DNA of 64,000 bases from Parasphingorhabdus marina DSM 22363. GTDB taxonomy: Bacteria > Pseudomonadota > Alphaproteobacteria > Sphingomonadales > Sphingomonadaceae. A program made the position numbers and the translations under genes. Location of the stretch: positions 1,550,001 through 1,614,000 of the forward strand of contig NZ_FSQW01000001.1 of NCBI RefSeq assembly GCF_900128895.1, in the 5' to 3' direction. Each line of letters begins with the position of its first letter. Position 1 is the first letter of the stretch. Below, in pieces: positions 1 to 64,000 of this stretch. The notes beneath the pieces were generated by a model that searched no databases, was not told the origin of the DNA, and worked only from the letters and a program-made list of their open reading frames with translations.

Positions 1-287
1 ATGCAGTCATCTTCAGTGGGATTGGCGACGCTGTCGATGGAAATATATTCCAGCCCGAATTTCCTGAGTTCCAGTTCCTTGATTACCTTGGGATGCAGAT
101 GTCCCATGATGAAGCTGTAGGTCGAAGCCTTGAATCCCGGAGAAAATTCTTCTGTGACCGCCGCGCCGCCAATAATGTCCTTCTGCTCCAGCACCAGCAC
201 CTTTTTGCCGGCCCGCGCCAGATAAGCGCCGCAGGTCAGACCGTTATGGCCACCGCCAACTATGATTGCGTCATATTTCCGGCTCAT
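1..287 (-). CDS. NAD(P)/FAD-dependent oxidoreductase, N-terminal part (phytoene-desaturase-like)
   Basis: Only the first 95 residues are in the window; the gene continues past base 1. The N-terminus (MSRKYDAIIVGGGHNGLTCG) carries the dinucleotide-binding GxGxxG fold near residues 10-17, followed by the typical LARAGKKVLVLE strand with its acidic end that binds the FAD ribose. The GGGHNGL form is typical of the COG1233 family (phytoene dehydrogenase-like and PYROXD2-like flavoproteins). The ATG overlaps the stop of the upstream small aconitase-X subunit by four bases (ATGA), so it is the last visible gene of the minus-strand operon that starts at the aldehyde dehydrogenase. Its substrate cannot be told. 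Confidence 0.85.
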   Translation of the reverse strand, partial: MSRKYDAIIVGGGHNGLTCGAYLARAGKKVLVLEQKDIIGGAAVTEEFSPGFKASTYSFIMGHLHPKVIKELELRKFGLEYISIDSVANPTEDDC

Positions 288-706
288 GACTTGTGGGTCA
301 CCTCTACAATGCCATTGGTGCCATCCACTTTCACCCAGTCGCCCGACTTGATTACCTTCAGCGGGTCCTGATCCAGATCGGTGACGGCGGGAACGCGGGT
401 TACAACAGCACCCAGCGCCATTTTTGTAGTCATCACCTTGAAGATCATCGCCGCCGGTGCGGCACCTTTGAGCCGGGTCGACTGGAAATGACTCGCCCAT
501 CCCGATGAGCCTTTGGCGCCGGGGAAAACCAGTATCTTGTCCTTGAAGCTCTGGCCGCGCAGTTCGTGACGCACCTCGACCACTTCGCCGGTATCAGAAT
601 CAATCCCGCCAAATCCGGAAATCGCCTGGCTGGTGACAAGCGCTTCCGCCTCGGCCACGCCGTCGACCACAGAGCGGCCTGTCAGAATTGTCTTCCTTTC
701 GCTCAC
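284..706 (-). CDS. Aconitase X small (swivel, DUF126) subunit
   Basis: A 140-residue protein matching the DUF126 swivel domain that pairs with DUF521 to form aconitase X. Visible landmarks are VVDGVAEAEALV near the N-terminus, the GGID-DTGEVV stretch, and the GAKGSSGWASHF segment typical of the family. I start it at a GTG at 706 (VSERKTIL), which overlaps the stop of the large subunit as GTGA; the longer ATG frame at 769 would run deep into the large-subunit gene. In this enzyme family the small domain closes over the active site held by the large subunit. Known members dehydrate cis-3-hydroxyproline or mevalonate 5-phosphate; which hydroxy-acid is used here is unknown. Confidence 0.85.
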   Translation of the reverse strand: MSERKTILTGRSVVDGVAEAEALVTSQAISGFGGIDSDTGEVVEVRHELRGQSFKDKILVFPGAKGSSGWASHFQSTRLKGAAPAAMIFKVMTTKMALGAVVTRVPAVTDLDQDPLKVIKSGDWVKVDGTNGIVEVTHKS

Positions 707-2043
707 TGCAACGCTCCCGGTGCAACCAGCTTGCCGGCATCCTTGTGGCTTTCCAGTCCGCCACTCCATTTACCGGTCAGAGCGGCGTTGACGCATTGCT
801 CGGTGCTGCCGAGCCATGTCTGGAACTTCAGGATCGCAGGCAGGTAATGGGCCTGTTTGCAGCTGTCCGTGGCGGCCACCTTGACGCCTTCGGGATAGAC
901 CTTGCTGAGCGCAGAACAGCTGTCGCTCATCAAATGCGCTCCGGCTGCCTCGATCGCCTTGGTATAACCCACCCGGTCTGCCATGGCTTTCAACGCCTTG
1001 GGTGTGAAGATCCACAAATTGCTGCTGGGTGACAGTTTTTTGCCGTCGAGCAATTGCGCTACCAGCCGCACCTGCTCAAGCGATGCGTGCGGGCAGCCAA
1101 TGACCACAAAATCCACATCGCGGTCGGTTGCGGTGCTGAACCAGCTATAGGCTTCCTCCAGCTCTGCCTTGCCGAACCGCAGCTTGTCTTTCACCGGATT
1201 GTCCCGGAACGCATCTTCGATCGAGCGGGCTTCCGGGGTCACGCCAACGATGTGATACATTTCCACGCCGCCGCTGCTTGCCGCCGCCGCACCAAAATGT
1301 TTCAGCTTGTTGGGGTTGGGCGGTGAGTGGATGCCGGTCAGGACCGGAACCTCATTCTTGACCTTTTCGCCGATCCAGTATCCGAGCAACCCCCATTCCA
1401 GCATTGATTCCACCGGATAGTCGATTTCGATCAAATGGGTGCCGCGGCGACCCTCGAGCGTGTGATACCCCCAATAGGGAATTTTGCCGACCAAAGCTGC
1501 TGCGGAAGCGCTATGCGCCCCTTCGACATTGGTTCGCGCTCCGATGACCGAGTTGATATAGATGACGGCCGAGCTTTCCATCCAGGCGCAATGTTCGCCC
1601 ATTACCGGAACATTGCCGATTTGATAGGGTGTGCAGGTATTGCACTGGTTGATCCCGACCTTGCCGCAGAATTTTCCGACATCGCGACTGACCTGTTGTG
1701 ATTCGGCAGAAACCCGCTGGATTTCAGCCTTGTCCGGATCCATCGCATCGATCAGGCGATAGGTCATGGCCTTGACGGGCGGGATTTCCAGCCGCCGGTC
1801 GCTGTCCAGATTGAGCAGCGAGTACACCGCGTCCATGTCGCGTTCTTCACCTGCTGGCACTGGCGGCAACAGGTCCCGGCGGCCGGGAAGGGCACCGACA
1901 AATCCGCCGCAGACATTGTTCGTGTCCACCAGCCGCTCGGCACCCAGTGCCTTGCCATAGCGGACCAGCAAATCCATCGCATGCGCGCGCGCATCGCCCT
2001 CGCTGCCATCCAGTATCGCTTTTTCCATATCTGTCAGTTGCAT
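703..2043 (-). CDS. Aconitase X catalytic (DUF521) subunit
   Basis: 446 residues, the usual length of the stand-alone catalytic subunit. The family motif CNTCTPY is present near residue 133, followed by GEHCAWMESSAVIYINSVIG, the GCPHASLEQ strand in the second half and a late Cys (TDSCKQAHYLP) that in characterised relatives is an iron-sulfur ligand. The enzyme is a soluble Fe-S hydro-lyase that removes water from a hydroxy-acid. The stop overlaps the small-subunit GTG, which implies translational coupling; the SDR stop lies 13 bases upstream of its ATG. Its place beside an SDR, an aldehyde dehydrogenase and an aromatic-acid carrier suggests a catabolic dehydratase rather than a proline or isoprenoid enzyme; that is inference. 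Confidence 0.88.
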   Translation of the reverse strand: MQLTDMEKAILDGSEGDARAHAMDLLVRYGKALGAERLVDTNNVCGGFVGALPGRRDLLPPVPAGEERDMDAVYSLLNLDSDRRLEIPPVKAMTYRLIDAMDPDKAEIQRVSAESQQVSRDVGKFCGKVGINQCNTCTPYQIGNVPVMGEHCAWMESSAVIYINSVIGARTNVEGAHSASAAALVGKIPYWGYHTLEGRRGTHLIEIDYPVESMLEWGLLGYWIGEKVKNEVPVLTGIHSPPNPNKLKHFGAAAASSGGVEMYHIVGVTPEARSIEDAFRDNPVKDKLRFGKAELEEAYSWFSTATDRDVDFVVIGCPHASLEQVRLVAQLLDGKKLSPSSNLWIFTPKALKAMADRVGYTKAIEAAGAHLMSDSCSALSKVYPEGVKVAATDSCKQAHYLPAILKFQTWLGSTEQCVNAALTGKWSGGLESHKDAGKLVAPGALQ

Positions 2044-2056
2044 ATCGTCACCATCA

Positions 2057-2806
2057 TCACATCATGATCCCGCCGCCATCGACAATCAGGGACTGGCCGG
2101 AAATAAAATCGCTATTGGGCCCCGCGAAAAAAAGCACAGCACCGAGCAGGTCTCGCGGTTCCTGACTACGTCCCAGCGCGCGTCCCTGTACAATCACCTT
2201 GTTGCGTTCTGCGATACCGTCCTTGGCCAGTACATTGTCGCTCATGGTCAGACCGGGCGCGATGGCGTTGACCCGGATATTGCGGTCGCCCAGCTCGGCA
2301 GCCATCGCCCGGGTCATCGCCAGCACTGCCCCCTTTGAAGCATCATAGTGCAGCATGTTCGCAAAGCCTTTGAAAATCCGGTTGGTGGCAATGTTGATGA
2401 TCGAACCGCCGCCCTGACTTTCCATCGAGGGAACCACTGCCTTGGCACATTGCCAGACCCCGCGCACGTTGACCCGCATCACCTGATCCCAAAGATCGTT
2501 GCTGATTTCTTCCATGGGCGAAGGTGGCAAGGTGCCGAACAGCGCAGCGTTGTTCACCAGGATGTCAATCGGCCCCAGTTCTTTCGTGATCCGATCCACG
2601 CTGTCGCAAAGAGAAGCGTCGTCGGTAATATCGGTTTCCAGCGCCAGCGCTCTGCCGCCAGCCTGTAAAATGTCGGCTGCCACGCTTTGCCCGTCCAGAA
2701 CATCCAGTATCGCGACAGCGGCGCCGGCAACAGCCATGCCGGAAGCCAGCTCTGCACCAATGCCCTGTGCCGCCCCGGTAATGATGACGGTTTTCCCCTC
2801 AAGCAT
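2057..2806 (-). CDS. Short-chain dehydrogenase/reductase (SDR)
   Basis: About 249 residues with a classical SDR layout: TGAAQGIG cofactor loop near residue 12, NNAA after the fourth strand, YDASK catalytic Tyr and Lys, and the C-terminal SGQSLIVDGG strand. The usual catalytic Ser, thirteen residues before the Tyr, is a Thr here, which still offers a hydroxyl. I prefer the ATG at 2806 (MLEGKTVIITG), preceded by GAGGAG, to the GTG at 2812. It overlaps the aldehyde dehydrogenase stop by eight bases and is followed by the aconitase-X pair, so it belongs to the same operon. It probably oxidises or reduces a secondary alcohol or ketone on the way to or from the aldehyde dehydrogenase; the substrate is unknown. 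Confidence 0.9.
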   Translation of the reverse strand: MLEGKTVIITGAAQGIGAELASGMAVAGAAVAILDVLDGQSVAADILQAGGRALALETDITDDASLCDSVDRITKELGPIDILVNNAALFGTLPPSPMEEISNDLWDQVMRVNVRGVWQCAKAVVPSMESQGGGSIINIATNRIFKGFANMLHYDASKGAVLAMTRAMAAELGDRNIRVNAIAPGLTMSDNVLAKDGIAERNKVIVQGRALGRSQEPRDLLGAVLFFAGPNSDFISGQSLIVDGGGIMM

Positions 2807-4328
2807 GGTCACTCCTCACAACCGTCGTTTTGGCTTCACTGTAGAAATCCACACTCCAGCGTCCGCCTTCGCGATCCAGGCCGGAATGGCCAAAACCACC
2901 AAATGGCGCGCCGTGCTCGCGGACCATCGGACTGTTGACCATGACATATCCGGTTCGCAGCTGGCTGGCGATCCCCCGGGCACGTTTCTGATCACCACTC
3001 CAGACATAGCCTGCGAGGCCAAACCGGCTGTCATTGGCGATAGCCACCGCTTCGGCATCGTCATCAAATGTCAATATGGAGGCAAAGGGTCCGAAAATTT
3101 CTTCCTGGCAGATCCGGTCCGCATTCGATTTGGGCAGGGCGACGACCGGATCGACATAATAGCCTTTGTCAAAATCCGTTGATTGTTGCTCACCGGTCAG
3201 AATCTGTCCGCCATCTTCACGCGCGATCTCCACAAAGGACAGCACCCGGTCCATCTGCGACTTTGAAGATTGCGGCCCCATTTCCGCACGTTCATCAAAG
3301 GGATCGCCAAGCCTGATCGCCTTGGCCAGATCCACGAAATCGGCGATGAAGCGATCCGCGATTTTCTTTTGCACCAATATACGGGAACCGGCGAGACAGG
3401 CCTGGCCGTTATTGCCATAGACTGCGCCAATTGCAGCCTGCAAGGCACAGTCATAATCCGCATCGTCGCAAATAATATTGGCCGATTTTCCACCCAGTTC
3501 CATGGTTACTTTGGCAAATCTCTGTGCGGCCGCTGTCGCAATGGCCCGTCCGGCATGCTCGCCGCCAGTGAACGATATCAGGTCCACGTCCGGATGAGCG
3601 GCCAGCGCTGAGCCGGTGATTTCGCCCCGACCGTTGACGACATGCAGCACACCTTCCGGCAATCCGGCCTTGTGCAGCAGCTTCGCCAGTTCCCAGGTGC
3701 CAAGCGGGCTCTGCTCCGATGGCTTGATCACGCAGCTGTTGCCCATGGCCAAAGCGGCGGCAAGCTTCAAAGACGCCGCCATAAGAGGGATATTCCAGGG
3801 CGTGAACAGCGCAGCAACGCCGGCGGGTTCGCGCGACACTGTCGTTACGATATCCTCCGCCGTCTGGAAGACAGTATGGTTTTGCTCGGCCAGCAAATCT
3901 GCAAAATAGTCAAACCAGTCGGCCGCCGCAGCCGTATGGCGCAGGGTTGATCGGTGGAAAAGCAATCCTGTTGTCTGACTGTCGAGGCTTGCCAGATTGC
4001 TGGCACTTTCCCTGATCAGGCCAGCAGTTTTGCGCAGCACATCCTGACGTGTTTCGGGTGCAGACTGTGACCAGATGCCATCAACAAATGCCTGCCGGGC
4101 TGTCTCTACAACCTGCGCCACCTGTTCCGGCGAGCTTTCCACAATCGTTGTGACATGGCTTTCATTGGCAGGGTTGGTCACTGACAAGCGGTCACCGTCA
4201 CAGATTCGCACACGGCCTGACAGCATTGTTCCAACCTCGATGATGTGGGGCAGGGATTGGGCTGTGCGCGTCAATTTGACCTCATCGGCTAGAGTTTGGC
4301 TGCCAGAACCATAGTTGTTCGGCGGCAT
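2799..4328 (-). CDS. NAD(P)-dependent aldehyde dehydrogenase
   Basis: 509 residues from the first ATG. ALDH superfamily marks are clear: TPWNIPL in the cofactor domain, SFTGGEHAGR, the general-base Glu in MELGGKSANI, the catalytic Cys in NNGQACLAGSR, and the late EEIFGPFASI motif. It oxidises an aldehyde to the acid in the cytosol. An in-frame ATG at 4229 (MLSGRVRI) is preceded by GAGG at good spacing and would give a 476-residue protein, close to the family norm; no Shine-Dalgarno is visible before 4328, so the true start may be the internal one. It is the first gene of the minus-strand operon and diverges from the GlcG-like gene across a shared operator-like element at 4380-4399. Confidence 0.92.
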   Translation of the reverse strand: MPPNNYGSGSQTLADEVKLTRTAQSLPHIIEVGTMLSGRVRICDGDRLSVTNPANESHVTTIVESSPEQVAQVVETARQAFVDGIWSQSAPETRQDVLRKTAGLIRESASNLASLDSQTTGLLFHRSTLRHTAAAADWFDYFADLLAEQNHTVFQTAEDIVTTVSREPAGVAALFTPWNIPLMAASLKLAAALAMGNSCVIKPSEQSPLGTWELAKLLHKAGLPEGVLHVVNGRGEITGSALAAHPDVDLISFTGGEHAGRAIATAAAQRFAKVTMELGGKSANIICDDADYDCALQAAIGAVYGNNGQACLAGSRILVQKKIADRFIADFVDLAKAIRLGDPFDERAEMGPQSSKSQMDRVLSFVEIAREDGGQILTGEQQSTDFDKGYYVDPVVALPKSNADRICQEEIFGPFASILTFDDDAEAVAIANDSRFGLAGYVWSGDQKRARGIASQLRTGYVMVNSPMVREHGAPFGGFGHSGLDREGGRWSVDFYSEAKTTVVRSDHA

Positions 4329-4379
4329 TGAGACAATTGATAGACTTCAACGATCCCTGACGATATAGAAAGCACTGTC

Positions 4380-4399
4380 AAAGTTGTAAAGACAAGTTG
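4380..4399. promoter_or_regulatory. Operator-like inverted repeat, copy 1
   Basis: The segment contains TTGTA-AA-GACAA, a near-perfect inverted repeat, in the divergent region between the aldehyde dehydrogenase (minus) and the GlcG-like gene (plus). The 20 bases match those at 6456-6475 at 18 positions, and the second copy also sits in a divergent promoter region of the same cluster. The pattern resembles operators of FadR/FCD-type GntR regulators, but no regulator gene is visible here. Confidence 0.55.
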
Positions 4400-4412
4400 A
4401 GGAGAGACGCAA

Positions 4413-4838
4413 TTGCTCAAGCTTGATACCGCTAATCAGATCATCTCTTTTGCTCTTGGCTATGGTTTGCGGAACAACCTCGATCCCCTGACCGCTGTTG
4501 TTCTGGACTCAAGAGGTTGCGCGAAAGCCGTTCAGTCTCAGGATGGCTCATCCCTGTTTCGGTTCCAGATAGCGTTTGGCAAGGCCTATGGTGCAATAGG
4601 TCTGGGGATCGGATCGCGTGCCATTTTCGAACGGGCCCAGCAGCAGCCCTTTTTTGTCGAAGCTGTCAACACGGCTGCCGACGGGGCATTGATCCCGGTG
4701 CCGGGTGGCGTGCTGATCAAGGATGCTGATGGCAACCTGCTCGGTTCAGTGGGGGTAACAGGGGATATTTCCGACAAGGATGAAGCGGCCGCTGTTGCGG
4801 GGATAGAAGCTGTCGGCTTCAATGCGGCGACCGGCTGA
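4413..4838 (+). CDS. GlcG/HbpS (DUF336) family protein
   Basis: 141 residues with the family pattern: an N-terminal helix (LDTANQIISFALGYG), the strand TAVVLDSRGCAKAV, a central KAYGAIGLGIGSRA segment, the PVPGGVLIKDADGNLLGSVGV hairpin and a C-terminal DEAAAVAGIEAVG helix. It appears to start at a TTG (4413) with GGAG eight bases upstream; no in-frame ATG exists nearby. HbpS/GlcG proteins bind haem or small ligands and often lie in catabolic operons without a proven enzymatic role. It is the first plus-strand gene after the operator-like site and precedes the MFS carrier by 40 bases. Confidence 0.8.
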   Translation: MLKLDTANQIISFALGYGLRNNLDPLTAVVLDSRGCAKAVQSQDGSSLFRFQIAFGKAYGAIGLGIGSRAIFERAQQQPFFVEAVNTAADGALIPVPGGVLIKDADGNLLGSVGVTGDISDKDEAAAVAGIEAVGFNAATG

Positions 4839-4878
4839 CGGGCAATATCGCAGAGAGTAGTCGCCTGATGGAGACGGT

Positions 4879-6180
4879 ATGGATATCCGCCAGAGCATAG
4901 AAGACCAGCCAGTATCCTGGTTGCAGTTGCTGGTGCTGCTGATCTGCTTTGCGCTGAATATTCTCGACGGCTTCGACATTGTCGCGATCAGCTATGCCGC
5001 CCCTGCGATCAGTGACGCCTGGTCCCTGTCCGCGACAAATCTCGGTATTGTTTTTAGCGCCGGTCTGGCGGGAATGACGGTCGGCGCGATGTTTCTAGCG
5101 CCGGTCACAGATGTTATCGGTCGCCGCAAGATGATCCTCATCGCCCTGGTCATCAACGCGATTTCACTGGCCGCGACCGCCTGGTCCCAAACACTCTGGC
5201 AGCTTGTGGCCGCCCGCTTCGTGGTGGGTCTCAGTATCGGGTCCATGCTGGCGAGCCTGACCGCACTGGTGGCGGAATATATGCCCGCCCGGCACCGGAA
5301 CCTCGCAGTCTGTATCTTGCAATGCGGCTATCCCATTGGCGCAACCGGCGGCGGTTTTCTCGCGGCCTGGCTGATCCCCGTTCATGGCTGGGAATCGGTT
5401 TTCCTGTTCGGTTTGTTGATCACGGTCCTTGCCATTCCGGTCGTATATTTCGCTCTGCCGGAATCGCTCGAATATCTGGCCAAAAGACGTCCGGCCAGTG
5501 CGCTGCAAATCACAAACAGGGTGCGGGCGAGGATGGAGCTCCCGGCATTGCATGAACTTGCTGAAGGAGAAGACAAAGACATTCCCTCGGCGCAGGTGCA
5601 TTCACTTTTGACGGCAGATAACCGGCGCAAAACATTGCTGCTCTGGGCTGCATATTTCTTCTGCTTTTTCACGCTCTATTTCCTGATCAGCTGGATACCG
5701 AAAATCCTTGTTGAAAATGGCTTTACCCAAGATCAGGGAATCAACGCGGGCATTGCATTCAACGGCGGCGGGATCCTGGGTGTGCTGATGCTCGGCTATC
5801 TTGCAGACAAAAAGGGACTGACCCGTCTGATCGGACTGTTCTTGGCGATCGGCTGCGTCAGCCTGCTGGCATTTGGTACCATCAGCGCCGGTTTTGCGGT
5901 TACCCTGTTGCTGAGTTTTGTTGTGGGAATCTTCGTCAATGGCGGCTTTGTTGGCCTTTATGCCATGGCCGCTGGGCTCTACCCGACCGAGATCCGCACA
6001 ACCGGGATAGGCTGGGCGATCGGGGCTGGACGTTTTGGCGGCATTGCGGGGCCTTATGTGGGCGGCCTGCTGGTTGCCGCTCAACTGCCGCTACCGCTCA
6101 CTATTGCAATATTTGCACTATCACTGATTTTCGCGATTGCAGCGGTTTGGTTGATGCCAAAGGACGCACTGGTGAGCTGA
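4879..6180 (+). CDS. MFS transporter, aromatic acid:H+ symporter type
   Basis: 433 residues with about twelve hydrophobic segments. The first helix holds LNILDGFDIVAISYAAP, the DGFD motif that in AAHS carriers (PcaK, BenK) binds the substrate acid; DVIGRRKMIL between helices 2 and 3 is the MFS signature, and PESLEYLAKRRP follows helix 6. The second half contains the ADKKGLTRLIG loop. It should import an aromatic or other hydrophobic carboxylate with protons across the inner membrane. It ends five bases from the convergent tautomerase stop and follows the GlcG-like gene, so it is probably co-transcribed with the latter. A short-chain acid is an alternative substrate. Confidence 0.88.
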   Translation: MDIRQSIEDQPVSWLQLLVLLICFALNILDGFDIVAISYAAPAISDAWSLSATNLGIVFSAGLAGMTVGAMFLAPVTDVIGRRKMILIALVINAISLAATAWSQTLWQLVAARFVVGLSIGSMLASLTALVAEYMPARHRNLAVCILQCGYPIGATGGGFLAAWLIPVHGWESVFLFGLLITVLAIPVVYFALPESLEYLAKRRPASALQITNRVRARMELPALHELAEGEDKDIPSAQVHSLLTADNRRKTLLLWAAYFFCFFTLYFLISWIPKILVENGFTQDQGINAGIAFNGGGILGVLMLGYLADKKGLTRLIGLFLAIGCVSLLAFGTISAGFAVTLLLSFVVGIFVNGGFVGLYAMAAGLYPTEIRTTGIGWAIGAGRFGGIAGPYVGGLLVAAQLPLPLTIAIFALSLIFAIAAVWLMPKDALVS

Positions 6181-6185
6181 ACGGT

Positions 6186-6389
6186 CTATTTCTTCGGTAA
6201 TTTTGTTCCGGGGTCCAGGCACTTGCCACCGACCGCGTAATTGCCTGGTTCAATTTCTTCTATCACCACCCGTACGTGGCTCGGATCGGGATCAATTTCA
6301 CGGTTCATCACTTCGGTGATTCCCGCGACCATACGCTGCTTGGTTTCCTGATCGCGCCCCTTGAGCATGGTGACTTTGACAATGGCCAT
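6186..6389 (-). CDS. 4-oxalocrotonate tautomerase family protein lacking Pro1
   Basis: 67 residues, the length of a single 4-OT subunit. It aligns along its whole length with 4-OT: Leu8-x-Gly-Arg11 (LKGRDQETK), the second conserved Arg in SHVRVVIEEI and the GNYAVGG hydrophobic pocket strand. The codon after the initiator ATG is GCC (Ala) rather than a proline codon, so the N-terminal catalytic base of the family is missing. The start at 6389 is well supported: GGAGG lies ten bases upstream. An ORF extension to 6440 exists but would bury the tautomerase N-terminus. It may act as an inactive or structural partner, or use another chemistry. Confidence 0.85.
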   Translation of the reverse strand: MAIVKVTMLKGRDQETKQRMVAGITEVMNREIDPDPSHVRVVIEEIEPGNYAVGGKCLDPGTKLPKK

Positions 6390-6455
6390 GGGAAGTTTTC
6401 CTCCAATTGATCCGGAATATTCGCGGACAAGGCTAGCCAAAGTGGCGAAACGCGT

Positions 6456-6475
6456 AAAGTTGTAAATACAATTTG
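6456..6475. promoter_or_regulatory. Operator-like inverted repeat, copy 2
   Basis: Contains the perfect inverted repeat TTGTA-AA-TACAA, with AAG and TTT extending the arms, between the divergent tautomerase and GPH symporter genes. It shares 18 of 20 bases with 4380-4399. Two copies in two divergent regions of one catabolic cluster point to a common repressor or activator. Confidence 0.6.
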
Positions 6476-6536
6476 CGATTTGGGCATCGGCTCGTTAGCT
6501 TTTGGGCTCCAAAACTTTTTCGTCACGGATAACAGC

Positions 6537-7940
6537 ATGCAGCCAGTAGACGCGTCTCAGCCCCTATCCAATTCGCGCAAGGCCGGATACGGGGTCGGTG
6601 TTTACGGCATATTCCTGGCCTGGATGATGACCGCGATCACCCTGATGAACTTCTACACGGAAGTACTTGGGTTGTCAGCGCAGGATGCCGGAGCGATTTT
6701 TTTCATTGCCGCGATCTGGGACGCAATTACCGATCCGGTCATGGGTTGGATCAACGATCGGCTGAAGACGCGCTGGGGCCGTTATCGCCCCTGGTTACTG
6801 TTTGCGGCGGTACCTTTTGCGGCCAGTTTCGCGGCGATGTTCTGGAAGCCGGCTATTGGCAATACGGCTGATCTGTTCCTCTGGGCACTAGTGGTGCACC
6901 TGATATTCCGCACCTTCTATACCGCCGTCTACATGCCCTACACGGCGATGATTGCGCGGCTGTCAACCAACGGCAAGGAGCGCGCATCCATTGCCGGCGT
7001 CAAAAATGTATTTACCGCTGCGGCTGCACTCACTGTATCGTTCCTGATATTTGATGCCATCGAATTTTTCGGCGACCAGGGAAATGGAAAAATCGATGAT
7101 GCGCAGGGGTTTTGGATGGTGGCGCTGATCATCGCTTGTGTCGCGGTACTTGCGCTGTGGAGCTGTTTTGCCTTCACGCGCGAACCGCCTCTGGAACGCC
7201 TGGAAGATGAAAACGCGGCTGCCCAAAAAACGACGCTCGGAGACATCAAGTCGCTGGCATCCAATCGTGCATTCTGGATCGTGTTTTTCGCCGTGATCGC
7301 CTTCACCGGTTGCTACACGATTATCAACAAGGCAATCGTCTATTACAGCCAGTGGAATCTTGGTGACAGAACTCTGGCAAAATACTCGCTGACAGCCATC
7401 GGTCTGGCCGGAATTATTTCTCCGTTACTGTGGGTCCAGGTCAGCCGGATGAAGGGCAAATCAACAACCTGGATTTCCGGATGTTTGCTCGCCAGTCTGT
7501 GCCTTGGTGTAATCTTCGCGATCGGTGACATGAGTTTGTGGACACGAACCGCACTGTTCTTTCTGGCCGGTTGCGGGATTCATGCCGTCTTGATGACATT
7601 CTACGCTGCGCTCGCTGACGCGGCCGATTTCGGGGAATGGCAATCCGGCGTCCGAGTGGAAGCGCCGTTATTCGGATTGGTTTCCTTCGCAAACAAAGTC
7701 TCGCTCGGGATTGGTGCCTGGGCGCTGGGCTTCGGCTTGGAGGCAGCTGGCTACCAGAGCGGGAAGGATGTGATCAATCAGACACCAGAGGCGCTGGCTG
7801 CGATCGGCTTCTGGATGACAATCATTCCCATTTCCGGAATTCTGTTGTCCGCCCTGATCATTTTCTTTTTCCCGGTTAGCAACAGCCTGCATTCACAGAT
7901 CGAACGCGATCTCAGAGATTCGTCAACTCAATCGACATGA
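6537..7940 (+). CDS. GPH-family (MelB-like) cation symporter
   Basis: 467 residues from the ATG at 6537; a TTG at 6480 would add 19 residues but lies only five bases from the operator-like element and is preceded by no ribosome site. The glycoside-pentoside-hexuronide:cation signature is plain in helix 2 and loop 2-3: WDAITDPVMGWINDRLKT followed by RWGRYRPWLL. About twelve membrane segments follow. Members carry sugars, glucuronides or other organic anions with Na+ or H+. It lies upstream of the hydrolase gene with a 21-base gap, which suggests import and then hydrolysis of an ester or conjugate; the cargo is not known. Confidence 0.87.
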   Translation: MQPVDASQPLSNSRKAGYGVGVYGIFLAWMMTAITLMNFYTEVLGLSAQDAGAIFFIAAIWDAITDPVMGWINDRLKTRWGRYRPWLLFAAVPFAASFAAMFWKPAIGNTADLFLWALVVHLIFRTFYTAVYMPYTAMIARLSTNGKERASIAGVKNVFTAAAALTVSFLIFDAIEFFGDQGNGKIDDAQGFWMVALIIACVAVLALWSCFAFTREPPLERLEDENAAAQKTTLGDIKSLASNRAFWIVFFAVIAFTGCYTIINKAIVYYSQWNLGDRTLAKYSLTAIGLAGIISPLLWVQVSRMKGKSTTWISGCLLASLCLGVIFAIGDMSLWTRTALFFLAGCGIHAVLMTFYAALADAADFGEWQSGVRVEAPLFGLVSFANKVSLGIGAWALGFGLEAAGYQSGKDVINQTPEALAAIGFWMTIIPISGILLSALIIFFFPVSNSLHSQIERDLRDSSTQST

Positions 7941-7961
7941 AGCTTCATTTCCCTGTTTCTC

Positions 7962-8957
7962 ATGGTCACCGGTATGTCTGATTCATCGCCACGCAAATTG
8001 TCCCAACATTTGGTTGACCCGGAACTGCGGTCATTTGTCGATGCGTTTCCTGATGAAATTCTTACTATGGAAAAGCTGCCAGAAGTGCGGAAACGATTTC
8101 AGGAAAAGGCGGATCAAAATTTCGTGCGCGTTGTTCCTGCACATTTGGAACGCAAGGAGATTCGCCTGACCAGCCGGGACGGGCTGGCGGAGATAACTGC
8201 TCTGATGTACCTAAACAAGCAGGGCAACCGCCCATCCCCGGCTTTTCTCCATATTCACGGGGGTGGACTTGTCGCCGGCTGTGCCCGGGCCCATGACAGG
8301 CGGAACTTGCGGTTGTGTGGCGAACTGGGAATCACAGTTTTGTCGGTCGATTACAGGCTGGCCCCGGAAAATCCCTATCCTGCAGCCATGCAGGATTGTC
8401 TGGGGGCTCTGGACTGGCTGTTTGAAAATGCCGCGGCCGTCGGCATAGACCCGGCCGCCATTGCGGTCGGTGGCGATAGTGCCGGTGGAGGGCTTGCAGC
8501 TGGCTTGTGTCAGGCAGTTCGCGACGAGGGAACGGATTCCATTGCATCCCAGCATTTAGTGTACCCGATGCTGGATCATCAAACTGGAATGCCCGAGCAA
8601 CCGACAAACCCGCTGGTTGGCGAATATGTGTGGACGCCACAGAAAAATCAGTTTGGCTGGCAGTCATATCTCGGCCCACAAAAGCCTGTTTCCCCCGCCG
8701 TACCAGCTGCCGCCGAAAGATTGAATAATCTGCCGCCTGCCTGGATCTGGGTTGGTCAACTTGATCTCTTTCGCGACGAGAGCATCAGTTATGCCAATCG
8801 ACTGATGACTGAAGGCGTACCCACTGAATTACACGTCGTTCCCGGCGCGGTGCATGGATTTTCACAAGTGACAGATGCTGCGCTGACTGTTCGTTTCGAA
8901 TCAGAATATGTCGATAGCTTCCGGCACCTGCTTTTAGCCAATATCGATTCAACATGA
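7962..8957 (+). CDS. Alpha/beta hydrolase, hormone-sensitive-lipase type esterase
   Basis: 331 residues with the HSL-family oxyanion motif HGGG (IHGGGLVAGCA) near residue 100, the nucleophile elbow GDSAGGG with its Ser, and a C-terminal GAVHGFS that supplies the His; the acid is probably the Asp in QLDLFRDES. This is a soluble carboxylesterase or lactonase. The first ATG (7962) and a second one four codons on (7974, MSDSSPRK) are both possible starts; neither has a strong ribosome site. It is the last gene of the plus-strand unit beginning with the GPH symporter. Confidence 0.9.
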   Translation: MVTGMSDSSPRKLSQHLVDPELRSFVDAFPDEILTMEKLPEVRKRFQEKADQNFVRVVPAHLERKEIRLTSRDGLAEITALMYLNKQGNRPSPAFLHIHGGGLVAGCARAHDRRNLRLCGELGITVLSVDYRLAPENPYPAAMQDCLGALDWLFENAAAVGIDPAAIAVGGDSAGGGLAAGLCQAVRDEGTDSIASQHLVYPMLDHQTGMPEQPTNPLVGEYVWTPQKNQFGWQSYLGPQKPVSPAVPAAAERLNNLPPAWIWVGQLDLFRDESISYANRLMTEGVPTELHVVPGAVHGFSQVTDAALTVRFESEYVDSFRHLLLANIDST

Positions 8958-9040
8958 TGGAGATCGACAAGGCTCATTATGTCAAGTTCATGGGATGATG
9001 CATCGGAAGGAAATAGAGGAAGACAAGTCGCCAGTGTCAG

Positions 9041-9057
9041 CTTTGGGCGCAAAAGCG
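9041..9057. repeat. Dispersed repeat, 17-base copy
   Basis: CTTTGGGCGCAAAAGCG is identical to bases 22846-22862. Related, more degenerate copies lie at 22756-22774, 23364-23388 and 31127-31138. All are intergenic and at the edges of gene blocks. Confidence 0.6.
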
Positions 9058-9619
9058 AACGCTCCACTTACGGTCCGGATCTCGGCTTACCCTAAATAGG
9101 AATCAGAAATCTCATGATCGGATCGTACTGAAATTGAAAACTATTGGTGAGATAAGGCATATCTGAAGGGGCTAGCGCCTGTTTTTGGTGGCATCGATAG
9201 CGACTCAAGGCTGTGTTGTGGTCATGGTCGCCAGACTTGATCTTTCAACAAAAAACATACAACGGAAGTGAAGTCGTACTCCTTCGAAGTTCTGCATTTC
9301 CAGGGGCCAAAAAGGTACAACAGGCTCATCGGTTAACAGGTCAGAAAGTATGAATACCGGAGCGGACGTAGACTACAAGTTTTCTTCGATAACGGAAGGC
9401 CGGCCATACTTTACAGTTTGTCGTCCGGCTTGCGGAGGAGAAATTCACTCTGGCTGGCAATGTCGCAGATGGGATCGGGTCTGGCGTTTCACTAGCTCAT
9501 CATAGCATATGTTTGTTTGAATCAATTGTAACAGCGATCAGGTTTGTTGGCCTAAACAACAAACAGGTAATGGCTTATCAGAATAACGGCAGCTGGCACA
9601 AAACCAGTTGCGATAATTG

Positions 9620-9631
9620 TACAACTCTGTA
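9620..9631. promoter_or_regulatory. Probable TetR operator, site 1 (TACA-N4-TGTA)
   Basis: TACA-ACTC-TGTA, 45 bases upstream of the Rieske start. The same spaced inverted repeat occurs twice between the divergent ThuA-like and TonB-receptor genes (17208-17219 and 17242-17253). The flanks at 9617 and 17239 also match (AATTGTACA before, AAAAATG after). The TetR gene is the third gene of the operon that this site would control. Confidence 0.6.
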
Positions 9632-9675
9632 TAAAAATGTTATTACAGCATTGACTGAGGTATGGAGGCGCGAAA

Positions 9676-11025
9676 ATGCCTGTTCGATCAACTGAGGCGC
9701 CTAGGCCGACTGTGGCGGAAATGCTTGCCGCCGACAACCGCGCGGTGCCGGACGTTTTGCTCAACAAAGGTGAGGCGGAGGTCACCCTCAAGCCGATTCC
9801 CAAGGAAAGATATTACTCAGCAGAGTTTGCGAGCAAGGAGTTTGACGGCGTTTGGGGCAAGGCCTGGCAGATGGCGTGTCGGGTGGAAGATATTCCGGAA
9901 AAGGGTGATTACCTTGTCTACCAGATAGGCGATACGTCGCTTTTGATTGTGCGGGTCAGTGAGGACAGCGTCAAGGCGCTGCACAATGTCTGCTTGCATC
10001 GCGGCCGGCTGTTGCGGGATGAAGACGGCAAAGCGCGGGACTTCAAGTGCCCTTTCCACGGATTTGCATGGCATATTGACGGCCGTTGCAAGTTTATCCC
10101 GAATGAATGGGATTTCGGGCATATTGACAAGGATGCGTTCGGTCTCCCCGAAGCACGTGTTGAGCTTTGGGAGGGCTTTGTATTTGTCAACCTGAATGCA
10201 GATGCCGAGCCCCTGGAGGACTTTTTGGAGAACGTTCCAGAGGCTTACAGAACGAGAGGCTGGTCTCTCGGGGCGCGCACGAAAACTGTCCATGTTCAAA
10301 AAATCAACCGATGTAACTGGAAGGTCGCCCTCGAAGCATTTATTGAAAGTTTCCATGTCACTGAAACCCATCGTGGTGCGGCGCCATATCTTGGTGATGC
10401 GAACACGCAATATGATGTTTGGGAAAATTCCAAGCATACCCGCATGATTTCTCCCCGGGGATTGCACAGTCCGAATATCAGGCCGATTTCTGATGTCGAG
10501 GTTTTTCGGGCAGCAGTAAGAGGTGTCGCAGCTGATGAAATAGAAGTGCCGGACGGGGAGTTTGAACCGCGCGCCGCCATCGGTCAATTGCGGCGGCAGG
10601 GTCTGGTAGAGTCTGGCGTAGAAGTTGCCGAACAGGCAACCGACTCGGAATTGATAGACACCATTCACTACCATATTTTTCCCAATCTCGTGTGCTGGGC
10701 GGGCTGGGGATCATATTTGGTCTACCGGTTTCGCCCTTACAAGAAGGATCCGGAAATGTCCGTAATGGACATCATGTTTCTGGATCCGGCGGCCGAACCT
10801 TCTGGTCGATTGGAGCCACAGATCATCGGCCCGGATGCGAGTCATCATGAAGCCCCGCAACTCGGGGGGTATTGTGATGTGTTTGACGAAGATTCCGGGA
10901 ATCTCGAATCATTGCAGCACGGATTGCGTGCGATGACTACGGCCGGCCCGGTTACCGCCAGTTACCAGGAAGCACGTATCCGGCATTTTCATGAAATCCT
11001 TGGCCAGTATATTAAAGATGACTGA
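9676..11025 (+). CDS. Rieske non-haem iron oxygenase, alpha subunit
   Basis: 449 residues. The Rieske [2Fe-2S] ligands are C106-x-H108 and C125-x2-H128. The catalytic domain shows NWKVALEAFIESFHVTETH, giving His227 and His232 as mononuclear iron ligands with Glu224 at the position that is normally the bridging Asp. This protein hydroxylates or demethylates an organic substrate with O2 and electrons from a reductase. No ferredoxin, reductase or beta subunit is present nearby, so electrons must come from elsewhere. The ATG has GGAGG eleven bases upstream. It overlaps the P450 gene by eight bases and heads an operon of five genes. Glu as bridge is known from CntA-type enzymes; the substrate remains open. 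Confidence 0.92.
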   Translation: MPVRSTEAPRPTVAEMLAADNRAVPDVLLNKGEAEVTLKPIPKERYYSAEFASKEFDGVWGKAWQMACRVEDIPEKGDYLVYQIGDTSLLIVRVSEDSVKALHNVCLHRGRLLRDEDGKARDFKCPFHGFAWHIDGRCKFIPNEWDFGHIDKDAFGLPEARVELWEGFVFVNLNADAEPLEDFLENVPEAYRTRGWSLGARTKTVHVQKINRCNWKVALEAFIESFHVTETHRGAAPYLGDANTQYDVWENSKHTRMISPRGLHSPNIRPISDVEVFRAAVRGVAADEIEVPDGEFEPRAAIGQLRRQGLVESGVEVAEQATDSELIDTIHYHIFPNLVCWAGWGSYLVYRFRPYKKDPEMSVMDIMFLDPAAEPSGRLEPQIIGPDASHHEAPQLGGYCDVFDEDSGNLESLQHGLRAMTTAGPVTASYQEARIRHFHEILGQYIKDD

Positions 11026-12268
11026 CACTTTGACCCTCGAACAGAGATTTCGTCCGCGAGAGGACGGATTTATGAACAGTCCGGATGAAGGCTATCGTCA
11101 TTTGCGCCAGCGGGCCCCGGTTTGGGAAGAGCCGGAAACCGGCATCTGGTTTGTCACCACATATGATATTGCCGAGGAAATCATGCGTAATCATGACCGC
11201 TTTTCAAGCGCGGTCGACCGCATATCTATGCGCAAGGGGGGGCTACCTGAAAAGGCTCAGGAAATCCGCAAGCAAGGATGGCCAATGGCGCTGACCCTGA
11301 GCCACAATGACACGCCATCACATGATGAATATCGAAAACTGGTTGGGTCGTTTTTCATGCCAAAGCGGCTCAAGCAGGTTCGCCCTTTTGTGTCGTTGCA
11401 AATCCAGAATTTGCTGAACGATATCGAGAAGAAAACCGGCACTTTCGATTTTCTCTCCGCGTTTTCAGTCCCGCTGCCGATCGCGGTGATTGGCGAATAT
11501 CTCGGGATGCGGCATCTGGGTGATGAAAATCTAAAAATCTGGTCGGATGCATTTGCCGATGAAATCGGATTTCTGACAGATGATGACCGTGCGAACGAGA
11601 TTGCTTCACTTACTCTCGCCTGTCATCGGGAGATGGTTGCGCTTGCCGACCAGCGGCGCGGCCAACAAGGTGATGACGTGATATCCGCTCTCGCCAACGC
11701 GGAGATGCCCGATGGCAGGACGCTAGAAAATTCAGAAATATTGTCGATCCTTACCCAATTGCTGGTGGCTGGCAATGAGACCACGACTTCCACACTGAAT
11801 TTCGCGGTTACCCATTTCGCGCAGGTTCCCGACATGTTCGATCGGCTCAAGAGCAACCCGGATCTGGTTCCCCGCTTTGTTGAAGAGATCTTGCGGGTGG
11901 AAAGTCCCATTCAGGGCCAGTTTCGCAAGGCCGTGGGTGATCAGGAAGTGGGCGGTGTTCTAATTCCCGATGGCTCGCTTATTCACGTCCGGTTCGGTTC
12001 GGTTAATCGTGACGAGACAGTTTGGGGAGTAAACAGCGGATCCTTAGATCTGGATGCCAGGCAGCCAAAGCCGCACATGGCGTTTGGAAACGGAATCCAT
12101 TTCTGTGTCGGAGCCGCATTGTCGCGGCTGGAATTGAATGATGCGATTTTTGCTATGCTCGAGAGGTTCGAAGGCGTTAGGCTCAAGTGCTCGATAGATG
12201 AATTGCAATTTGCCAGACACTTTCATCAGAGACGAGTTAACTTGTTGCCTGTGGAGTTTATACGATGA
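11018..12268 (+). CDS. Cytochrome P450
   Basis: 416 residues when started at the ATG that overlaps the Rieske stop (ATGACTGA); another ATG at 10991 would overlap more. P450 marks: I-helix oxygen-binding AGNET at 251-255, ExxR at 290-293 (EEILR), and the haem loop FGNGIHFCVG with Cys363. It is a soluble class I bacterial P450 that needs ferredoxin and reductase, which are not encoded here. The ATGA junction with the TetR gene and the overlap with the Rieske gene show one operon. It probably hydroxylates the same substrate or an intermediate of the Rieske enzyme. Confidence 0.94.
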   Translation: MTDTLTLEQRFRPREDGFMNSPDEGYRHLRQRAPVWEEPETGIWFVTTYDIAEEIMRNHDRFSSAVDRISMRKGGLPEKAQEIRKQGWPMALTLSHNDTPSHDEYRKLVGSFFMPKRLKQVRPFVSLQIQNLLNDIEKKTGTFDFLSAFSVPLPIAVIGEYLGMRHLGDENLKIWSDAFADEIGFLTDDDRANEIASLTLACHREMVALADQRRGQQGDDVISALANAEMPDGRTLENSEILSILTQLLVAGNETTTSTLNFAVTHFAQVPDMFDRLKSNPDLVPRFVEEILRVESPIQGQFRKAVGDQEVGGVLIPDGSLIHVRFGSVNRDETVWGVNSGSLDLDARQPKPHMAFGNGIHFCVGAALSRLELNDAIFAMLERFEGVRLKCSIDELQFARHFHQRRVNLLPVEFIR

Positions 12269-12957
12269 ATGCTGCCAAGACTGACTCGGACTATGGGGGT
12301 TCGCTAAGAGATCCCGCTGCCCTGAACGAAGGAGAAATCAGAAGAAGCAGAAAAACCAGATTGCGAATACTCAATGCGGGCATGATCAGCCTGGCTGAAA
12401 ACGGGCATAAGAAACTGTCGACGACAATGGTCGCAAAGCGGGCAGGTATCACGAGATCTGCGATGCTTTATCATTTCGGCTCCCGCAAGGACCTGCTCCA
12501 TGCCATTATTCGACATGTAACCAGGAGGCGTCTGGCAATGTATCAGGACGCTATGGAGAAGTTGCCGCATGACGAAAATTTCCTCAATGCTGCGATCGAT
12601 ATCGCATGGGAACAGTTGCAGACACCCGAATTTGCTGCCTTTGCAGAACTGGCTCAGGCTTCCCGAACCGATAAGGAACTTGCAGAATTGTTCAATCCGG
12701 CGATGGCTGCATATGATCAGGAACGCAGAAAATGCGCGCTTAAACTCTTCCCTCAGAAGGAAACGGTTGGGCTGGGGTTTGACTTGCGACGTGACATCGT
12801 GCGCTTCTTGCTTGAAGGCATCGCTCAGCAGGATGGTATCACCTTTAACGAGAGGGAGCGCAAGGATTCCCTCGTGGTATTTCTGAAAACGTTAATCAGC
12901 ACATCGGCGGGGGTTCGGTTGCTGGAAAAATCCGTGGAAAATAGCAAGAAAACCTGA
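12265..12957 (+). CDS. TetR/AcrR-family transcriptional regulator
   Basis: 230 residues. The N-terminal helix-turn-helix lies at about 30-85 (RLRILNAGMISLAENGHKKLSTTMVAKRAGITRSAMLYHFGSRKDLL, read in two pieces here), with the typical YHF-x-x-K-x-x-L end of the DNA-binding domain. The C-terminal ligand domain is not recognisable by substrate. It overlaps the P450 stop by four bases (ATGA) and the MFS start by one. It is therefore part of the operon it likely controls; the TACA-N4-TGTA sites at 9620, 17208 and 17242 are the proposed operators. An efflux or catabolic substrate would be the inducer. Confidence 0.92.
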   Translation: MNAAKTDSDYGGSLRDPAALNEGEIRRSRKTRLRILNAGMISLAENGHKKLSTTMVAKRAGITRSAMLYHFGSRKDLLHAIIRHVTRRRLAMYQDAMEKLPHDENFLNAAIDIAWEQLQTPEFAAFAELAQASRTDKELAELFNPAMAAYDQERRKCALKLFPQKETVGLGFDLRRDIVRFLLEGIAQQDGITFNERERKDSLVVFLKTLISTSAGVRLLEKSVENSKKT

Positions 12958-14276
12958 TGGCGGCAGCGGAGGTTCCTCCGGCGGGCGAAAAGCCCTGGCC
13001 CGCCCCTGTCCTCGCATGGACGGCCCTGATCATATTGGCAATCGCCAACATTCTGTCCTATCTTGACCGGATAATCATCAACCTCCTGGTCGAACCAATA
13101 CAGGCGGATCTGGCGATCAATGACACCCAGTTCAGTCTGTTGCAAGGCTTGGCTTTCGGACTGTTCTACACACTTTTGGCACTTCCCATAGGGCGACGAG
13201 TGGACTCCCAGTCGCGGAAACCTATAATTGCCATCGGCGTAGCCGTATTCAGCCTTTTTTCACTTCTGTCCGGATTTGCAAAGACTTTTGGTCAGCTGTT
13301 TCTAGCGCGGGTGGGGGTTGGGGCAGGAGAAGCCTCTGTAACCCCCACTGCCTATTCCCTGATTTCGGACTATTTCCCACCGGAACGGCTGGGCCGCGCG
13401 ATGAGCATATTCACAATGACGGCATTTGTCGGGATCGGTCTCGCCTATATGGCTGGTGGTGCTGCAATTGCCGCAATCGCTGCATGGGATGCTCCGGGCT
13501 TGATAGATGACCTTGAACCTTGGAGACGGGTTTTTGTCGTCATCTCGATTCCGGGACTTTTTATCATACCGCTGCTCCTGATGTTAAAGGAACCCGAGCG
13601 GAGAGGGCGAAAAAGTGAAAAAATGCTGCCCGTGAAGCAGGTTTTTAGCCACATCTGGAGACAGGGGAAAGGCTTTGCCTTGCTGCTTGCGGGGTTTAGC
13701 ATGATCACAATGTCGGGCTATGCATCTACTGTTTGGACTCCTGCATTGTTCATTCGGGTCTTTGACTGGACGGCGCCGGAAATTGGTTTTGCCTACGGGG
13801 CGCTCTACCTCGTTCTTGGGCCAGCAGGAGCCATTCTGGCGGGTACGATTTGTGACAAAATGACGGCCAAAGGTTTTAAGGACGCGCCCTTGAGAGTGGC
13901 GGCCTTTGGCTTTGTGGGTACCGGGCTATTCGGTGGCATCGCACCGCTCTTGCCAAACGGGACATTGGCCCTGTCATGTTTTGCGCCGACCATGATCATG
14001 TCCACGATGCCGTACCCGATGGCGGCAACAGCTATTCAGTTGATCACACCAAACGAGCTTCGCGGTCAGGTTACGGCATTCTATTTGCTCATCATCAATG
14101 TCATCGGACTGGGGCTCGGGCCGATTGTTGTCGGTCTGTTCAGCGATTTTGCCTTTCCCCAGCCTGACGGGGTTCGCTACTCCCTTGCCATCGTCAATGC
14201 GGCGTGCGCACCGGTGGCATTGTTCTTCCTTGTCGGAGCATTTCGGCCCTATGCAAAACTCAGGAATTCCGCATGA
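12957..14276 (+). CDS. MFS transporter (spinster-like / ACS-type)
   Basis: 439 residues with about twelve membrane segments. Near residue 30 is NILSYLDRIIINLLVEPIQADL, the helix-1 pattern seen in spinster-like and hexuronate/anion MFS carriers of sphingomonads; GRRVDSQSRKPII is the loop 2-3 motif in degenerate form. An unusual hydrophilic loop with DAPGLIDDLEPWRR follows helix 5. Likely inner-membrane import of the cluster substrate after passage through the TonB receptor. Start and stop overlap the neighbours by one and four bases, so it is translated with them. Confidence 0.88.
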   Translation: MAAAEVPPAGEKPWPAPVLAWTALIILAIANILSYLDRIIINLLVEPIQADLAINDTQFSLLQGLAFGLFYTLLALPIGRRVDSQSRKPIIAIGVAVFSLFSLLSGFAKTFGQLFLARVGVGAGEASVTPTAYSLISDYFPPERLGRAMSIFTMTAFVGIGLAYMAGGAAIAAIAAWDAPGLIDDLEPWRRVFVVISIPGLFIIPLLLMLKEPERRGRKSEKMLPVKQVFSHIWRQGKGFALLLAGFSMITMSGYASTVWTPALFIRVFDWTAPEIGFAYGALYLVLGPAGAILAGTICDKMTAKGFKDAPLRVAAFGFVGTGLFGGIAPLLPNGTLALSCFAPTMIMSTMPYPMAATAIQLITPNELRGQVTAFYLLIINVIGLGLGPIVVGLFSDFAFPQPDGVRYSLAIVNAACAPVALFFLVGAFRPYAKLRNSA

Positions 14277-15049
14277 AACTGAAGGGTAAAACCGCACTGG
14301 TGACCGGCGCTGCTGGTGGCATTGGTGCCGAAGTTTGTCGGCTGTTCTCGAAAGAAGGTGCGAACATTGTTGTCGCCGATATCGACGCGGATGCGGCGGA
14401 ACAACTGGCTGCGCAAGTTGCTGATTCTGCAATTGCGGTTGCCCTTGATGTGTCCAGTCAAAGCTCTTGGACTGCGGTCGCGCAGAGATTTGAAGATGAT
14501 GAAGTTGCGCTGGACATACTTGTTAACGCAGCCGGTATTTCCGGTTTCGGCAACATTGATGAAATCGACTATGCTTTCTGGACGCGATTTCAGAATATCA
14601 ACGCCGATTCCATATTCCTGTCTGTGAAATCCATGCTTCCCATGCTGAGGAAATCGCAAGCCGCATCAGTTCTCAACATGGGCTCGACCCTTGCGCTCAA
14701 GCCAAATGGCCAATTGCCGGCATATTCGGCTGCCAAGGGTTCGTTGAGGTCAGCGACAAAATCGCTGGCACTCTATTTTGCTGAGAACGGAGATAATATT
14801 CGTTGCAACGCGATACACCCGGGGTCGACGTTGACGCCCATGATGGAGGCCAATCTGGGAAATAGCAGCGAAGAGCGGCAGGCCAATTATCAGGCCCGCA
14901 TTGACATCCACCCGCTCGGCAAGGTGCTTGGCAGAATAACGCTGCCGGACGACATTGCCAAAGCAGCTCTTTTTCTTTGCAGCGACGATGCCACATTTAT
15001 CACTGGCGTAGATTTGGCAGTTGATGGCGGGGCAACCGCGTTTTGCTAA
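14273..15049 (+). CDS. Short-chain dehydrogenase/reductase
   Basis: 258 residues. TGAAGGIGAEV near residue 11 binds the cofactor, an Asp-x-Asp pair after the second strand (VVADIDAD) favours NAD(H), NAAG marks strand four, and the catalytic residues are the Ser in NMGST and Tyr/Lys in YSAAK. The ATG overlaps the MFS stop (ATGA), so this is the last gene of the Rieske operon. Its stop overlaps the stop of the convergent SDR gene: the four bases 15046-15049 (CTAA) hold both stops. It probably oxidises the alcohol made by the Rieske or P450 enzyme. Confidence 0.92.
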   Translation: MKLKGKTALVTGAAGGIGAEVCRLFSKEGANIVVADIDADAAEQLAAQVADSAIAVALDVSSQSSWTAVAQRFEDDEVALDILVNAAGISGFGNIDEIDYAFWTRFQNINADSIFLSVKSMLPMLRKSQAASVLNMGSTLALKPNGQLPAYSAAKGSLRSATKSLALYFAENGDNIRCNAIHPGSTLTPMMEANLGNSSEERQANYQARIDIHPLGKVLGRITLPDDIAKAALFLCSDDATFITGVDLAVDGGATAFC

Positions 15050-15801
15050 AGAGAGACACGCTTGGTTTGCCCGCCATCCACGGTAACATTGATCCCGGTG
15101 ATCCATGACGCGCGTTCGCTGAGAAGGAAAATCACGGCGTCAGCAATTTCCTCAGGTGTGCCGAGCCGACCAAACGGAATCGAGGCTACGGTATTTTCAT
15201 AATAGTCGGGATAGTTCACCTTGTGGCGCTCCCAGTTCCCCCCTGGAAACATAATGGCTCCAGGTGAAACGCAATTGATACGAATGCCATCTTTCGCCAC
15301 AACCTGCGACAACTGCTTGGCATATACGATGAGACCGGCCTTCATAACATTATACGCTTGCACAAAGGGATAATGTTCGAGTGCTGCCGTGGAAACAATG
15401 AAGACTGCAGAACCGTTATTTTCAGCCAAATAGGGTCGCAGGACATCCATGCCTCTGACGGTGCCCATGAGATCTACCTCAAAATTGTTCCGCCAGTTCT
15501 CTTCTTCAGCTCCGCCACCTGCAGAAACGTTGGGGACGAACGCATTACAACCGCCTAGCCATTCTGCCGCATCTTTCAGCCATTTGCGATAAGCTTCGCC
15601 ATCGCCGACATCAACAGATGTTCCCTGAACCTTATGCCCCTTGTCCGTCCATTCCTTTGCAACAGTATCAATTTCGTCCTGATTTCGCGCGCAAAAGGCG
15701 AGGGACATGCCTGACTCAAGCATCGCTTGCGCAATCCTGTTGCCAATACCTTTCGTTGCTCCGGTTACGATGCCTTTACGGCCTTCCATATTCAAATTCA
15801 T
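15046..15801 (-). CDS. Short-chain dehydrogenase/reductase
   Basis: 251 residues from the ATG at 15801, which has AAGGA seven bases upstream; the longer frame to 15882 overlaps the preceding gene and lacks support. TGATKGIG is the cofactor loop, with CARN after the second strand, an unusual basic end (Arg) that suggests NADP(H). Catalytic residues: Ser in VSTAA and YNVMK. The NNAG element is replaced by PNVSAG, seen in the 3-oxoacyl reductase-like subgroup acting on bulky substrates. It is the last gene of the minus-strand ThuA-CMD-SDR operon, one base from the preceding stop. Confidence 0.9.
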   Translation of the reverse strand: MNLNMEGRKGIVTGATKGIGNRIAQAMLESGMSLAFCARNQDEIDTVAKEWTDKGHKVQGTSVDVGDGEAYRKWLKDAAEWLGGCNAFVPNVSAGGGAEEENWRNNFEVDLMGTVRGMDVLRPYLAENNGSAVFIVSTAALEHYPFVQAYNVMKAGLIVYAKQLSQVVAKDGIRINCVSPGAIMFPGGNWERHKVNYPDYYENTVASIPFGRLGTPEEIADAVIFLLSERASWITGINVTVDGGQTKRVSL

Positions 15802-15802
15802 A

Positions 15803-16390
15803 TTATTTCCTTGTCGTGATGGCGTGCCCGGCATGGGTGAAGTGAGGCTTGTCTTCTGGCAACGAAGACACCCCCTCCTCAAGCGGCGTTCGCATGGCGT
15901 TGAGGGTGACCGATATCATGTGGAACTGTCCGATCAGATAGACCAGATCAATCAACTCTGCGGGATCGAGACACGGCTTCAGCTGTTTCCATACCCTATC
16001 CGTGATTGTCGACTGCGCGTGAATGTCATCTGCGGCTGCCAGAATCGCAGATTCTCTTTCCGTCCAGTTTTCTGAAATGGGGCCGACGCAAATCGCCTCC
16101 AGGTCATCGTCACTGAACCCGACTGATCGGGCAACACGTTCATGCATGCCCCATTCATAGGCGCTTCGGCAATTCCAGCCAACACGCAGGATGGCAATTT
16201 CGCGGTCCCTTACCGGTAACCTGTTGCTTTGCAAAATGTGGATGGCAAACGGCATCCATGCCTTCAGGGTATCTGGCGAATATGCCAACGTCTTGTGCAG
16301 ATTGAAGACCCAGTCGCCGAGCATTTCGCTCAGGTCGTCGGGTAGTTGTTCCTTCGGAATCGGCTGCAAGCCGGGCTGGTCATACTTCAT
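15803..16390 (-). CDS. Carboxymuconolactone decarboxylase (CMD/AhpD-fold) family protein
   Basis: 195 residues. The AhpD-fold core reads REIAILRVGWNCRSAYEWGMH, then FSDDDLEAI, then the helical ESAILAAADDIHAQSTITDRVW repeat-like part and DLVYLIGQFHMIS. Only one Cys lies where thiol-peroxidase members have CxxC, so a decarboxylase, hydrolase or scaffold role is more likely than peroxidase. In many sphingomonad catabolic clusters such proteins sit beside SDRs and oxygenases. The ATG overlaps the ThuA stop by four bases. Reaction unknown. Confidence 0.85.
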   Translation of the reverse strand: MKYDQPGLQPIPKEQLPDDLSEMLGDWVFNLHKTLAYSPDTLKAWMPFAIHILQSNRLPVRDREIAILRVGWNCRSAYEWGMHERVARSVGFSDDDLEAICVGPISENWTERESAILAAADDIHAQSTITDRVWKQLKPCLDPAELIDLVYLIGQFHMISVTLNAMRTPLEEGVSSLPEDKPHFTHAGHAITTRK

Positions 16391-17151
16391 GCACTATTCC
16401 GTTCCATTTGCGGTGTTAGCCCCCACAAGACTGACCGCCGGATCAGTTCATACATTTCCGGTGTCTGCCACGCGCCGCGTTCGATTTCCGGAAAATAGGG
16501 AGTACGATGCGGCGCGTCATAATGTCCCCGCGCATGACCAAGAGTAAGATACAAGATTTCCCCTTTTCCCAGTTTCCGGATGTACATTACCGGATGATCG
16601 GTTTCTTCCCAGTGTTCCCGTGTAAACCCTGGGGCAGACCCGCCAAATCTGGCGCTCAGCAAAACTTCTGCCGGTGCCGAAAAGTCCGAAAGATAAAGTT
16701 CGTCTTCCACTTCAAAGTTCCCGATGTTCTCAACCAGCGGGTGATCTGGTGCGGCATTCGCAACGGTGTATTTCCCCAGCGGCGGATGCCCCTGGAAGGC
16801 GCTGCCGATAAGCCCGAGGAACGGTCCGTTGGCTGGCGCACAAACCACGCCGTCCTCTGTCCACTCAAGCAGCGAGTTGGTTGCATGAAGCGCTATCCAT
16901 CTGCCGCCCCCTTCAATGAACTCCTTTAATTGCTCTGCCGTGCGGTCTGACGGGACAATATTGCATGTATAACTGATCAGCAGACTGTTGAACTCGCCCT
17001 CAAATTCTTCCCAGCTCGAGGACACTTTGGTTCTCACCCGCTCGTCTTCTCCGAGGATTTTGAGCAACTCGAGGCGAGCGAAGTCAAAATCATGTGCCAT
17101 GCCACCCGCAATCAGATGGGCCTCCAGGCGCTGTTTGGTTTCTGCCGACAT
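16387..17151 (-). CDS. ThuA-like domain protein
   Basis: 254 residues from the ATG at 17151, which follows GGAGGTTTG. The glutamine-amidotransferase-like fold of ThuA is recognisable: LISYTCNIVPS, QLKEFIEGGGRWIALHATN, GSAFQGHPPLG, DHPLVENI-FEVEDELYLSDF, and the C-terminal YLTLGHARGHYD. ThuA proteins are linked to sugar or trehalose metabolism, but relatives are frequent in other catabolic clusters where the function is not known. It is first in the minus-strand operon and diverges from the TonB receptor over two TACA-N4-TGTA sites. Confidence 0.85.
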   Translation of the reverse strand: MSAETKQRLEAHLIAGGMAHDFDFARLELLKILGEDERVRTKVSSSWEEFEGEFNSLLISYTCNIVPSDRTAEQLKEFIEGGGRWIALHATNSLLEWTEDGVVCAPANGPFLGLIGSAFQGHPPLGKYTVANAAPDHPLVENIGNFEVEDELYLSDFSAPAEVLLSARFGGSAPGFTREHWEETDHPVMYIRKLGKGEILYLTLGHARGHYDAPHRTPYFPEIERGAWQTPEMYELIRRSVLWGLTPQMERNSA

Positions 17152-17207
17152 CAAACCTCCATCCCTTTCGATAGCAGCGAACAATCAGAGCTGTCAAAAT
17201 ATAACTA

Positions 17208-17219
17208 TACAAGCTTGTA
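17208..17219. promoter_or_regulatory. Probable TetR operator, site 2
   Basis: TACA-AGCT-TGTA; with one more base on each side it is a perfect 14-base palindrome (17207-17220). It sits 57 bases upstream of the ThuA-like start and 34 bases from site 3, about three helical turns. Confidence 0.6.
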
Positions 17220-17241
17220 TCATTCTGTATATCTAAAATTG

Positions 17242-17253
17242 TACAGCACTGTA
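17242..17253. promoter_or_regulatory. Probable TetR operator, site 3
   Basis: TACA-GCAC-TGTA, just upstream of the TonB-receptor start. The surrounding bases resemble those around site 1 at 9620, so both plus-strand promoters probably have the same architecture. Confidence 0.6.
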
Positions 17254-17264
17254 AAAATGCTGAG

Positions 17265-19673
17265 ATGAAACAAATTTGGGAGATGAAGATGGCACTCGGA
17301 TTCCGGTGTGGGAAAAAAATCGCATTCTTGGTTTCGGCCGCAATGGCCTTCACGCCTGGTCAGCTCATGGCACAGGCCGACGAGGGGGCGGAGCAGACTG
17401 GTGGACTGGGTATCATCGTCGTTACCGCGCAAAAACGCGAAGAGCAAATCCAGGACGTTCCAATCGCGATCTCGGCCTTTGATGAGGACGCCATTCAACG
17501 CCTCAATAGCCGTGATATTCGTGACCTCACCGGACAAATACCGAATTTCACCTTGTCGGAAGTGTCAATCGGACCGGGTCTGACGCAGGTGTCCATTCGA
17601 GGCGTAAACTCCCAGGACCCGGAGCGCAGCTTCGACCCCGCGGTGGGCACGTTCATTGACGGGGTATATCTCGGGACGTCGGCCTTCAATCTTCTTGATA
17701 CGTTTGATCTGGAAAGGCTGGAGGTCTTGCGCGGACCACAGGGCACCCTGTTCGGGCGCAACACCACAGGCGGCGCCATCAATGCTTTTCGGCGGAAGCC
17801 AACAGGAGAGCTGGGATTTCGCGCTCAGGTAACTGTTGGAAACAACGACCGGCTGGACCTTAACGGCGAAGTAAACCTGCCGCAATTTGGTAATATTGCG
17901 TCAATCATGTTTCGCGGCCAGCGCCAAAAGGATGACGGCATATACGCAAACACAGCCGGCGGATCGCGCGGGGCGAGAGATCGCTGGTCAGTCGGAGCTG
18001 CACTCAGACTGGAATCGCCGGGCGTTGCAGATATCACCATAACAGTTGATCATGCGGAGGATCAAAGTGATCTGACCCCCTATGTACCAAGAGGCGTCAA
18101 CGCCCCCACCCCGCTCCCGATCGCAATCGTACCCGACGTCATAGCAGGTTTGCCTGTGCCCGGAGCGACCGTTAGTGCCGCATTTGGCCCGGATCTCTTC
18201 TGTCTGATCCAGCAAGTTTGTGATAACCCGGCCAATCCGGTGTCATCCTCGACAGATGCGCATTTCATGGATGCCAGCCTTGACGCCGTCACGTTCAACG
18301 GGGATTTTGTGTTGAGCGACGAACTTGATCTCACAACAATTGTTGGGTGGAGAAAGAGCAACGAGTCAGTTTTCATCGATTTTGACGGATCGAATCAAAC
18401 AGTCTTCAACGTCGTAAGAAACCAGCAATTTTATCAATATAGTGGTGAAATACGCGTCGCTTCCAACTTTGACGGGCCCGTCCAGTTTGTCGCCGGTGCC
18501 TTTCACTTCTTTAGCGACTACTCCTTGCAACAGGCCATCAAGCTGGACCTTGCAAATGTCGGCGTGCCGGTGCCTTATGGCATCCTGTTCGTCAACGGGG
18601 CAGGCGATGAGGACGATTTCCAGTCCAGGTCCACAGCCCTTTTCGCCCAGGTGGACTGGGAAATCACCGATCAGTTGAAAGTGACGCTGGGAGGACGACT
18701 GACCTGGGACAAAAAGACAGTCTTTACGCAATTCAAGGACGCGCCGTTGCCGCCAACAGCCGCTTATCAGGTGACAGATGGAGTTCCTGCTGGCCGCCCA
18801 ACAAGCTCTTCTGGCGGAGCTACGGAGGACTGGTTCGAATTCACTCCACGCATCATGGTGACTTATGAGCCTGCGCCCGATCTGCTTTTCTATGGTTCGT
18901 TTACACGCGGGTATAATGCGGGAGGCTTCAGTGCGCGAGCGGGCAATGTTGCGGATGTAACCACACCGTTCGACCCGGAGTTTATCAACAGCTATGAAAT
19001 TGGTGGAAAGCTTGATCTTCTGGACCGGAACCTGCGGATAAACTTTGCCGGCTTCTGGAATGACTATTCCAATAAACAGGAAGAGGCTATCCAGCCGGGA
19101 CCACCACCGACTTTTACTTCAACCACGGTTCGGAATGTCGCAGCTGCGCGCATTCGGGGGGTCGAAGTGGAAATAAGTGCCTTGCCGATACCGGAACTCC
19201 GGTTTGACTTTTCGGCCGGTTATCTGGATGCGGAGTATACCAACTATCCCGGCTTTCTGGGCTCGGGGCAGTTCCAATCTGCTCCGGCACAGCCAGCAGG
19301 CACGCTGATCCCGGTGGATCTATCCACTCTGGAACTTCGGCGCACCCCGGATTTCACCGGCAGTGCATCAGCGACCTACACCGCAGATCTAGGATTTGGT
19401 GAGCTGAGTGTAAATGCACAGGCACGATATGTCGGCGAACAGTTCGTGGAGATTTTCAATTCTCATCGTGGCTTGATGGACGACAGCTTCATCGTCGATG
19501 CATCAATGTCGCTGAATTTCGGAGGACCGGACAACAACAGGTACCGGATCACGGTTTTCGGGGAGAATCTGAACAACGAAGTGCAAAACTCGAGCTTCAC
19601 CAACTCAGTTGTGGATTTCGGCACTGTCACCCCGCCCCGGCGTTATGGGGTTGAATTCGGATTTGATTTCTAG
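17265..19673 (+). CDS. TonB-dependent outer-membrane receptor
   Basis: 802 residues from the first ATG; an ATG at 17289 (MALGFRCGKK) has GGGAG at ideal spacing and may be the true start. A signal peptide ends near AQA. The mature N-terminus holds the TonB box (GIIVVTAQKREEQIQDVP), then the plug domain with VSIRGVNSQ and VLRGPQGTLFGRNTTGGAIN, and a long beta-barrel with a C-terminal Phe (EFGFDF). It is of the sphingomonad type that takes up hydrophobic or aromatic compounds with energy from TonB-ExbBD. It sits in the catabolic cluster under operator site 3 and is followed by a terminator, so it is a single transcription unit. Confidence 0.95.
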   Translation: MKQIWEMKMALGFRCGKKIAFLVSAAMAFTPGQLMAQADEGAEQTGGLGIIVVTAQKREEQIQDVPIAISAFDEDAIQRLNSRDIRDLTGQIPNFTLSEVSIGPGLTQVSIRGVNSQDPERSFDPAVGTFIDGVYLGTSAFNLLDTFDLERLEVLRGPQGTLFGRNTTGGAINAFRRKPTGELGFRAQVTVGNNDRLDLNGEVNLPQFGNIASIMFRGQRQKDDGIYANTAGGSRGARDRWSVGAALRLESPGVADITITVDHAEDQSDLTPYVPRGVNAPTPLPIAIVPDVIAGLPVPGATVSAAFGPDLFCLIQQVCDNPANPVSSSTDAHFMDASLDAVTFNGDFVLSDELDLTTIVGWRKSNESVFIDFDGSNQTVFNVVRNQQFYQYSGEIRVASNFDGPVQFVAGAFHFFSDYSLQQAIKLDLANVGVPVPYGILFVNGAGDEDDFQSRSTALFAQVDWEITDQLKVTLGGRLTWDKKTVFTQFKDAPLPPTAAYQVTDGVPAGRPTSSSGGATEDWFEFTPRIMVTYEPAPDLLFYGSFTRGYNAGGFSARAGNVADVTTPFDPEFINSYEIGGKLDLLDRNLRINFAGFWNDYSNKQEEAIQPGPPPTFTSTTVRNVAAARIRGVEVEISALPIPELRFDFSAGYLDAEYTNYPGFLGSGQFQSAPAQPAGTLIPVDLSTLELRRTPDFTGSASATYTADLGFGELSVNAQARYVGEQFVEIFNSHRGLMDDSFIVDASMSLNFGGPDNNRYRITVFGENLNNEVQNSSFTNSVVDFGTVTPPRRYGVEFGFDF

Positions 19674-19710
19674 GCCCTGAATATTGATTTCTCCCGGCTT
19701 GGAAAACACT

Positions 19711-19743
19711 GGGCGGGCTCATCAGCCCGTCCATTTTTGTTTT
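19711..19743 (+). terminator. Intrinsic terminator after the TonB receptor
   Basis: Stem GGGCGGGCT / AGCCCGTCC (one G-T pair) with loop CATC, followed by ATTTTTGTTTT. It lies 38 bases after the receptor stop and separates it from the flavin monooxygenase gene. Confidence 0.8.
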
Positions 19744-19904
19744 CCGCTTGCAGGCAGCTCGACAGTCTCGCAGGTTGGCGTCGAACTTTTCTATTATAAT
19801 CTCACAAATTTGATGATAGCCGAACATCATTTCTCGCAGCGTTTTTGCGAAGCTCGGACAGCAGTTGCAGACTGGCATGCCACAAATACAGGAAAGACCG
19901 GCAG

Positions 19905-21653
19905 ATGAATCGAGGAGAAACCCCCGGAGCCATTGACGAATGGCTGAAGAGTTTTGCCCAAGCTCTGGACCAGCAAAACGGAGAAGCCGCAACTGAGCTG
20001 TTTGCAGGTGACGCAGCATGGCGGGACTTGCTTGCCTTTTCCTGGAACATCGTCACCGTAGAAAAACCGCAAGAAATTCGCCAATTGCTCGATGATACTG
20101 TCTCTCTTGTCTGCCCTAGCGGTTTTTCGGTTGTTGATGCTCCATCCTCGATGGAAGGAATGATCTCCTTCGATACCGTGTTCGGGTCATGTCAGGGGTA
20201 TGTGAGGCTTCAGAACGGGCGGGCCAAAATGCTGTTCACTGCTTTGCAGCAGTTACGCGGCCATGAGGAAAAACTCGGCGAAAAGCGACCAAGCGGACTT
20301 TATGACGATCTCTCCTGCAACTGGCTGGATCGCGTTGCGAGCGAGCAGGAGAAAATCGGCCGGGAGGAGCAGCCCTATGTGCTGATCGTTGGTGGCGGAC
20401 AAGGGGGTCTGGCCCTGGGTGCGAGGCTGCGCGTACTTGGGGTGCCAGCGTTGATATTGGACAAGCATCCTCGCGTGGGAGACCAGTGGCGCTCTCGCTA
20501 CAAATCGCTTAGCCTCCATGATCCGGTCTGGTACGATCACATGCCCTACATACCATTTCCCGATACATGGCCGGTCTTCACTCCAAAGGACAAGCTGGCG
20601 GACTTTTTGGAATCCTATGCCTCCATGATGGAGCTGAATATCTGGACTGGTACCGAATTTGTCTCGGGCAAATATGACGACAAAGCAAACCAATGGACGG
20701 CTGTTGTCCACCGGAACGGTGAAGTAATCCGGTTGCAGCCCAGACATCTCGTAATGGCTGTTGGTAACGCCGGCTTTCCGATAACTCCCGATCTCCCCGG
20801 GAAGGAAAATTTTGAGGGCGTGCAGTTACACTCCAGCGAGTATCGCAGCGGGGAAGACTATGCCGAACAAAAGGTGGTTGTTGTTGGCGGGAATAACTCG
20901 GCCCATGACATTTGTGCTGATCTTGTGGAACACGGGAATACCCCGACAATGGTTCAGCGATCAACGACGCTTGTTCTGAGAGCAGAAACAAATGCGCAAC
21001 TGGCGGCGCCACTATATTCCGAGACGGCATTGAAATCCGGGATAACGACGGAACATGCCGATTTCCTCAGCGCTTCTATCCCGCTTCGGTTTCTCGAACG
21101 AATGCACCGCGACCTGTGGACCAGTATTGCGGCATCTGATGCACAATTTTACCAGAATTTGTTGGGGGCAGGCTTCCAACTGGACTTCGGCGAAGACGGA
21201 ACCGGCCTCTGGATTAAATATCTCCGCCGCGCATCCGGGTATTATATCGATGTGGGAGCGTCAGAAATGATCTCCGACGGAAGAATAGATTTGCTGTCCG
21301 GCAAAGAAATCGAGCGCGTCTCCAAAAATGGACTGGTTCTGAGTAACGGTGATGAAATCGCCGCAGATACCATCGTTTACGCAACGGGATTTGGATCCAT
21401 GGAAGAATGGGTCAAGCGACTCATTTCCTCGGAGGTGGCAGAAAAAATTGGTCAGTGCTGGGGATATGGTTCCAATACGCGGAATGACCCCGGACCCTGG
21501 GATGGAGAACTGCGCAACATGTGGAAACCCACAGCGCAGCGAGGACTTTGGTTTCACGGCGGGAATTTGCAGCAGTCCCGCTTTTATTCGCATTATCTGG
21601 CGCTGCAATTGAAGGCGCGCTTCGAGGATGTTGCCATCAGGACCTGGGGTTAG
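19905..21653 (+). CDS. Flavin-binding (FMO / Baeyer-Villiger-like) monooxygenase with N-terminal NTF2-like domain
   Basis: 582 residues from the ATG at 19905. Residues 1-120 form a small alpha+beta domain (GAIDEWLKSFAQALDQQNGE, then LLAFSWNIVTVEKP) resembling SnoaL/NTF2 folds. The FAD Rossmann motif GGGQGG is at 163-168, the FMO/BVMO fingerprint FxGxxxHxxxY at 303-313, and the NADPH Rossmann motif GGNNSA at 328-333. It should insert oxygen into a ketone or oxidise a heteroatom or indole-like compound using NADPH. It is followed by an SDR 136 bases on. Region B thus holds three mono- or dioxygenase types; this one may open a ring after the SDRs make a ketone. Confidence 0.9.
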   Translation: MNRGETPGAIDEWLKSFAQALDQQNGEAATELFAGDAAWRDLLAFSWNIVTVEKPQEIRQLLDDTVSLVCPSGFSVVDAPSSMEGMISFDTVFGSCQGYVRLQNGRAKMLFTALQQLRGHEEKLGEKRPSGLYDDLSCNWLDRVASEQEKIGREEQPYVLIVGGGQGGLALGARLRVLGVPALILDKHPRVGDQWRSRYKSLSLHDPVWYDHMPYIPFPDTWPVFTPKDKLADFLESYASMMELNIWTGTEFVSGKYDDKANQWTAVVHRNGEVIRLQPRHLVMAVGNAGFPITPDLPGKENFEGVQLHSSEYRSGEDYAEQKVVVVGGNNSAHDICADLVEHGNTPTMVQRSTTLVLRAETNAQLAAPLYSETALKSGITTEHADFLSASIPLRFLERMHRDLWTSIAASDAQFYQNLLGAGFQLDFGEDGTGLWIKYLRRASGYYIDVGASEMISDGRIDLLSGKEIERVSKNGLVLSNGDEIAADTIVYATGFGSMEEWVKRLISSEVAEKIGQCWGYGSNTRNDPGPWDGELRNMWKPTAQRGLWFHGGNLQQSRFYSHYLALQLKARFEDVAIRTWG

Positions 21654-21789
21654 CGGACCAAAATGCTGACGGGCGGAGAGCTATTGATATGACGGGTTCC
21701 GCAGTGCGGGTGCGAGCTGAATCGTGTTTTTCCTGGCTGCCGCAATACCTCCAGGTCTCCTGCCGGCAGACAATTTCGGGATAGGAATT

Positions 21790-22521
21790 ATGTCAAACAC
21801 CGAGTTTCAATTTTCTGGCAAGCAAGTGCTTGTAACGGGAGGCAGCCAGGGAATTGGATTGGCCATTGCCCAGGCTTTCCGGTGGGCGGGAGCAGATGTC
21901 CATATAACCGGCACGCGGAAAGATAGAAAATCCTACAAGGCCAATCTGTCCAGCTTCGACTACACGCAAATTGACCTGGCCGATGCAACTGCAAGAAAAG
22001 CGTTGCCGAAAGAAGTGGGTGAGATTGACATCCTGATCAATAATGCGGGGCTTTCCAATTCGGGTGGAGCCGAGTTTGAAATGGAAGGGTTCAAACACAC
22101 TCTGGAAGTTGATCTTGTTGCACCGGCAGATCTCGCCTTCGGTTTTTATGAATCGCTTTCCAGGAGAAAGGGAGCAATAATAAACATCGGATCAGCTGCC
22201 AGTTTCATCGCTATCAGAAGCATTCCGGGCTACACCTCCTCAAAGGCCGGTCTGCTGGGTCTCACAAGAGCTCTAGCCGACAAGTGGGCCAGAGATGATA
22301 TCCGGGTCAATCTCGTTGCTCCGGGTTACATCTCAACCGAGGTCACTAGCGCGCTTCAAAAACGTGTTGGTTTCACTGACAACCTCAAGCGGATTTTGCC
22401 TATGGCCCGGTGGGGAGAGCCCGAAGAAGTGGCCTCCACGGTTCTGTTTTTGGCATCAGATGCGGCCAGTTATGTAACCGGACAGTCGTTAATTGTGGAT
22501 GGCGGGCTGATGCTTCGCTGA
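21790..22521 (+). CDS. Short-chain dehydrogenase/reductase
   Basis: 243 residues from the ATG at 21790, with AGGA six bases upstream; an in-frame start at 21724 has no support. TGGSQGIG is the cofactor loop, TGTRKDR after strand two carries basic residues that favour NADP(H), NNAG marks strand four, and the catalytic set is the Ser in NIGSAAS with YTSSK. The C-terminal TGQSLIVDGG is intact. It is the last gene of catabolic region B and probably reduces or oxidises the ketone handled by the flavin monooxygenase. Confidence 0.92.
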   Translation: MSNTEFQFSGKQVLVTGGSQGIGLAIAQAFRWAGADVHITGTRKDRKSYKANLSSFDYTQIDLADATARKALPKEVGEIDILINNAGLSNSGGAEFEMEGFKHTLEVDLVAPADLAFGFYESLSRRKGAIINIGSAASFIAIRSIPGYTSSKAGLLGLTRALADKWARDDIRVNLVAPGYISTEVTSALQKRVGFTDNLKRILPMARWGEPEEVASTVLFLASDAASYVTGQSLIVDGGLMLR

Positions 22522-23005
22522 CCAATTCTGCATAGTTTTTGCAGCCTTGCCGGTTTCATTGACTGCTTCGGCTTTGCGAAAATTGTTTTATCGAAGCCGA
22601 CCCAGACAGATACATCGCACATGAAGTCCGGAGCAGCATGATTTTCGACCTGTCCGTAGAGAAATACGCCCGCAACTGGCCGCTACCCAGGCCCTTATTT
22701 GAAGCTTTGCTAAGTTGGTTGGGTCCAATGATCGCCGCAGTTACCACTAATTGCTAATGTCCGCTTTCGGCCCAGTTGCTGTCGCTAAAAACGATTTAAC
22801 CTAACGTTCACTTTCAGGATTAAGCGGTCATAACCCCGGCGTCTGCTTTGGGCGCAAAAGCGGACATTGGAATGAGTGCAATGTCACTTTGTTGCTGGAA
22901 GGATTGCCACAACAACATTCCACTAGCGACCGCGAGCTGGATAGCGTAGTTTGCAAATGGAATTGGGGGCACTAGACGTGGGGCGAAAGTTGGGTGCTAC
23001 GTGAA
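22522..23005. other. Intergenic region at the edge of the island
   Basis: Nearly 500 bases without a credible gene. It holds the inverted-repeat pair described separately (22756-22868). No copy of the tRNA-Glu 3' end was seen here. The remaining sequence shows nothing I can name. Confidence 0.55.
22756..22868. repeat. Small inverted-repeat (MITE-like) element
   Basis: The left arm AATGTCCGCTTTCGGCCCA (22756-22774) faces a right arm ending in AAAAGCGGACATT (to 22868); reverse-complemented, the right arm reads AATGTCCGCTTTTGCGCCCA. The arms enclose about 70 bases with no gene. The right arm shares 17 bases with 9041-9057. I take it as a dispersed intergenic repeat, not a transposase-bearing element. 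Confidence 0.5.
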
Positions 23006-23269
23006 ATGAAAAAAACGTCAGGCTTGTCAGCAAAATTGATGGTTTCCTCGTTCATCGCGATAACAATGATTTTGTCAGACTTGGTGCCCGCTCCTTTGAA
23101 CTACCTGTGGATTGCGGTTTCGGCTGTTAGCGCACTATATGCTTTGCGAATTTACTTCACACCAAGGCCTTGTGGGCATGGATTTATTACGCAGTCTGGT
23201 ATAGTTTTTTATCCTTGGGTGATCGATCCATGTCCTAAATGTGGAGCCAGCGCAGATGACAAGCGGTGA
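23006..23269 (+). CDS. Small membrane protein with C-terminal zinc-ribbon-like cysteines
   Basis: 87 residues from the ATG at 23006. Two hydrophobic segments (about residues 10-26 and 31-50) are followed by a tail with CGHG and CPKCGA, a Cys pattern typical of zinc ribbons. No family is recognised. It stands alone between the MITE-like repeat and the phage-like block, with a weak ribosome site, so it may be island cargo or a decayed gene. Confidence 0.45.
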   Translation: MKKTSGLSAKLMVSSFIAITMILSDLVPAPLNYLWIAVSAVSALYALRIYFTPRPCGHGFITQSGIVFYPWVIDPCPKCGASADDKR

Positions 23270-23363
23270 TCCCAAACGGTTGGCCAACCGAACAACAAGA
23301 ATGCCGAACTGAATCCGGTAAAATGAGATAGCACTCGATTAATATCTGAACGAGCAAACCTAG

Positions 23364-23388
23364 CTTCCGCTTTCGGGATATTGCGGAC
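23364..23388. repeat. Degenerate copy of the dispersed repeat
   Basis: TTCCGCTTTCGGGATATTGCGGA-like segment: TCCGC and GCGGA arms around the CTTTCGG core that is shared with 22756-22774. It lies just before the first gene of the phage-like block. Confidence 0.4.
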
Positions 23389-23465
23389 ACTGTATCCGGG
23401 TCGATAAGATCGATTATGTTAAATGCATGTCTGGTCGGGCCTACTTTCGTTTGATATGCTCGTGC

Positions 23466-24062
23466 ATGGTAGATTTTGGTCACCTTGAAGCGATTGGAAT
23501 CAAATTGCAGATTGATAGAATCTGCGATGGTGAAAGACTGGGCGATCATGAATTGCTCGAAATTGTCCAGTTTTTTGATCCGCCGCTATTTAGTCCTGAG
23601 GAAATGGATGTCGTTGCGAACGAGTTGGACGCTTCTCGTCCCAGAAAACGCGGCCGGCCAACCGGAAACACTGCACAGCGAAAACTGATAACTGATCGCA
23701 TCAAGTACATCAGCCGCTCCGACGTTCCAGTTGAATTTATTGATTTCCTCACAAAGCGCCTGCGTTCGGGACGACGCTTCCCATCTTCCCGCCACGAGAG
23801 AAAAGCCAACGGAAAGCGGAAAACCTCAAAAAAGCAAACGATCATCAAGGGGCTCTATCGCGATGTGAAGAAAGCCATGGAGTTGGGGAAAACACAAATC
23901 GAGTATCCTGAGATGGAGCCATTTCAGTTTCCTGAAGAATCTGAAAATCAATCAGTTCATGAACGTGCGCTAAGAGCCGTCAATCATATCATGAGGACAT
24001 ACCTGGATGTGGATCCTCCATCTGAACGCAGGATGCTAAACATCATTTCCGAGAAAAGGTAA
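23466..24062 (+). CDS. Hypothetical protein of the phage-like block
   Basis: 198 residues from the ATG at 23466. I do not recognise the family. The middle is strongly basic (RPRKRGRPTGNTAQRKL and RHERKANGKRKTSKKQ), with an AT-hook-like KRGRP, and the C-terminus is acidic then helical. This suggests a DNA-binding protein. It precedes the ParB-methyltransferase gene by about 80 bases in the same direction and may be the small-terminase or regulatory gene of the module, but nothing in the sequence proves that. Confidence 0.6.
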   Translation: MVDFGHLEAIGIKLQIDRICDGERLGDHELLEIVQFFDPPLFSPEEMDVVANELDASRPRKRGRPTGNTAQRKLITDRIKYISRSDVPVEFIDFLTKRLRSGRRFPSSRHERKANGKRKTSKKQTIIKGLYRDVKKAMELGKTQIEYPEMEPFQFPEESENQSVHERALRAVNHIMRTYLDVDPPSERRMLNIISEKR

Positions 24063-24143
24063 CTTAATTGACTCGGTTTTCGTGAGTGATTTGCTGGCGA
24101 CCAACACATATTTGGACGACTTCAATATTTTTGGAGTGTCCAA

Positions 24144-25490
24144 ATGGAAAATCAAAATACCGCTGCCAACGAGCTGAGCTTTAAACACCCTGCGATCGAG
24201 ATCGTCGCCTTGGATTCGCTTTCACCCAATCCCAAGAACTCGCGCACGCACTCTGCCAAACAGATTGTTCAAGTTGGTGCGAGTATCGAAAAGTTCGGGT
24301 TTCTCAATCCGCTGATTGTCGATGAAAAGGGCGTTGTGCTTGCAGGTCATGGCCGATTGGAAGCTGCCCGTGCACTGGGCCTAAAGGGCATCCCCATTAT
24401 CCGCCTGACCCATATGAGCGAAGCCGACAAGCGCGCCTACATGCTCGCCGATAACCGCCTCGCCGAATTGTCTGGCTGGGATCAAGCGAAACGCAGCGAA
24501 GAACTATCTTTCCTGCTCGAAACAGATTATGATTTTGCTGTTACGGGCTTTGAATTGTCTGATATCAATTTCGATGCAGACGTCGGCGAGCCCGAACTCC
24601 CCACCATTGAACCACCAGTAACTCTGTCTGATCCGGACGCTTTTGCGGTGTGCCGAGCGGGTGATGAATGGCATATTGGTGATCACCGCCTGTTAGTCGA
24701 TGATGCCCGCGATCCTGAGGTGTGGGACCGCCTGATGGCAGATGCTGGCAAAGCAGCTATGGTCATTGCTGATCCTCCTTACAATGTGCCGATTGACGGT
24801 CATGTTTCGGGTCTTGGCAAACACCGACACCGCGAATTTGCGGTTGCTTCCGGGGAAATGAGCGAAGCCGAATTTACGCAGTTCCTGCGCAGCGTGTTCC
24901 GCTTGTGCGTGATGCACAGCGCCGATGGTTCCATCCACTATCATTTCATGGATCACCGCCATATGCGCGAGATTATTGACGCTGCTGAAGGTGTTTACAC
25001 GGAACGCAAGCAGGTGATTGTCTGGAACAAGACCAACGCATCTAACGGGACCTTCTATCGCTCGAAGCATGAACTGGTCTTTGTGTTCAAATCGGGCAAG
25101 GCCAAGCATAAAAACAATTTTGGTCTCGGGGAAACTGGTCGTTATCGCACCAATGTCTGGGACTATCCCGGCGCAAATGTGCCTCGCAAAGGGCGTGACA
25201 AGGATCTTGCTGATCATCCCACGGTCAAGCCGGTCGCCATGATCGCGGATGCCATTCTCGATTGCTCCGATCCCGGCGACATTATCTGCGATCCCTTTCT
25301 GGGCTCGGGGACCACGCTCCATGCGGCACATATTACCGGCCGCCGCGGCTTCGGTATCGAGATCGACCCTCTCTATGCCGACACGATCATCCACCGCATG
25401 CGCGAGATTGGCGTGGAAACCGTTCATCGCAGCGGTGTGAGTTTCGATGAGATTGCCGCCTTTCGCCGTTCTGATGCCGGGGTGGCCTGA
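24144..25490 (+). CDS. ParB-domain DNA methyltransferase (N6-adenine/N4-cytosine, beta class)
   Basis: 448 residues in two parts. Residues 18-110 are a ParB/sulfiredoxin-like domain (LSPNPKNSRTHS, AGHGRLEAARALG). Residues 170-440 are an amino-methyltransferase: catalytic DPPY in VIADPPYNVP near 213, then the AdoMet-binding DPFLGSGTTLHAA near 390, an order typical of the beta class. Such fusions are common in alphaproteobacterial phages and integrated elements and precede DUF5681 and terminase genes, as here. It methylates DNA, perhaps to protect the element's own genome. The stop overlaps the next ATG by one base. Confidence 0.93.
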   Translation: MENQNTAANELSFKHPAIEIVALDSLSPNPKNSRTHSAKQIVQVGASIEKFGFLNPLIVDEKGVVLAGHGRLEAARALGLKGIPIIRLTHMSEADKRAYMLADNRLAELSGWDQAKRSEELSFLLETDYDFAVTGFELSDINFDADVGEPELPTIEPPVTLSDPDAFAVCRAGDEWHIGDHRLLVDDARDPEVWDRLMADAGKAAMVIADPPYNVPIDGHVSGLGKHRHREFAVASGEMSEAEFTQFLRSVFRLCVMHSADGSIHYHFMDHRHMREIIDAAEGVYTERKQVIVWNKTNASNGTFYRSKHELVFVFKSGKAKHKNNFGLGETGRYRTNVWDYPGANVPRKGRDKDLADHPTVKPVAMIADAILDCSDPGDIICDPFLGSGTTLHAAHITGRRGFGIEIDPLYADTIIHRMREIGVETVHRSGVSFDEIAAFRRSDAGVA

Positions 25491-25918
25491 TGACAGATGA
25501 TCGTGAAAAACCGGCAACCGATGATAATCGGAAAGGCGACTATGATGTTGGCTACCGCAAGCCGCCCGAACATACGCGCTTCAAGCCCGGTCAATCCGGT
25601 AATCCGAGAGGCAAGCCGAAAGGAGCCAAGGGTTTGAAAACGGATTTGCGCGAGGAGATGGCTGAACGGGTAACTATCAATGAAGATGGCAAGTCCAGAA
25701 AGATCTCAAAGCAGAGGTTGATGATCAAGTCGATGGTGCAGAAAGCAGCAAAGGGAGACGTGCGCGCACAATCTGCTGTTCTGGAACTGGTAATGCGAGT
25801 TTTTGGAGTCGAAGATAGCCGCGAGGGTAAATCTGGGCTTTCCAAACATGATCAAGCGTTGCTGGCCGATTTTGAAAAGCAACTGACGAACAATGGGGCA
25901 TCGAGCGATGGTTCATAA
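25490..25918 (+). CDS. DUF5681 domain protein
   Basis: 142 residues. The DUF5681 signature lies near residue 20-45: YRKPPEHTRFKPGQSGNPRG, followed by the KGAKGLKTDL basic stretch and a helical region with VQKAAKGDVRAQSAVLEL. Function is unknown, but it regularly stands between ParB-methyltransferases and large terminases, which would fit a DNA-packaging or small-terminase-like role. It overlaps both neighbours: one base with the methyltransferase and eleven with the terminase. Confidence 0.88.
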   Translation: MTDDREKPATDDNRKGDYDVGYRKPPEHTRFKPGQSGNPRGKPKGAKGLKTDLREEMAERVTINEDGKSRKISKQRLMIKSMVQKAAKGDVRAQSAVLELVMRVFGVEDSREGKSGLSKHDQALLADFEKQLTNNGASSDGS

Positions 25919-27428
25919 TGCAGATATGATCGGCCGTCTTGTCAAACTGATTGAACAGGCAGATGATCCGCAAGCCTTGTATGAAGAACTTTTGAAACGT
26001 GATTTTGGTCTGTTCATGCGCAAGGCCTTCCCGGCAATCGCGGGTGGTGCTGATTTAACCTGGAACTGGCACCTGGATGCAATTTGCTATCAGTTAAACC
26101 GAGTAGAAAGCGCTGATATACGGCGCCTTCTGGTGACCCTGCCGCCCCGTAACCTGAAGTCCATTACCATCTCTGTAGCATGGGTGGCATGGATGCTGGG
26201 CCAGGATCCTTCTCTCAATTTTGTCTGTGTCAGCTATTCAGGTGAGCTGGGTGGCAAGCTTGCTCGGCAATGCCGCACGATCATGGAGCAGACCTGGTAC
26301 AGGCGCATATTCCCGGGCACGGTTATTTCAGCCAAGCGATCGGCCACCCATGATTTTGAAACCACCGCTGGCGGAGGGCGCCATACGACTTCAATATCTG
26401 GTACACTGACCGGACGCGGTGGTGACATCATCATTATCGACGATCCAATCAAGCCTGATGATGCTTTAAGCGAAACAACGCGGGAAAATGTCAATGACTG
26501 GTATCGCACCACATTGTCCTCGCGCCTCAATGACAAAGCAAATGGAGCCATCATCTGCGTGATGCAGCGGCTGCACGCTTATGATCTCGCTGGATTGATA
26601 GTGGAAGACGGTGGCTGGGAACATTTGAACCTCCCGGCGATCGCCACAGAAGATGAATCGGTACCGCTCACCTATGGCCAGCTATGGACACGTAAGGAAG
26701 GAGATATCCTTCATCCGGAACGCGAGAGTTTGGAAACTCTGACTGACCTCAAAGGCCAGATGGGTAGCGCAGTCTTCTCCGCCCAATATCAGCAGGATCC
26801 AGTCCCGCCTCATGGCAATATGGTTGAGCCGGAGTGGTTGCAGAATTATTTCGCGCCGCTAGCACAATCGCTGCCAGGCCAAATCATACAAAGTTGGGAT
26901 ACAGCCAGCAAGGATGGCATCAACAGCGACTGGTCGGTATGCATTACCGCACATGTGAAGGGCCGGGATGTCTACATACTCGATGTCTATCGCAAGCGGC
27001 TTACCTTTCCAGAACTCAAAAAACAGGTCATCCGGTTGGCTGAATTTCATAAAGTTCAGGTATTGCTAATTGAAGATGCCGCATCCGGTACCCAGCTCAT
27101 CCAGGAACTGAGGCATGGTAACAATTCTGGAGTGCCGCGTCCGATGCCGCAGAAGCCGGAGGGTGACAAGGTGACTCGTCTGGCGGGTGTTACCGCGATG
27201 ATCGAAGTTGGGCAGCTACATCTGCCAGAACAGGCCTCTTGGCGCGCTGACTTCGAGTTAGAACTGCTGGGTTTTCCAAGCGCCAAATATGACGATCAGG
27301 TTGATGCACTCTCTCAATTGCTGAACTGGGTACGCAAACGGCCGGCACCGATTAGGACTGATACGGATGTTAGCAAGATGCTTTTTGGACAACTTTTTGA
27401 AGGTGGCGGTTACGAAACAAGTTTTTGA
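25908..27428 (+). CDS. Phage-type large terminase
   Basis: 506 residues from the ATG at 25908. The ATPase half shows LPPRNLKSITISVAW (a non-canonical Walker A of this terminase subgroup), then DIIIIDDPIKPDDALSE (Walker B with the coupling acid). The nuclease half has SWDTASKDGINSDWSV, LLIEDAASGTQLIQEL and a late YDDQVDALSQLL, giving the RNase-H-like metal-binding acids. It would cut and package DNA into a prohead. No portal, protease, capsid or tail gene follows in the window, which is unusual for a functional prophage. Confidence 0.92.
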   Translation: MVHNADMIGRLVKLIEQADDPQALYEELLKRDFGLFMRKAFPAIAGGADLTWNWHLDAICYQLNRVESADIRRLLVTLPPRNLKSITISVAWVAWMLGQDPSLNFVCVSYSGELGGKLARQCRTIMEQTWYRRIFPGTVISAKRSATHDFETTAGGGRHTTSISGTLTGRGGDIIIIDDPIKPDDALSETTRENVNDWYRTTLSSRLNDKANGAIICVMQRLHAYDLAGLIVEDGGWEHLNLPAIATEDESVPLTYGQLWTRKEGDILHPERESLETLTDLKGQMGSAVFSAQYQQDPVPPHGNMVEPEWLQNYFAPLAQSLPGQIIQSWDTASKDGINSDWSVCITAHVKGRDVYILDVYRKRLTFPELKKQVIRLAEFHKVQVLLIEDAASGTQLIQELRHGNNSGVPRPMPQKPEGDKVTRLAGVTAMIEVGQLHLPEQASWRADFELELLGFPSAKYDDQVDALSQLLNWVRKRPAPIRTDTDVSKMLFGQLFEGGGYETSF

Positions 27429-27556
27429 TCTGATTTTCAAAGCCCATCAAACTTTGTCTCAGGCAATCAATTGATAAGCTACCGAAGGGCAGTCAAATCG
27501 CATGTCCCGACAACAAAGCGGGCAGGCAAGCCCATCTGATAAAAGTTGGAGTTTGC

Positions 27557-28051
27557 CTAGATATCAAATAGTCTGCAGCAAAGTTCTTCGCTGTTGCTGA
27601 TTTCCTCAAACCAGCTCTGCGGGACATTGCGCAGATTGGGTCTGATCGCTTTTAGGCCTTTTGCGTTGGCCCGGCTGTGTTTGACAACGCGCTCTCCAAT
27701 GTCCGGAATTTTCACGCCAGCTTCGCTTCCAAAAAAGCGGTAGGATTTAACTGCCAATGTCGCCGGATCATATTCCATAATGATGACGCAGGCTGATGGC
27801 TTGTCGAGCAGCTTGTTGTGAACATTGATTTGGGCGCGCCTTCCGCCGGTGATCTTCGATTTGAGCTGGATATGCCGGACTTTGCCGCAGGCTTCGATAA
27901 TCAGGTCATAGCCATTGTCATCGATTTCACTATGCAACACTTCAAAATCATGGATGCCCCTGTTCCAAAGGCATTTTCCGATACCAGCCAGGAATTCATG
28001 TTCAAGAATTTTTTCCAGCCTATGGGAGTAGATATTGGTGGGTGCGTTCAT
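27557..28051 (-). CDS. Putative PD-(D/E)xK nuclease-like protein
   Basis: 164 residues from the ATG at 28051 (AGGG five bases upstream; a GTG at 28057 would add two codons). The segment EIDDNGYDLIIEACGKVRHI continued by QLKSK gives Asp, then about twelve residues, then Q-x-K, the degenerate PD-(D/E)xK arrangement of restriction-like nucleases and Holliday resolvases. The protein has no other recognised domain. It diverges from a 70-residue XRE regulator 94 bases away, a setting seen for restriction endonucleases and their controllers. Function is inferred. Confidence 0.6.
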   Translation of the reverse strand: MNAPTNIYSHRLEKILEHEFLAGIGKCLWNRGIHDFEVLHSEIDDNGYDLIIEACGKVRHIQLKSKITGGRRAQINVHNKLLDKPSACVIIMEYDPATLAVKSYRFFGSEAGVKIPDIGERVVKHSRANAKGLKAIRPNLRNVPQSWFEEISNSEELCCRLFDI

Positions 28052-28145
28052 GATCACCCTGTTTGCTTGGAAGAACTGACAAGTCCAGCAAAATGTAACT
28101 CATCGTCCGTGGACCGGAAAGCTTCAGGCTTGTTGAAGCTTTTTG

Positions 28146-28358
28146 ATGGATATCCGCAAACAGTTTGGCGCCAATGTTCGGAAACATCGTCAAGCCACCG
28201 GCCTCAGTCAGGAACAATTCGCACTTCAACACGATATTGATCGGACCTATGTCAGCGGTATCGAAAGAGGAAAGCGCAATCCAACAATTGTTATTGTGAA
28301 CAAATTTGCAAAAGCCCTGGACGTTTCAATTGCGGATTTGTTTGATGGCTGCGATTAG
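28146..28358 (+). CDS. XRE-family HTH regulator (controller-like)
   Basis: 70 residues, a bare helix-turn-helix domain: FGANVRKHRQATGLSQEQFA, then DRTYVSGIERGKRNPT and KFAKALDVSIADLF. The length and the RTYVSGIERGKRNP recognition helix match regulators found beside restriction-modification and phage modules (C proteins). It is read divergently from the nuclease-like gene and probably represses that promoter and its own. Its stop overlaps the stop of the next minus-strand gene. Confidence 0.88.
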   Translation: MDIRKQFGANVRKHRQATGLSQEQFALQHDIDRTYVSGIERGKRNPTIVIVNKFAKALDVSIADLFDGCD

Positions 28359-28582
28359 CTGGCGCAATCGCTAAGCATTGCTTCGACAGCCTCGCAAAGA
28401 ACGGTGATTTCGCCTGCCATGGCGTTGATCTGATTGACCTCCTGCAATGTATCCTCAATGTTTGTTGGTCGATGACCTGAAATTGAAAGTCTGTGCGCAT
28501 CTTCCAGCTTGCAGGTGATCAACGCAGATAACTTGCCGATAACGGGATGGATTGGGGTGTCTTGGTTTCGGGCATATGTCAT
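28355..28582 (-). CDS. Small hypothetical protein of the island
   Basis: 75 residues from the ATG at 28582. No family recognised. It is soluble, mostly helical (KLSALITCKLEDAHRL and EDTLQEVNQINAMAGEI), with a few Cys. Stops of this gene and the XRE regulator share bases 28355-28358. Similar short helical proteins are common next to DUF3489 cassettes, so I take it as a real gene, but the evidence is only an open frame and fitting packing. Confidence 0.45.
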   Translation of the reverse strand: MTYARNQDTPIHPVIGKLSALITCKLEDAHRLSISGHRPTNIEDTLQEVNQINAMAGEITVLCEAVEAMLSDCAS

Positions 28583-28802
28583 TTTGCAGACCAATCCGGG
28601 ATATTTGCTGAAAGTCCAGCCCCAGCTTTTAGTTTCATAAGAACATGCTCATTCGACTGGACTTCCGCCTGAAAGCAAGCATTGCTGCCAACGTGAATCG
28701 CAGCGCCCCGGTGGCTGCAACTGCCCTGATCATATGACAGTCGGGGCCTTGGGTGGTGGAAGCGCAGGCGTGGTGCCCGTGCCGAAATCAAGGACATCAT
28801 CC

Positions 28803-29045
28803 ATGACCGAGCAAACTGAAAACACGATCAAACATCCAGAAAAGGGAACTCGGGCTGCACAGCTGGTCGCCATGCTGAAACGCAAACAAGGCGCGACACT
28901 GGCTGATATTTTGAAAGCAACGGCCTGGAAGCCGCATACGGCGCGAGCAGCCCTGACCGGTATCCGAAAACGCGGTTTCGAGATCGCCAGCGAGAAGCCT
29001 GAGGGCAAGGAACGGACATATCGCATATCGGGTGAGGGCGCCTGA
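28803..29045 (+). CDS. DUF3489 domain protein
   Basis: 80 residues from the ATG at 28803 (MTEQTENTIK); the frame is open further upstream without a ribosome site. The DUF3489 pattern is complete: KGTRAAQLVAMLKRKQGATL, then ATAWKPHTARAALTGIRKRG and a final RTYRI strand. This is a winged-helix-like fold, probably DNA-binding. It opens the DUF3489-DUF2924-recombinase cassette that recurs in alphaproteobacterial mobile elements; the next gene starts one base after its stop. Confidence 0.85.
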   Translation: MTEQTENTIKHPEKGTRAAQLVAMLKRKQGATLADILKATAWKPHTARAALTGIRKRGFEIASEKPEGKERTYRISGEGA

Positions 29046-29046
29046 T

Positions 29047-29469
29047 ATGGACAGTCTCAATGACCGTATCGAAGCTTTGAAGGACATGCCAAAAAAGCAG
29101 CTTCGGGTCGAATGGCAGCATGTCTATCGCTCCGAAGCGCCGGATATTTCATCCGGCATGCTGCGGCTTGGTATTGCCTATCGGCTGCAGGAGAAACACT
29201 TCGGTGGACTTTCACCAAAAACGATCACCAAGTTAAAACGCATTGCTAAAAAGGGCAGGGCAGCCCTGTCCGGCTCCGATAGCTTGAAACCCGGTACAAG
29301 GCTGGTGCGCAGCTGGAATGGCCAAACACTGGCCGTGTTGGTTGTCGATGATGGCTTTATCATGGGCGACAAGCATTATCGCTCGCTCAGCGAGATTGCG
29401 CGGGAGGTGACGGGAGCCCATTGGTCTGGTCCCCGGTTCTTTGGCCTCACCGGAAAGCATGCCGCATGA
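29047..29469 (+). CDS. DUF2924 domain protein
   Basis: 140 residues from the ATG at 29047. DUF2924 marks are LRVEWQHVYRSEAP, RLGIAYRLQEKHFGGLS, PGTRLVRSWNGQTLAVLV and the C-terminal SLSEIAREVTGAHWSGPRFF. Function unknown; members nearly always sit next to a large serine recombinase, as here, where the recombinase ATG overlaps its stop (ATGA). It may act as a recombination directionality or accessory factor; that is inference from position. Confidence 0.9.
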   Translation: MDSLNDRIEALKDMPKKQLRVEWQHVYRSEAPDISSGMLRLGIAYRLQEKHFGGLSPKTITKLKRIAKKGRAALSGSDSLKPGTRLVRSWNGQTLAVLVVDDGFIMGDKHYRSLSEIAREVTGAHWSGPRFFGLTGKHAA

Positions 29470-31109
29470 GGGAAGAAGCCAAGAAACGCCGATGTGCCAT
29501 CTACACCCGCAAATCCACAGAAGAAGGTCTCGAGCAAGAGTTCAACAGTCTGGATGCACAGCGTGAGGCTTGCCGGGCCTATGTTATGAGCCAGGCACAT
29601 GAAGGCTGGCAGCTGGACGAAACAATTTATGATGATGGCGGCTTTAGCGGCGGCAATATGGAGCGACCTGCTTTGAACGCATTGCTCGGAGAAGTGAAAG
29701 CCGGGAACATTGATGTGATTGTGGTTTACAAGGTCGACCGGCTTACCCGTAGTCTGTCAGATTTTGCGCGTATTGTGGATGTCATGGATGAAGCGGGTGC
29801 GAGCTTTGTGTCTGTCACCCAATCCTTCAATACGACCACCAGCATGGGCCGGCTTACTCTTAATGTGCTCTTGTCTTTTGCGCAGTTTGAACGCGAGGTC
29901 ACGTCTGAGCGCATCCGTGACAAATTTGCGGCTTCGAAGAAGAAGGGCATGTTCATGGGCGGTCCGATACCGCTCGGATACCGGTTGGAAGACCGAAAAC
30001 TCTATGTCGAACCGGATGAGGCCAAAACGGTAAATCTTGTCTTTGAAACCTTTCTGGAATGTGGATGCATGGCTGCTGCCTGTGAAAGGTTGGAGCGGCT
30101 GGGCGTCAAAACCAAACTGCGCACATATCTCGATGGCCGGGTTGTTGGCGGGAAAGCCTTCACTCGCGGCGGGCTGCAGCATCTGCTCCGCAACAAGATC
30201 TACCGCGGAATGATGGTTCACAAGGGCAAGGCCTGGCCCGGTGAACATGATCCCATTGTCGATGAAGAACTCTGGCAAAAGGTGCAAGATCGGCTCGATG
30301 GCAATGATGGTGGGGGCAGGGAAGGGCTGCGCGCCAAGGCGCCTTCACTTCTCAATGGATTGCTCAAGGATGAGCATGGCCGCAGACTCGTTGCCAACCA
30401 CGCGACCAAGAAGACAAAGCGTTATCGCTACTATGTGACTGGTCAAGATCAGAACGTTAAGCCAGACATACAGATCATGCGCATTCCTGCGCATGATCTG
30501 GAAACGGCAGTGATTGATCGTCTACGGGAATTTCTAACTGATCAATCAGAGCTTGCGCGTCATTTTGATCCAGAGGGCCTAAAGCAGAAGATCAAGGCCG
30601 GTGAGGCCTTGGCGTCTGCTCTCCATGCCAACAGTCTGCAATCTGTTCGGGAGACGCTTCAGTCTATAGTTTCGAAGATTACTGTTGCCGAAGAAGGCAT
30701 TGAAATCGTTTTGCGGCGGGATTGGGATTGGGGCGAGGCAACCAGCGAAATCACCCTCAATGTGAAGGCCGTCAAAATCAGTTCTGGTGGTGAAACCAAG
30801 CTGATGATCGCATCCAGTTCCAACGAGACCATCCATGTTGATGAGAAGCTGGCAATGCTGCTGGCTGAATCCTATCTGGTTCGGGAAGAGATTGTCGGCG
30901 GGCGATCCGTTGCCGAGATTGCAGCTGAACGCAATCAGACGCCGCAGTGGGTAGGGAAACTGCTCAGGATCGGTTGGTTGCCGCCGCAGCTTGTTGGGCA
31001 AGTGCTGGATGGCAAGAAGGCTGCCAATGTGACCAGGCGCAAACTTAGTCAGACGGCGTTTCGGTGTGTTGTTTGGAAAGAGCAGATGGTTGAGGTGATA
31101 GGTTGGTGA
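29466..31109 (+). CDS. Large serine recombinase / resolvase family integrase
   Basis: 547 residues from the ATG at 29466. The catalytic domain begins CAIYTRKSTEEGLEQEFNSL; the nucleophile is the Ser in YTRKST, with the supporting Arg set in DVIVVYKVDRLTRSL and QFEREVTSERIRDK. A Recombinase domain with ARGGLQHLLRNKIYRG (positions about 240-260) and a C-terminal coiled segment follow. The element's zinc-ribbon part looks short. It would integrate and excise the island at short att cores. Position at one end of the phage-like block fits the integrase gene of that block. Confidence 0.93.
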   Translation: MREEAKKRRCAIYTRKSTEEGLEQEFNSLDAQREACRAYVMSQAHEGWQLDETIYDDGGFSGGNMERPALNALLGEVKAGNIDVIVVYKVDRLTRSLSDFARIVDVMDEAGASFVSVTQSFNTTTSMGRLTLNVLLSFAQFEREVTSERIRDKFAASKKKGMFMGGPIPLGYRLEDRKLYVEPDEAKTVNLVFETFLECGCMAAACERLERLGVKTKLRTYLDGRVVGGKAFTRGGLQHLLRNKIYRGMMVHKGKAWPGEHDPIVDEELWQKVQDRLDGNDGGGREGLRAKAPSLLNGLLKDEHGRRLVANHATKKTKRYRYYVTGQDQNVKPDIQIMRIPAHDLETAVIDRLREFLTDQSELARHFDPEGLKQKIKAGEALASALHANSLQSVRETLQSIVSKITVAEEGIEIVLRRDWDWGEATSEITLNVKAVKISSGGETKLMIASSSNETIHVDEKLAMLLAESYLVREEIVGGRSVAEIAAERNQTPQWVGKLLRIGWLPPQLVGQVLDGKKAANVTRRKLSQTAFRCVVWKEQMVEVIGW

Positions 31110-31126
31110 CGGTTTGCGGCAGTTTT

Positions 31127-31138
31127 TGGGCCGAAAGC
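31127..31138. repeat. Dispersed repeat core after the recombinase
   Basis: TGGGCCGAAAGC, the exact reverse complement of 22763-22774, lies 18 bases after the recombinase stop. Too short for more than a note, but it marks another block edge. Confidence 0.35.
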
Positions 31139-31259
31139 AGGCTCTCCATTTCTCGTTCAAGAAGTAAGGAAAGCCGCCACTCGGCTTGCGAGTCCAATTG
31201 CAATCTTCAGTGAACTGGCTACGTTGAAAATTGATTATCGCTAAGGGAAGCTTGTTAGA

Positions 31260-31826
31260 ATGGAGATCAAGTCAAAGAATGTTGGTCGCATTGCCGAACG
31301 AATTGCCATGAACGAGCTGGAAGCTCGCGGCTTTCTCATCGTTGATCTTGCATACACGTCGAAGACCTTAGCTAACGTTGATTTCATTGCGTCTAAGGGC
31401 GGTGAAAGCTTCAATGTGCAAGTTAAAGGTACCAGTAACCCATTGCCCTCACCAAGTTCGCGATGGGCTGTCCAATATGGTTTTTGCGACAGTGACATTG
31501 TCGACAAAAAGCGACCACTTTTTAACTCGAGATCGGAGTTTGCGCTGAAAGCTGATGTGGTCGTATTGTTGGCAGTGAACTCTCCCTCCAAATATCGAGC
31601 CATCATCCTGCCGGTACTAATAGCCGAAAAGGCTGCGCAAATGAATATATCTGGCTATTACCGTCAGCCGAAAGACTCGGGTGAAAGGCGGAAGCCACAT
31701 AAGGTTTGGACCGATCTAGAACCAGCTGCCAATCCCCGCAAAGCTAATGCTTCGAAAGATGCCGAACGAGCGCTGCTTAAGAAATTTGAAAACCAATGGC
31801 AGACACTTGGTGGTCTAATTTCCTAG
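31260..31826 (+). CDS. Putative restriction-endonuclease-like (PD-(D/E)xK) protein
   Basis: 188 residues. NVGRIAERIAMNELEARGF is the N-terminal helix usual in Holliday-resolvase-like nucleases; Asp41 in ANVDFIASKGG and Q54-x-K56 in FNVQVKGT make a degenerate active site with the same spacing as in the 27557-28051 protein. The C-terminal half has no known domain. It stands between the recombinase and the convergent defence operon, so it may be an effector of that operon or an independent nuclease. The ATG follows AGGGAAG at wide spacing. Confidence 0.6.
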   Translation: MEIKSKNVGRIAERIAMNELEARGFLIVDLAYTSKTLANVDFIASKGGESFNVQVKGTSNPLPSPSSRWAVQYGFCDSDIVDKKRPLFNSRSEFALKADVVVLLAVNSPSKYRAIILPVLIAEKAAQMNISGYYRQPKDSGERRKPHKVWTDLEPAANPRKANASKDAERALLKKFENQWQTLGGLIS

Positions 31827-31989
31827 CTCCCAGGCAGGCCGCCTTCGCCACGTAACGGCGGTCGCCTGTAGATAGAAAAATTGGGCCGATAGCTGTCGGT
31901 CTGCTCTTTGCCGGCCTCCCACAGAACCAGACGTTCAACTCGCAACCCAACCCAACTTGGAGTAAATTCAAGGAGTTGTATTTTTACAG

Positions 31990-33030
31990 TCAGTAAAGAA
32001 AGTTGGAGGCAGCTTTGATGACATAACAGTTAATCATCGGGCTGGTCCCTACCATCTTTAGGCCGGTGGAATAGTCCGGATGATAGTAGGTCGGTTGAGT
32101 GTAGTAGACCCCGACAGGAGAATTTTGCGACCTTGAGAACTTCGCCGCATACAACGCCATAGCGACGGACATTGGCTTTGGACCGTAGGGAGCAAGTAGC
32201 AGACCTATTGCTCCACTATCTCCCTCACCGCAAATAAGGTCAAAAATCTCTGGAACATTCTTAGCGTCAATTCGCTTCACTCCGAATTGGGATTGCCCTG
32301 CATTGGGGAAAATTTCACGAATGAAACGCCAGTTTTTCGCATTCGCTGTTTGGTCGGCTGGGAAAGGAAACAGGAAGCTAATCGATGAGTTATTGAACTC
32401 CCCAGCTTCACTTAGGCTGGGAAGCCCAAGAGGCTCAAAGCCAATTCCGATCAAGATTTTCTGTTGTGACGCATGTCCCCGACCAATCCTAAAACCCGGC
32501 AAGGCATCCCACGGCTCCGGATTGGACGCCAAGCTCTCCGAGCAATAACTCGCAGGCTCGGAGTAGGTTATCAATACATCAGTGAATGCATCAGGGTTCT
32601 GATAAACCTTCTTGATCAAATGAAAATATACCCTTTTGGGAAGGGTGGTGATGTCGATCAGCAGCTTGCTAGTATCAAGGTTCCCAAAGAAATCATCAAT
32701 CTTGTTGGCGTATTCGCCGAAGGGGTCTGACAATGCCACCGAAAAGAAATCCTCGTTGTCAAAGCCGTTAGCTTTGAACACCGCTTCACATTGATCGGTC
32801 TTGTTCTCGATGACATCAGTCGAAGCCGATGGTTTGTCAGCGATACGAAAAACCAGTTTATTAGAGATAGTTCCATAGTTGTGAAAGTTTGATGGAACCG
32901 CGCTGCAGCGATCCTCGGCGGAAACGCAGCCAATGAATGACCAATCTTCGATTGGAACTGCACTAAGTACATTATCGATTCTACCCCAAGGACGGAAGGG
33001 CTGATCGCCTCTAATCATCTTCGGTGTCAT
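31990..33030 (-). CDS. Uncharacterised protein, possible CARF-like sensor
   Basis: 346 residues, no family known to me by name. Two parts stand out: a Rossmann-type strand plus turn at about 123-133 (LLIDITTLPKR) and a second one at 277-295 (LLLAPYGPKPMSVAMALYA). Both resemble the strand-then-T/K-rich-loop-then-helix element of CARF domains, which bind cyclic oligonucleotides. The first 120 residues are a mixed alpha/beta region. It is the last gene of the four-gene operon and overlaps the ATPase gene by 20 bases. A ligand sensor or a nucleotide-handling enzyme is inferred; no catalytic residue set is certain. Confidence 0.6.
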   Translation of the reverse strand: MTPKMIRGDQPFRPWGRIDNVLSAVPIEDWSFIGCVSAEDRCSAVPSNFHNYGTISNKLVFRIADKPSASTDVIENKTDQCEAVFKANGFDNEDFFSVALSDPFGEYANKIDDFFGNLDTSKLLIDITTLPKRVYFHLIKKVYQNPDAFTDVLITYSEPASYCSESLASNPEPWDALPGFRIGRGHASQQKILIGIGFEPLGLPSLSEAGEFNNSSISFLFPFPADQTANAKNWRFIREIFPNAGQSQFGVKRIDAKNVPEIFDLICGEGDSGAIGLLLAPYGPKPMSVAMALYAAKFSRSQNSPVGVYYTQPTYYHPDYSTGLKMVGTSPMINCYVIKAASNFLY

Positions 33031-35056
33031 CCAAGAAATCGAGTTCTATCTGACTCGAATTTGACTGATTTGCTTTTTTTATTCCGTGAGATGGGAGCTC
33101 TCTCGAAATGCTAACTACCTTCGCCCTGTGGAGCCAACGCTTCACATCTTTAATATTGGCATAAAAGGGCTCCTTCGTATGAGGAGTTGGTATTTGGAAG
33201 TACGGAGTTAGGATAGATGACAAATACCATTTCATACTCTGCCCTCTCGACTTGCTTTTTGGGGTGTGTCGAGCCTTCTCCAGAACTCCAAATGCAACGC
33301 AACTATCCAAAAACTCGTCAACACTCTGATGTTCTTCCAAAACATTAACCGAAAGCGAAAACCCATTCGCTCCGGGGTAAGACATTCTCTTATCATCCCG
33401 TAATTTATCTCGAAAGAACGATCCGACGACATTCACGAAACGATGGCGATCATCGCCGCCTTTTGGCTCCGCCTTAACCTTCCGGAACCAATATTCGCTT
33501 GCCGACATGATGCCCATAGCTTGGATTGATGGCTTGATCTCCTTCGGAACAGAAAATTCCTCCACTTCAGCACTTCTTAAGTACTCAGCCCAAATGAACT
33601 GGCAGACACTTAGGAAAGTCAGAATGTTATTTGCACAGACAGCAATTACGTCATCTGCACCACACCAAACCATGCGTTGACGTGTTGCAGAGAAGACTTG
33701 CAGCATCGCAAGTTGTTTGCGCTCTTTCTTCCACCATTGCTTTGGCTTCTGGTCCCAAGGCTGCGATTGCAAAAGCCCGCTACTTATCTCGAGCTTTTCC
33801 AGGTTTTGCCTTAGCCAAGCCTCACCTAGTTTGGCTGAAAGTGGGTCCTGTCTGGCCATGTTAACGAGTGTAGCGCGGAGGTTTTTAGGAATGACAGGGT
33901 CAGTTGAGATTGCCTTCTCTCGCGACCTCTTCTTTGTAAATCGTTCAAGCTTGCTTTCAGGTGATACTCTGCCACCAAACATATATCTCGTGTAGCGCGT
34001 CCGCTGAGAAACCTTAAAGCCAGACGCTTTGAGGCGTCTGTAGAGGACATCATCGCAGAATCTCGGAAAATGGGAGCGCTTCGATTCTCGATTCGTGAGC
34101 AGATCGCCAATATCCACTATGCGATACTCACGCATTTCTTCTGTGAAGGCGTTGTTTCCAAAGCCCTGAAGACCTGTGGTCAAGGAGTAAGGCCGCGCGC
34201 CAACGCGATATGATACTCGACCATCTCGACTTCCAAGCATTCGCATAACGATACTACGGAATACGGGCTGAAACCCTCCATTCTTGTCCTTTTCAAGGTC
34301 CATTAGGTCTTCGAATTGATCGATTGTGACAAATAAAGGAACTTCCGGTGGCAAAATTCCAACTTCCCGAAGAGCATCATAAGTCGAGCCTATGGGCTCC
34401 CCCGGTTTGGTCTTCGAGCGCACAATTTCGGTGGGCAAGCTGTCTGAGTTAAAATTCAAAAAACTTTCGTAGGCGTAAATTCGACTTTTGATGGCTCTCC
34501 GGAGGCCATCAAAGTCCGAAACGCTAGACAGACCTCCAAACCAGCTTAGGTCTTTGGCTAAAATGCGAGAGAATTCGTCCAACCTTCCTTTGTCTATCGC
34601 TAAACCGAGGCGCCTTGATAGCTGTTCCCCCTTGGACGAGCCGAGTAACGCTAAGTTGCTGAGTAGATCGTCAACGATCCAATAGTTGAGGAAATCAGCA
34701 AAATAGAGCCCGGTAACACTGAGGTCATCAGTCCGCTCGATTTTGCGTTGACCGAAATCAAGCGCTCCGCTTGAGCGTAAGACGATATTGGCTGAAATGA
34801 ACTTGGAGCAATGCTCTGGTAGCGGCCAAGGTTCATCGCTTTCTAGATAGGCAGACAAAATTTCCGGCTTGAGCAAATTCAGTAATGCTGACTTGCCGGT
34901 TCCTTGTAGGCCAATAAGAATGACGCTACCCGGCTGAAAAAGTTGGTGCGTTGAACTTTCCTTCAGCAACTCTGGACTAAAGATGTTGACAAATTCTTGT
35001 GCCGGAATTGTCTCAGCCATGTAGACATCATTAAAGGGATTTTTGATGTTATGCAT
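33011..35056 (-). CDS. Large P-loop (ORC/Cdc6- or STAND-like) ATPase of a conflict system
   Basis: 681 residues. The start MHNIKNPFNDVYMAET is followed by Walker A GLQGTGKS at 49-56 and a Walker B-like strand LFVTIDQFEDLMD at about 241-253. The insert between them is unusually long. The second half (from about 380) is basic, with RTRYTRYMFGGR and SKLERFTKKRSREK, and probably binds nucleic acid; the C-terminus ends in an acidic tail. Such ATPases act as sensors or motors in prokaryotic immune systems. The gene overlaps the phosphoribosyltransferase-like gene by eight bases and the 346-residue gene by twenty, so the three are translated together. Confidence 0.8.
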   Translation of the reverse strand: MHNIKNPFNDVYMAETIPAQEFVNIFSPELLKESSTHQLFQPGSVILIGLQGTGKSALLNLLKPEILSAYLESDEPWPLPEHCSKFISANIVLRSSGALDFGQRKIERTDDLSVTGLYFADFLNYWIVDDLLSNLALLGSSKGEQLSRRLGLAIDKGRLDEFSRILAKDLSWFGGLSSVSDFDGLRRAIKSRIYAYESFLNFNSDSLPTEIVRSKTKPGEPIGSTYDALREVGILPPEVPLFVTIDQFEDLMDLEKDKNGGFQPVFRSIVMRMLGSRDGRVSYRVGARPYSLTTGLQGFGNNAFTEEMREYRIVDIGDLLTNRESKRSHFPRFCDDVLYRRLKASGFKVSQRTRYTRYMFGGRVSPESKLERFTKKRSREKAISTDPVIPKNLRATLVNMARQDPLSAKLGEAWLRQNLEKLEISSGLLQSQPWDQKPKQWWKKERKQLAMLQVFSATRQRMVWCGADDVIAVCANNILTFLSVCQFIWAEYLRSAEVEEFSVPKEIKPSIQAMGIMSASEYWFRKVKAEPKGGDDRHRFVNVVGSFFRDKLRDDKRMSYPGANGFSLSVNVLEEHQSVDEFLDSCVAFGVLEKARHTPKSKSRGQSMKWYLSSILTPYFQIPTPHTKEPFYANIKDVKRWLHRAKVVSISRELPSHGIKKANQSNSSQIELDFLDDTEDD

Positions 35057-36095
35057 TGATGGGCATCCTCGACGCCCGCCTGAAGAGGGGCTCCCAAAAA
35101 TTGTTACGCTTCCGATGAAGGACTGGTAAAGTGTTATCAGGGCAATTGTCGTATTTCACAAATACAGCCCCTGTCTGCTGATATCCGAATGGGCCGAAGT
35201 CTTGGTCCACGGGGGGCGGGCCGACAACGGTTGGGTGCAGTCGCGATAGGCAATCCCGAAGTTCCGGAAATTCAGTATTCTCACCTGGCACGGCATTCGG
35301 CTTAATGAACCCGTCATCATGCAATTCCAAGACAGGACTGTAATGAAAGTTAGGGAAATCTACCTGTAAGCGTGTCGCCCATTCTGCCCCGTCCGGGCAA
35401 ATTATAAGCGGACAGAAAAGCACCTCATATGCAAATGTGCCGTCAGTTTTTCTAATGGCTTGAGCACTTCGGATAGCCCGCTCAGCCTGCGACCCGCTTC
35501 CTACAAAATCCTCCAAAAGTACGAGGTATCGTTTTTCGATTTCGTTCTGTATTCCACGTCGCATTACTCGCCGACAGAATTCATCTTGATCCCAGTCGTC
35601 AATCTCCTGCTCCCATGTGTATCGCACACTGTGCCCGTGAATGTCATTGATCCGCAGAAATTCGCCGAGATTGAAGCTGTCCGTAATCCCCGTGTAGCGA
35701 ACCAACGTGAGAGCATCCTCCATCTGGCTTTTGGCGGCTGCGGAAAACACATTTACTCCGAGCCTGTTGATCAGCCATTCCAGCACGTGTTTACTGAATG
35801 CTGTTCTAGAGGCGGCCTCCAAGTCGTCCTGCCCGATAAAAAAAAGATGCTTTAAGAGTCTGAACAACTTTATCTGATCTGCCTCATCTTGTGCTGATCC
35901 AATCCATTTCGATAGACGCACACCAAACGGGCCGTCAGCTGTGTTCTTAGTTGGCTTATATTCATCAAAGAGTCGCTCACCTAGAAATTCGATGTCAGCC
36001 TTCAATGTCAACAATTCTCCTTGCCCCTGAGCGTCGGCTAAACACCATTTCCTAAGCATGTCTTGAAATTCGGATTTCGTCACATCTCGTTCCAA
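35049..36095 (-). CDS. Phosphoribosyltransferase-like conflict protein (PRTase-CE type)
   Basis: 348 residues. The mid-protein strand and loop RYLVLLEDFVGSGSQAERAI (residues 189-208) has the form of the PRPP-binding loop of type I phosphoribosyltransferases (acidic residues, then G-S-G). The C-terminus reads VKYDNCPDNTLPVLHRKR and FWEPLFRRASR, which I recall as the hallmark of the PRTase family associated with prokaryotic conflict elements. Whether it transfers ribose-phosphate groups, binds nucleotides or modifies a target is not known. It overlaps the methyltransferase by 16 bases and the ATPase by eight. Confidence 0.8.
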   Translation of the reverse strand: MERDVTKSEFQDMLRKWCLADAQGQGELLTLKADIEFLGERLFDEYKPTKNTADGPFGVRLSKWIGSAQDEADQIKLFRLLKHLFFIGQDDLEAASRTAFSKHVLEWLINRLGVNVFSAAAKSQMEDALTLVRYTGITDSFNLGEFLRINDIHGHSVRYTWEQEIDDWDQDEFCRRVMRRGIQNEIEKRYLVLLEDFVGSGSQAERAIRSAQAIRKTDGTFAYEVLFCPLIICPDGAEWATRLQVDFPNFHYSPVLELHDDGFIKPNAVPGENTEFPELRDCLSRLHPTVVGPPPVDQDFGPFGYQQTGAVFVKYDNCPDNTLPVLHRKRNNFWEPLFRRASRMPINA

Positions 36096-37291
36096 ATTCG
36101 TAAAACATCCTCCGCAATTACCTCGCCGAATTTGGGAGGAACAGCGTTTCCGATCATTCGGTAAATCGATGACTCGCTGCCTTCGAACTTGAACGTATCG
36201 GGAAAACTTTGCACACGCGCAGCCTCTCGCATCGAAAAGCCGCGGTTCTCTGATGGGTGAAGAAAATATCTTGGTTGACCAAACCTCGTATCCACAGTGG
36301 GGGCGACATCATCCCAAGAAAGCCGCCGAAACTTGCCGTTGAAGGAGTTTGTAAGGTCCACATATTCTCCGATCCGCCTAAGATAGCCCTTTTCGAGTAA
36401 GGATTTGGAGATCATTTTTGATTGATCTCCAAAGTACTCTTCCATGAATCTCTCATCCACTGGATCGGCATCCCCGTTTTCTCTCCGACGCTTTTGTCGA
36501 CGCAGTTTCACAATCGTTTCGAGGTAAGAAATCTCTTCTCGGCTAACTGGTCCAAAGACCTCAGGAATTTCCCACGTATGGACTGATCTTGGCCCACCTC
36601 TTACGTTTGAGAGCTTTTGGCCCGGGTGTATTCGACCCGCAATTTGATGCTCAATCGATCCGACTTTCAGCGGCCTCTTCGGTTTGTCCTCAACTAGTTC
36701 AACGTTTTTCAGTGTTTGCGCTAAGTTGACCCGCTCGGCGCACTTGAGCTTGAGTTCAAACTTCTGTCTTCCCAAGGTTGCAAGAATGATGACTCGCTTA
36801 CGCTGCTGAGCGATCCCATAGTCGGAAGTCTTATGAACATCCCAAGAAACCGAGTATCCGCTCGAGGATAGAACTTCTAGAGTCTGTTCGAAAAGTACCG
36901 AATGTTTCTTGCTAAGTAGGCCGAGAACGTTCTCAATGATCACGATCTTGGGTTTAGCGGCTGCCGCTATCTTAGCGACGTTAACCAAATGGCCATTTCT
37001 CAGATCGCCAGAATTGTTTTTGCCTACCGTTGAAAACCCCTGGCAAGGTGGTCCGGCTATCAAAACATCACATTTTGCCACCTCGCTGGTTAGAGAAGCG
37101 TCCCAAGAAGATAGATCGATTCTGTGGACGTTTGAGTGAACGTTCGCCGTAAAGGTTTTCAATGCATCCTGATCGAGCTCAAACGAGGCAAACGGTGCGA
37201 GGCCGGCATTCATGAAACCGAGGTCCATCCCGCCACAACCGCTATAGAGGCTAGCGAATTTGATTCTTGCTGGGCGCGCCTGACAGATCAT
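36080..37291 (-). CDS. DNA (cytosine-5) methyltransferase
   Basis: 403 residues with all main C5-methyltransferase motifs: I (FASLYSGCGGMDLGF, 12-26), IV with the catalytic Cys83 (GPPCQGFS), VI (IIENVLGL), VIII (QQRKRVIIL), then the target-recognition region and IX/X (REAARVQSFP, IGNAVPP). The enzyme appears active and complete. It is the first gene of the operon, with no Shine-Dalgarno before its ATG. No cognate restriction enzyme is recognisable in the operon, which makes the ATPase and PRTase-like proteins the candidates for the attacking arm. Confidence 0.95.
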   Translation of the reverse strand: MICQARPARIKFASLYSGCGGMDLGFMNAGLAPFASFELDQDALKTFTANVHSNVHRIDLSSWDASLTSEVAKCDVLIAGPPCQGFSTVGKNNSGDLRNGHLVNVAKIAAAAKPKIVIIENVLGLLSKKHSVLFEQTLEVLSSSGYSVSWDVHKTSDYGIAQQRKRVIILATLGRQKFELKLKCAERVNLAQTLKNVELVEDKPKRPLKVGSIEHQIAGRIHPGQKLSNVRGGPRSVHTWEIPEVFGPVSREEISYLETIVKLRRQKRRRENGDADPVDERFMEEYFGDQSKMISKSLLEKGYLRRIGEYVDLTNSFNGKFRRLSWDDVAPTVDTRFGQPRYFLHPSENRGFSMREAARVQSFPDTFKFEGSESSIYRMIGNAVPPKFGEVIAEDVLRIWNEM

Positions 37292-37810
37292 GAATCTGCA
37301 ATAGCAGCGCTTCAGATAATTTCGAGTTCTAATTCACGGTTGTTAACGTCGCAAACGAAGCTGTCAATCTGATGCGAACTCGCCTCCAATTCGCGAAGCC
37401 TTCTATACTGCCTGCATGGTTCGGCACCCAGCGTACTGACAGCTCAAGAACCTCAGGTGTAAACTTGTCTGTCGCCGTACTTGTGCCGTACCCCAGCCTC
37501 TCAGAAGCTGGGGTCTCCAGCAATCTCCGGGCAGTTCAAAGCCACTTCATCTCACTTTCGAACAGACGCCCACTTTCGGGAACCAAGATGAAATGCCGGA
37601 ATGCCGGAGATTGGGGCGCAAAGCAGTCATTCGTTTTGAAAACACTTTTCCGCCTGTTTGAGACTGAGGCAGTTATTTGCACTTAAAGTCCTGCGCAATT
37701 CAGTCTCTTTGTTTGAAACACCGGTTCTCAGGTGGGCAAGCCCCCGAAATAGCGCCACAAAATCGCACTCAAAATCGCATTAAGCTATTGATAAAAAAGA
37801 GAAAACTGCG
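37292..37810. other. Non-coding right end of the island
   Basis: About 520 bases with no credible gene. It must hold the promoter of the methyltransferase operon (minus strand). An 8-base-pair hairpin (ACCCCAGC / GCTGGGGT, 37490-37514) and a short tandem of CAAAATCGCACT-like units near 37760 are visible. The 65-residue frame over the tRNA is spurious. No integrase or transposase remnant was recognised. Confidence 0.5.
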
Positions 37811-37885
37811 TGGTGACCCCTACGGGAATCGAACCCGTGTTTCAGCCGTGAAAGGGCCGCGTCCTAACCGCTAGACGAAGGGGCC
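37811..37885 (-). tRNA. tRNA-Glu (UUC)
   Basis: Read on the minus strand it begins GGCCCCTTCGTCTAGCGG, has anticodon loop CTTTCAC with UUC at 34-36, the TTCGATT T-loop, acceptor GGCCCCT pairing with AGGGGTC, discriminator A and an encoded CCA at 37811-37813. Its 3' end faces the island, an orientation in which elements often integrate, though no second copy of the 3' end was found on the other side. Confidence 0.95.
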
Positions 37886-38068
37886 ATACCAGTGCGCAAA
37901 CACATCACCGATCGGCGAGCCACGGCAATTAGGGATGTCCTGCGCGTTGGTCAACCCCAATCATGCGGCTTTGCGGCGTTTTTTTTGCCGGTCAGGTGGC
38001 GGTGCAAAAACAGCATCGGGGCAGGGAGGAAGCTCGGAATTCAGGCCCGTTTCATCATTGCCCGCGCC

Positions 38069-39835
38069 TCAATCCGCCCAGGCGGCATCCTCGACATGGA
38101 TCTCGGCAGCCGGGCGGCTGCCCCAGTCGTCGATTTTCGCCCGTCCGGCGATCCACAATTTGCGGGATTTCGGTGCGCTGAGCAGGGCCTGACCCATGTC
38201 GGTTTCGGCGGCGCGGAAGGCAATGGCCTTGATCGATCCGCCGTCATCGCCCGAGACAATGAGCCGGACATGGTCTTTGCCGACAATATCGCACTTGATG
38301 ATCCGGACCGGCCCGGCGACAATTTTCGGAGCGGGCCAGCCCATCCCGAATGGCCCGGCTTCCTCCATCGCCTCCACGAACAGCGGATTGACACCCCTGG
38401 GTGAGAGGACCGCATCGACCAGCAGGGATTTTTCCGACCGCGCCTGGCCCACCCGGTCGGCGAGATGCTCGTTCAGAAATTCGGTGAAGGCCGGAATCTT
38501 GCCGGATTCAATCGTGATGCCCGCCGCCATCGCATGGCCACCACCGGCGATCAGCAGCCCGCTGTCTTTTGCAGCGATGATCGCCGCGCCCAGGTCGACA
38601 CCGGCAATGGATCGGCCGGAGCCCTTGCCGATCCCCGCATCGTCTTCGGCGACGATGATCGCGGGCCGGTTCAGCTTTTCCTTGATGCGGCTCGCGACAA
38701 TGCCGATCACGCCGGGATGCCAGCCCTTGCCGGAGAGTACGGCAATCTCCTGATTGTGCATGTTCCGGCACATGGCTTCGGCTTCCTCGAGGACATGCGC
38801 CTCGATCGCCCGGCGTTCCTGATTGAGATGATCGAGTTCGGTGGCAATTGTCCGGGCTTCTTCCGGATCCTCGGTGGTCAGCAGCCGGACACCGAGATCG
38901 GACTTGCCGACACGGCCGCCGGCATTGATGCGCGGCCCCAGCGCAAAGCCGAGATCGGAGGAAATCGGCGCCCGTTTCAAACGGCTGGCGTCGATCAGGG
39001 CGGACATCCCGATATTCTTGCGTCCCGACAGGACTTTCAGACCCTGCGCAACGAAGGCCCGGTTCAGCCCGCGCAGCTGGGCGACATCGGCGACCGTTCC
39101 CAGCGCAACAATGTCGAGCAGTTCGAGCAGGCGGGGTTCGGGGCGGTCCCGGAAATAATCTCGCTGGCGCAATGTCCGGATAATGGCAGCGCCCAGAAGG
39201 AACGCCATGCCGACCGCAGCGAGATGGCCGTGCTCGGCTCCGGCATCGCTCTCGTCCAGCCGGTTGGGATTGACCAGGGCAAGGGCATCGGGGAGCTCGG
39301 CCGCACATTTATGATGGTCGACAACAATCACCTCGACATTGGCCGCCCTGGCCATGTTGAGCGCTTCGAAGGCCATCGCACCGCAATCAACCGTGACGAC
39401 AAGGTCGCTGCCCTGTTGTCCCAGTTTGACGAGCGCTTCGCCGGACGGGCCATAGCCTTCCATCAGCCGGTCGGGAATATAATAGCCGGCCTCCAGTCCG
39501 AGTGCACGGAGCAAGCGGATGAGCAGTGCGGCGCTGGTCGCCCCGTCGACATCATAGTCTCCGAATATGGTGACCTTCTCGCGTTTCAGGATGGCATCGG
39601 CAATGCGTTCGGCGGCCTTGTCCATATCCTGAAAGACCGAAGGGTCGGGCATGAAGCTGCGAATGGTCGGATTGCGGTTGGCGTCCAGAGTCTCGCGCGA
39701 TGCGCCCCGGGCCAGCAGCAGCTGGGTCACCAGATCATCGGGCTGAAAGCCGGGATCGCGGGCATCGGCGCTGGTGCTGCGCCATCGCCATTCCTGTCCG
39801 GACAGGGATTGGGTGACATCAAGAACAGTTGACAT
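38069..39835 (-). CDS. recJ: Single-stranded-DNA-specific exonuclease RecJ
   Basis: 588 residues from the ATG at 39835 (MSTVLDVTQSLSG). DHH-family motifs are in order: DYDVDGATSAALL (motif I, near 85), VTVDCG, VIVVDHHKCAAEL (motif III with DHH), then the DHHA1 domain with GWHPGVIGIVASRIKEK and GSGRSIAGVDL, then the OB-fold end. It degrades single-stranded DNA 5' to 3' in recombination and mismatch or base-excision repair. The frame stays open to 40003 but overlaps the divergent MBL gene and has no motif there. Alphaproteobacterial recJ genes often sit near hom and glpX, as here. Confidence 0.95.
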   Translation of the reverse strand: MSTVLDVTQSLSGQEWRWRSTSADARDPGFQPDDLVTQLLLARGASRETLDANRNPTIRSFMPDPSVFQDMDKAAERIADAILKREKVTIFGDYDVDGATSAALLIRLLRALGLEAGYYIPDRLMEGYGPSGEALVKLGQQGSDLVVTVDCGAMAFEALNMARAANVEVIVVDHHKCAAELPDALALVNPNRLDESDAGAEHGHLAAVGMAFLLGAAIIRTLRQRDYFRDRPEPRLLELLDIVALGTVADVAQLRGLNRAFVAQGLKVLSGRKNIGMSALIDASRLKRAPISSDLGFALGPRINAGGRVGKSDLGVRLLTTEDPEEARTIATELDHLNQERRAIEAHVLEEAEAMCRNMHNQEIAVLSGKGWHPGVIGIVASRIKEKLNRPAIIVAEDDAGIGKGSGRSIAGVDLGAAIIAAKDSGLLIAGGGHAMAAGITIESGKIPAFTEFLNEHLADRVGQARSEKSLLVDAVLSPRGVNPLFVEAMEEAGPFGMGWPAPKIVAGPVRIIKCDIVGKDHVRLIVSGDDGGSIKAIAFRAAETDMGQALLSAPKSRKLWIAGRAKIDDWGSRPAAEIHVEDAAWAD

Positions 39836-39935
39836 GGAGCGGATGTATAGCATTGCTTGTTTCAGACAAGCGGCAAATTGCCCGAAGATGCTCCGGCCGG
39901 ATGACACGCGCCGGACCGGCCGACTGGAGAAACAC

Positions 39936-40889
39936 ATGCCCGATGATGCAGGCTCGCCGCAGCGCCCGGAAGTGGAAGCGTTTTTTGATCCCGTGTCCAA
40001 CACGGTGAGCTATCTGGTGCATGACCCGGAAACCGGCAGCGCGGCGATTATCGATCCGGTTCTTGATTTTGATCACAGCAGCGGCCGCCTGACCACGGCC
40101 AGCGCGGACCGGTTGCTGGAGCGTCTCGCGGAGCAGGATCTGCAACTGCTCCATGTTCTGGAAACGCACGCCCATGCCGATCACCTGAGCGCCGGGCATT
40201 ATCTGCGCATGAAAACCGGGGCGACACTGGCGATCGGGGAGAAGATCACCGCGGTCCAAAAGGTCTTTGCCCCGATTTTCGAAGCCGATGACGTGGCCTT
40301 TGACGGCGCGGCATTCGATCTCCTTCTGGCCGATGGCCAGACACTGGCCCTGGGGAGTTGCGAGATCCGGGTTCTGCACACGCCTGGTCATACGCCTGCC
40401 TGTATCTGCTATCATGTCGGTGATGCGATTTTTGTCGGGGACACCCTGTTCATGCCCGATTTCGGAACTGCCCGCTGCGATTTTCCCGGGGGCGATGCCG
40501 CTGAGCTCTATCATTCGATCCAGAAGATTCTCGCCCTGCCGGACGATACGCGGGTGTTCACTTGTCATGACTATTTGCCGCAGGGGCGGGAGCAATATGT
40601 CTGGGAAAGCAGTGTTGCCGAGCAGCGGCAATCCAACATCCATGTCGGTGCCGGCAAGGCCGAGGCCGACTTTATCGCGATGCGCCGGGAACGGGACAGC
40701 AAACTGGCGGCGCCCAAGCTGATTCTGCCGTCGCTGCAGGTCAATATCCGGGCCGGTACCCTGCCGCCACCGGAAGCGTCGGGAAATGTCTTTCTGCGCC
40801 TCCCGGTCAATGCCTTTCCGGGATTTGAACAGACCAGCGATGCGCTGCAGGCGAAGGTCGAGGATTTTCAGCCGGACTGGCATATCTGA
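39936..40889 (+). CDS. MBL-fold metallo-hydrolase (persulfide dioxygenase-like)
   Basis: 317 residues from the ATG at 39936. The metal-binding motif HAHADH is at about 89-94 (ETHAHADHLSAG), with TPGHTPACICYH and GDTLFMPDFG completing the ligand set, and CHDY near the C-terminal part. This order, and the PVLDFDHSSGR start, match the Blh/ETHE1-like sulfur dioxygenase group, which oxidises glutathione persulfide, rather than beta-lactamases. It is divergent from recJ and four bases upstream of the flavodoxin-like gene, so the two may form an operon. Confidence 0.85.
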   Translation: MPDDAGSPQRPEVEAFFDPVSNTVSYLVHDPETGSAAIIDPVLDFDHSSGRLTTASADRLLERLAEQDLQLLHVLETHAHADHLSAGHYLRMKTGATLAIGEKITAVQKVFAPIFEADDVAFDGAAFDLLLADGQTLALGSCEIRVLHTPGHTPACICYHVGDAIFVGDTLFMPDFGTARCDFPGGDAAELYHSIQKILALPDDTRVFTCHDYLPQGREQYVWESSVAEQRQSNIHVGAGKAEADFIAMRRERDSKLAAPKLILPSLQVNIRAGTLPPPEASGNVFLRLPVNAFPGFEQTSDALQAKVEDFQPDWHI

Positions 40890-40892
40890 ACC

Positions 40893-41384
40893 GTGCCCCG
40901 TCTGCTCATCATCTATTACAGCTATACTGGCGGATCCGAGCAGATGGCCCGGGCCGCGGCCGATGCTGCCGGGAGCGAAGAGGGGACGGAGACCGTCCTG
41001 ATGACAGCCGAGGATTGCCAGTCGGACGACTTGTTGTCGGCGGATGGCTATATTTTTGTCACCCCGGAAAATCTCGCGGCCATAGCCGGGGTGATGAAGG
41101 CCTTTTTTGACCGCTGCTATTATCCCGTGCTCGGGAAGATCGAAGGCCGGCCCTATGCTGCGATGATCTGCGCTGGGTCGGATGGCGAAAACGCGATGAA
41201 ACAGCTCGAGCGGATCGCGACCGGCTGGCGGCTGAAGAAGGTGGTGGATACAACTATTATCTGCACCCATGTCCAGACCGAGGAAGAGATCCTGGCACCC
41301 AAGATCATTGCCGACAAAGAGCGGGAGCATTGCGCAGAAATCGGCGCCACCCTGGCGACGGGTCTTGCCCTCGGGATTTTCTAG
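40893..41384 (+). CDS. Flavodoxin-fold protein (NAD(P)H-dependent oxidoreductase-like)
   Basis: 163 residues starting at a GTG (40893). It opens with LLIIYYSYTGGSEQMA, the FMN-phosphate loop (Ser/Thr-x-Thr-Gly) of flavodoxin-like proteins, then TPENLAAIAGVMKAFFDRCYYP, which fits the isoalloxazine site and dimer contact of small quinone or flavin reductases. Its stop overlaps the stop of the convergent UDG gene within the sequence CTAG. Electron donor and acceptor are unknown. Confidence 0.8.
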   Translation: MPRLLIIYYSYTGGSEQMARAAADAAGSEEGTETVLMTAEDCQSDDLLSADGYIFVTPENLAAIAGVMKAFFDRCYYPVLGKIEGRPYAAMICAGSDGENAMKQLERIATGWRLKKVVDTTIICTHVQTEEEILAPKIIADKEREHCAEIGATLATGLALGIF

Positions 41385-41968
41385 ACCAGATCTTGCACGC
41401 GTTTTTGCAGCACCGGGATCACATCATCTTCAAACCACGGATTAGCTCTGAACCATCGGATATTGCGCGGGCTGGGATGGGGCAGGGGCAGGGCGGCGGG
41501 CCAGAACTCCTCCCATCGCCTGACGGTTTCTGTCAGCGTCCGTGATTTCTGTGCCCCCAGATGCCAGTCGAGCGCATATTGCCCGAGTATCAGCGTCAGC
41601 TGGATCCCCGGCAACCTGTCGAGCAGGTGTTGGCGCCATTGCGGAGCGCATTCGGAACGGGGTGGAAGGTCGCCGCCATTGCCGGTGCCAGGAAAACAAA
41701 AACCCATCGGAATGATCGCGAAGAGGTCGGGATTGTAAAACTGATCCTCGGTCACCCCCAGCCACTGGCGCAGGCGTTTGCCGCTGGCATCATCAAAGGG
41801 CCGGCCCTTCTCATGGGTCTTGCGGCCGGGCGCCTGTCCGGCAATCAATATGCGTGCCCGTCTGCCGGCCTGTAACAAGGGATCCGGGCCAAGGGGCAGG
41901 TCCTGGCAGATGGTGCAGGCACGAACATCGGACAACAGCCTGTCGAGCGACGCGTGATCTCTCGTCAT
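41381..41968 (-). CDS. Uracil-DNA glycosylase family protein
   Basis: 195 residues from the ATG at 41968 that overlaps the DUF900 stop (ATGA); the longer frame is a shadow. Features of the Fe-S UDG superfamily are CTIC near residue 17, IAGQAPGRKTHEKGRPFDD (motif 1), GFCFPG-then-Cys at about 15 residues' distance, LILGQYALDWHLG, and the late PHPSPRNI that matches the PHPS motif contacting the flipped base. Four cysteines in two pairs fit a 4Fe-4S cluster. It removes uracil or a related damaged base. It is the last of the hom-glpX-DUF900-UDG row. Confidence 0.82.
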   Translation of the reverse strand: MTRDHASLDRLLSDVRACTICQDLPLGPDPLLQAGRRARILIAGQAPGRKTHEKGRPFDDASGKRLRQWLGVTEDQFYNPDLFAIIPMGFCFPGTGNGGDLPPRSECAPQWRQHLLDRLPGIQLTLILGQYALDWHLGAQKSRTLTETVRRWEEFWPAALPLPHPSPRNIRWFRANPWFEDDVIPVLQKRVQDLV

Positions 41969-43188
41969 TGCAACAGCGTGCGGCGGCAGATCAGGGGATG
42001 ATCGGGCTCTTCCCCTTTCGGCAGAGCCGGCAGTGTGAACACATGCGGCAAATGGGTCGCCTCCCGCCCGGCGCGCCGCTCCCGCTCGCCATTGACGACA
42101 GCGGCAAAGTCGAGGCAGGCGGTGGCGCTGCGCAGAAAATCGCTGTGACCATTCGCGCCCTTGCTCACCGCTGAAGTATCGATCACCGTCAGCCCGCTTT
42201 TCGCCGGCATCATGTCTGCGCCCGGCAGAACCGCATAGCAGCGGGCGGGCAGTCCCTTTTCTTCCAGCGCAGCCGCCCGAAAGGGATCGAAGCAATCGGG
42301 AGACCCGAGCCTGGGATAGCCGTGGATGCGATAGGAGAGATCCAGTGCGCGATCTTCTGCCGAGGTATAAACCGTGATTCGGCGGCCGGTTTTGATCCGT
42401 CGACCGGCCAGTGTCTCGGCTGCTATCTCGCGTTCGAAAAATTGCCGGTCAATATCCGGCGACGCCAGAATGATATTCGAAATGTTGCTTGAGTCCCGAC
42501 TGGCCGAATTCCGGTCGACATATTCCACCGCGGGAATGACCAGTCGCGCACCGAGCGAGTGCGAAATCAAAACGATTTCTCGTGTCCATGGCTGTTCGGC
42601 CAGTTTCATCAGGAAGCGCCGGAAATTGCGCTCGTCCCAGTACATGTTGGTCTCGTCGACAACATATTTCAGCAACTCACCCTGGGTTGGCCAGCTATAT
42701 TGAATGACCGGTCCGGTGAATCCGGTCAGCCGGGCAATCTGTGCCGTGTCCTCCGAGCTGATCCGAAAATTGTCCCGGAAACCATGGACATAGACCAGGG
42801 CCCGGCCCTCGCGATTGTCCATGATCCGGGACAGGTCGGTCCACCATTGCTGCTCGCCGGACAGCGACAGGGGGACAGGGGACTTGTCCGAACCCGTTTC
42901 GGCTTCTGTTTCCCGGGGATCGGCGAAGCGTCCGTAGCGCATCCGGTCGCCCCGATGGCGCGTCAGGAGGATGTCGCTTCCGCGGCAATCCGGCAGGCGA
43001 CTGGTGACAACAAAATAGCGGTGAGACGAAGTGGCGTTGCCGGTGGCGGGTGCGACATCACATCGCGGATCGGCGACCAGTTCAGAATGGCGGACATCGC
43101 CATAGTCCACCGGGGAAATGCAACCGGTGGCCAGCAAGGCCAGGCCCAGGCCGAGCAGGCGGAGGCGGGGAGGTCCCGCTCTCGTCAC
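41965..43188 (-). CDS. DUF900 alpha/beta hydrolase lipoprotein
   Basis: 407 residues. A signal peptide with a lipobox (LALLATGC) predicts a lipoprotein. The alpha/beta-hydrolase core shows YVHGFRDNFRI (oxyanion strand), QYSWPTQGELLKYV, and the nucleophile elbow SHSLGARLV; ASPDIDRQFF follows. DUF900 hydrolases have unknown substrates, and the anchor places this one at the cell envelope. It starts 25 bases after the stop of glpX and overlaps the UDG gene. Confidence 0.85.
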   Translation of the reverse strand: MTRAGPPRLRLLGLGLALLATGCISPVDYGDVRHSELVADPRCDVAPATGNATSSHRYFVVTSRLPDCRGSDILLTRHRGDRMRYGRFADPRETEAETGSDKSPVPLSLSGEQQWWTDLSRIMDNREGRALVYVHGFRDNFRISSEDTAQIARLTGFTGPVIQYSWPTQGELLKYVVDETNMYWDERNFRRFLMKLAEQPWTREIVLISHSLGARLVIPAVEYVDRNSASRDSSNISNIILASPDIDRQFFEREIAAETLAGRRIKTGRRITVYTSAEDRALDLSYRIHGYPRLGSPDCFDPFRAAALEEKGLPARCYAVLPGADMMPAKSGLTVIDTSAVSKGANGHSDFLRSATACLDFAAVVNGERERRAGREATHLPHVFTLPALPKGEEPDHPLICRRTLLQ

Positions 43189-43213
43189 GCCGCTACCTGG
43201 TCCGGGCTGGCGA

Positions 43214-44188
43214 TCATTTGGGGCGATGCTCGCTTTTCACCCATCGCACGGTGCCCGAAGAGGCCCGCATCACCACACTTTCCGTTGTCATCGTTCCGCC
43301 GCGCAGCTTTTTGACGCCTTGCAGAAGCGATCCTTCGGTGACGCCGGTTGCCGCAAAGATAACGTCGCCCTTTGCCAGCTCTTTCAGGTCATAGATCTTG
43401 TCGAGGTCTTCAATGCCCCATTTATGTGCCCGCTGCCGTTCGTCGTCGTTGCGGAATGTCAGGCGGCCCTTGAACTGTCCACCGACGCAGCGCAACGCGG
43501 CTGCCGCAAGCACGCCCTCCGGCGCACCGCCGCTGCCCATATACATGTCTACAGTGGTTTCCTCGTCAGTGGTCGCAATGACCCCGGCGACATCGCCGTC
43601 GGGGATCAGCATGATGCCACAGCCGATTTCGCGCAGCTCGGCGATGATTTTCTCATGCCGCGGCCGGTCGAGTACACAGACGATAATGTCCGAAGGCTGC
43701 ACGCCTTTTTCTTTCGCCACAGCGCTGACATTTTCGAGGACGGACTTGTTGAGATCGATGATATCGTCGGAATAGCCCGGACCCACAGCGAGCTTGTCCA
43801 TATAGACATCCGGCGCGTTGAGCAGGTTGCCCTTTTCCGCGATCGCCAGCACCGCCAGCGCGTTGGGGCCGGCCTTGGCCGTGATCGTGGTGCCCTCGAG
43901 CGGATCCAGCGCGATATCAATTTCCGGTGATTCCCCTTCGCAGCCGCAACCGACCTTTTCGCCAATGAACAGCATCGGCGCTTCGTCCCGCTCCCCTTCG
44001 CCAATCACGACAGTGCCGCAGATTTCGAGCGCGTTGAGCGCTTCGCGCATCGCTTCGACGGCCGCCGCATCGGCCGCTTTTTCGTCACCTCGGCCGATCA
44101 GATTGGCAGCAGAAATGGCTGCTGCTTCCGTAACGCGCACCATTTCCAGTACCAGTACGCGGTCGAGAATATCACTTGATTTGGGCAT
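43214..44188 (-). CDS. glpX: Class II fructose-1,6-bisphosphatase
   Basis: 324 residues from the ATG at 44188, with GAAGGA twelve bases upstream. GlpX marks: RVTEAAAISAANLIGRGDEKAAD at the start, GEGERDEAPMLFIGE, DPLEGTTITAKAGPNALA with the metal and phosphate-binding Asp and Gly, and DVAGVIATT. It removes the 1-phosphate of fructose bisphosphate in gluconeogenesis, with Mg2+ or Mn2+, in the cytosol. It follows hom in the same direction, the usual sphingomonad order. Confidence 0.95.
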   Translation of the reverse strand: MPKSSDILDRVLVLEMVRVTEAAAISAANLIGRGDEKAADAAAVEAMREALNALEICGTVVIGEGERDEAPMLFIGEKVGCGCEGESPEIDIALDPLEGTTITAKAGPNALAVLAIAEKGNLLNAPDVYMDKLAVGPGYSDDIIDLNKSVLENVSAVAKEKGVQPSDIIVCVLDRPRHEKIIAELREIGCGIMLIPDGDVAGVIATTDEETTVDMYMGSGGAPEGVLAAAALRCVGGQFKGRLTFRNDDERQRAHKWGIEDLDKIYDLKELAKGDVIFAATGVTEGSLLQGVKKLRGGTMTTESVVMRASSGTVRWVKSEHRPK

Positions 44189-44345
44189 CAGAATGTCTGG
44201 TCCTTCTTGCAAGGGTCTGAATTTGGAACTCTCGATAGGGGAGCCTTATTATAATGTCGAGAAGCCTTGTTCCGCTTTTGCCGATTTTGTGTCCCGGGTC
44301 CGGACAGGGCTCCCGGATCCCGGTGGACAGGCGAATATTCCGGAC

Positions 44346-45644
44346 CTAGTCCGCTTCGCTCAGCAGGTGCATGACCATCGGCGTGCCGTGAATGCTGCTG
44401 GAGCTGGAGAGCGTGGCCAGGCTTGCGCCGATATCGCTTTCCCGGCTGCTGTGGGTCACCATCGAGATCAGGACAGAGCCATCATCGGTTTTCTGGGTCT
44501 GGATCAGGCTTTCAATGGAAACACTGGCATCGCGCATGGCGGCAGTGATCTCCGCCAGGACGCCGGGCTTGTCGGCCACGACGAACCGGATGTAACTCTT
44601 GCCTTCGCGGTTACCGCTTTCGGCGCGGTCCGCCCTGGCCATGGTTTGCACCGGCATGGCGAAAACGGAGCCGCTGTCCCCGCGGGCGATGTCGATCAGA
44701 TCCGCCACCACCGCTGATGCCGTCGGGCCGTCGCCCGCCCCGGCACCCTGAAACATCAGGCGGCCGGAGAAATTGCCTTCCGCGACAACGGCGTTGGTCG
44801 ATCCGTCGATATGGGCGAGGGGATGGCTTTCCGGAACCAGATAGGGATTGACCCGCTGGAACAGCTTGCCATCGTTCAGGCGCGCCATGCCGAGCAGCCG
44901 GATCCGGTATCCCAGCGCCTTGGCCTGGCCAATATCCGCAGCCATGATGCTGCGGATCCCGGCCGTCTCGACCCCACCGAAGTCCAGCGCCTTGCCGAAG
45001 CTGAGCGCCGCGAGAATGGCGAGCTTGTGGGCTGCATCCACTCCGTCGATATCGAAGCCGGGATCGGCCTCGGCATAGCCGAGCTCCTGCGCTTTTTTGA
45101 GGACTTCCTCAAAGTCGCTGCCATGCTTTTCCATGGTGGAGAGGATGTAGTTGCAGGTGCCGTTGAGTATACCGTACACGCGGTCTATCCGGTTGGCGGC
45201 CGCGCCTTCGCGCAGACCCTTGATTACCGGAATCCCCCCGGCCACTGCTGCTTCATATTTCAGTGAAACCGATGCATTTTCCGCCAGCTCCGCGAGCTCC
45301 ATTCCGTGATGCGCGATCATCGCCTTGTTGGCCGTTACAAAGGACTTGCCGGCATTCAGACTGTCGCGTGCGAGCTCGAGCGCCGGCCCGTCGGAACCGC
45401 CAATCAGTTCGATGACACAATCCGCATCCGGTGTCCCGGCGAGCGCGCGGGCATCATCACACCAGGCGAAGTCGGAAAGATCCACACCGCGATCACGATT
45501 GCGGTCCCGGGCGGATACGGCCACAATCTCGAGCGGCCGGCCCGCGCGATCTGCAATCATCGCGGCATTTTCATTGATCAGCCGGATTACGCCAGTGCCA
45601 ACGGTCCCGAGACCGGCCATGGCGATGCGAAACGGGGTAGTCAT
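44346..45644 (-). CDS. hom: Homoserine dehydrogenase
   Basis: 432 residues, the size of the monofunctional enzyme with an ACT domain. GLGTVGTGVIRLI binds the cofactor; VTANKAMIAHHG and KYEAAVAGGIPVIK line the active site; NGTCNYILSTM and PGFDIDGVDAAHKLAILA are the family signatures. The C-terminal ACT domain (FVVADKPGVLAEITAAM) predicts feedback inhibition by threonine. It reduces aspartate semialdehyde to homoserine for threonine and methionine synthesis. Confidence 0.97.
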   Translation of the reverse strand: MTTPFRIAMAGLGTVGTGVIRLINENAAMIADRAGRPLEIVAVSARDRNRDRGVDLSDFAWCDDARALAGTPDADCVIELIGGSDGPALELARDSLNAGKSFVTANKAMIAHHGMELAELAENASVSLKYEAAVAGGIPVIKGLREGAAANRIDRVYGILNGTCNYILSTMEKHGSDFEEVLKKAQELGYAEADPGFDIDGVDAAHKLAILAALSFGKALDFGGVETAGIRSIMAADIGQAKALGYRIRLLGMARLNDGKLFQRVNPYLVPESHPLAHIDGSTNAVVAEGNFSGRLMFQGAGAGDGPTASAVVADLIDIARGDSGSVFAMPVQTMARADRAESGNREGKSYIRFVVADKPGVLAEITAAMRDASVSIESLIQTQKTDDGSVLISMVTHSSRESDIGASLATLSSSSSIHGTPMVMHLLSEAD

Positions 45645-45776
45645 AATATCATCCTGACAAAGCGGAAAACGGAACGGCGGGCATGCCCGGCCGGACAGGG
45701 TGACGGGCGGTACGTTTCATAACGTCACAGGTTCATAATGCCAGATGAAATCCGCACCGGCCGGAGCGGCTGCTGA

Positions 45777-46625
45777 TCAGTTCCGGACGGATGCCGGGCG
45801 TGACCGGGGACAATTGCCGAGATCCTGGATCACCAGGCGATAGTCCAGCCGCGCCTGATTGGCTTCGGACGGCGAAACCCCGTTGAGGACGTCGTCGGGC
45901 AGATCCCGCGGAAGGAAACAGGCCAGACGATACCACAAGAGTGAATTCCGGACCGGGGCCTGGGCCGCTTCGTCGACAATTTCACTGAGAGAAACCGCCC
46001 AGCGCTTTTTCTGCCCGGACCGGCTCAGGATCGTAATCGAAAGGGGTTGATCGTTTTCTGATTCCAGAAAGATCTGGGTTTCGCCTTCACCGATAATTGT
46101 TCCGGGCACGTGAAAGGCGCTTCCGATTCGCGTGATGGCCGGCGGGGCATCCCGGGACACGATTTCCCGGACCAGCTGCCGGGTCCGGGCGTCCCGTGCG
46201 GGGTTCCATTCTATCTGTGCGTCCGGTGCAACCAGCTGGATATCCTGCGGATTTCCGGGAACCCGGCGACCAAAAACCAGCATTTCGCGTTTCTTCAATT
46301 TGGGCGTTCGGCCGCGTGCGTCCATCGGGACGTCCACGATATAGCGAATCGTATCGCCAATGCCTCCCCGGCCCCGAATCAATGCATTTACTGATCCGAT
46401 AATATAGAATCGCCGGGTTCCGGCAGGGGCATCCAGCGCCCGTTCCGGGTCGACTTTAATCGCTCTGTTAACTGTTATGTGCGCAATGACCGGCGCATCG
46501 ACGGCGAGGTCCGCCACATCGGCATATTGCAATGGATCTGCCCGCGGAACATCCTGCGAAAAGGCCGGAATTTCAGCAGTTAAGGCAGCTGCAAATACGA
46601 GTGAAACGACGTTGAGACGGAGCAT
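45777..46625 (-). CDS. Secreted conserved protein of unknown function
   Basis: 282 residues from the ATG at 46625. A Sec signal peptide (MLRLNVVSLVFAAALTAEIPAFS) predicts export. The mature protein is mostly beta and reads like the exported, sphingomonad-specific proteins that follow cell-envelope genes; I know no function. Landmarks are a DLAVDAPVIAHITVNRA strand, RRFYIIGSVNALIRG, and a WNPARDARTRQLV helix. The frame is open to 46820, where there is no start signal. It diverges from tonB. Confidence 0.75.
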   Translation of the reverse strand: MLRLNVVSLVFAAALTAEIPAFSQDVPRADPLQYADVADLAVDAPVIAHITVNRAIKVDPERALDAPAGTRRFYIIGSVNALIRGRGGIGDTIRYIVDVPMDARGRTPKLKKREMLVFGRRVPGNPQDIQLVAPDAQIEWNPARDARTRQLVREIVSRDAPPAITRIGSAFHVPGTIIGEGETQIFLESENDQPLSITILSRSGQKKRWAVSLSEIVDEAAQAPVRNSLLWYRLACFLPRDLPDDVLNGVSPSEANQARLDYRLVIQDLGNCPRSRPASVRN

Positions 46626-46889
46626 TTTTTTCCAGACTAAATGGCAATTTCGCGGTCCCTGATAATACCTATCTTGTGTTTTTGACAGGTTAATCAATGC
46701 TGAATTAACAAACCGATTGCCTGTGTCCTTCTCCCGCGTTAAAACATCTTTAAGGCGGCTTTCACTCGAACGAAAAGCTGTCATGGGGAATCTGGGATCG
46801 CATTGGTTTGCAAGCCACATGTCCTTTCTGGGATCGTCCTTTCGGGGATGATTTGCGTTCCTGGGGAAGAAAAGGAGTTACATTTCTGA

Positions 46890-47546
46890 ATGGCTTATGC
46901 TGACCAACAGATGAGTTCCAGCAAGATCGTATCGATCGCGCTTGTGATACTCATCCACGTGTTGTTTGGATATGCTCTGGTCACCGGCCTGGCCTATAAT
47001 GCGGTCAAAAAAGTGGCAGAAGAGCTCGACATGATCGATATCCAGGAAGAGGAACCGCCGGAAGAACCGGAGGAACCACCTCCACCGCCACCAGAACAGC
47101 CGATTGAGCCGCCACCAGTGGTGACGCCTCCGCCAATCGTGACGCCACCAGCGGCACCACGGCCGGTTATCCAGCAAACACCAATCGCGCCGCCTGCGCC
47201 GCCACCGGTCGTTGCTGCACCACCTGCACCTCCGCCACCTCCCCCGCCTCAGCGGGCGACTCCGGAGCCACGTGGAAACCCGGGTCGATGGGCGAACCAG
47301 AATGACTATCCGTCACGTGCTTTGCGTGAGGAACGGGAAGGCACCACGAGTTTCCGTGTGACTGTGAACGCAAGAGGTCGTGTGGCGGATTGCCAGATTA
47401 CCGGTTCCAGCGGTCATGCTGACCTTGATGCAGCCACCTGCAAAAACATCACGCGTCGGGCACGTTTCCGTCCGGCACTTGACAGTCAAGGTAACCCGGT
47501 GGCCGGAACATGGTCGAGCCGTATTCGCTGGGAAATGCCCAGATAA
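46890..47546 (+). CDS. tonB: TonB-family energy transducer
   Basis: 218 residues. One N-terminal membrane anchor (KIVSIALVILIHVLFGYALV), then a long acidic-proline linker rich in PPEEP, PPPPP and PPAPP units (about 55-125) that spans the periplasm, and a C-terminal TonB domain with DYPSRALREEREGTTSFRVTV and a closing AGTWSSRIRWEMP. It couples the inner-membrane ExbBD motor to outer-membrane receptors such as the one at 17265. It heads the tonB-exbB-exbD-exbD operon. Confidence 0.95.
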   Translation: MAYADQQMSSSKIVSIALVILIHVLFGYALVTGLAYNAVKKVAEELDMIDIQEEEPPEEPEEPPPPPPEQPIEPPPVVTPPPIVTPPAAPRPVIQQTPIAPPAPPPVVAAPPAPPPPPPPQRATPEPRGNPGRWANQNDYPSRALREEREGTTSFRVTVNARGRVADCQITGSSGHADLDAATCKNITRRARFRPALDSQGNPVAGTWSSRIRWEMPR

Positions 47547-47629
47547 TCGAAATTATTGACGGACCGGATATGATCCGGTCCGTCATCACTCTAAATTTGA
47601 AATAATCCTATCCTGAGGGGAATGTTAAA

Positions 47630-48379
47630 ATGTTGATTGAAATTCTTGCTGCAGCACCACCGCAGAACTCGTTTGGTTTCATGGAAGCCATGGAACAGGG
47701 CGGCGTCATTGCCTGGTTTACGCTTGGCGTACTGGTCATCATGTCCGTTTCGTCCTTCTATATCCTGTTTTCGAAACTGTTTGAACAGAACAAGGTGATG
47801 AAACAGGGTCAGGCTGCCAGCCAGCAGTTCTGGCGGGCCGGAAGCCTTCGTGAAGGAGCTTCCAAGCTGGAGAAAAACTCCGCTTATCGCCAGATCGTCG
47901 ACGACGCGATCAAGGCCGAAGAAGATCATGGCAAACTGACCGATCCGGTTGAAGCGCATGACTGGGTTCACGGCAACATTCAGCGTTCGCAGGACCTGAT
48001 CAACTCCAAGCTGGCCACCGGCCTGCCATGGCTCGCAACGGTGGGCGCAACGTCACCGTTTATCGGTCTGTTCGGTACGGTTATCGGTATTTACCGCGCA
48101 CTGATCAAAATCGGTATCGCTGGTCAGGCATCGATTGATGCTGTTGCCGGTCCGGTTGGTGAGGCGCTGATCATGACCGCACTGGGTCTTGGTGTAGCTG
48201 TTCCTGCCGTGCTTGCCTATAACTGGCTGCAGGGACGCAACAAGCGTATCGCGGAAAACCTGAGCGGTTTTGCCAATGATGTGCTGGGCTACATTGCATC
48301 GGACGGCGGCGTGAAGCCCGTTACGGCCGCTGCTGCGAAACCGGCTGCTGCTGCCAAGCCGGCTGCCGCGAAGAAATAA
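47630..48379 (+). CDS. exbB: MotA/TolQ/ExbB proton-channel protein
   Basis: 249 residues. The first membrane segment is VIAWFTLGVLVIMSVSSFYI; two more follow near ATGLPWLATVGATSPFIGLFGTV and ALIMTALGLGVAVPAVLAYN, with the conserved ExbB core between. The C-terminus is a short Ala/Lys/Pro-rich tail. It forms the proton channel that drives TonB. It lies 83 bases after tonB and 115 bases before exbD. Confidence 0.95.
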   Translation: MLIEILAAAPPQNSFGFMEAMEQGGVIAWFTLGVLVIMSVSSFYILFSKLFEQNKVMKQGQAASQQFWRAGSLREGASKLEKNSAYRQIVDDAIKAEEDHGKLTDPVEAHDWVHGNIQRSQDLINSKLATGLPWLATVGATSPFIGLFGTVIGIYRALIKIGIAGQASIDAVAGPVGEALIMTALGLGVAVPAVLAYNWLQGRNKRIAENLSGFANDVLGYIASDGGVKPVTAAAAKPAAAAKPAAAKK

Positions 48380-48494
48380 TTCGACGGCCGGACCGCGGGC
48401 CGGGCAGCGATGCCCCGTTTCCGGTCCGGCCGACGAACCTCCCGGCGGGACAAGTGACCCGTCAGGTTTTGTTTAACTGAGAGGATAATTTCCC

Positions 48495-49013
48495 ATGGCA
48501 ATGAATGTTGGAGGTGGTGGAGAAGACACCCCCGTATCAGACATTAATACGACGCCACTGGTGGACGTTATGCTGGTTTTGCTGATCATCTTTCTGATCG
48601 CGGTTCCGGTCGTGATTCAGACTGTTGAAATGACGCTGCCGGTTTTGCCATTCGAGCCCACGACAACGAAGCGTGAGAATGTGCTGCTGGCTGTGACTAC
48701 CACTGACGCTGCAGGTCGGGATCCTGGTGATCCGGAATATGCCGGGGCCAATCCCGGCGGCACTTGCCGGATCTACTGGAATACGACACCGGTGGATTCA
48801 AATGACCTGGTGGAACGGGCGGTGAAACAGCTGGAAGACCAGATCGAGGTTTTCGGTGGCGTGGAAAACATGACCCCGGAAGACATGCCCGAAGTGCATA
48901 TCCGCGGTGATATCAACACGCCGTACAAATGCATTGGTGGTGCGATCTATTCGATGCAACGGGCCGGCTTCGCCAAGGTTGGCTTCCTGTCGACCCCGAT
49001 CGCAGTAGAATAG
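48495..49013 (+). CDS. exbD: ExbD/TolR-family protein, first copy
   Basis: 172 residues. The N-terminus has the ExbD signature INTTPLVDVMLVLLIIFLIA, where the Asp in the membrane helix carries protons. A periplasmic domain with one long insert (PTTTKRENVLLAVTTTDAAG onward) and a Cys pair follows. It is longer than the next copy. Both copies pair with ExbB in the same operon. Confidence 0.94.
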   Translation: MAMNVGGGGEDTPVSDINTTPLVDVMLVLLIIFLIAVPVVIQTVEMTLPVLPFEPTTTKRENVLLAVTTTDAAGRDPGDPEYAGANPGGTCRIYWNTTPVDSNDLVERAVKQLEDQIEVFGGVENMTPEDMPEVHIRGDINTPYKCIGGAIYSMQRAGFAKVGFLSTPIAVE

Positions 49014-49055
49014 TCGCTTCGCGCGGACGTTTTTGAAGTTTAAGGAGAAACGCAA

Positions 49056-49508
49056 ATGGCAATGAGTGGCGGCAAGGATGATGGCACGCCGATGATGGAA
49101 ATGAACACGACGCCGTTGATCGACGTCCTGCTCGTTCTGCTCATCATGTTCATCATCACCATTCCGATCCAGACCCACGCAGTGAAGCTGGACCTGCCGG
49201 TAGACAGCCAGGATCCGCCTCCGCCTGATCAGATCGATCCGGTGAAGAACCGGCTCGGTATCACGGCAACCAACGAGCTGGTATGGAATGACACCCCGGT
49301 GACTCTGAATCAGGTTACTCAGTATCTGGCGCAAACCAAATCGATGGTGCCGGAGCCCGAGTTGCAATTCCAGCCTGATCCGATCTCGGCTTATTTGCAT
49401 GTCGACCGGGTGCTGGCCGTGATCAAGGACAGCGGCGTGTCGAAATTCGGCTTTGTTGGCAACGAACAATATGGCCAGTTCGGCAAGGCCGACCGGATGC
49501 CCAACTGA
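49056..49508 (+). CDS. exbD: ExbD/TolR-family protein, second copy
   Basis: 150 residues. MEMNTTPLIDVLLVLLIMF at the N-terminus is the same membrane helix with its Asp; the periplasmic part is shorter and lacks cysteines. Two unequal ExbD genes after exbB are usual in sphingomonads and xanthomonads and may form a mixed stoichiometric motor. A strong terminator follows. Confidence 0.94.
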   Translation: MAMSGGKDDGTPMMEMNTTPLIDVLLVLLIMFIITIPIQTHAVKLDLPVDSQDPPPPDQIDPVKNRLGITATNELVWNDTPVTLNQVTQYLAQTKSMVPEPELQFQPDPISAYLHVDRVLAVIKDSGVSKFGFVGNEQYGQFGKADRMPN

Positions 49509-49531
49509 ACCGGGCTATGAGAATGATATCG

Positions 49532-49563
49532 AAAAGGGCGGTGGCAACACCGCCCTTTTTTTT
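49532..49563 (+). terminator. Intrinsic terminator of the tonB-exbB-exbD-exbD operon
   Basis: A 12-base-pair stem (AAAAGGGCGGTG / CACCGCCCTTTT) with loop GCAA, closed by a run of eight T. It begins 24 bases after the second exbD stop. Confidence 0.95.
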
Positions 49564-49678
49564 GCCCGTTTCCCGGTGGACCTGTCATGAGACCGCTGCC
49601 AGCCCTTGCTGGCAGTCAGTCAGGGTGTCGCTTCCATCGGCAGCGGACTGGGCCTTCACCTGAGGTGCAAGATCGCCG

Positions 49679-51508
49679 TCAGGCGCTGATTTTCGGCTGC
49701 GACCGTTCCCCGTTGTTGAACTGCAGTTCGGCGAGACGGGCGTAGAGACCATTGCGGGCAATCAGACTGTCATGATCGCCCTGCTCGACAATCTTGCCCT
49801 CGTCCATCACGATGATGCGGTTGGCGGACCGGATCGTTGCCAGACGGTGGGCGATGACGATGGTGGTCCGGTTGGCCATCAGCTTGTCGAGCGCATCCTG
49901 GACCAGTTTCTCGCTTTCCGCATCCAGCGCCGAGGTGGCTTCATCGAGGAGCAGGATGGGCGTGTTGCGGAGCAGTGCCCGCGCGATCGACACGCGCTGG
50001 CGCTGGCCCCCGGAAAGCCGGGTTCCGGATTCTCCCATGTAACTGTCCAGCCCGTCCGGCAATTCGCGGAGGAATTGCTCGGCATTGGCGGCGCGGGCGG
50101 CTTCCCAGATCTCTTCGTCGGTCGCGTCCCACTGGCCATAGCGCAGATTGTCGCGTGCCGTGGCGGCAAACAGCACCGTGTCCTGTGGCACCAGAGCCAT
50201 CCGCTCGCGAATATCCGCGGGATCTGCAGAAGGCAGGGCAACCCCGTCAATACGCACGCTCCCCGACTGCGGATCATAAAAGCGCTGGGCGAGCTGGAAC
50301 AGCGTGGACTTGCCGGCTCCGGAGGGACCGACAACCGCCACTGTTTCGCCCGGCAGGACCTTGAGGGAAAAGCTTTTGAGTGCCGCAGTCTCCGTTCGCG
50401 TCGGGTAGGCAAAGGTGACATTGTCGAACGAGATCTGGCCGCGCGGGGGAACGGGCAGGGCAATCGGGGATTTCGGCGCGGCAATGCCGGGTTCCGCCGC
50501 CAGCAGTTCCGCCAGCCGCCCGGCGGCGCCAGCGCCACGCAGCAGGTCGCCATAGACTTCGGTCAGCGCACCAAATGCGCCGGCCACCAGTCCGCCGGTC
50601 AGGACGAAAAAGGCGATTGTACCGCCGGATATCGTGCCTTCGGCCACACCGATCGCGCCGCGCCACATCAGCATGGTGATGCCGGTAAAAACCAGCCCGA
50701 TGATGATCGCTGTCAGCGTGGCCCGAAGCCGGATCCGTCGCTTGGCGGTGTCAAAAGTGCTTTCCACCGATCCCTGAAACCGGCGATGCTCGCGATCTTC
50801 CTGCCCAAAGGCCTGGACAATCTTCATTGCACCCAGAGTCTCGGCGACCATGGCCCCGACATCCGCGACGCGGTCCTGGCTGGATCGGGACACATTGGTC
50901 AGCTTGCGGCCGATATAGACGATCGGCAGGACAATGACCGGAATGGCGATCAGCAATCCGGCGGTCAGCTTCGGTGCGAGGATGAACAGGATGATGATGC
51001 CCCCGACGCCGGTCACGACATTGCGTGTGGCTACCGAAACCGTGGTTCCCAGTATCTGCTCGATCACGGCGGTGTCAGCGGTCATGCGAGAGGCGATTTC
51101 CGATGGGCGGTTTTCTTCGAAAAAGCTCGGCGCCATGCGCAGGAGATTGCGTTGCACCGCCAGGCGGATGTCGGCTACCACCCGCTCGCCAAGCCAGCTG
51201 AAGAAATAGAAGCGGCAAGCGGTAGCGACAGCAAGAACCGCAACAACCATCAGCAGCTGCTGAAAATAGGGCGCGATATCGGTGCCATTGGCGGCAAAGC
51301 CTTCATCAATAATGTTCTTGAAGCCCCAGGGAATCGCCAGTGTCGACATCGATGCGACAAACAGCGCAATCACCGCAAATGTGATTTGCTTCGGGTAACC
51401 GATCGCCCGGTCCCAGATCATCCGCAGATTTCCGATCTTGCCCTTGGGTGGCTCTTCGGACGCACGGGTTTCGGAATTGGCCGTTGCCGGTTGTGACTCA
51501 TCGCTCAT
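49679..51508 (-). CDS. ABC exporter, fused membrane and ATPase domains
   Basis: 609 residues from the ATG at 51508 (MSDESQPATAN); the frame to 51694 has no family signal. Residues 30-330 form six membrane helices of the ABC exporter type, with TADTAVIEQILGTTVSVATRNV in the intracellular loop. The nucleotide-binding domain has Walker A GPSGAGKST, signature LSGGQRQRV, Walker B ILLLDEATSALD and the AHRLATI switch. It works as a homodimer, exporting a lipid, drug or peptide; the family (MsbA / LmrA-like) does not fix the cargo. Confidence 0.93.
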   Translation of the reverse strand: MSDESQPATANSETRASEEPPKGKIGNLRMIWDRAIGYPKQITFAVIALFVASMSTLAIPWGFKNIIDEGFAANGTDIAPYFQQLLMVVAVLAVATACRFYFFSWLGERVVADIRLAVQRNLLRMAPSFFEENRPSEIASRMTADTAVIEQILGTTVSVATRNVVTGVGGIIILFILAPKLTAGLLIAIPVIVLPIVYIGRKLTNVSRSSQDRVADVGAMVAETLGAMKIVQAFGQEDREHRRFQGSVESTFDTAKRRIRLRATLTAIIIGLVFTGITMLMWRGAIGVAEGTISGGTIAFFVLTGGLVAGAFGALTEVYGDLLRGAGAAGRLAELLAAEPGIAAPKSPIALPVPPRGQISFDNVTFAYPTRTETAALKSFSLKVLPGETVAVVGPSGAGKSTLFQLAQRFYDPQSGSVRIDGVALPSADPADIRERMALVPQDTVLFAATARDNLRYGQWDATDEEIWEAARAANAEQFLRELPDGLDSYMGESGTRLSGGQRQRVSIARALLRNTPILLLDEATSALDAESEKLVQDALDKLMANRTTIVIAHRLATIRSANRIIVMDEGKIVEQGDHDSLIARNGLYARLAELQFNNGERSQPKISA

Positions 51509-51777
51509 GGAGATGGCCTGTAGCAGCCCCGCGAAGGCCTCACAATGGCGATGGGCGATGGCGGTGCGGCAAGCAGAAACAACATGAGATACAGATGGGG
51601 ATTCTTTGGGAATAACCAAGTGCGGGTGATGCAACAGCCCGGTGTATCCCTGTTCGAAAGTCCCGATTTCCAACATGGTGAACCGGCTGGTCAAATCCGG
51701 CAGGATTGCCTACATACGTCGCAATTCTGGCGTTTGTCGGCCATGATTCGGCAAATGCGACGATATGGGGATTGTGA

Positions 51778-52326
51778 GTGAATCAGATTGCATCAAAAGG
51801 GCAATTGCGCATGTCGCTGCTGCGCTGGGTTCTGTTTGTGGTCCCGGCCGTGGTCATACTGGGCTTTATCTCCGGACAGCTTGCCGGGTCAGGCGAGGAA
51901 AACCGCTGGTTCAATGCACTTGTCAAGCCTGACGCACAGCCACCGGGCTGGGCTTTTGGCGTGGCCTGGTCGATTTTGTACATCATGATGGGGACCGCTC
52001 TGGCGATGGTATTGCACGCGCGCGGCGCGCCGCTTCGCGGTCTCGGGATCACGCTGTTCCTGGTCCAGTTCGCACTCAACCTGTTCTGGTCCCCGTTATT
52101 TTTCGGCATGCATCAGGTATCGGCGGCTTTCTGGCTGATTGTCGTGATATTTACCCTCGCGCTGGCCACGACCATTGTGTTTGGCCGCGTGCGCAAGGCA
52201 GCGGCCTGGCTGATGGTACCTTATCTCGCGTGGCTCAGTTTCGCTGGCATTTTGAACAAGCAGATCGATATTTTGAATCCCAATGCGGAGACCCTTGTGG
52301 TACCCGCCGCCAGAACCCAGATATAG
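51778..52326 (+). CDS. TspO/MBR family protein (tryptophan-rich sensory protein)
   Basis: 182 residues from a GTG at 51778; an ATG at 51811 (MSLLRW) is the alternative. Five membrane helices are visible: one at the N-terminus, then the core with KPDAQPPGWAFGVAWSILY (the PPGW-F motif that lines the ligand pocket), LVQFALNLFWSPLFFG, and WLMVPYLAWLSFAGILN. TspO proteins bind porphyrins and cholesterol-like ligands and modulate stress or photopigment responses. It has no operon partner to the right within 60 bases other than the UbiK gene. Confidence 0.93.
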   Translation: MNQIASKGQLRMSLLRWVLFVVPAVVILGFISGQLAGSGEENRWFNALVKPDAQPPGWAFGVAWSILYIMMGTALAMVLHARGAPLRGLGITLFLVQFALNLFWSPLFFGMHQVSAAFWLIVVIFTLALATTIVFGRVRKAAAWLMVPYLAWLSFAGILNKQIDILNPNAETLVVPAARTQI

Positions 52327-52393
52327 GGCAACAGGAATTTTTGCCCGGCCCTTCCCCTGACGGTCAGCCGGGCCACTAACGGAGTGACAAGAC

Positions 52394-52753
52394 ATGCAGA
52401 GCCAGAACCGTTTTTTCGATGATCTCGCCAAAGTCCTGAACGGACTCGCCGGCACCGTGGCCGGAGTTGGCCGTGAAGCTGAAGCAGGTGCGCGAGAGCG
52501 GGCGAAGGAATGGTTTGGCGGGATGGATTTCGTCTCGCGGGAAGAATTTGACGCGGTCAAGGAAATGGCTGCAACCGCTCGTGCCGAAGCGGATGCGTTG
52601 AAAAAGCGCGTGGAAGAACTGGAGAAGGGCAAGCCGGCGGCGAAGCGACCCGCTGCCCGCAAAACCGCAGCACGCAAGCCTGCCGCCCGCAAACCAGCAG
52701 CTTCGAAAACGGCTGCGAAGCCCGCAGCAAAGAAGCCGGACAGTTCCAAATAG
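52394..52753 (+). CDS. ubiK: UbiK/BMFP-family accessory protein
   Basis: 119 residues. The BMFP coiled coil runs from about 45 to 82 (SREEFDAVKEMAATARAEADALKKRVEELEKG, in parts) after an amphipathic N-terminus (FFDDLAKVLNGLAGTVAG). The C-terminal third is a low-complexity Ala/Lys/Pro tail with repeated AARKP units, an unusual extension. UbiK helps ubiquinone assembly under aerobic conditions by binding lipids and the Ubi complex. The symbol is given by family resemblance. Confidence 0.8.
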   Translation: MQSQNRFFDDLAKVLNGLAGTVAGVGREAEAGARERAKEWFGGMDFVSREEFDAVKEMAATARAEADALKKRVEELEKGKPAAKRPAARKTAARKPAARKPAASKTAAKPAAKKPDSSK

Positions 52754-52903
52754 ACTGAATCCAGCCGGCCATATCGCCCTTGGGGCGCCTCGGCCATTAT
52801 CCACAGTCTTCCCACAAACAATATGGACGGGCACCCGGCATCAGCTTGCCCTGCCTCACCCGCTGGGCCACTAAGCCTCTTATGCAACGGATTTGGAATC
52901 GCC

Positions 52904-53410
52904 ATGCTTGACGACCAGTGGTCGGAACTGGACCAGGAGGAAGCCCCTCCCGTGGACATGCTCGCCGCCTTTTTCGAGGCGCGCGGCTGGTCGGTCGATC
53001 ATGTCAGCGAAGAAGAGATTTCGGTCGAGATCAAGGGCAACTGGACCAGTTATCAGCTGCGGGCCATCTGGCGCGACGAGGATCATGTCCTGCAGTTGCT
53101 GCTGCTCCCCGACATCCGGGTGCCGGAAGACAAGAGGCAGGCGGTTTACGAAACTCTCGGCCTGATCAACGAGCAATTGTGGCTCGGCCATTTCGACCTC
53201 TGGTCCAACAACAATATCCTGCTGTTCCGCCACGCCATCATGCTCGGCGGCAGCGGCATGCTCGGTCTGGATCAGGCGCAGGCGATTGTTGATCTGGCAA
53301 TTGACGAATGGGAACGCTTCTATCCGGTGTTTCAATTTGTCATGTGGAGCGACAAAAGCCCGAAAGACGCGATTGAACATGCGATGGTCGATACGCAGGG
53401 TGAGGCCTGA
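52904..53410 (+). CDS. YbjN domain protein
   Basis: 168 residues from the ATG at 52904 (MLDDQWSELDQEEAPP); the longer frame has no signal. The YbjN fold is visible: VDMLAAFFEARGWSVD, EEISVEIKGNWTSYQLRAIW, LGLINEQLWLGHFDLW, and the C-terminal WERFYPVFQFVMW. YbjN-like proteins are tied to stress and motility but act by an unknown mechanism, perhaps as secretion-chaperone-like factors. It lies two bases upstream of proC. Confidence 0.85.
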   Translation: MLDDQWSELDQEEAPPVDMLAAFFEARGWSVDHVSEEEISVEIKGNWTSYQLRAIWRDEDHVLQLLLLPDIRVPEDKRQAVYETLGLINEQLWLGHFDLWSNNNILLFRHAIMLGGSGMLGLDQAQAIVDLAIDEWERFYPVFQFVMWSDKSPKDAIEHAMVDTQGEA

Positions 53411-53412
53411 TC

Positions 53413-54231
53413 ATGACTGCCGTCTGGCCCGACACCATCTGGGTCATCGGCTGCGGCAATATGGGAGGATCCATATTGCAGGCCTGGCTGGACCAGGGCG
53501 CGCCGCCAGAGGCCGTGACGGTCATCGATCCCGCCCCCTCGCGCTTGCCGAAAGGCCTGACTGCCCGGGCCGACATGCCGGCTGGCGATTCTCCGGATCT
53601 GGTGCTTTTGTCGGTGAAACCACATATGCTGAACGATGTCGCGTCAGAACTGAACGTGCGGCTGGGACCGGACAGCACGCTGGTCTCGATTCTCGCCGGA
53701 ACCGAACTGGCGATGCTGCACCAGGCTTTGCCGCAATCTGGTACGATTGTCCGGTTGATGCCGAACATGGCGGTGACGGTCGGCAAGTCGCCCATGATCA
53801 TGATCAGTCAGGATGACAGCGCGGATCTCCGTGCCCGGATGAACGCGCTGTTCGATCCGCTGGGACCGCCGGAATGGCTGGACAATGAAGATCAGATGCA
53901 CGTCGCCACGGCGCTCTCCGGATCCGGTCCGGCCTTTCTGTTCCGCTTTATCGACGCTCTGGCGCGGGGGGCTGAAGATCTCGGCATGGCACCGGATCAG
54001 GCGGCGCGTCTGGCGCTCGCCATGGTCGAAGGCGCAGCGGAACTGGCTGCCGCTTCGTCATATGATCCCGGTACACTCGCGGATCAGGTGGCGAGTCCCT
54101 ATGGCGTGACGCGCAAGGGGCTGGACGTGATGGATGCCGACGAGCGGGTGAACATACTGCTCCATGATGTTCTGAAAGCCGCCATGGAGCGCAATATCGA
54201 AATGGCGGAAGAGGCGCGCGACGCCGACTGA
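53413..54231 (+). CDS. proC: Pyrroline-5-carboxylate reductase
   Basis: 272 residues. WVIGCGNMGGSIL binds the NAD(P)H; VLLSVKPHMLNDVA and SILAGTELAML follow; MPNMAVTVGKSP and ALSGSGPAFLFRFI are the family signatures, ending in the Arg-rich dimer helix with GVTRKGLDVMD. It reduces pyrroline-5-carboxylate to proline in the last step of proline synthesis. It is translated just after the YbjN gene and converges on the MarR gene with one base between stops. Confidence 0.96.
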   Translation: MTAVWPDTIWVIGCGNMGGSILQAWLDQGAPPEAVTVIDPAPSRLPKGLTARADMPAGDSPDLVLLSVKPHMLNDVASELNVRLGPDSTLVSILAGTELAMLHQALPQSGTIVRLMPNMAVTVGKSPMIMISQDDSADLRARMNALFDPLGPPEWLDNEDQMHVATALSGSGPAFLFRFIDALARGAEDLGMAPDQAARLALAMVEGAAELAAASSYDPGTLADQVASPYGVTRKGLDVMDADERVNILLHDVLKAAMERNIEMAEEARDAD

Positions 54232-54232
54232 T

Positions 54233-54745
54233 TCAGTCGCGGTCCTTGCGCAGGTCGAACACCATCTGGCGATCGGACTCGGGGACCAGTCCTTCCAGCA
54301 CATGCCAGAAGCCGGTTACCGATTCCTGTCCGGCACTGACATAGGCTGCGGAGAGTTTCTCTTGCAATTGCGCAAACAGATCCGCTTCCAGCGCCGCACC
54401 TTTTTCCGTCAGGCGCAGCAACTTTTGTCGCCGGTCGACCTGACCAGGCCGGGTGATCACCATGTCCCGTTCGTGCAATTCCTTGAGCACGCGGCCGAGC
54501 GACTGTTTGGTGATCGCCAGCAGACGGAGCAATTCGCCCACGGTCAGATCCGGTTGCCGGGCGATGAAATAGAGCGCCCGGTGATGCGCTCGCCCGAGTC
54601 CCTGTCGCGCCAGCACCTGGTCAATCGCGTTGGTGAGGCGGGTATAGCCGAAATAGAGCAATTCGACGCCGCGCCGAATTTCGTCTTCGCGCAGGAAGAG
54701 CGGCGACGCGCCGGGAGAAGTGGAGGGGCGAGATATGTCAGCCAT
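54233..54745 (-). CDS. MarR-family transcriptional regulator
   Basis: 170 residues from the ATG at 54745. The winged helix is at about 55-125: RAHHRALYFIARQPDLTVGE, ITKQSLGRVLKELHERDM and the wing RPGQVDRRQKLLRLT. In alphaproteobacteria this regulator (PetP-like) often lies divergent from the branched-chain aminotransferase gene, as here, 95 bases away. It probably controls ilvE or an unlinked stress regulon. Confidence 0.9.
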   Translation of the reverse strand: MADISRPSTSPGASPLFLREDEIRRGVELLYFGYTRLTNAIDQVLARQGLGRAHHRALYFIARQPDLTVGELLRLLAITKQSLGRVLKELHERDMVITRPGQVDRRQKLLRLTEKGAALEADLFAQLQEKLSAAYVSAGQESVTGFWHVLEGLVPESDRQMVFDLRKDRD

Positions 54746-54840
54746 GTTGACGTATCTTGACAGGCTGCCCGGGTGAATGCAAGACAAACCATCGATGCTG
54801 TGCAACTATGTGCAGCCGAACGGACCCGACGGAGCTGATC

Positions 54841-55938
54841 ATGGCGCGAGCTGAAAATCTGGAGTTTCTCATCGAGAAAAGCGACAGCCCGACGTCCGTG
54901 GAAGCGCGTCAGGCACAGCTTGCGGATCCTGGCTTCGGGACATTGTTCACTGATCATATGGTGATGATCAAATATCGCGAAGGTCAGGGGTGGCATGATG
55001 CCCGTCTGCAAAAGCGCGAGCCGATCGCGATGGATCCGGCGTCTTCGGTCCTGCACTATGCGCAGGAAATCTTCGAAGGCATGAAGGCCTATCGCCTCGC
55101 CGACGGGACCACCGCGCTGTTCCGGCCGGAAGAAAATGCCCGGCGCTTTCAGGCTTCGGCCCGCCGGATGGCCATGCCCGAACTGCCCGTATCCACGTTC
55201 ATGCAATCGATCGAACTGCTCGTCGATGTCGAGCGCGACTGGTTTCCGCCGGTGGATGGCGGCTCGCTGTATCTCCGGCCATTCATGTTCGCGAGCGAGG
55301 TCTTCCTTGGCGTCCGTCCGGCGAAGGAATATCTCTACATGGTCATCGCGTCGCCCGCCGGCGCCTATTTCAAAAGCGGCGCCTCGGCGGTCAGTATCTG
55401 GGTGTCCACGGACTATAGCCGGGCCGCAACAGGCGGAACCGGCGCGGCGAAATGCGGCGGCAATTACGCGGCCAGCCTGGTCGCCCAGGCCGAAGCAATC
55501 GAACGGGATTGCGACCAGGTCGTATTTCTCGATGCAGCGGAACATCGCTGGGTCGAAGAGCTGGGCGGAATGAATGTCTTTTTCGTGATGGATGACGGCC
55601 GGCTGATCACGCCGCCGCTGAGCGGCACCATTTTGCCGGGCATCACCCGGGAATCGATCATGATGCTGGCCCGGGAAGAAGGCCTGACGGTCGAGGAACG
55701 ACCCTATGCCATCGACCAGTGGGAAGCAGACGCGAACAGCGGCAAGCTGATCGAATCCTTCGCCTGCGGCACCGCGGCGGTGGTGACACCGATCGGCACG
55801 GTGAAGTCCGAAAAAGGCGATTTCACGATCGGCAGCGGCGGCCCCGGCCAGCTCACCGGAAAACTGCGCGCCCGGCTCGCGGATATCCAGCGCGGAGTCG
55901 TCGAGGACAAGCATGGCTGGGTCAAGCGCCTGTTCTGA
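54841..55938 (+). CDS. ilvE: Branched-chain amino acid aminotransferase
   Basis: 365 residues from the ATG at 54841, typical for the long bacterial type II BCAT. Fold-IV marks are GTLFTDHMVMIKY, HYAQEIFEGMKAYR, YLRPFMFASEVFLGV and the cofactor Lys in TGAAKCGGNYAAS; ERDCDQVVFLDA and SGTILPGITRESI follow. It swaps amino groups between leucine, isoleucine, valine and 2-oxoglutarate with PLP in the cytosol. Confidence 0.95.
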   Translation: MARAENLEFLIEKSDSPTSVEARQAQLADPGFGTLFTDHMVMIKYREGQGWHDARLQKREPIAMDPASSVLHYAQEIFEGMKAYRLADGTTALFRPEENARRFQASARRMAMPELPVSTFMQSIELLVDVERDWFPPVDGGSLYLRPFMFASEVFLGVRPAKEYLYMVIASPAGAYFKSGASAVSIWVSTDYSRAATGGTGAAKCGGNYAASLVAQAEAIERDCDQVVFLDAAEHRWVEELGGMNVFFVMDDGRLITPPLSGTILPGITRESIMMLAREEGLTVEERPYAIDQWEADANSGKLIESFACGTAAVVTPIGTVKSEKGDFTIGSGGPGQLTGKLRARLADIQRGVVEDKHGWVKRLF

Positions 55939-56019
55939 CGGGGCCGTAAAAACGGCTCTTGCCCCCTGCCGCCAAACCGGATAACAGGCGCTCTCGCTGG
56001 CTAGTGCAGCGCACAGTGC

Positions 56020-56094
56020 TGGGGTGTCGCCAAGTGGTAAGGCAGCGGCTTTTGATGCCGCCATGCGCAGGTTCGAATCCTGCCACCCCAACCA
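56020..56094 (+). tRNA. tRNA-Gln (UUG)
   Basis: Begins TGGGGTGTCGCCAAGTGG, has the loop CTTTTGATG with anticodon TTG, the GGTTCGAATCC T-arm, acceptor pairing TGGGGTG with CACCCCA, discriminator A and an encoded CCA at 56092-56094. Confidence 0.95.
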
Positions 56095-56206
56095 TCTTTT
56101 TCACACATTGCCTGGAATGGCGAAGTCCGGTGGATAATCGAGAGAGGATGCCTCGGTAGAGCGATTCATCCCATGTTCGCTTATGACGTAAAAGGCGAAT
56201 GCTGGG

Positions 56207-56482
56207 TTATCGCTTCACCTTGCCAAAAAGTTCTACCAACTCATCAAATTTCGCTTTCTGCTCAGCTTCATCGCCAGATGAAATCGCTTCAGCCACACAG
56301 CATGCCGCATGGTCTTTGAGTATTTGATTTTCCACTCTCGCCAATGCCGATTTCACCGCCTGCATCTGGGTCAGGATATCCATACAATAGCGATCCTCCT
56401 CAACCATGTTAGCGATCCCACGCACCTGTCCTTCAATGCGTTTGAGGCGGTTGAGCTTGTCTTTGTGAGTCGCAGAAGCCAT
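56207..56482 (-). CDS. csoR: CsoR-type copper-sensing repressor
   Basis: 91 residues of the CsoR/RcnR/FrmR fold: DKLNRLKRIEGQVRGIANMV at the start, ILTQMQAVKSALARVE in the second helix. The Cu(I) ligand set Cys-His-Cys is present: Cys in RYCMDI, then His and Cys in KDHAACC. The divergent copper oxidase gene and a CsoR-like operator in the gap fix its role as a copper-responsive repressor; FrmR and RcnR are the alternatives by sequence alone. Confidence 0.92.
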   Translation of the reverse strand: MASATHKDKLNRLKRIEGQVRGIANMVEEDRYCMDILTQMQAVKSALARVENQILKDHAACCVAEAISSGDEAEQKAKFDELVELFGKVKR

Positions 56483-56500
56483 TTTCCACCTTTCTATTGA

Positions 56501-56519
56501 TATACCCTATGGGGGTATA
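56501..56519. promoter_or_regulatory. CsoR operator-like palindrome
   Basis: TATACCCTATGGGGGTATA, a G-tract palindrome with ATACCC and GGGTAT arms, which is the usual CsoR/CstR binding pattern. It lies 18 bases from the repressor ATG and 32 bases from the copA ATG, so it can control both. Confidence 0.88.
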
Positions 56520-56551
56520 TATAACCCTCCATCGCAGGAGTATCAATATCC

Positions 56552-58375
56552 ATGACCAATGCCCTCAACAACCATCTTTTTGAACCAGATCGCCGCACTG
56601 TCGTTCGGAGTCTGGCGGGCTTTGCGGCGCTCGCATCATTGCAAATGCCTGCCTGGGCGATGGGGAAGATGGGTAAAACCTTCCATAAGGGCATGGACGA
56701 AATCGGCGGTCCGGACGCGCACTTGCACATTGCTGATGGCCTGTTTCGAACGGGCAAGCGGTCTGGTCATGGCATTGGCATGAATGGCACCATACCCGGG
56801 CCGCTGATCCGCTTGCGTGAAGGCACCAAGGCCAAACTCATGGTGCATAACATGCTCGACGAGGACAGCAGCGTGCACTGGCATGGCCTGCTGCTTCCGT
56901 TTCAATATGACGGTGTGCCGGGTATCAGCTTTCCCGGCATCAAACCGGGCAAAACCTTCTCTGCAGAATTTGATGTGCGCCAGTCAGGCACCTACTGGTA
57001 CCACAGCCACTCCGGCCTTCAGGAACAGATGGGACATTATGGCCCCATGATTATTGACCCTGAGGGCAAGGACCCGGTTGAATATGACCGGGAACATATC
57101 ATCCTGCTTAGCGAATTTGCATCCATGCATCCGCACCGGATCATGAAGAAGCTCAAGGTTGCCGAAGGTTATTTCAGCCAACAGAAGACAGCGACATTTG
57201 ACGGTTATGACATGAGCGCAGAAGAGCGGCTCATGTGGGGCCGGATGCGGATGATGCCGACCGATATCGCCGATGTGTCTGCGCCCACCTATACTTACAT
57301 GATCAACGGGCACGGTCCGGCAGATAATCTTGAGCTGCCATTTGAACCGGGCGAACGCATCCGACTGCGCGTTATCAATGGCAGCGCCATGACCTTCTTT
57401 AATATTCGTATTCCCGGCGTGACGATGACGGTGGTTCAGGCTGATGGTCAGAATGTAAGGCCTACTCAGGTTGACGAATTTCAAATCGGTGTTGCGGAAA
57501 CCTATGATGTGATCATCACTCCCAAGGCCGGCGCTTTTGCTTTGGCAGCAGAAAGCATGGACCGTTCCGGCATGGCGCAGGCTACACTGACATCCCAGCC
57601 CGGACAGCGAGCCGGTTTCCCCGAACTGCGCGATCCACCGCTGCTTTCCGTGATCGATATGGGCCATGGCGGCATGGTCGAAGGCGGGCATGATGGCCAT
57701 GGCGGGATGGATCACGCCAGTATGGATCATTCCAACATGAACCATGGTGCCGCCGGAATTCCCAAGCCAGCCCAAAAAGCTTCCGAGGATCACTCCGAAC
57801 ATGACATGGGCGGAATGCGAATGCGCGACACATCGCTTTTGCCTGGCAGTGTGGACGTGAATGCCGGCATCGACATGGTAGCGATGAACCCTCAGGACCG
57901 CATGGGCTTTCCGGGATTGGGTTTGGACGATGTTCCACACAGGGTTTTGAACTACAAAATGCTGCGTGCCCTCACACCCAACCACAACCACCGCGATCCA
58001 GACAGAGAGATGGAGCTTCATCTCACTGGCAATATGGAGCGCTATATGTGGTCATTTGACGGCAAAAAATATAGCGCCGTTAGCGATAGCCCTTTGCGTT
58101 TCGCCCATGATGAGAAAGTTCGGGTGAAGCTTGTAAATGATACGATGATGGCGCACCCAATTCATCTGCACGGTATATTTTTTGAACTGGTCAATGGCGC
58201 TGGCCACGCCCAGCCCAAAAAGCACACCGTAATTGTGCAGCCCGGTAGCAGTGCAACTTTCGATGCCAAATTTGACGAACCGGGTGACTGGGCTTTTCAT
58301 TGCCATCTGCTTTATCACATGCATGCTGGGATGATGCAGACGGTCAGCGTCGCCTTTCCGGAAAAGGCGGGGTGA
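56552..58375 (+). CDS. copA: Copper-resistance multicopper oxidase CopA
   Basis: 607 residues. A twin-arginine signal (PDRRTVVRSLAGFAALASL) predicts folded export to the periplasm. All four copper-ligand clusters are present: HWHGLLLPF, HSHSGLQEQMGHY, HPIHLHGIFF and the T1/T3 cluster HCHLLYHMHAGMM. A Met/His-rich stretch at about 375-415 (MVEGGHDGHGGMDHASMDHS and on) binds extra copper. It oxidises Cu(I) with O2. The stop shares one base with the copB ATG. Confidence 0.97.
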   Translation: MTNALNNHLFEPDRRTVVRSLAGFAALASLQMPAWAMGKMGKTFHKGMDEIGGPDAHLHIADGLFRTGKRSGHGIGMNGTIPGPLIRLREGTKAKLMVHNMLDEDSSVHWHGLLLPFQYDGVPGISFPGIKPGKTFSAEFDVRQSGTYWYHSHSGLQEQMGHYGPMIIDPEGKDPVEYDREHIILLSEFASMHPHRIMKKLKVAEGYFSQQKTATFDGYDMSAEERLMWGRMRMMPTDIADVSAPTYTYMINGHGPADNLELPFEPGERIRLRVINGSAMTFFNIRIPGVTMTVVQADGQNVRPTQVDEFQIGVAETYDVIITPKAGAFALAAESMDRSGMAQATLTSQPGQRAGFPELRDPPLLSVIDMGHGGMVEGGHDGHGGMDHASMDHSNMNHGAAGIPKPAQKASEDHSEHDMGGMRMRDTSLLPGSVDVNAGIDMVAMNPQDRMGFPGLGLDDVPHRVLNYKMLRALTPNHNHRDPDREMELHLTGNMERYMWSFDGKKYSAVSDSPLRFAHDEKVRVKLVNDTMMAHPIHLHGIFFELVNGAGHAQPKKHTVIVQPGSSATFDAKFDEPGDWAFHCHLLYHMHAGMMQTVSVAFPEKAG

Positions 58376-59235
58376 TGAATAAGCTATTGCTCGCTTTGGC
58401 AGTCACGACGCTGTTATCGGCACCGTCGCTTGCTCAACATGATCACAGTCAAATGAATGACAGCGTTCATGTGAGCCAAGACATGAACATCGACCCTGCG
58501 AGACAGGCAAAATCGAAAACTTCTGGCCCGCCAAATGCCGCGGACGCCATTTGGGGTGCTGACGCGATGCGAGAATCCCGGGAGGCGCTTTACAAGGAAC
58601 ATGGCAACATGTCGGTCTTCTGGTTTCAGGGTGATCGGCTAGAGTATCGCGCACGGCAGGCCGAAGATGGCTATCTGTGGGATGTTCAGGGCTATTATGG
58701 GGGCGATACCGATAAACTCTGGTTCAAGAGTGAGGGCGAAGGCAGTTTTGGTGCACAGATAGAGCAAGCCGAGGTCCAGGCACTATGGAGCCATGCCATC
58801 GGTCCCTTCTTCGACTTGCAGGGGGGTGTCAGGCAAGACTTTAATGGGCCAGAGCGAACCCATTTTGCGCTGGGAGTGCAAGGCATTGCTCCCTATTTTC
58901 TGGAGATCGACCTGGCTACTTTCCTGTCCACGAAAGGCGATCTGACAGCGCGAATTGAAGGTGAATATGACCACCGCCTCACGCAGAAACTGATCCTGCA
59001 GCCGAGAGCGGAAATCAATCTTTCGGCTCAGGACATTCCCGAGCTGGAAATCGGTTCGGGCATTGACAGTATCGAAGCGGGATTGCGCCTGCGCTACGAA
59101 ATCACACCTGAGTTTGGTCCTTATTTCGGCATCGAGCAGGAATGGAAGCTAGGCGGAAGTCGCGATTTCGCTATCGCTGATGGCGAAGACCCCAGCGTCA
59201 CAAACTATGTCGTGGGCCTGCGATTCTGGTTTTAG
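58375..59235 (+). CDS. copB: Copper-resistance outer-membrane protein CopB
   Basis: 286 residues from the ATG at 58375, one base into the copA stop. A signal peptide (MNKLLLALAVTTLLSAPSLA) and a His/Met-rich start (QHDHSQMNDSVHV) precede a beta-barrel with WGADAMRESREALYKEHG, ALWSHAIGPFFDLQGGVRQD and a C-terminal Phe (VVGLRFWF). CopB sits in the outer membrane and sequesters or passes copper. Length and end match the family. Confidence 0.95.
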   Translation: MNKLLLALAVTTLLSAPSLAQHDHSQMNDSVHVSQDMNIDPARQAKSKTSGPPNAADAIWGADAMRESREALYKEHGNMSVFWFQGDRLEYRARQAEDGYLWDVQGYYGGDTDKLWFKSEGEGSFGAQIEQAEVQALWSHAIGPFFDLQGGVRQDFNGPERTHFALGVQGIAPYFLEIDLATFLSTKGDLTARIEGEYDHRLTQKLILQPRAEINLSAQDIPELEIGSGIDSIEAGLRLRYEITPEFGPYFGIEQEWKLGGSRDFAIADGEDPSVTNYVVGLRFWF

Positions 59236-59245
59236 AGGAAAGCGA

Positions 59246-59707
59246 ATGAGTGATCAAACCACGCCTTGCCATCAACATGGAAGCTCCAATGCTTTTATGA
59301 CTTCCGCCAAGGCGACGCTGCACTGCCTCACAGGCTGCGTTATTGGCGAAGTATCAGGTCTCATTATCGCGATGGCGCTCGGACTTGGCGTCTGGCCTAC
59401 CATTATCTTGGCCACATCGCTGGCTTACTTGTCTGGATTCACGCTTGGCTTGTTGCCGGTAATGCGCGACCAGGGCAAAACCTTTCTGGAAGCTCTCAAA
59501 CTGATCTGGATCGGCGAAGCTATTTCCATTGGCGTCATGGAGTTCGCCATGAATGCTACTGACTACTACATGGGCGGAATGACGGCGGGAAGTCTGCTTG
59601 CCCAGCAATTCTGGATCGCAATTATTGTTGCTATCCCGGCGGGATTTGTTGCAGCCTGGCCCGTCAACTGGTGGCTGCTGAGTCGGGATTTGAAAGCGTG
59701 CCATTGA
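59246..59707 (+). CDS. DUF4396 membrane protein of the copper block
   Basis: 153 residues from the ATG at 59246. DUF4396 marks are the TAKATLHCLTGC-type entry (here SAKATLHCLTGCVIGEVSGL), four membrane helices, and MEFAMNATDYYMGG. A His/Cys-containing N-terminus (TTPCHQHGSS) may bind metal. It often follows copA-copB, eleven bases after copB here, so a role in copper movement is likely but unproven. Confidence 0.85.
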   Translation: MSDQTTPCHQHGSSNAFMTSAKATLHCLTGCVIGEVSGLIIAMALGLGVWPTIILATSLAYLSGFTLGLLPVMRDQGKTFLEALKLIWIGEAISIGVMEFAMNATDYYMGGMTAGSLLAQQFWIAIIVAIPAGFVAAWPVNWWLLSRDLKACH

Positions 59708-60235
59708 GGAAAGATTGAGTCTGTTTTCGAGATGAAGCGGACGGCAGCTGGTGTCCGCAACGAACACAGTTCCTTTCCTACACCACCCGGTGCTTGCTAT
59801 CCTGTCCCGCTTTTCACCACGCCGCAAAGGAATTTGCCCTGTATATATGTCATCCGCAGTCAGCTTTGCCTGACTTGCTGAAATACAAGGCAAAATCGAC
59901 CGGAACCGATGGGTTACACACTGTCACCTTTGTCACCTTTATCATCGGGCTTCAAACTGCCGCGGCAGCGCGCCAATACGCGGCCCCCTCCCTGCAGGCA
60001 CGAAAAAAGCCGGCAGGTCGGGCCTGCCGGCTTGTACATCATGGAGGAGATGCGTGACGATTTCAGGTGCGCTTGTATCAGAATTCCCTGTTTCGCGATG
60101 TAAAGGATTGTAACACGGCACGTTCCGGACTCGCCAAAGGTGAATAAAAAAGCCTAAAACCCTGTTTAGAACAAAGTGATATGGGTGCGGCCGCAATCGG
60201 GAAGGAGCTCGACCGGCCAGCAGAGCTGACGAGGT
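59708..60235. other. Intergenic region with an orphan hairpin
   Basis: About 530 bases without a credible gene; minus-strand frames here are shadows of the response-regulator or DUF4396 genes. It holds the hairpin at 60007-60033 and, at its right end, the promoter of the two-component operon. Confidence 0.55.
60007..60033 (-). terminator. Intrinsic terminator-like hairpin, U-tract on the minus strand
   Basis: Stem AAGCCGGCAGG / CCTGCCGGCTT with a five-base loop. On the minus strand it is followed by TTTTTTCG, the end of a strong terminator; on the plus strand there is no T run. No minus-strand gene ends here. Confidence 0.7.
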
Positions 60236-60937
60236 ATGAACATGCGGATAGCCATTGCCGATGATGATTCGGAAATCATCGAGTTTCTGACCAGGATTGT
60301 TGAAGGGCAGGGACATGTTGCCGTCGGCTATTCCGATGGCACGGCGCTGACCAGCGCGCTGCTCCGCGACACGTTTGATCTGGTCATTCTGGACTGGAAC
60401 ATGCCGGGCAAGACCGGGATCCAGATCCTTGAATGGATGCAGGACGCCGTGGATGACTGTCCGCCGGTGATCATGATGACCAGCCGGACGGCAAAACAGG
60501 ATATCAGCGATGCCCTGAACGCCGGCGCCGATGACTATGTCACCAAGCCGGAGGATCCGGATGTTATCGCGGCACGGATCAACGCCGTCCTGCGTCGCAA
60601 TAGCGGCAGTTCGGCCATGGAGCCTTCGGTTGAATATGGCGACTACAAGCTCGACCGGATCGAGCAGAAAGTGCATCATGATGGCAAGGAAATTGCGCTG
60701 ACCGCGAAGGAGTTTGAACTCACTGACCTGATGTTCCGCAATCGTGACCGGACCTTGTCGCGGCGTTACATCATGGAAACCGTCTGGCGTACCAATGCCC
60801 ACCTGACCACGCGCACGCTTGACATGCACGTGTCCCGGGTCCGGTCGAAGCTTTCCCTTTCTCCTGAAAACGGGTTTCGGATTTTCACTGTTTTCGGTTA
60901 TGGTTACAGGCTGGAGACACTTGGCAACGGGAAGTGA
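60236..60937 (+). CDS. OmpR-family response regulator
   Basis: 233 residues. The receiver has the acidic pocket IADDD near 7-11, phosphoacceptor Asp53 in VILDWNMPG and the Lys in YVTKPED. The C-terminal winged helix (about 130-230) shows TAKEFELTDLMFRNRDRTLS and LDMHVSRVRSKLSL. It is a DNA-binding transcription factor. It heads an operon with the FecR/LysM protein and the CHASE2 histidine kinase, which is the natural partner. Confidence 0.94.
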   Translation: MNMRIAIADDDSEIIEFLTRIVEGQGHVAVGYSDGTALTSALLRDTFDLVILDWNMPGKTGIQILEWMQDAVDDCPPVIMMTSRTAKQDISDALNAGADDYVTKPEDPDVIAARINAVLRRNSGSSAMEPSVEYGDYKLDRIEQKVHHDGKEIALTAKEFELTDLMFRNRDRTLSRRYIMETVWRTNAHLTTRTLDMHVSRVRSKLSLSPENGFRIFTVFGYGYRLETLGNGK

Positions 60938-60939
60938 TT

Positions 60940-62286
60940 ATGGCTTTGGACCGGAATTTCCGCATCTCGATCCGGCTAGCCTGCCTGCCGCTTCTCCTGG
61001 CGGGAGGCGCTGTTTCAGCCCAGCCGGTGAGTGACGGTGACCGGATTGAATATATCTTCAAGCCTGGCGACACGCTCTATGAGCTGGGCGAGAATTATTT
61101 TCGCAAGCCCGGCGATTACCGGATCGTGCAGCGACTGAACCGGATCGCCAATCCGCGCAAGATCTCTATCGGCAAGAAGGTCACGATTCCTTTCCGTCTG
61201 CTCAAATATCGCGCAACGCAGGCCAGCCTGAGTGCCTTCCGGGGCCAGGTTTCGATTGCCGCAGATGGCCGGCAGCTGACCCCGGCGCGGGGACTGGATA
61301 TTGCGGAAGGCAGCCAGATCATCACCCGGGCGGGCAGCTTTGTGACGCTCAGCCTCGAAGACGGTTCACGGATATCGATGCCGTCCAACAGCACGGTCCG
61401 GATCACGCGGTTGCGGCATATCCTGCTGACCGACAGCGTGGACTATGAATTTTCGGTCGACAATGGCCGGGTCCGGTCGAAGGTCACGCCCTTTGACCGC
61501 AAGGCTGATCGCTATCGGGTCCGTACACCGGTCGCGGTGTCGGCGGTGCGCGGAACCGATTATCGTGTGCGGGTGGATGACAGCAGCGGGACGGCCTTTG
61601 CCGAAACGGTCGAAGGTCAGGTGGATGTGGCGGCGGGGCAGGATATTGCCAGCGCAGATGCCGTGTCTGTACCGGCCGGGCAGGGCGCTGCGGCAACCGC
61701 GAGCGGAGACCTGCTGACCGCCAGCCTGCTCGCCGAGCCCGCCATGGTCGAACCGGCGAAGATTCAGTCGGATCCCGAATTGCGCTTTGAGTTTGAGCCT
61801 GGCGATACGGCGCAGGGCTATCGCATGCTGATTTCCAGCGACGCCGGTTTTGTGGATGTTCTGGATGAAAAGAACAGCAGCGAGCCGGTGATGACCCTCG
61901 CGGCGATTCCCGATGGGCGCTATTTTGGCAAGGCGTCTGCCCTGGCGTCCGATGGTTTCGAGGGGCTGCCCGCAACATTTTCGTTCAAGCGCGTGCTGAG
62001 CACCATCAATGGCACTGCGGGGCAGGGGGATTTTGGTTTCCGTTTCAAATGGGCCGGAGAAGGCAAGGGGACCCGTCTTTATCGCTTCCAGCTGGTGGCG
62101 GGCGACAAGTCGGCGGTGCCGATGGTTGACGAGGCGGGCCTGACCGCGGATGTTTTGACCCTGTCCGATCTTCCCGACGGCGACTATTTCTGGCGGGTTG
62201 GGGTCACCCAGTTTACCGGCGATCCGGATGATCCCGAACCGGTGGAAAAATGGACGGAATTTGAAAAATTGACCGTTGCCGGCTGA
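60940..62286 (+). CDS. FecR domain protein with LysM
   Basis: 448 residues from the ATG at 60940, with GGGAAG seven bases upstream. A signal peptide ends near VSA, a LysM domain covers about 30-80 (YIFKPGDTLYELGENYF and RIANPRKISIGKKVTIP), and a FecR domain about 90-210 (GSFVTLSLEDGSRISMPSNS, TPVAVSAVRGTDYRV). The rest is a series of beta-rich repeats with DGDYFWRV. It probably binds peptidoglycan and forms the periplasmic signal input for the kinase that follows. Confidence 0.92.
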   Translation: MALDRNFRISIRLACLPLLLAGGAVSAQPVSDGDRIEYIFKPGDTLYELGENYFRKPGDYRIVQRLNRIANPRKISIGKKVTIPFRLLKYRATQASLSAFRGQVSIAADGRQLTPARGLDIAEGSQIITRAGSFVTLSLEDGSRISMPSNSTVRITRLRHILLTDSVDYEFSVDNGRVRSKVTPFDRKADRYRVRTPVAVSAVRGTDYRVRVDDSSGTAFAETVEGQVDVAAGQDIASADAVSVPAGQGAAATASGDLLTASLLAEPAMVEPAKIQSDPELRFEFEPGDTAQGYRMLISSDAGFVDVLDEKNSSEPVMTLAAIPDGRYFGKASALASDGFEGLPATFSFKRVLSTINGTAGQGDFGFRFKWAGEGKGTRLYRFQLVAGDKSAVPMVDEAGLTADVLTLSDLPDGDYFWRVGVTQFTGDPDDPEPVEKWTEFEKLTVAG

Positions 62287-62335
62287 CGCCTTATTTTCCT
62301 GAACGCGGCATCTCGCCCCGGAGACCATTTCTGCC

Positions 62336-64000
62336 ATGAAACTGCGCCGTCGCCTCGGGATAGAATGGGCCGGTGTCGCGATCTTGTCTTCGCTGGTTGT
62401 GGCGCTGCTGATTCACTGGAACAGCCTGTCCCGCGTGGACCACCTGCTTTACGATCAGCTGTCCGGACTAGAGCGGCCGGAAGCCAGCAGCGAAGTGCTG
62501 ATCATCGGTGTTGACGAGGACAGTCTCGCGCAATTCGGCAAATGGCCGTGGTCACGTGACCGCCATGCCGAACTGTTCCGGCGCCTGGAGGCCGGAAACC
62601 CCAAAGCAATCGCTTTTGATATCATTCTCAGCGAACGCGGGGATCCAAAAAATGATCAGCTGCTGTCAGACGCCATGGCGAGAAATCCGGGCCTGTTCCT
62701 GCCGTTGCATTTCGTTTTCCCTGGCCGCGATGGCGCCGCTTTCGATGTGAAGGAACCCTTGCCACAATTCCGGCAGGTGGCAGCGGGTGTGGGTCATGTA
62801 AATCTGGTGTTTGACGACGACGGCGTCGTGCGCCGCGCCGCGCTGTGCTTTGCCGGGGAGGGCGAGCGGCCGCAGAACTGGCCACATCTGATGGAACAGC
62901 TTTATCGGCATCTGCGTGACGGCCGACCGTCTCCCGCTTTTCAGAGGCTGGACCGGTGTGACGATCCGTTGCTCATGCCCTGGTCAGAACGCAACAGCTT
63001 CGCTGCCATTTCCTACTCCTCCATTGCCAATGGCGAAGTGCCACCCGCCTTTCTGGAGGACAAAGTCCTGCTGATTGGTGCCACGGCCAGTGGTCTGGGG
63101 GACCGCCACAATGTCCCCCTCAATGATGGTGGATCCATGGACGGCGTGGAAATCATGGCCAATTTGCTGGGGGCGCTGGAACGGGATGATTTTGTCGCGC
63201 CGCTGGCTTTCTGGCAGCAGCTGGCGCTGTCGCTGGCTCCACTGTGGATCTTGCTCGCCGGATTCTGGCGCTGGCGCCCCCGTTCGACCATCTTCATATC
63301 CATCGGCCTCATCGCAATGGTCCTCGGTGCGACGGCGCTGTTGCTGGCATTCCGCCTCTGGTTTGCTCCGGGCGCAGCGCTGGTGGGACTGGCATTGGTT
63401 TATCCGGTCTGGGGCTGGCGGCGACTGCAGGCGACGAGCGATTTCATGGACGAGGAGCTGGAGAATTTTCGGGCAAGCAAGGTAGATATCCCCGTAGTCG
63501 CCCGGCCGGCAGGGCCAGTGGATGTGGTGACCGGCCAGGCGGAGGAATTGACGCATGCGATTTCTCACATGCGAGATTTGCGGCGGTTTATTTCGGATGC
63601 CCTGTCCAACCTGCCCGACCCGATGTTCATCACCGATCTCGAAGGCCGGGTGAAATTTGTAAACAAGCTCGCCCAGATCGGGTTTGAACCGGCCGGGAAA
63701 GATCAGGAACTTGCGCTTGATGACATGCTGGCACGATTTGTGACATCCGGAGACTTGCCGGAAGTGCGGGAATATCTGGCGATGGATCGGCAGTCGCAGG
63801 AGCTTGATTATGTCGAGTTCACTTCTCTCAACGACGAAGTCTTCGCGATGCGGCGGGCGCAGATATTGTCCGATGACGGCGATTTGCGCGGCCATATCCA
63901 CTATCTTGCGGACATAACGCAAGTTGCCAATGCCGCCGAAGAGCGCGAGGAAGTGCTGCAGCTCCTGTCCCACGACATGCGGGCGCCTCAGGCCGCGATC
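62336..64000 (+). CDS. CHASE2-domain sensor histidine kinase, 5' part
   Basis: 555 residues in the window; the gene runs off the end. An N-terminal membrane segment (AGVAILSSLVVALLIHW) precedes the CHASE2 domain (VLIIGVDEDSLAQFGKWPWS, FDIILSE, LLIGATASGLGD). Three membrane helices follow near 300-370, then a PAS domain (SNLPDPMFITDLEGRVKFVN) and the start of HisKA with the phospho-His in LLSHDMRAPQ. It senses a periplasmic signal and passes phosphate to the response regulator upstream. Confidence 0.95.
   Translation, partial: MKLRRRLGIEWAGVAILSSLVVALLIHWNSLSRVDHLLYDQLSGLERPEASSEVLIIGVDEDSLAQFGKWPWSRDRHAELFRRLEAGNPKAIAFDIILSERGDPKNDQLLSDAMARNPGLFLPLHFVFPGRDGAAFDVKEPLPQFRQVAAGVGHVNLVFDDDGVVRRAALCFAGEGERPQNWPHLMEQLYRHLRDGRPSPAFQRLDRCDDPLLMPWSERNSFAAISYSSIANGEVPPAFLEDKVLLIGATASGLGDRHNVPLNDGGSMDGVEIMANLLGALERDDFVAPLAFWQQLALSLAPLWILLAGFWRWRPRSTIFISIGLIAMVLGATALLLAFRLWFAPGAALVGLALVYPVWGWRRLQATSDFMDEELENFRASKVDIPVVARPAGPVDVVTGQAEELTHAISHMRDLRRFISDALSNLPDPMFITDLEGRVKFVNKLAQIGFEPAGKDQELALDDMLARFVTSGDLPEVREYLAMDRQSQELDYVEFTSLNDEVFAMRRAQILSDDGDLRGHIHYLADITQVANAAEEREEVLQLLSHDMRAPQAAI

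Follow-up and report, generated by a model that had tools for sequence, protein, structure and literature searches.

An alanine-1 protein of the 4-oxalocrotonate tautomerase fold associated with aconitase X and LigM/DesA-like O-demethylase genes in three genomes

The stretch of Parasphingorhabdus marina DSM 22363 analysed here (contig NZ_FSQW01000001.1; 64,000 nucleotides, hereafter the window) carries on its minus strand, at 6186..6389, a short gene encoding a 67-residue protein of the tautomerase fold, MAIVKVTMLKGRDQETKQRMVAGITEVMNREIDPDPSHVRVVIEEIEPGNYAVGGKCLDPGTKLPKK. The gene opens with the codons ATG GCC ATT GTC, the ATG occupying 6389-6387 and the GCC 6386-6384, and its stop codon ends at 6186. 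A GGAGG ribosome-binding site (6400..6404, minus strand, reading CCTCC on the plus strand) lies ten bases from the ATG, and the only in-frame start codon further upstream is a TTG at 6440. To the left, an aldehyde dehydrogenase (2799..4328), an SDR oxidoreductase (2057..2812), the large subunit of aconitase X (AcnX, PF04412; 703..2043), its small or swivel subunit (PF01989; 284..769, the true start probably lying inside the ORF) and the beginning of a FAD-dependent oxidoreductase (1..287), which continues past the left end of the window, form a single run on the minus strand. The tautomerase gene stands outside this run, about 1.9 kb upstream of the aldehyde dehydrogenase gene that heads it, and is separated from it by two plus-strand genes, one for an HbpS-like protein and one for an MFS transporter (4879..6180) that is convergent with the tautomerase gene. 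On the other side, a gene for an MFS_2 transporter (6480..7940, plus strand, the true start probably further in) is divergent from it.

The remainder of the window offers several separate observations. To the right of the cluster, the plus strand at 9676-14276 encodes a Rieske oxygenase alpha subunit, a P450-like ORF of 425 aa, a TetR regulator and an MFS-like transporter (the P450 and MFS assignments made by eye), and no counterparts of these genes were found in the compared stretches of the two relatives described below. Further on, four minus-strand genes at 31990-37291, encoding a C5 DNA methyltransferase (closest to MTase_II in PADLOC), a PRTase_III-A-like protein, a protein of 681 aa that matches nothing in PADLOC, and a CARF6 protein, look from their sequences like a defence-type operon whose logic is unclear. 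Plus-strand ORFs at 24144-31109 resemble, by eye, a ParB/DNA-methyltransferase, a large terminase and a serine recombinase (the last without a PADLOC match), and this block may be a phage or integrated element adjoining the defence-like genes.

The short protein belongs to the tautomerase fold family, matching PF01361 at 52.7 bits (cut-off 22), and scores 55.6 bits against the curated 4-OT model TIGR00013, below its cut-off of 56.9. Its alignment with the solved 4-OT 1bjp is gap-free and pairs residue 3 of the protein with residue 2 of the mature chain, an offset due to the initiator Met, and therefore the Ala that follows the Met falls on the catalytic Pro1. Arg11 and Arg39 of 4-OT are both present, and Phe50 is replaced by Tyr. 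An AlphaFold model built from a two-row alignment predicts a strand-helix-strand arrangement (mean pLDDT 75.4, pTM 0.56), and its top PDB matches in Foldseek are 4-OTs (4fdx, TMq 0.73, 1.4 A).

Relatives were sought by a scan of a genome collection and by searches of 298, 32, 296, 4 and 385 genomes, overlapping sets in which one genome may have two handles. With the tautomerase protein, the collection scan returned a single locus, L034, in an alphaproteobacterial MAG (draft genome G324), which is 67% identical over residues 1-58, begins MAIVRVIMLEGR and encodes Ala1 by GCG. A second draft genome, G326, carries the N-terminal part of the gene on contig C212 (L110; MAVVTVTMLEGR..., Ala1 codon GCC) and the other end on contig C47 (L109); because these fragments share an overlap of 85 bases that has 3 mismatches, they probably represent one gene split in the draft assembly, the alternatives being an assembly variant or two near copies. 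The Pro1 column thus holds Ala in the window protein and both relatives, and Arg11 and Arg39 are kept in all three members, those of G326 being read from two contig-edge fragments. In both relatives an in-frame stop lies 5′ of the same ATG, with 17 codons (L034) or 4 codons (L110) and no start codon between; these closed frames, together with the ribosome-binding site, support the ATG and rule out a wrongly chosen start codon. Comparison of the window gene with L034 gives a pS of 0.80 and a pN of 0.19 (Nei-Gojobori, 56 codons, synonymous sites saturated), and the protein is therefore under purifying constraint. The original prediction, that a GCC codon puts Ala in place of Pro1, that GGAGG ten bases upstream sets the start, that Arg11 and a second Arg are retained and that the protein is not decayed, agrees with the ORF and the 1bjp alignment, in which the two arginines pair with Arg11 and Arg39, with the closed frames of the relatives and with the low pN relative to pS.

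Among the tautomerase matches delivered as loci, 101 were scored, of which 99 have a start codon where one is expected, giving 85 distinct N-termini; 82 of these read start codon-Pro, and the three that read start codon-Ala are the window protein and its two close relatives. The two loci without a usable start are L080, a contig-edge fragment, and L003, where the best-scoring stretch corresponds to the second half of a longer protein, the first half of which begins Met-Pro. When plasmids were searched with the tautomerase protein, 7 records came back, the best 38.2% identical; these stand outside this count. The rarity of tautomerases without Pro1, also anticipated in the original prediction, is evident in these figures, and the observation that it named as fatal, a CCN codon in homologues from the same cluster, was looked for and not encountered, the two homologues having GCG and GCC. 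A sequencing error or single-strain change is thereby ruled out, and since Ala1 recurs in two related bacteria with a shared gene set, it looks like a kept feature. In a tree of 85 rows, where G326 is represented by its L109 fragment (residue 1 lies outside this fragment, and the L110 fragment was left out as too short), the three Ala1-labelled rows stand beside one very long Pro1 branch (L141), and 2 label changes are needed. A single origin of Ala1 appears in 52% of 200 bootstrap trees, and because the 56 columns are too few, a single origin is not claimed.

The gene set around the Ala1 gene recurs in the relatives in altered order. At L034, genes for a LigM/DesA-like O-demethylase, an MTHFR-like protein, a CMD-family protein, a formyl-transferase/ACT protein (PurU-like), an alpha/beta hydrolase and a FAD oxidoreductase run in one direction and are followed, in the same direction, by the Ala1 tautomerase, the large and small AcnX subunits, a FAH-family protein and an MFS_2 transporter. 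Here 31 bases separate the oxidoreductase stop (7969) from the tautomerase gene (8001-8192), and 25 lie between the tautomerase gene and the AcnX start (8218). Between them, L034 and L144 hold an aldehyde dehydrogenase, the FAH-family protein and a LigK-type aldolase. In G326, the tautomerase gene comes after genes for the large and small AcnX subunits, a BNR/Vps10-like protein and one unknown gene, and beyond its other end lie the genes for the oxidoreductase, a GntR regulator, the demethylase and an MTHFR-like protein. Counterparts of the window genes are 76% and 67% identical in the relatives for the FAD oxidoreductase, 79% and 74% for AcnX small, 61% and 49% for the aldehyde dehydrogenase, 64% for the SDR oxidoreductase (L144:5150-5923; 49% to an ORF truncated where L109 ends), 56% for the MFS transporter (L144:11375-12715) and 46% for the MFS_2 transporter (L034:10764-12158). 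Left of the window, P. marina has further genes with counterparts in G324 or G326, namely those for a GntR regulator (57% identical), the demethylase (76-77%), an MTHFR-like protein (46-48%), PurU (70%), an isochorismatase-fold protein (69%), an amidohydrolase (70%), a LigK-type aldolase (68%) and a TonB-receptor-like protein named by eye (37-41%).

From these gene-by-gene counterparts, the three genomes have a catabolic gene set in common, its order altered, although not every gene was seen in each; common to all three are aconitase X, the FAD oxidoreductase, the LigM/DesA-like O-demethylase, folate C1 enzymes, an aldehyde dehydrogenase and an SDR. Two smaller features of these loci may be recorded separately. 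Two CrtO/CrtI-like FAD oxidoreductase homologues (L034:6278-7969 and L034:12255-13832) flank the tautomerase-AcnX genes at L034, and one was seen in the corresponding stretch of the window's genome; the BNR/Vps10-like protein, 46% identical between the window's own genome (G000; L147:17640-18710) and G326 (L110:676-1665), adjoins a protein of 180 aa (L147:17101-17643) or 208 aa (L110:128-754) without any Pfam match.

The association with aconitase X was found only for AcnX of high identity. The large subunit of the window is 70% identical to that of G324 and 73% to that of G326, and an AcnX of at least 70% identity occurs, among the genomes searched, only in these three. Outside these three, identity peaks at 51% in the family, where 18 of 298 genomes, the window's own among them, matched with an E value of 1e-20 or lower. 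With the limit set at 1e-90, it peaks at 50% in the order sample (11 of 296 genomes matched, two of them G324 and G326) and at 49% in the class sample (2 of 367, one being the window's own genome); the best plasmid AcnX reaches 54.5% (160 records). No tautomerase gene was found in the 21 regions whose AcnX is 29-55% identical (L053-L073, some of them ending early at a contig edge), which rules out a general tautomerase-AcnX linkage, and neither the demethylase nor the FAD oxidoreductase was found there; this survey is one of regions with wide flanks, and L153, L154, L155 and L159 fall outside it. The high-identity AcnX and the Ala1 tautomerase thus occur together in 3 of 3 genomes, with no further close relative of either in the genomes searched. 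This is an association and not proof of joint function, because the three cases may be one old cluster passed on. Judged from the sequences, Ala1 marks a constrained small group, three members of which were found, that is tied to one gene cluster.

Several genes of the cluster give clues to its pathway. The combination of an aldehyde dehydrogenase, a FAH-family protein and a LigK-type aldolase recalls the lower pathways of meta-cleavage, in which 4-OT acts. Against the NCBIfam LigM model (cut-off 580), the L034 demethylase passes at 591.1, and those of P. marina (555.4) and G326 (561.3) fall below; all three (596-619) are below the DesA cut-off of 800, and the closest solved relative of the L034 enzyme is LigM. 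The LigK-type protein of G324 (364.2, cut-off 304.5) and the PurU of P. marina (333.1, cut-off 285.95) pass their models. Together, the demethylase, LigK-type and PurU genes point to methoxylated, perhaps methylenedioxy, aromatics as starting compounds. BrdA-type THF-dependent enzymes also cleave methylenedioxy groups (PMC5547118), and methylenedioxy cleavage and O-demethylation are indistinguishable from the sequences here. A ring-cleavage dioxygenase common to the three genomes was not seen in the compared cluster stretches, nor an extradiol dioxygenase beside the Ala1 tautomerase genes in the annotated ones. As for AcnX, residues C137, C317 and C376 of the window protein align with the three Fe-S cysteines of TkAcnX (ligand numbers from PMC8184944). 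Hydroxyproline catabolism, suggested by the AcnX name, is not supported, the window protein scoring 230.6 bits against 700 for the cis-3-hydroxyproline dehydratase model, a comparison between a fused one-chain model and a two-chain AcnX. AcnX types IIc-f, in the available text of PMC8184944, show none of the residues that mark either known activity and have yet to be characterised.

Our preferred reading, held tentatively and with slightly less than even confidence, is that the window gene encodes a functional 4-OT-fold enzyme in which an N-terminal Ala has become fixed in a small group, the Ala1 amine serving as proton-transfer base or acid in the pathway of the cluster. It is favoured because Ala1 is present in all three members (codons GCC, GCG and GCC), the arginines are kept, the protein is constrained, its predicted fold is 4-OT-like and its gene is linked to AcnX. 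Removal of the initiator Met is expected for Met-Ala and would leave the free primary amine of Ala1 in the position of the Pro1 amine, near Arg11 and Arg39, whose retention means that the pocket could still bind a carboxylated enol substrate. The amine may then act as base and acid in one keto-enol or enamine-imine tautomerisation, the substrate presumably being a carboxylated enol or enamine of a pathway that would combine folate-dependent O-demethylation, an AcnX dehydratase, the FAD oxidoreductase and the aldehyde dehydrogenase; changes elsewhere in the active site could offset the loss of Pro1. Reports on Pro1 enzymes count against a catalytic Ala1, because changing residue 1 costs activity: a residue other than proline brings a severe drop (PMC6389900), P1A 4-OT lost its function in a Michael addition (PMC9400869) and P1G MIF-2 was inactive, its crystal having retained Met (PMC8405996). 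Also against the proposal are the small number of members, three, the fact that no shared ring-cleavage dioxygenase was seen and the position of the window gene outside the AcnX run. The fuller claim, of a natural Ala-for-Pro 4-OT-fold enzyme whose primary-amine catalysis, of the general-base or imine kind, is a fixed step in an undescribed route from LigM/DesA-type O-demethylation to an AcnX dehydratase, is more doubtful, and we offer it as a possibility.

The N-terminus might instead be unused, the protein being catalytically silent or acting through other residues, for example by binding or regulating AcnX or the oxidoreductase. This possibility is named in PMC5818174 for members without Pro1 and would suit the linkage to AcnX in three genomes, but a purely structural role would not call for the two catalytic arginines, both of them retained, and we regard it as improbable, if deserving of some weight. 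Besides the simplest reading of Ala1, a tautomerase with different tuning, there is the bolder one of imine chemistry, in which the Ala1 amine would form a Schiff base with a keto or aldehyde group and drive decarboxylation, retro-aldol cleavage or hydration in place of tautomerisation. Both carboxylate-binding arginines are available for it, and the LigK-type aldolase/oxaloacetate decarboxylase and aldehyde dehydrogenase of the cluster make carbonyl acids likely to be present, although a LigK-type decarboxylase/aldolase is by the same token already encoded there. Brik and others reportedly found in 2002 that engineered P1A 4-OT decarboxylates oxaloacetate, of which such an enzyme would be the natural counterpart. 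Amine (iminium) catalysis is established on the 4-OT scaffold, but the P1A construct lost function in the reaction tested in the same work (PMC9400869), and we consider imine chemistry unlikely.

The protein could also be the non-catalytic subunit of a hetero-oligomer with a Pro1-bearing partner, since heterohexamers of the tautomerase fold exist (3mb2, 8t9o, 8t9p). The partner genes of such heterohexamers as a rule lie nearby. The original prediction had raised this role, with another mechanism as its alternative, and looked to the genome for a Pro1 partner; a Pro1 member (L002) is indeed present in P. marina, but the two other PF01361 members of this genome are unlinked to the cluster (C2:121457 and C1:1061377), searches of the drafts G324 and G326 for PF01361 and PF14552 turned up no further gene, and a profile scan of the window, L034, L109 and L110 gave no second tautomerase ORF. 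A partner gene was thus found beside the Ala1 gene in none of the three genomes, two of them drafts, and because the two other P. marina tautomerase genes lie elsewhere and G324 and G326 yielded none, a Pro1 partner is very unlikely and the suggested subunit role is not sustained. That the gene reflects a sequencing error, single-strain mutation, wrong start or decay is barely credible, given Ala1 and the same start in two other genomes, one with a different codon, and few amino-acid changes against saturated synonymous sites.

The road to non-Pro1 members of the tautomerase superfamily is reportedly the subject of a 2022 study by Lancaster et al. An Ala1 tautomerase-fold protein is not new as such, because PMC5818174 already counts 346 sequences that lack Pro1 in a superfamily of more than 11,000, and places 13 of the 346 in the 4-OT subgroup. 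Ser, Ile and Ala are the commonest replacements; none of these proteins had been biochemically characterised at the time, according to its available text. A recurring Ala1 group tied to an AcnX/O-demethylase cluster, and any paper joining oxalocrotonate tautomerase and aconitase X, were not found in the literature searched, outside which most subscription papers fall. The available text of PMC5818174 leaves open the role of Pro1-less tautomerase-fold proteins and that of PMC8184944 the activities of AcnX IIc-f; as one cluster ties the Ala1 tautomerase to AcnX and its demethylase hints at starting compounds, both become testable with the products of their neighbours.

Compared with 4-OT (2-hydroxymuconate tautomerase, PF01361/TIGR00013), the window protein is alike in length, beta-alpha-beta fold, Arg11, Arg39 and Leu8, and differs in having Ala for Pro1, Tyr for Phe50 and a TIGR00013 score below the cut-off, and in that its gene is found together with AcnX and O-demethylase genes. 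It resembles the non-Pro1 members as described in PMC5818174 in that it lacks Pro1, aligns well and keeps the other active-site residues. For the 13 cases of the 4-OT subgroup, compared by description, the available text names no conserved group or pathway, whereas here three genomes share a cluster. With the engineered P1A variants of 4-OT (PMC9400869) and SAR1376 (PMC5431793), the change disrupting activity and leaving the structure intact in the latter report, it shares the scaffold and the residue change; the engineered proteins are Pro1 enzymes that have been knocked out, whereas the Ala1 of the window protein is natural and kept.
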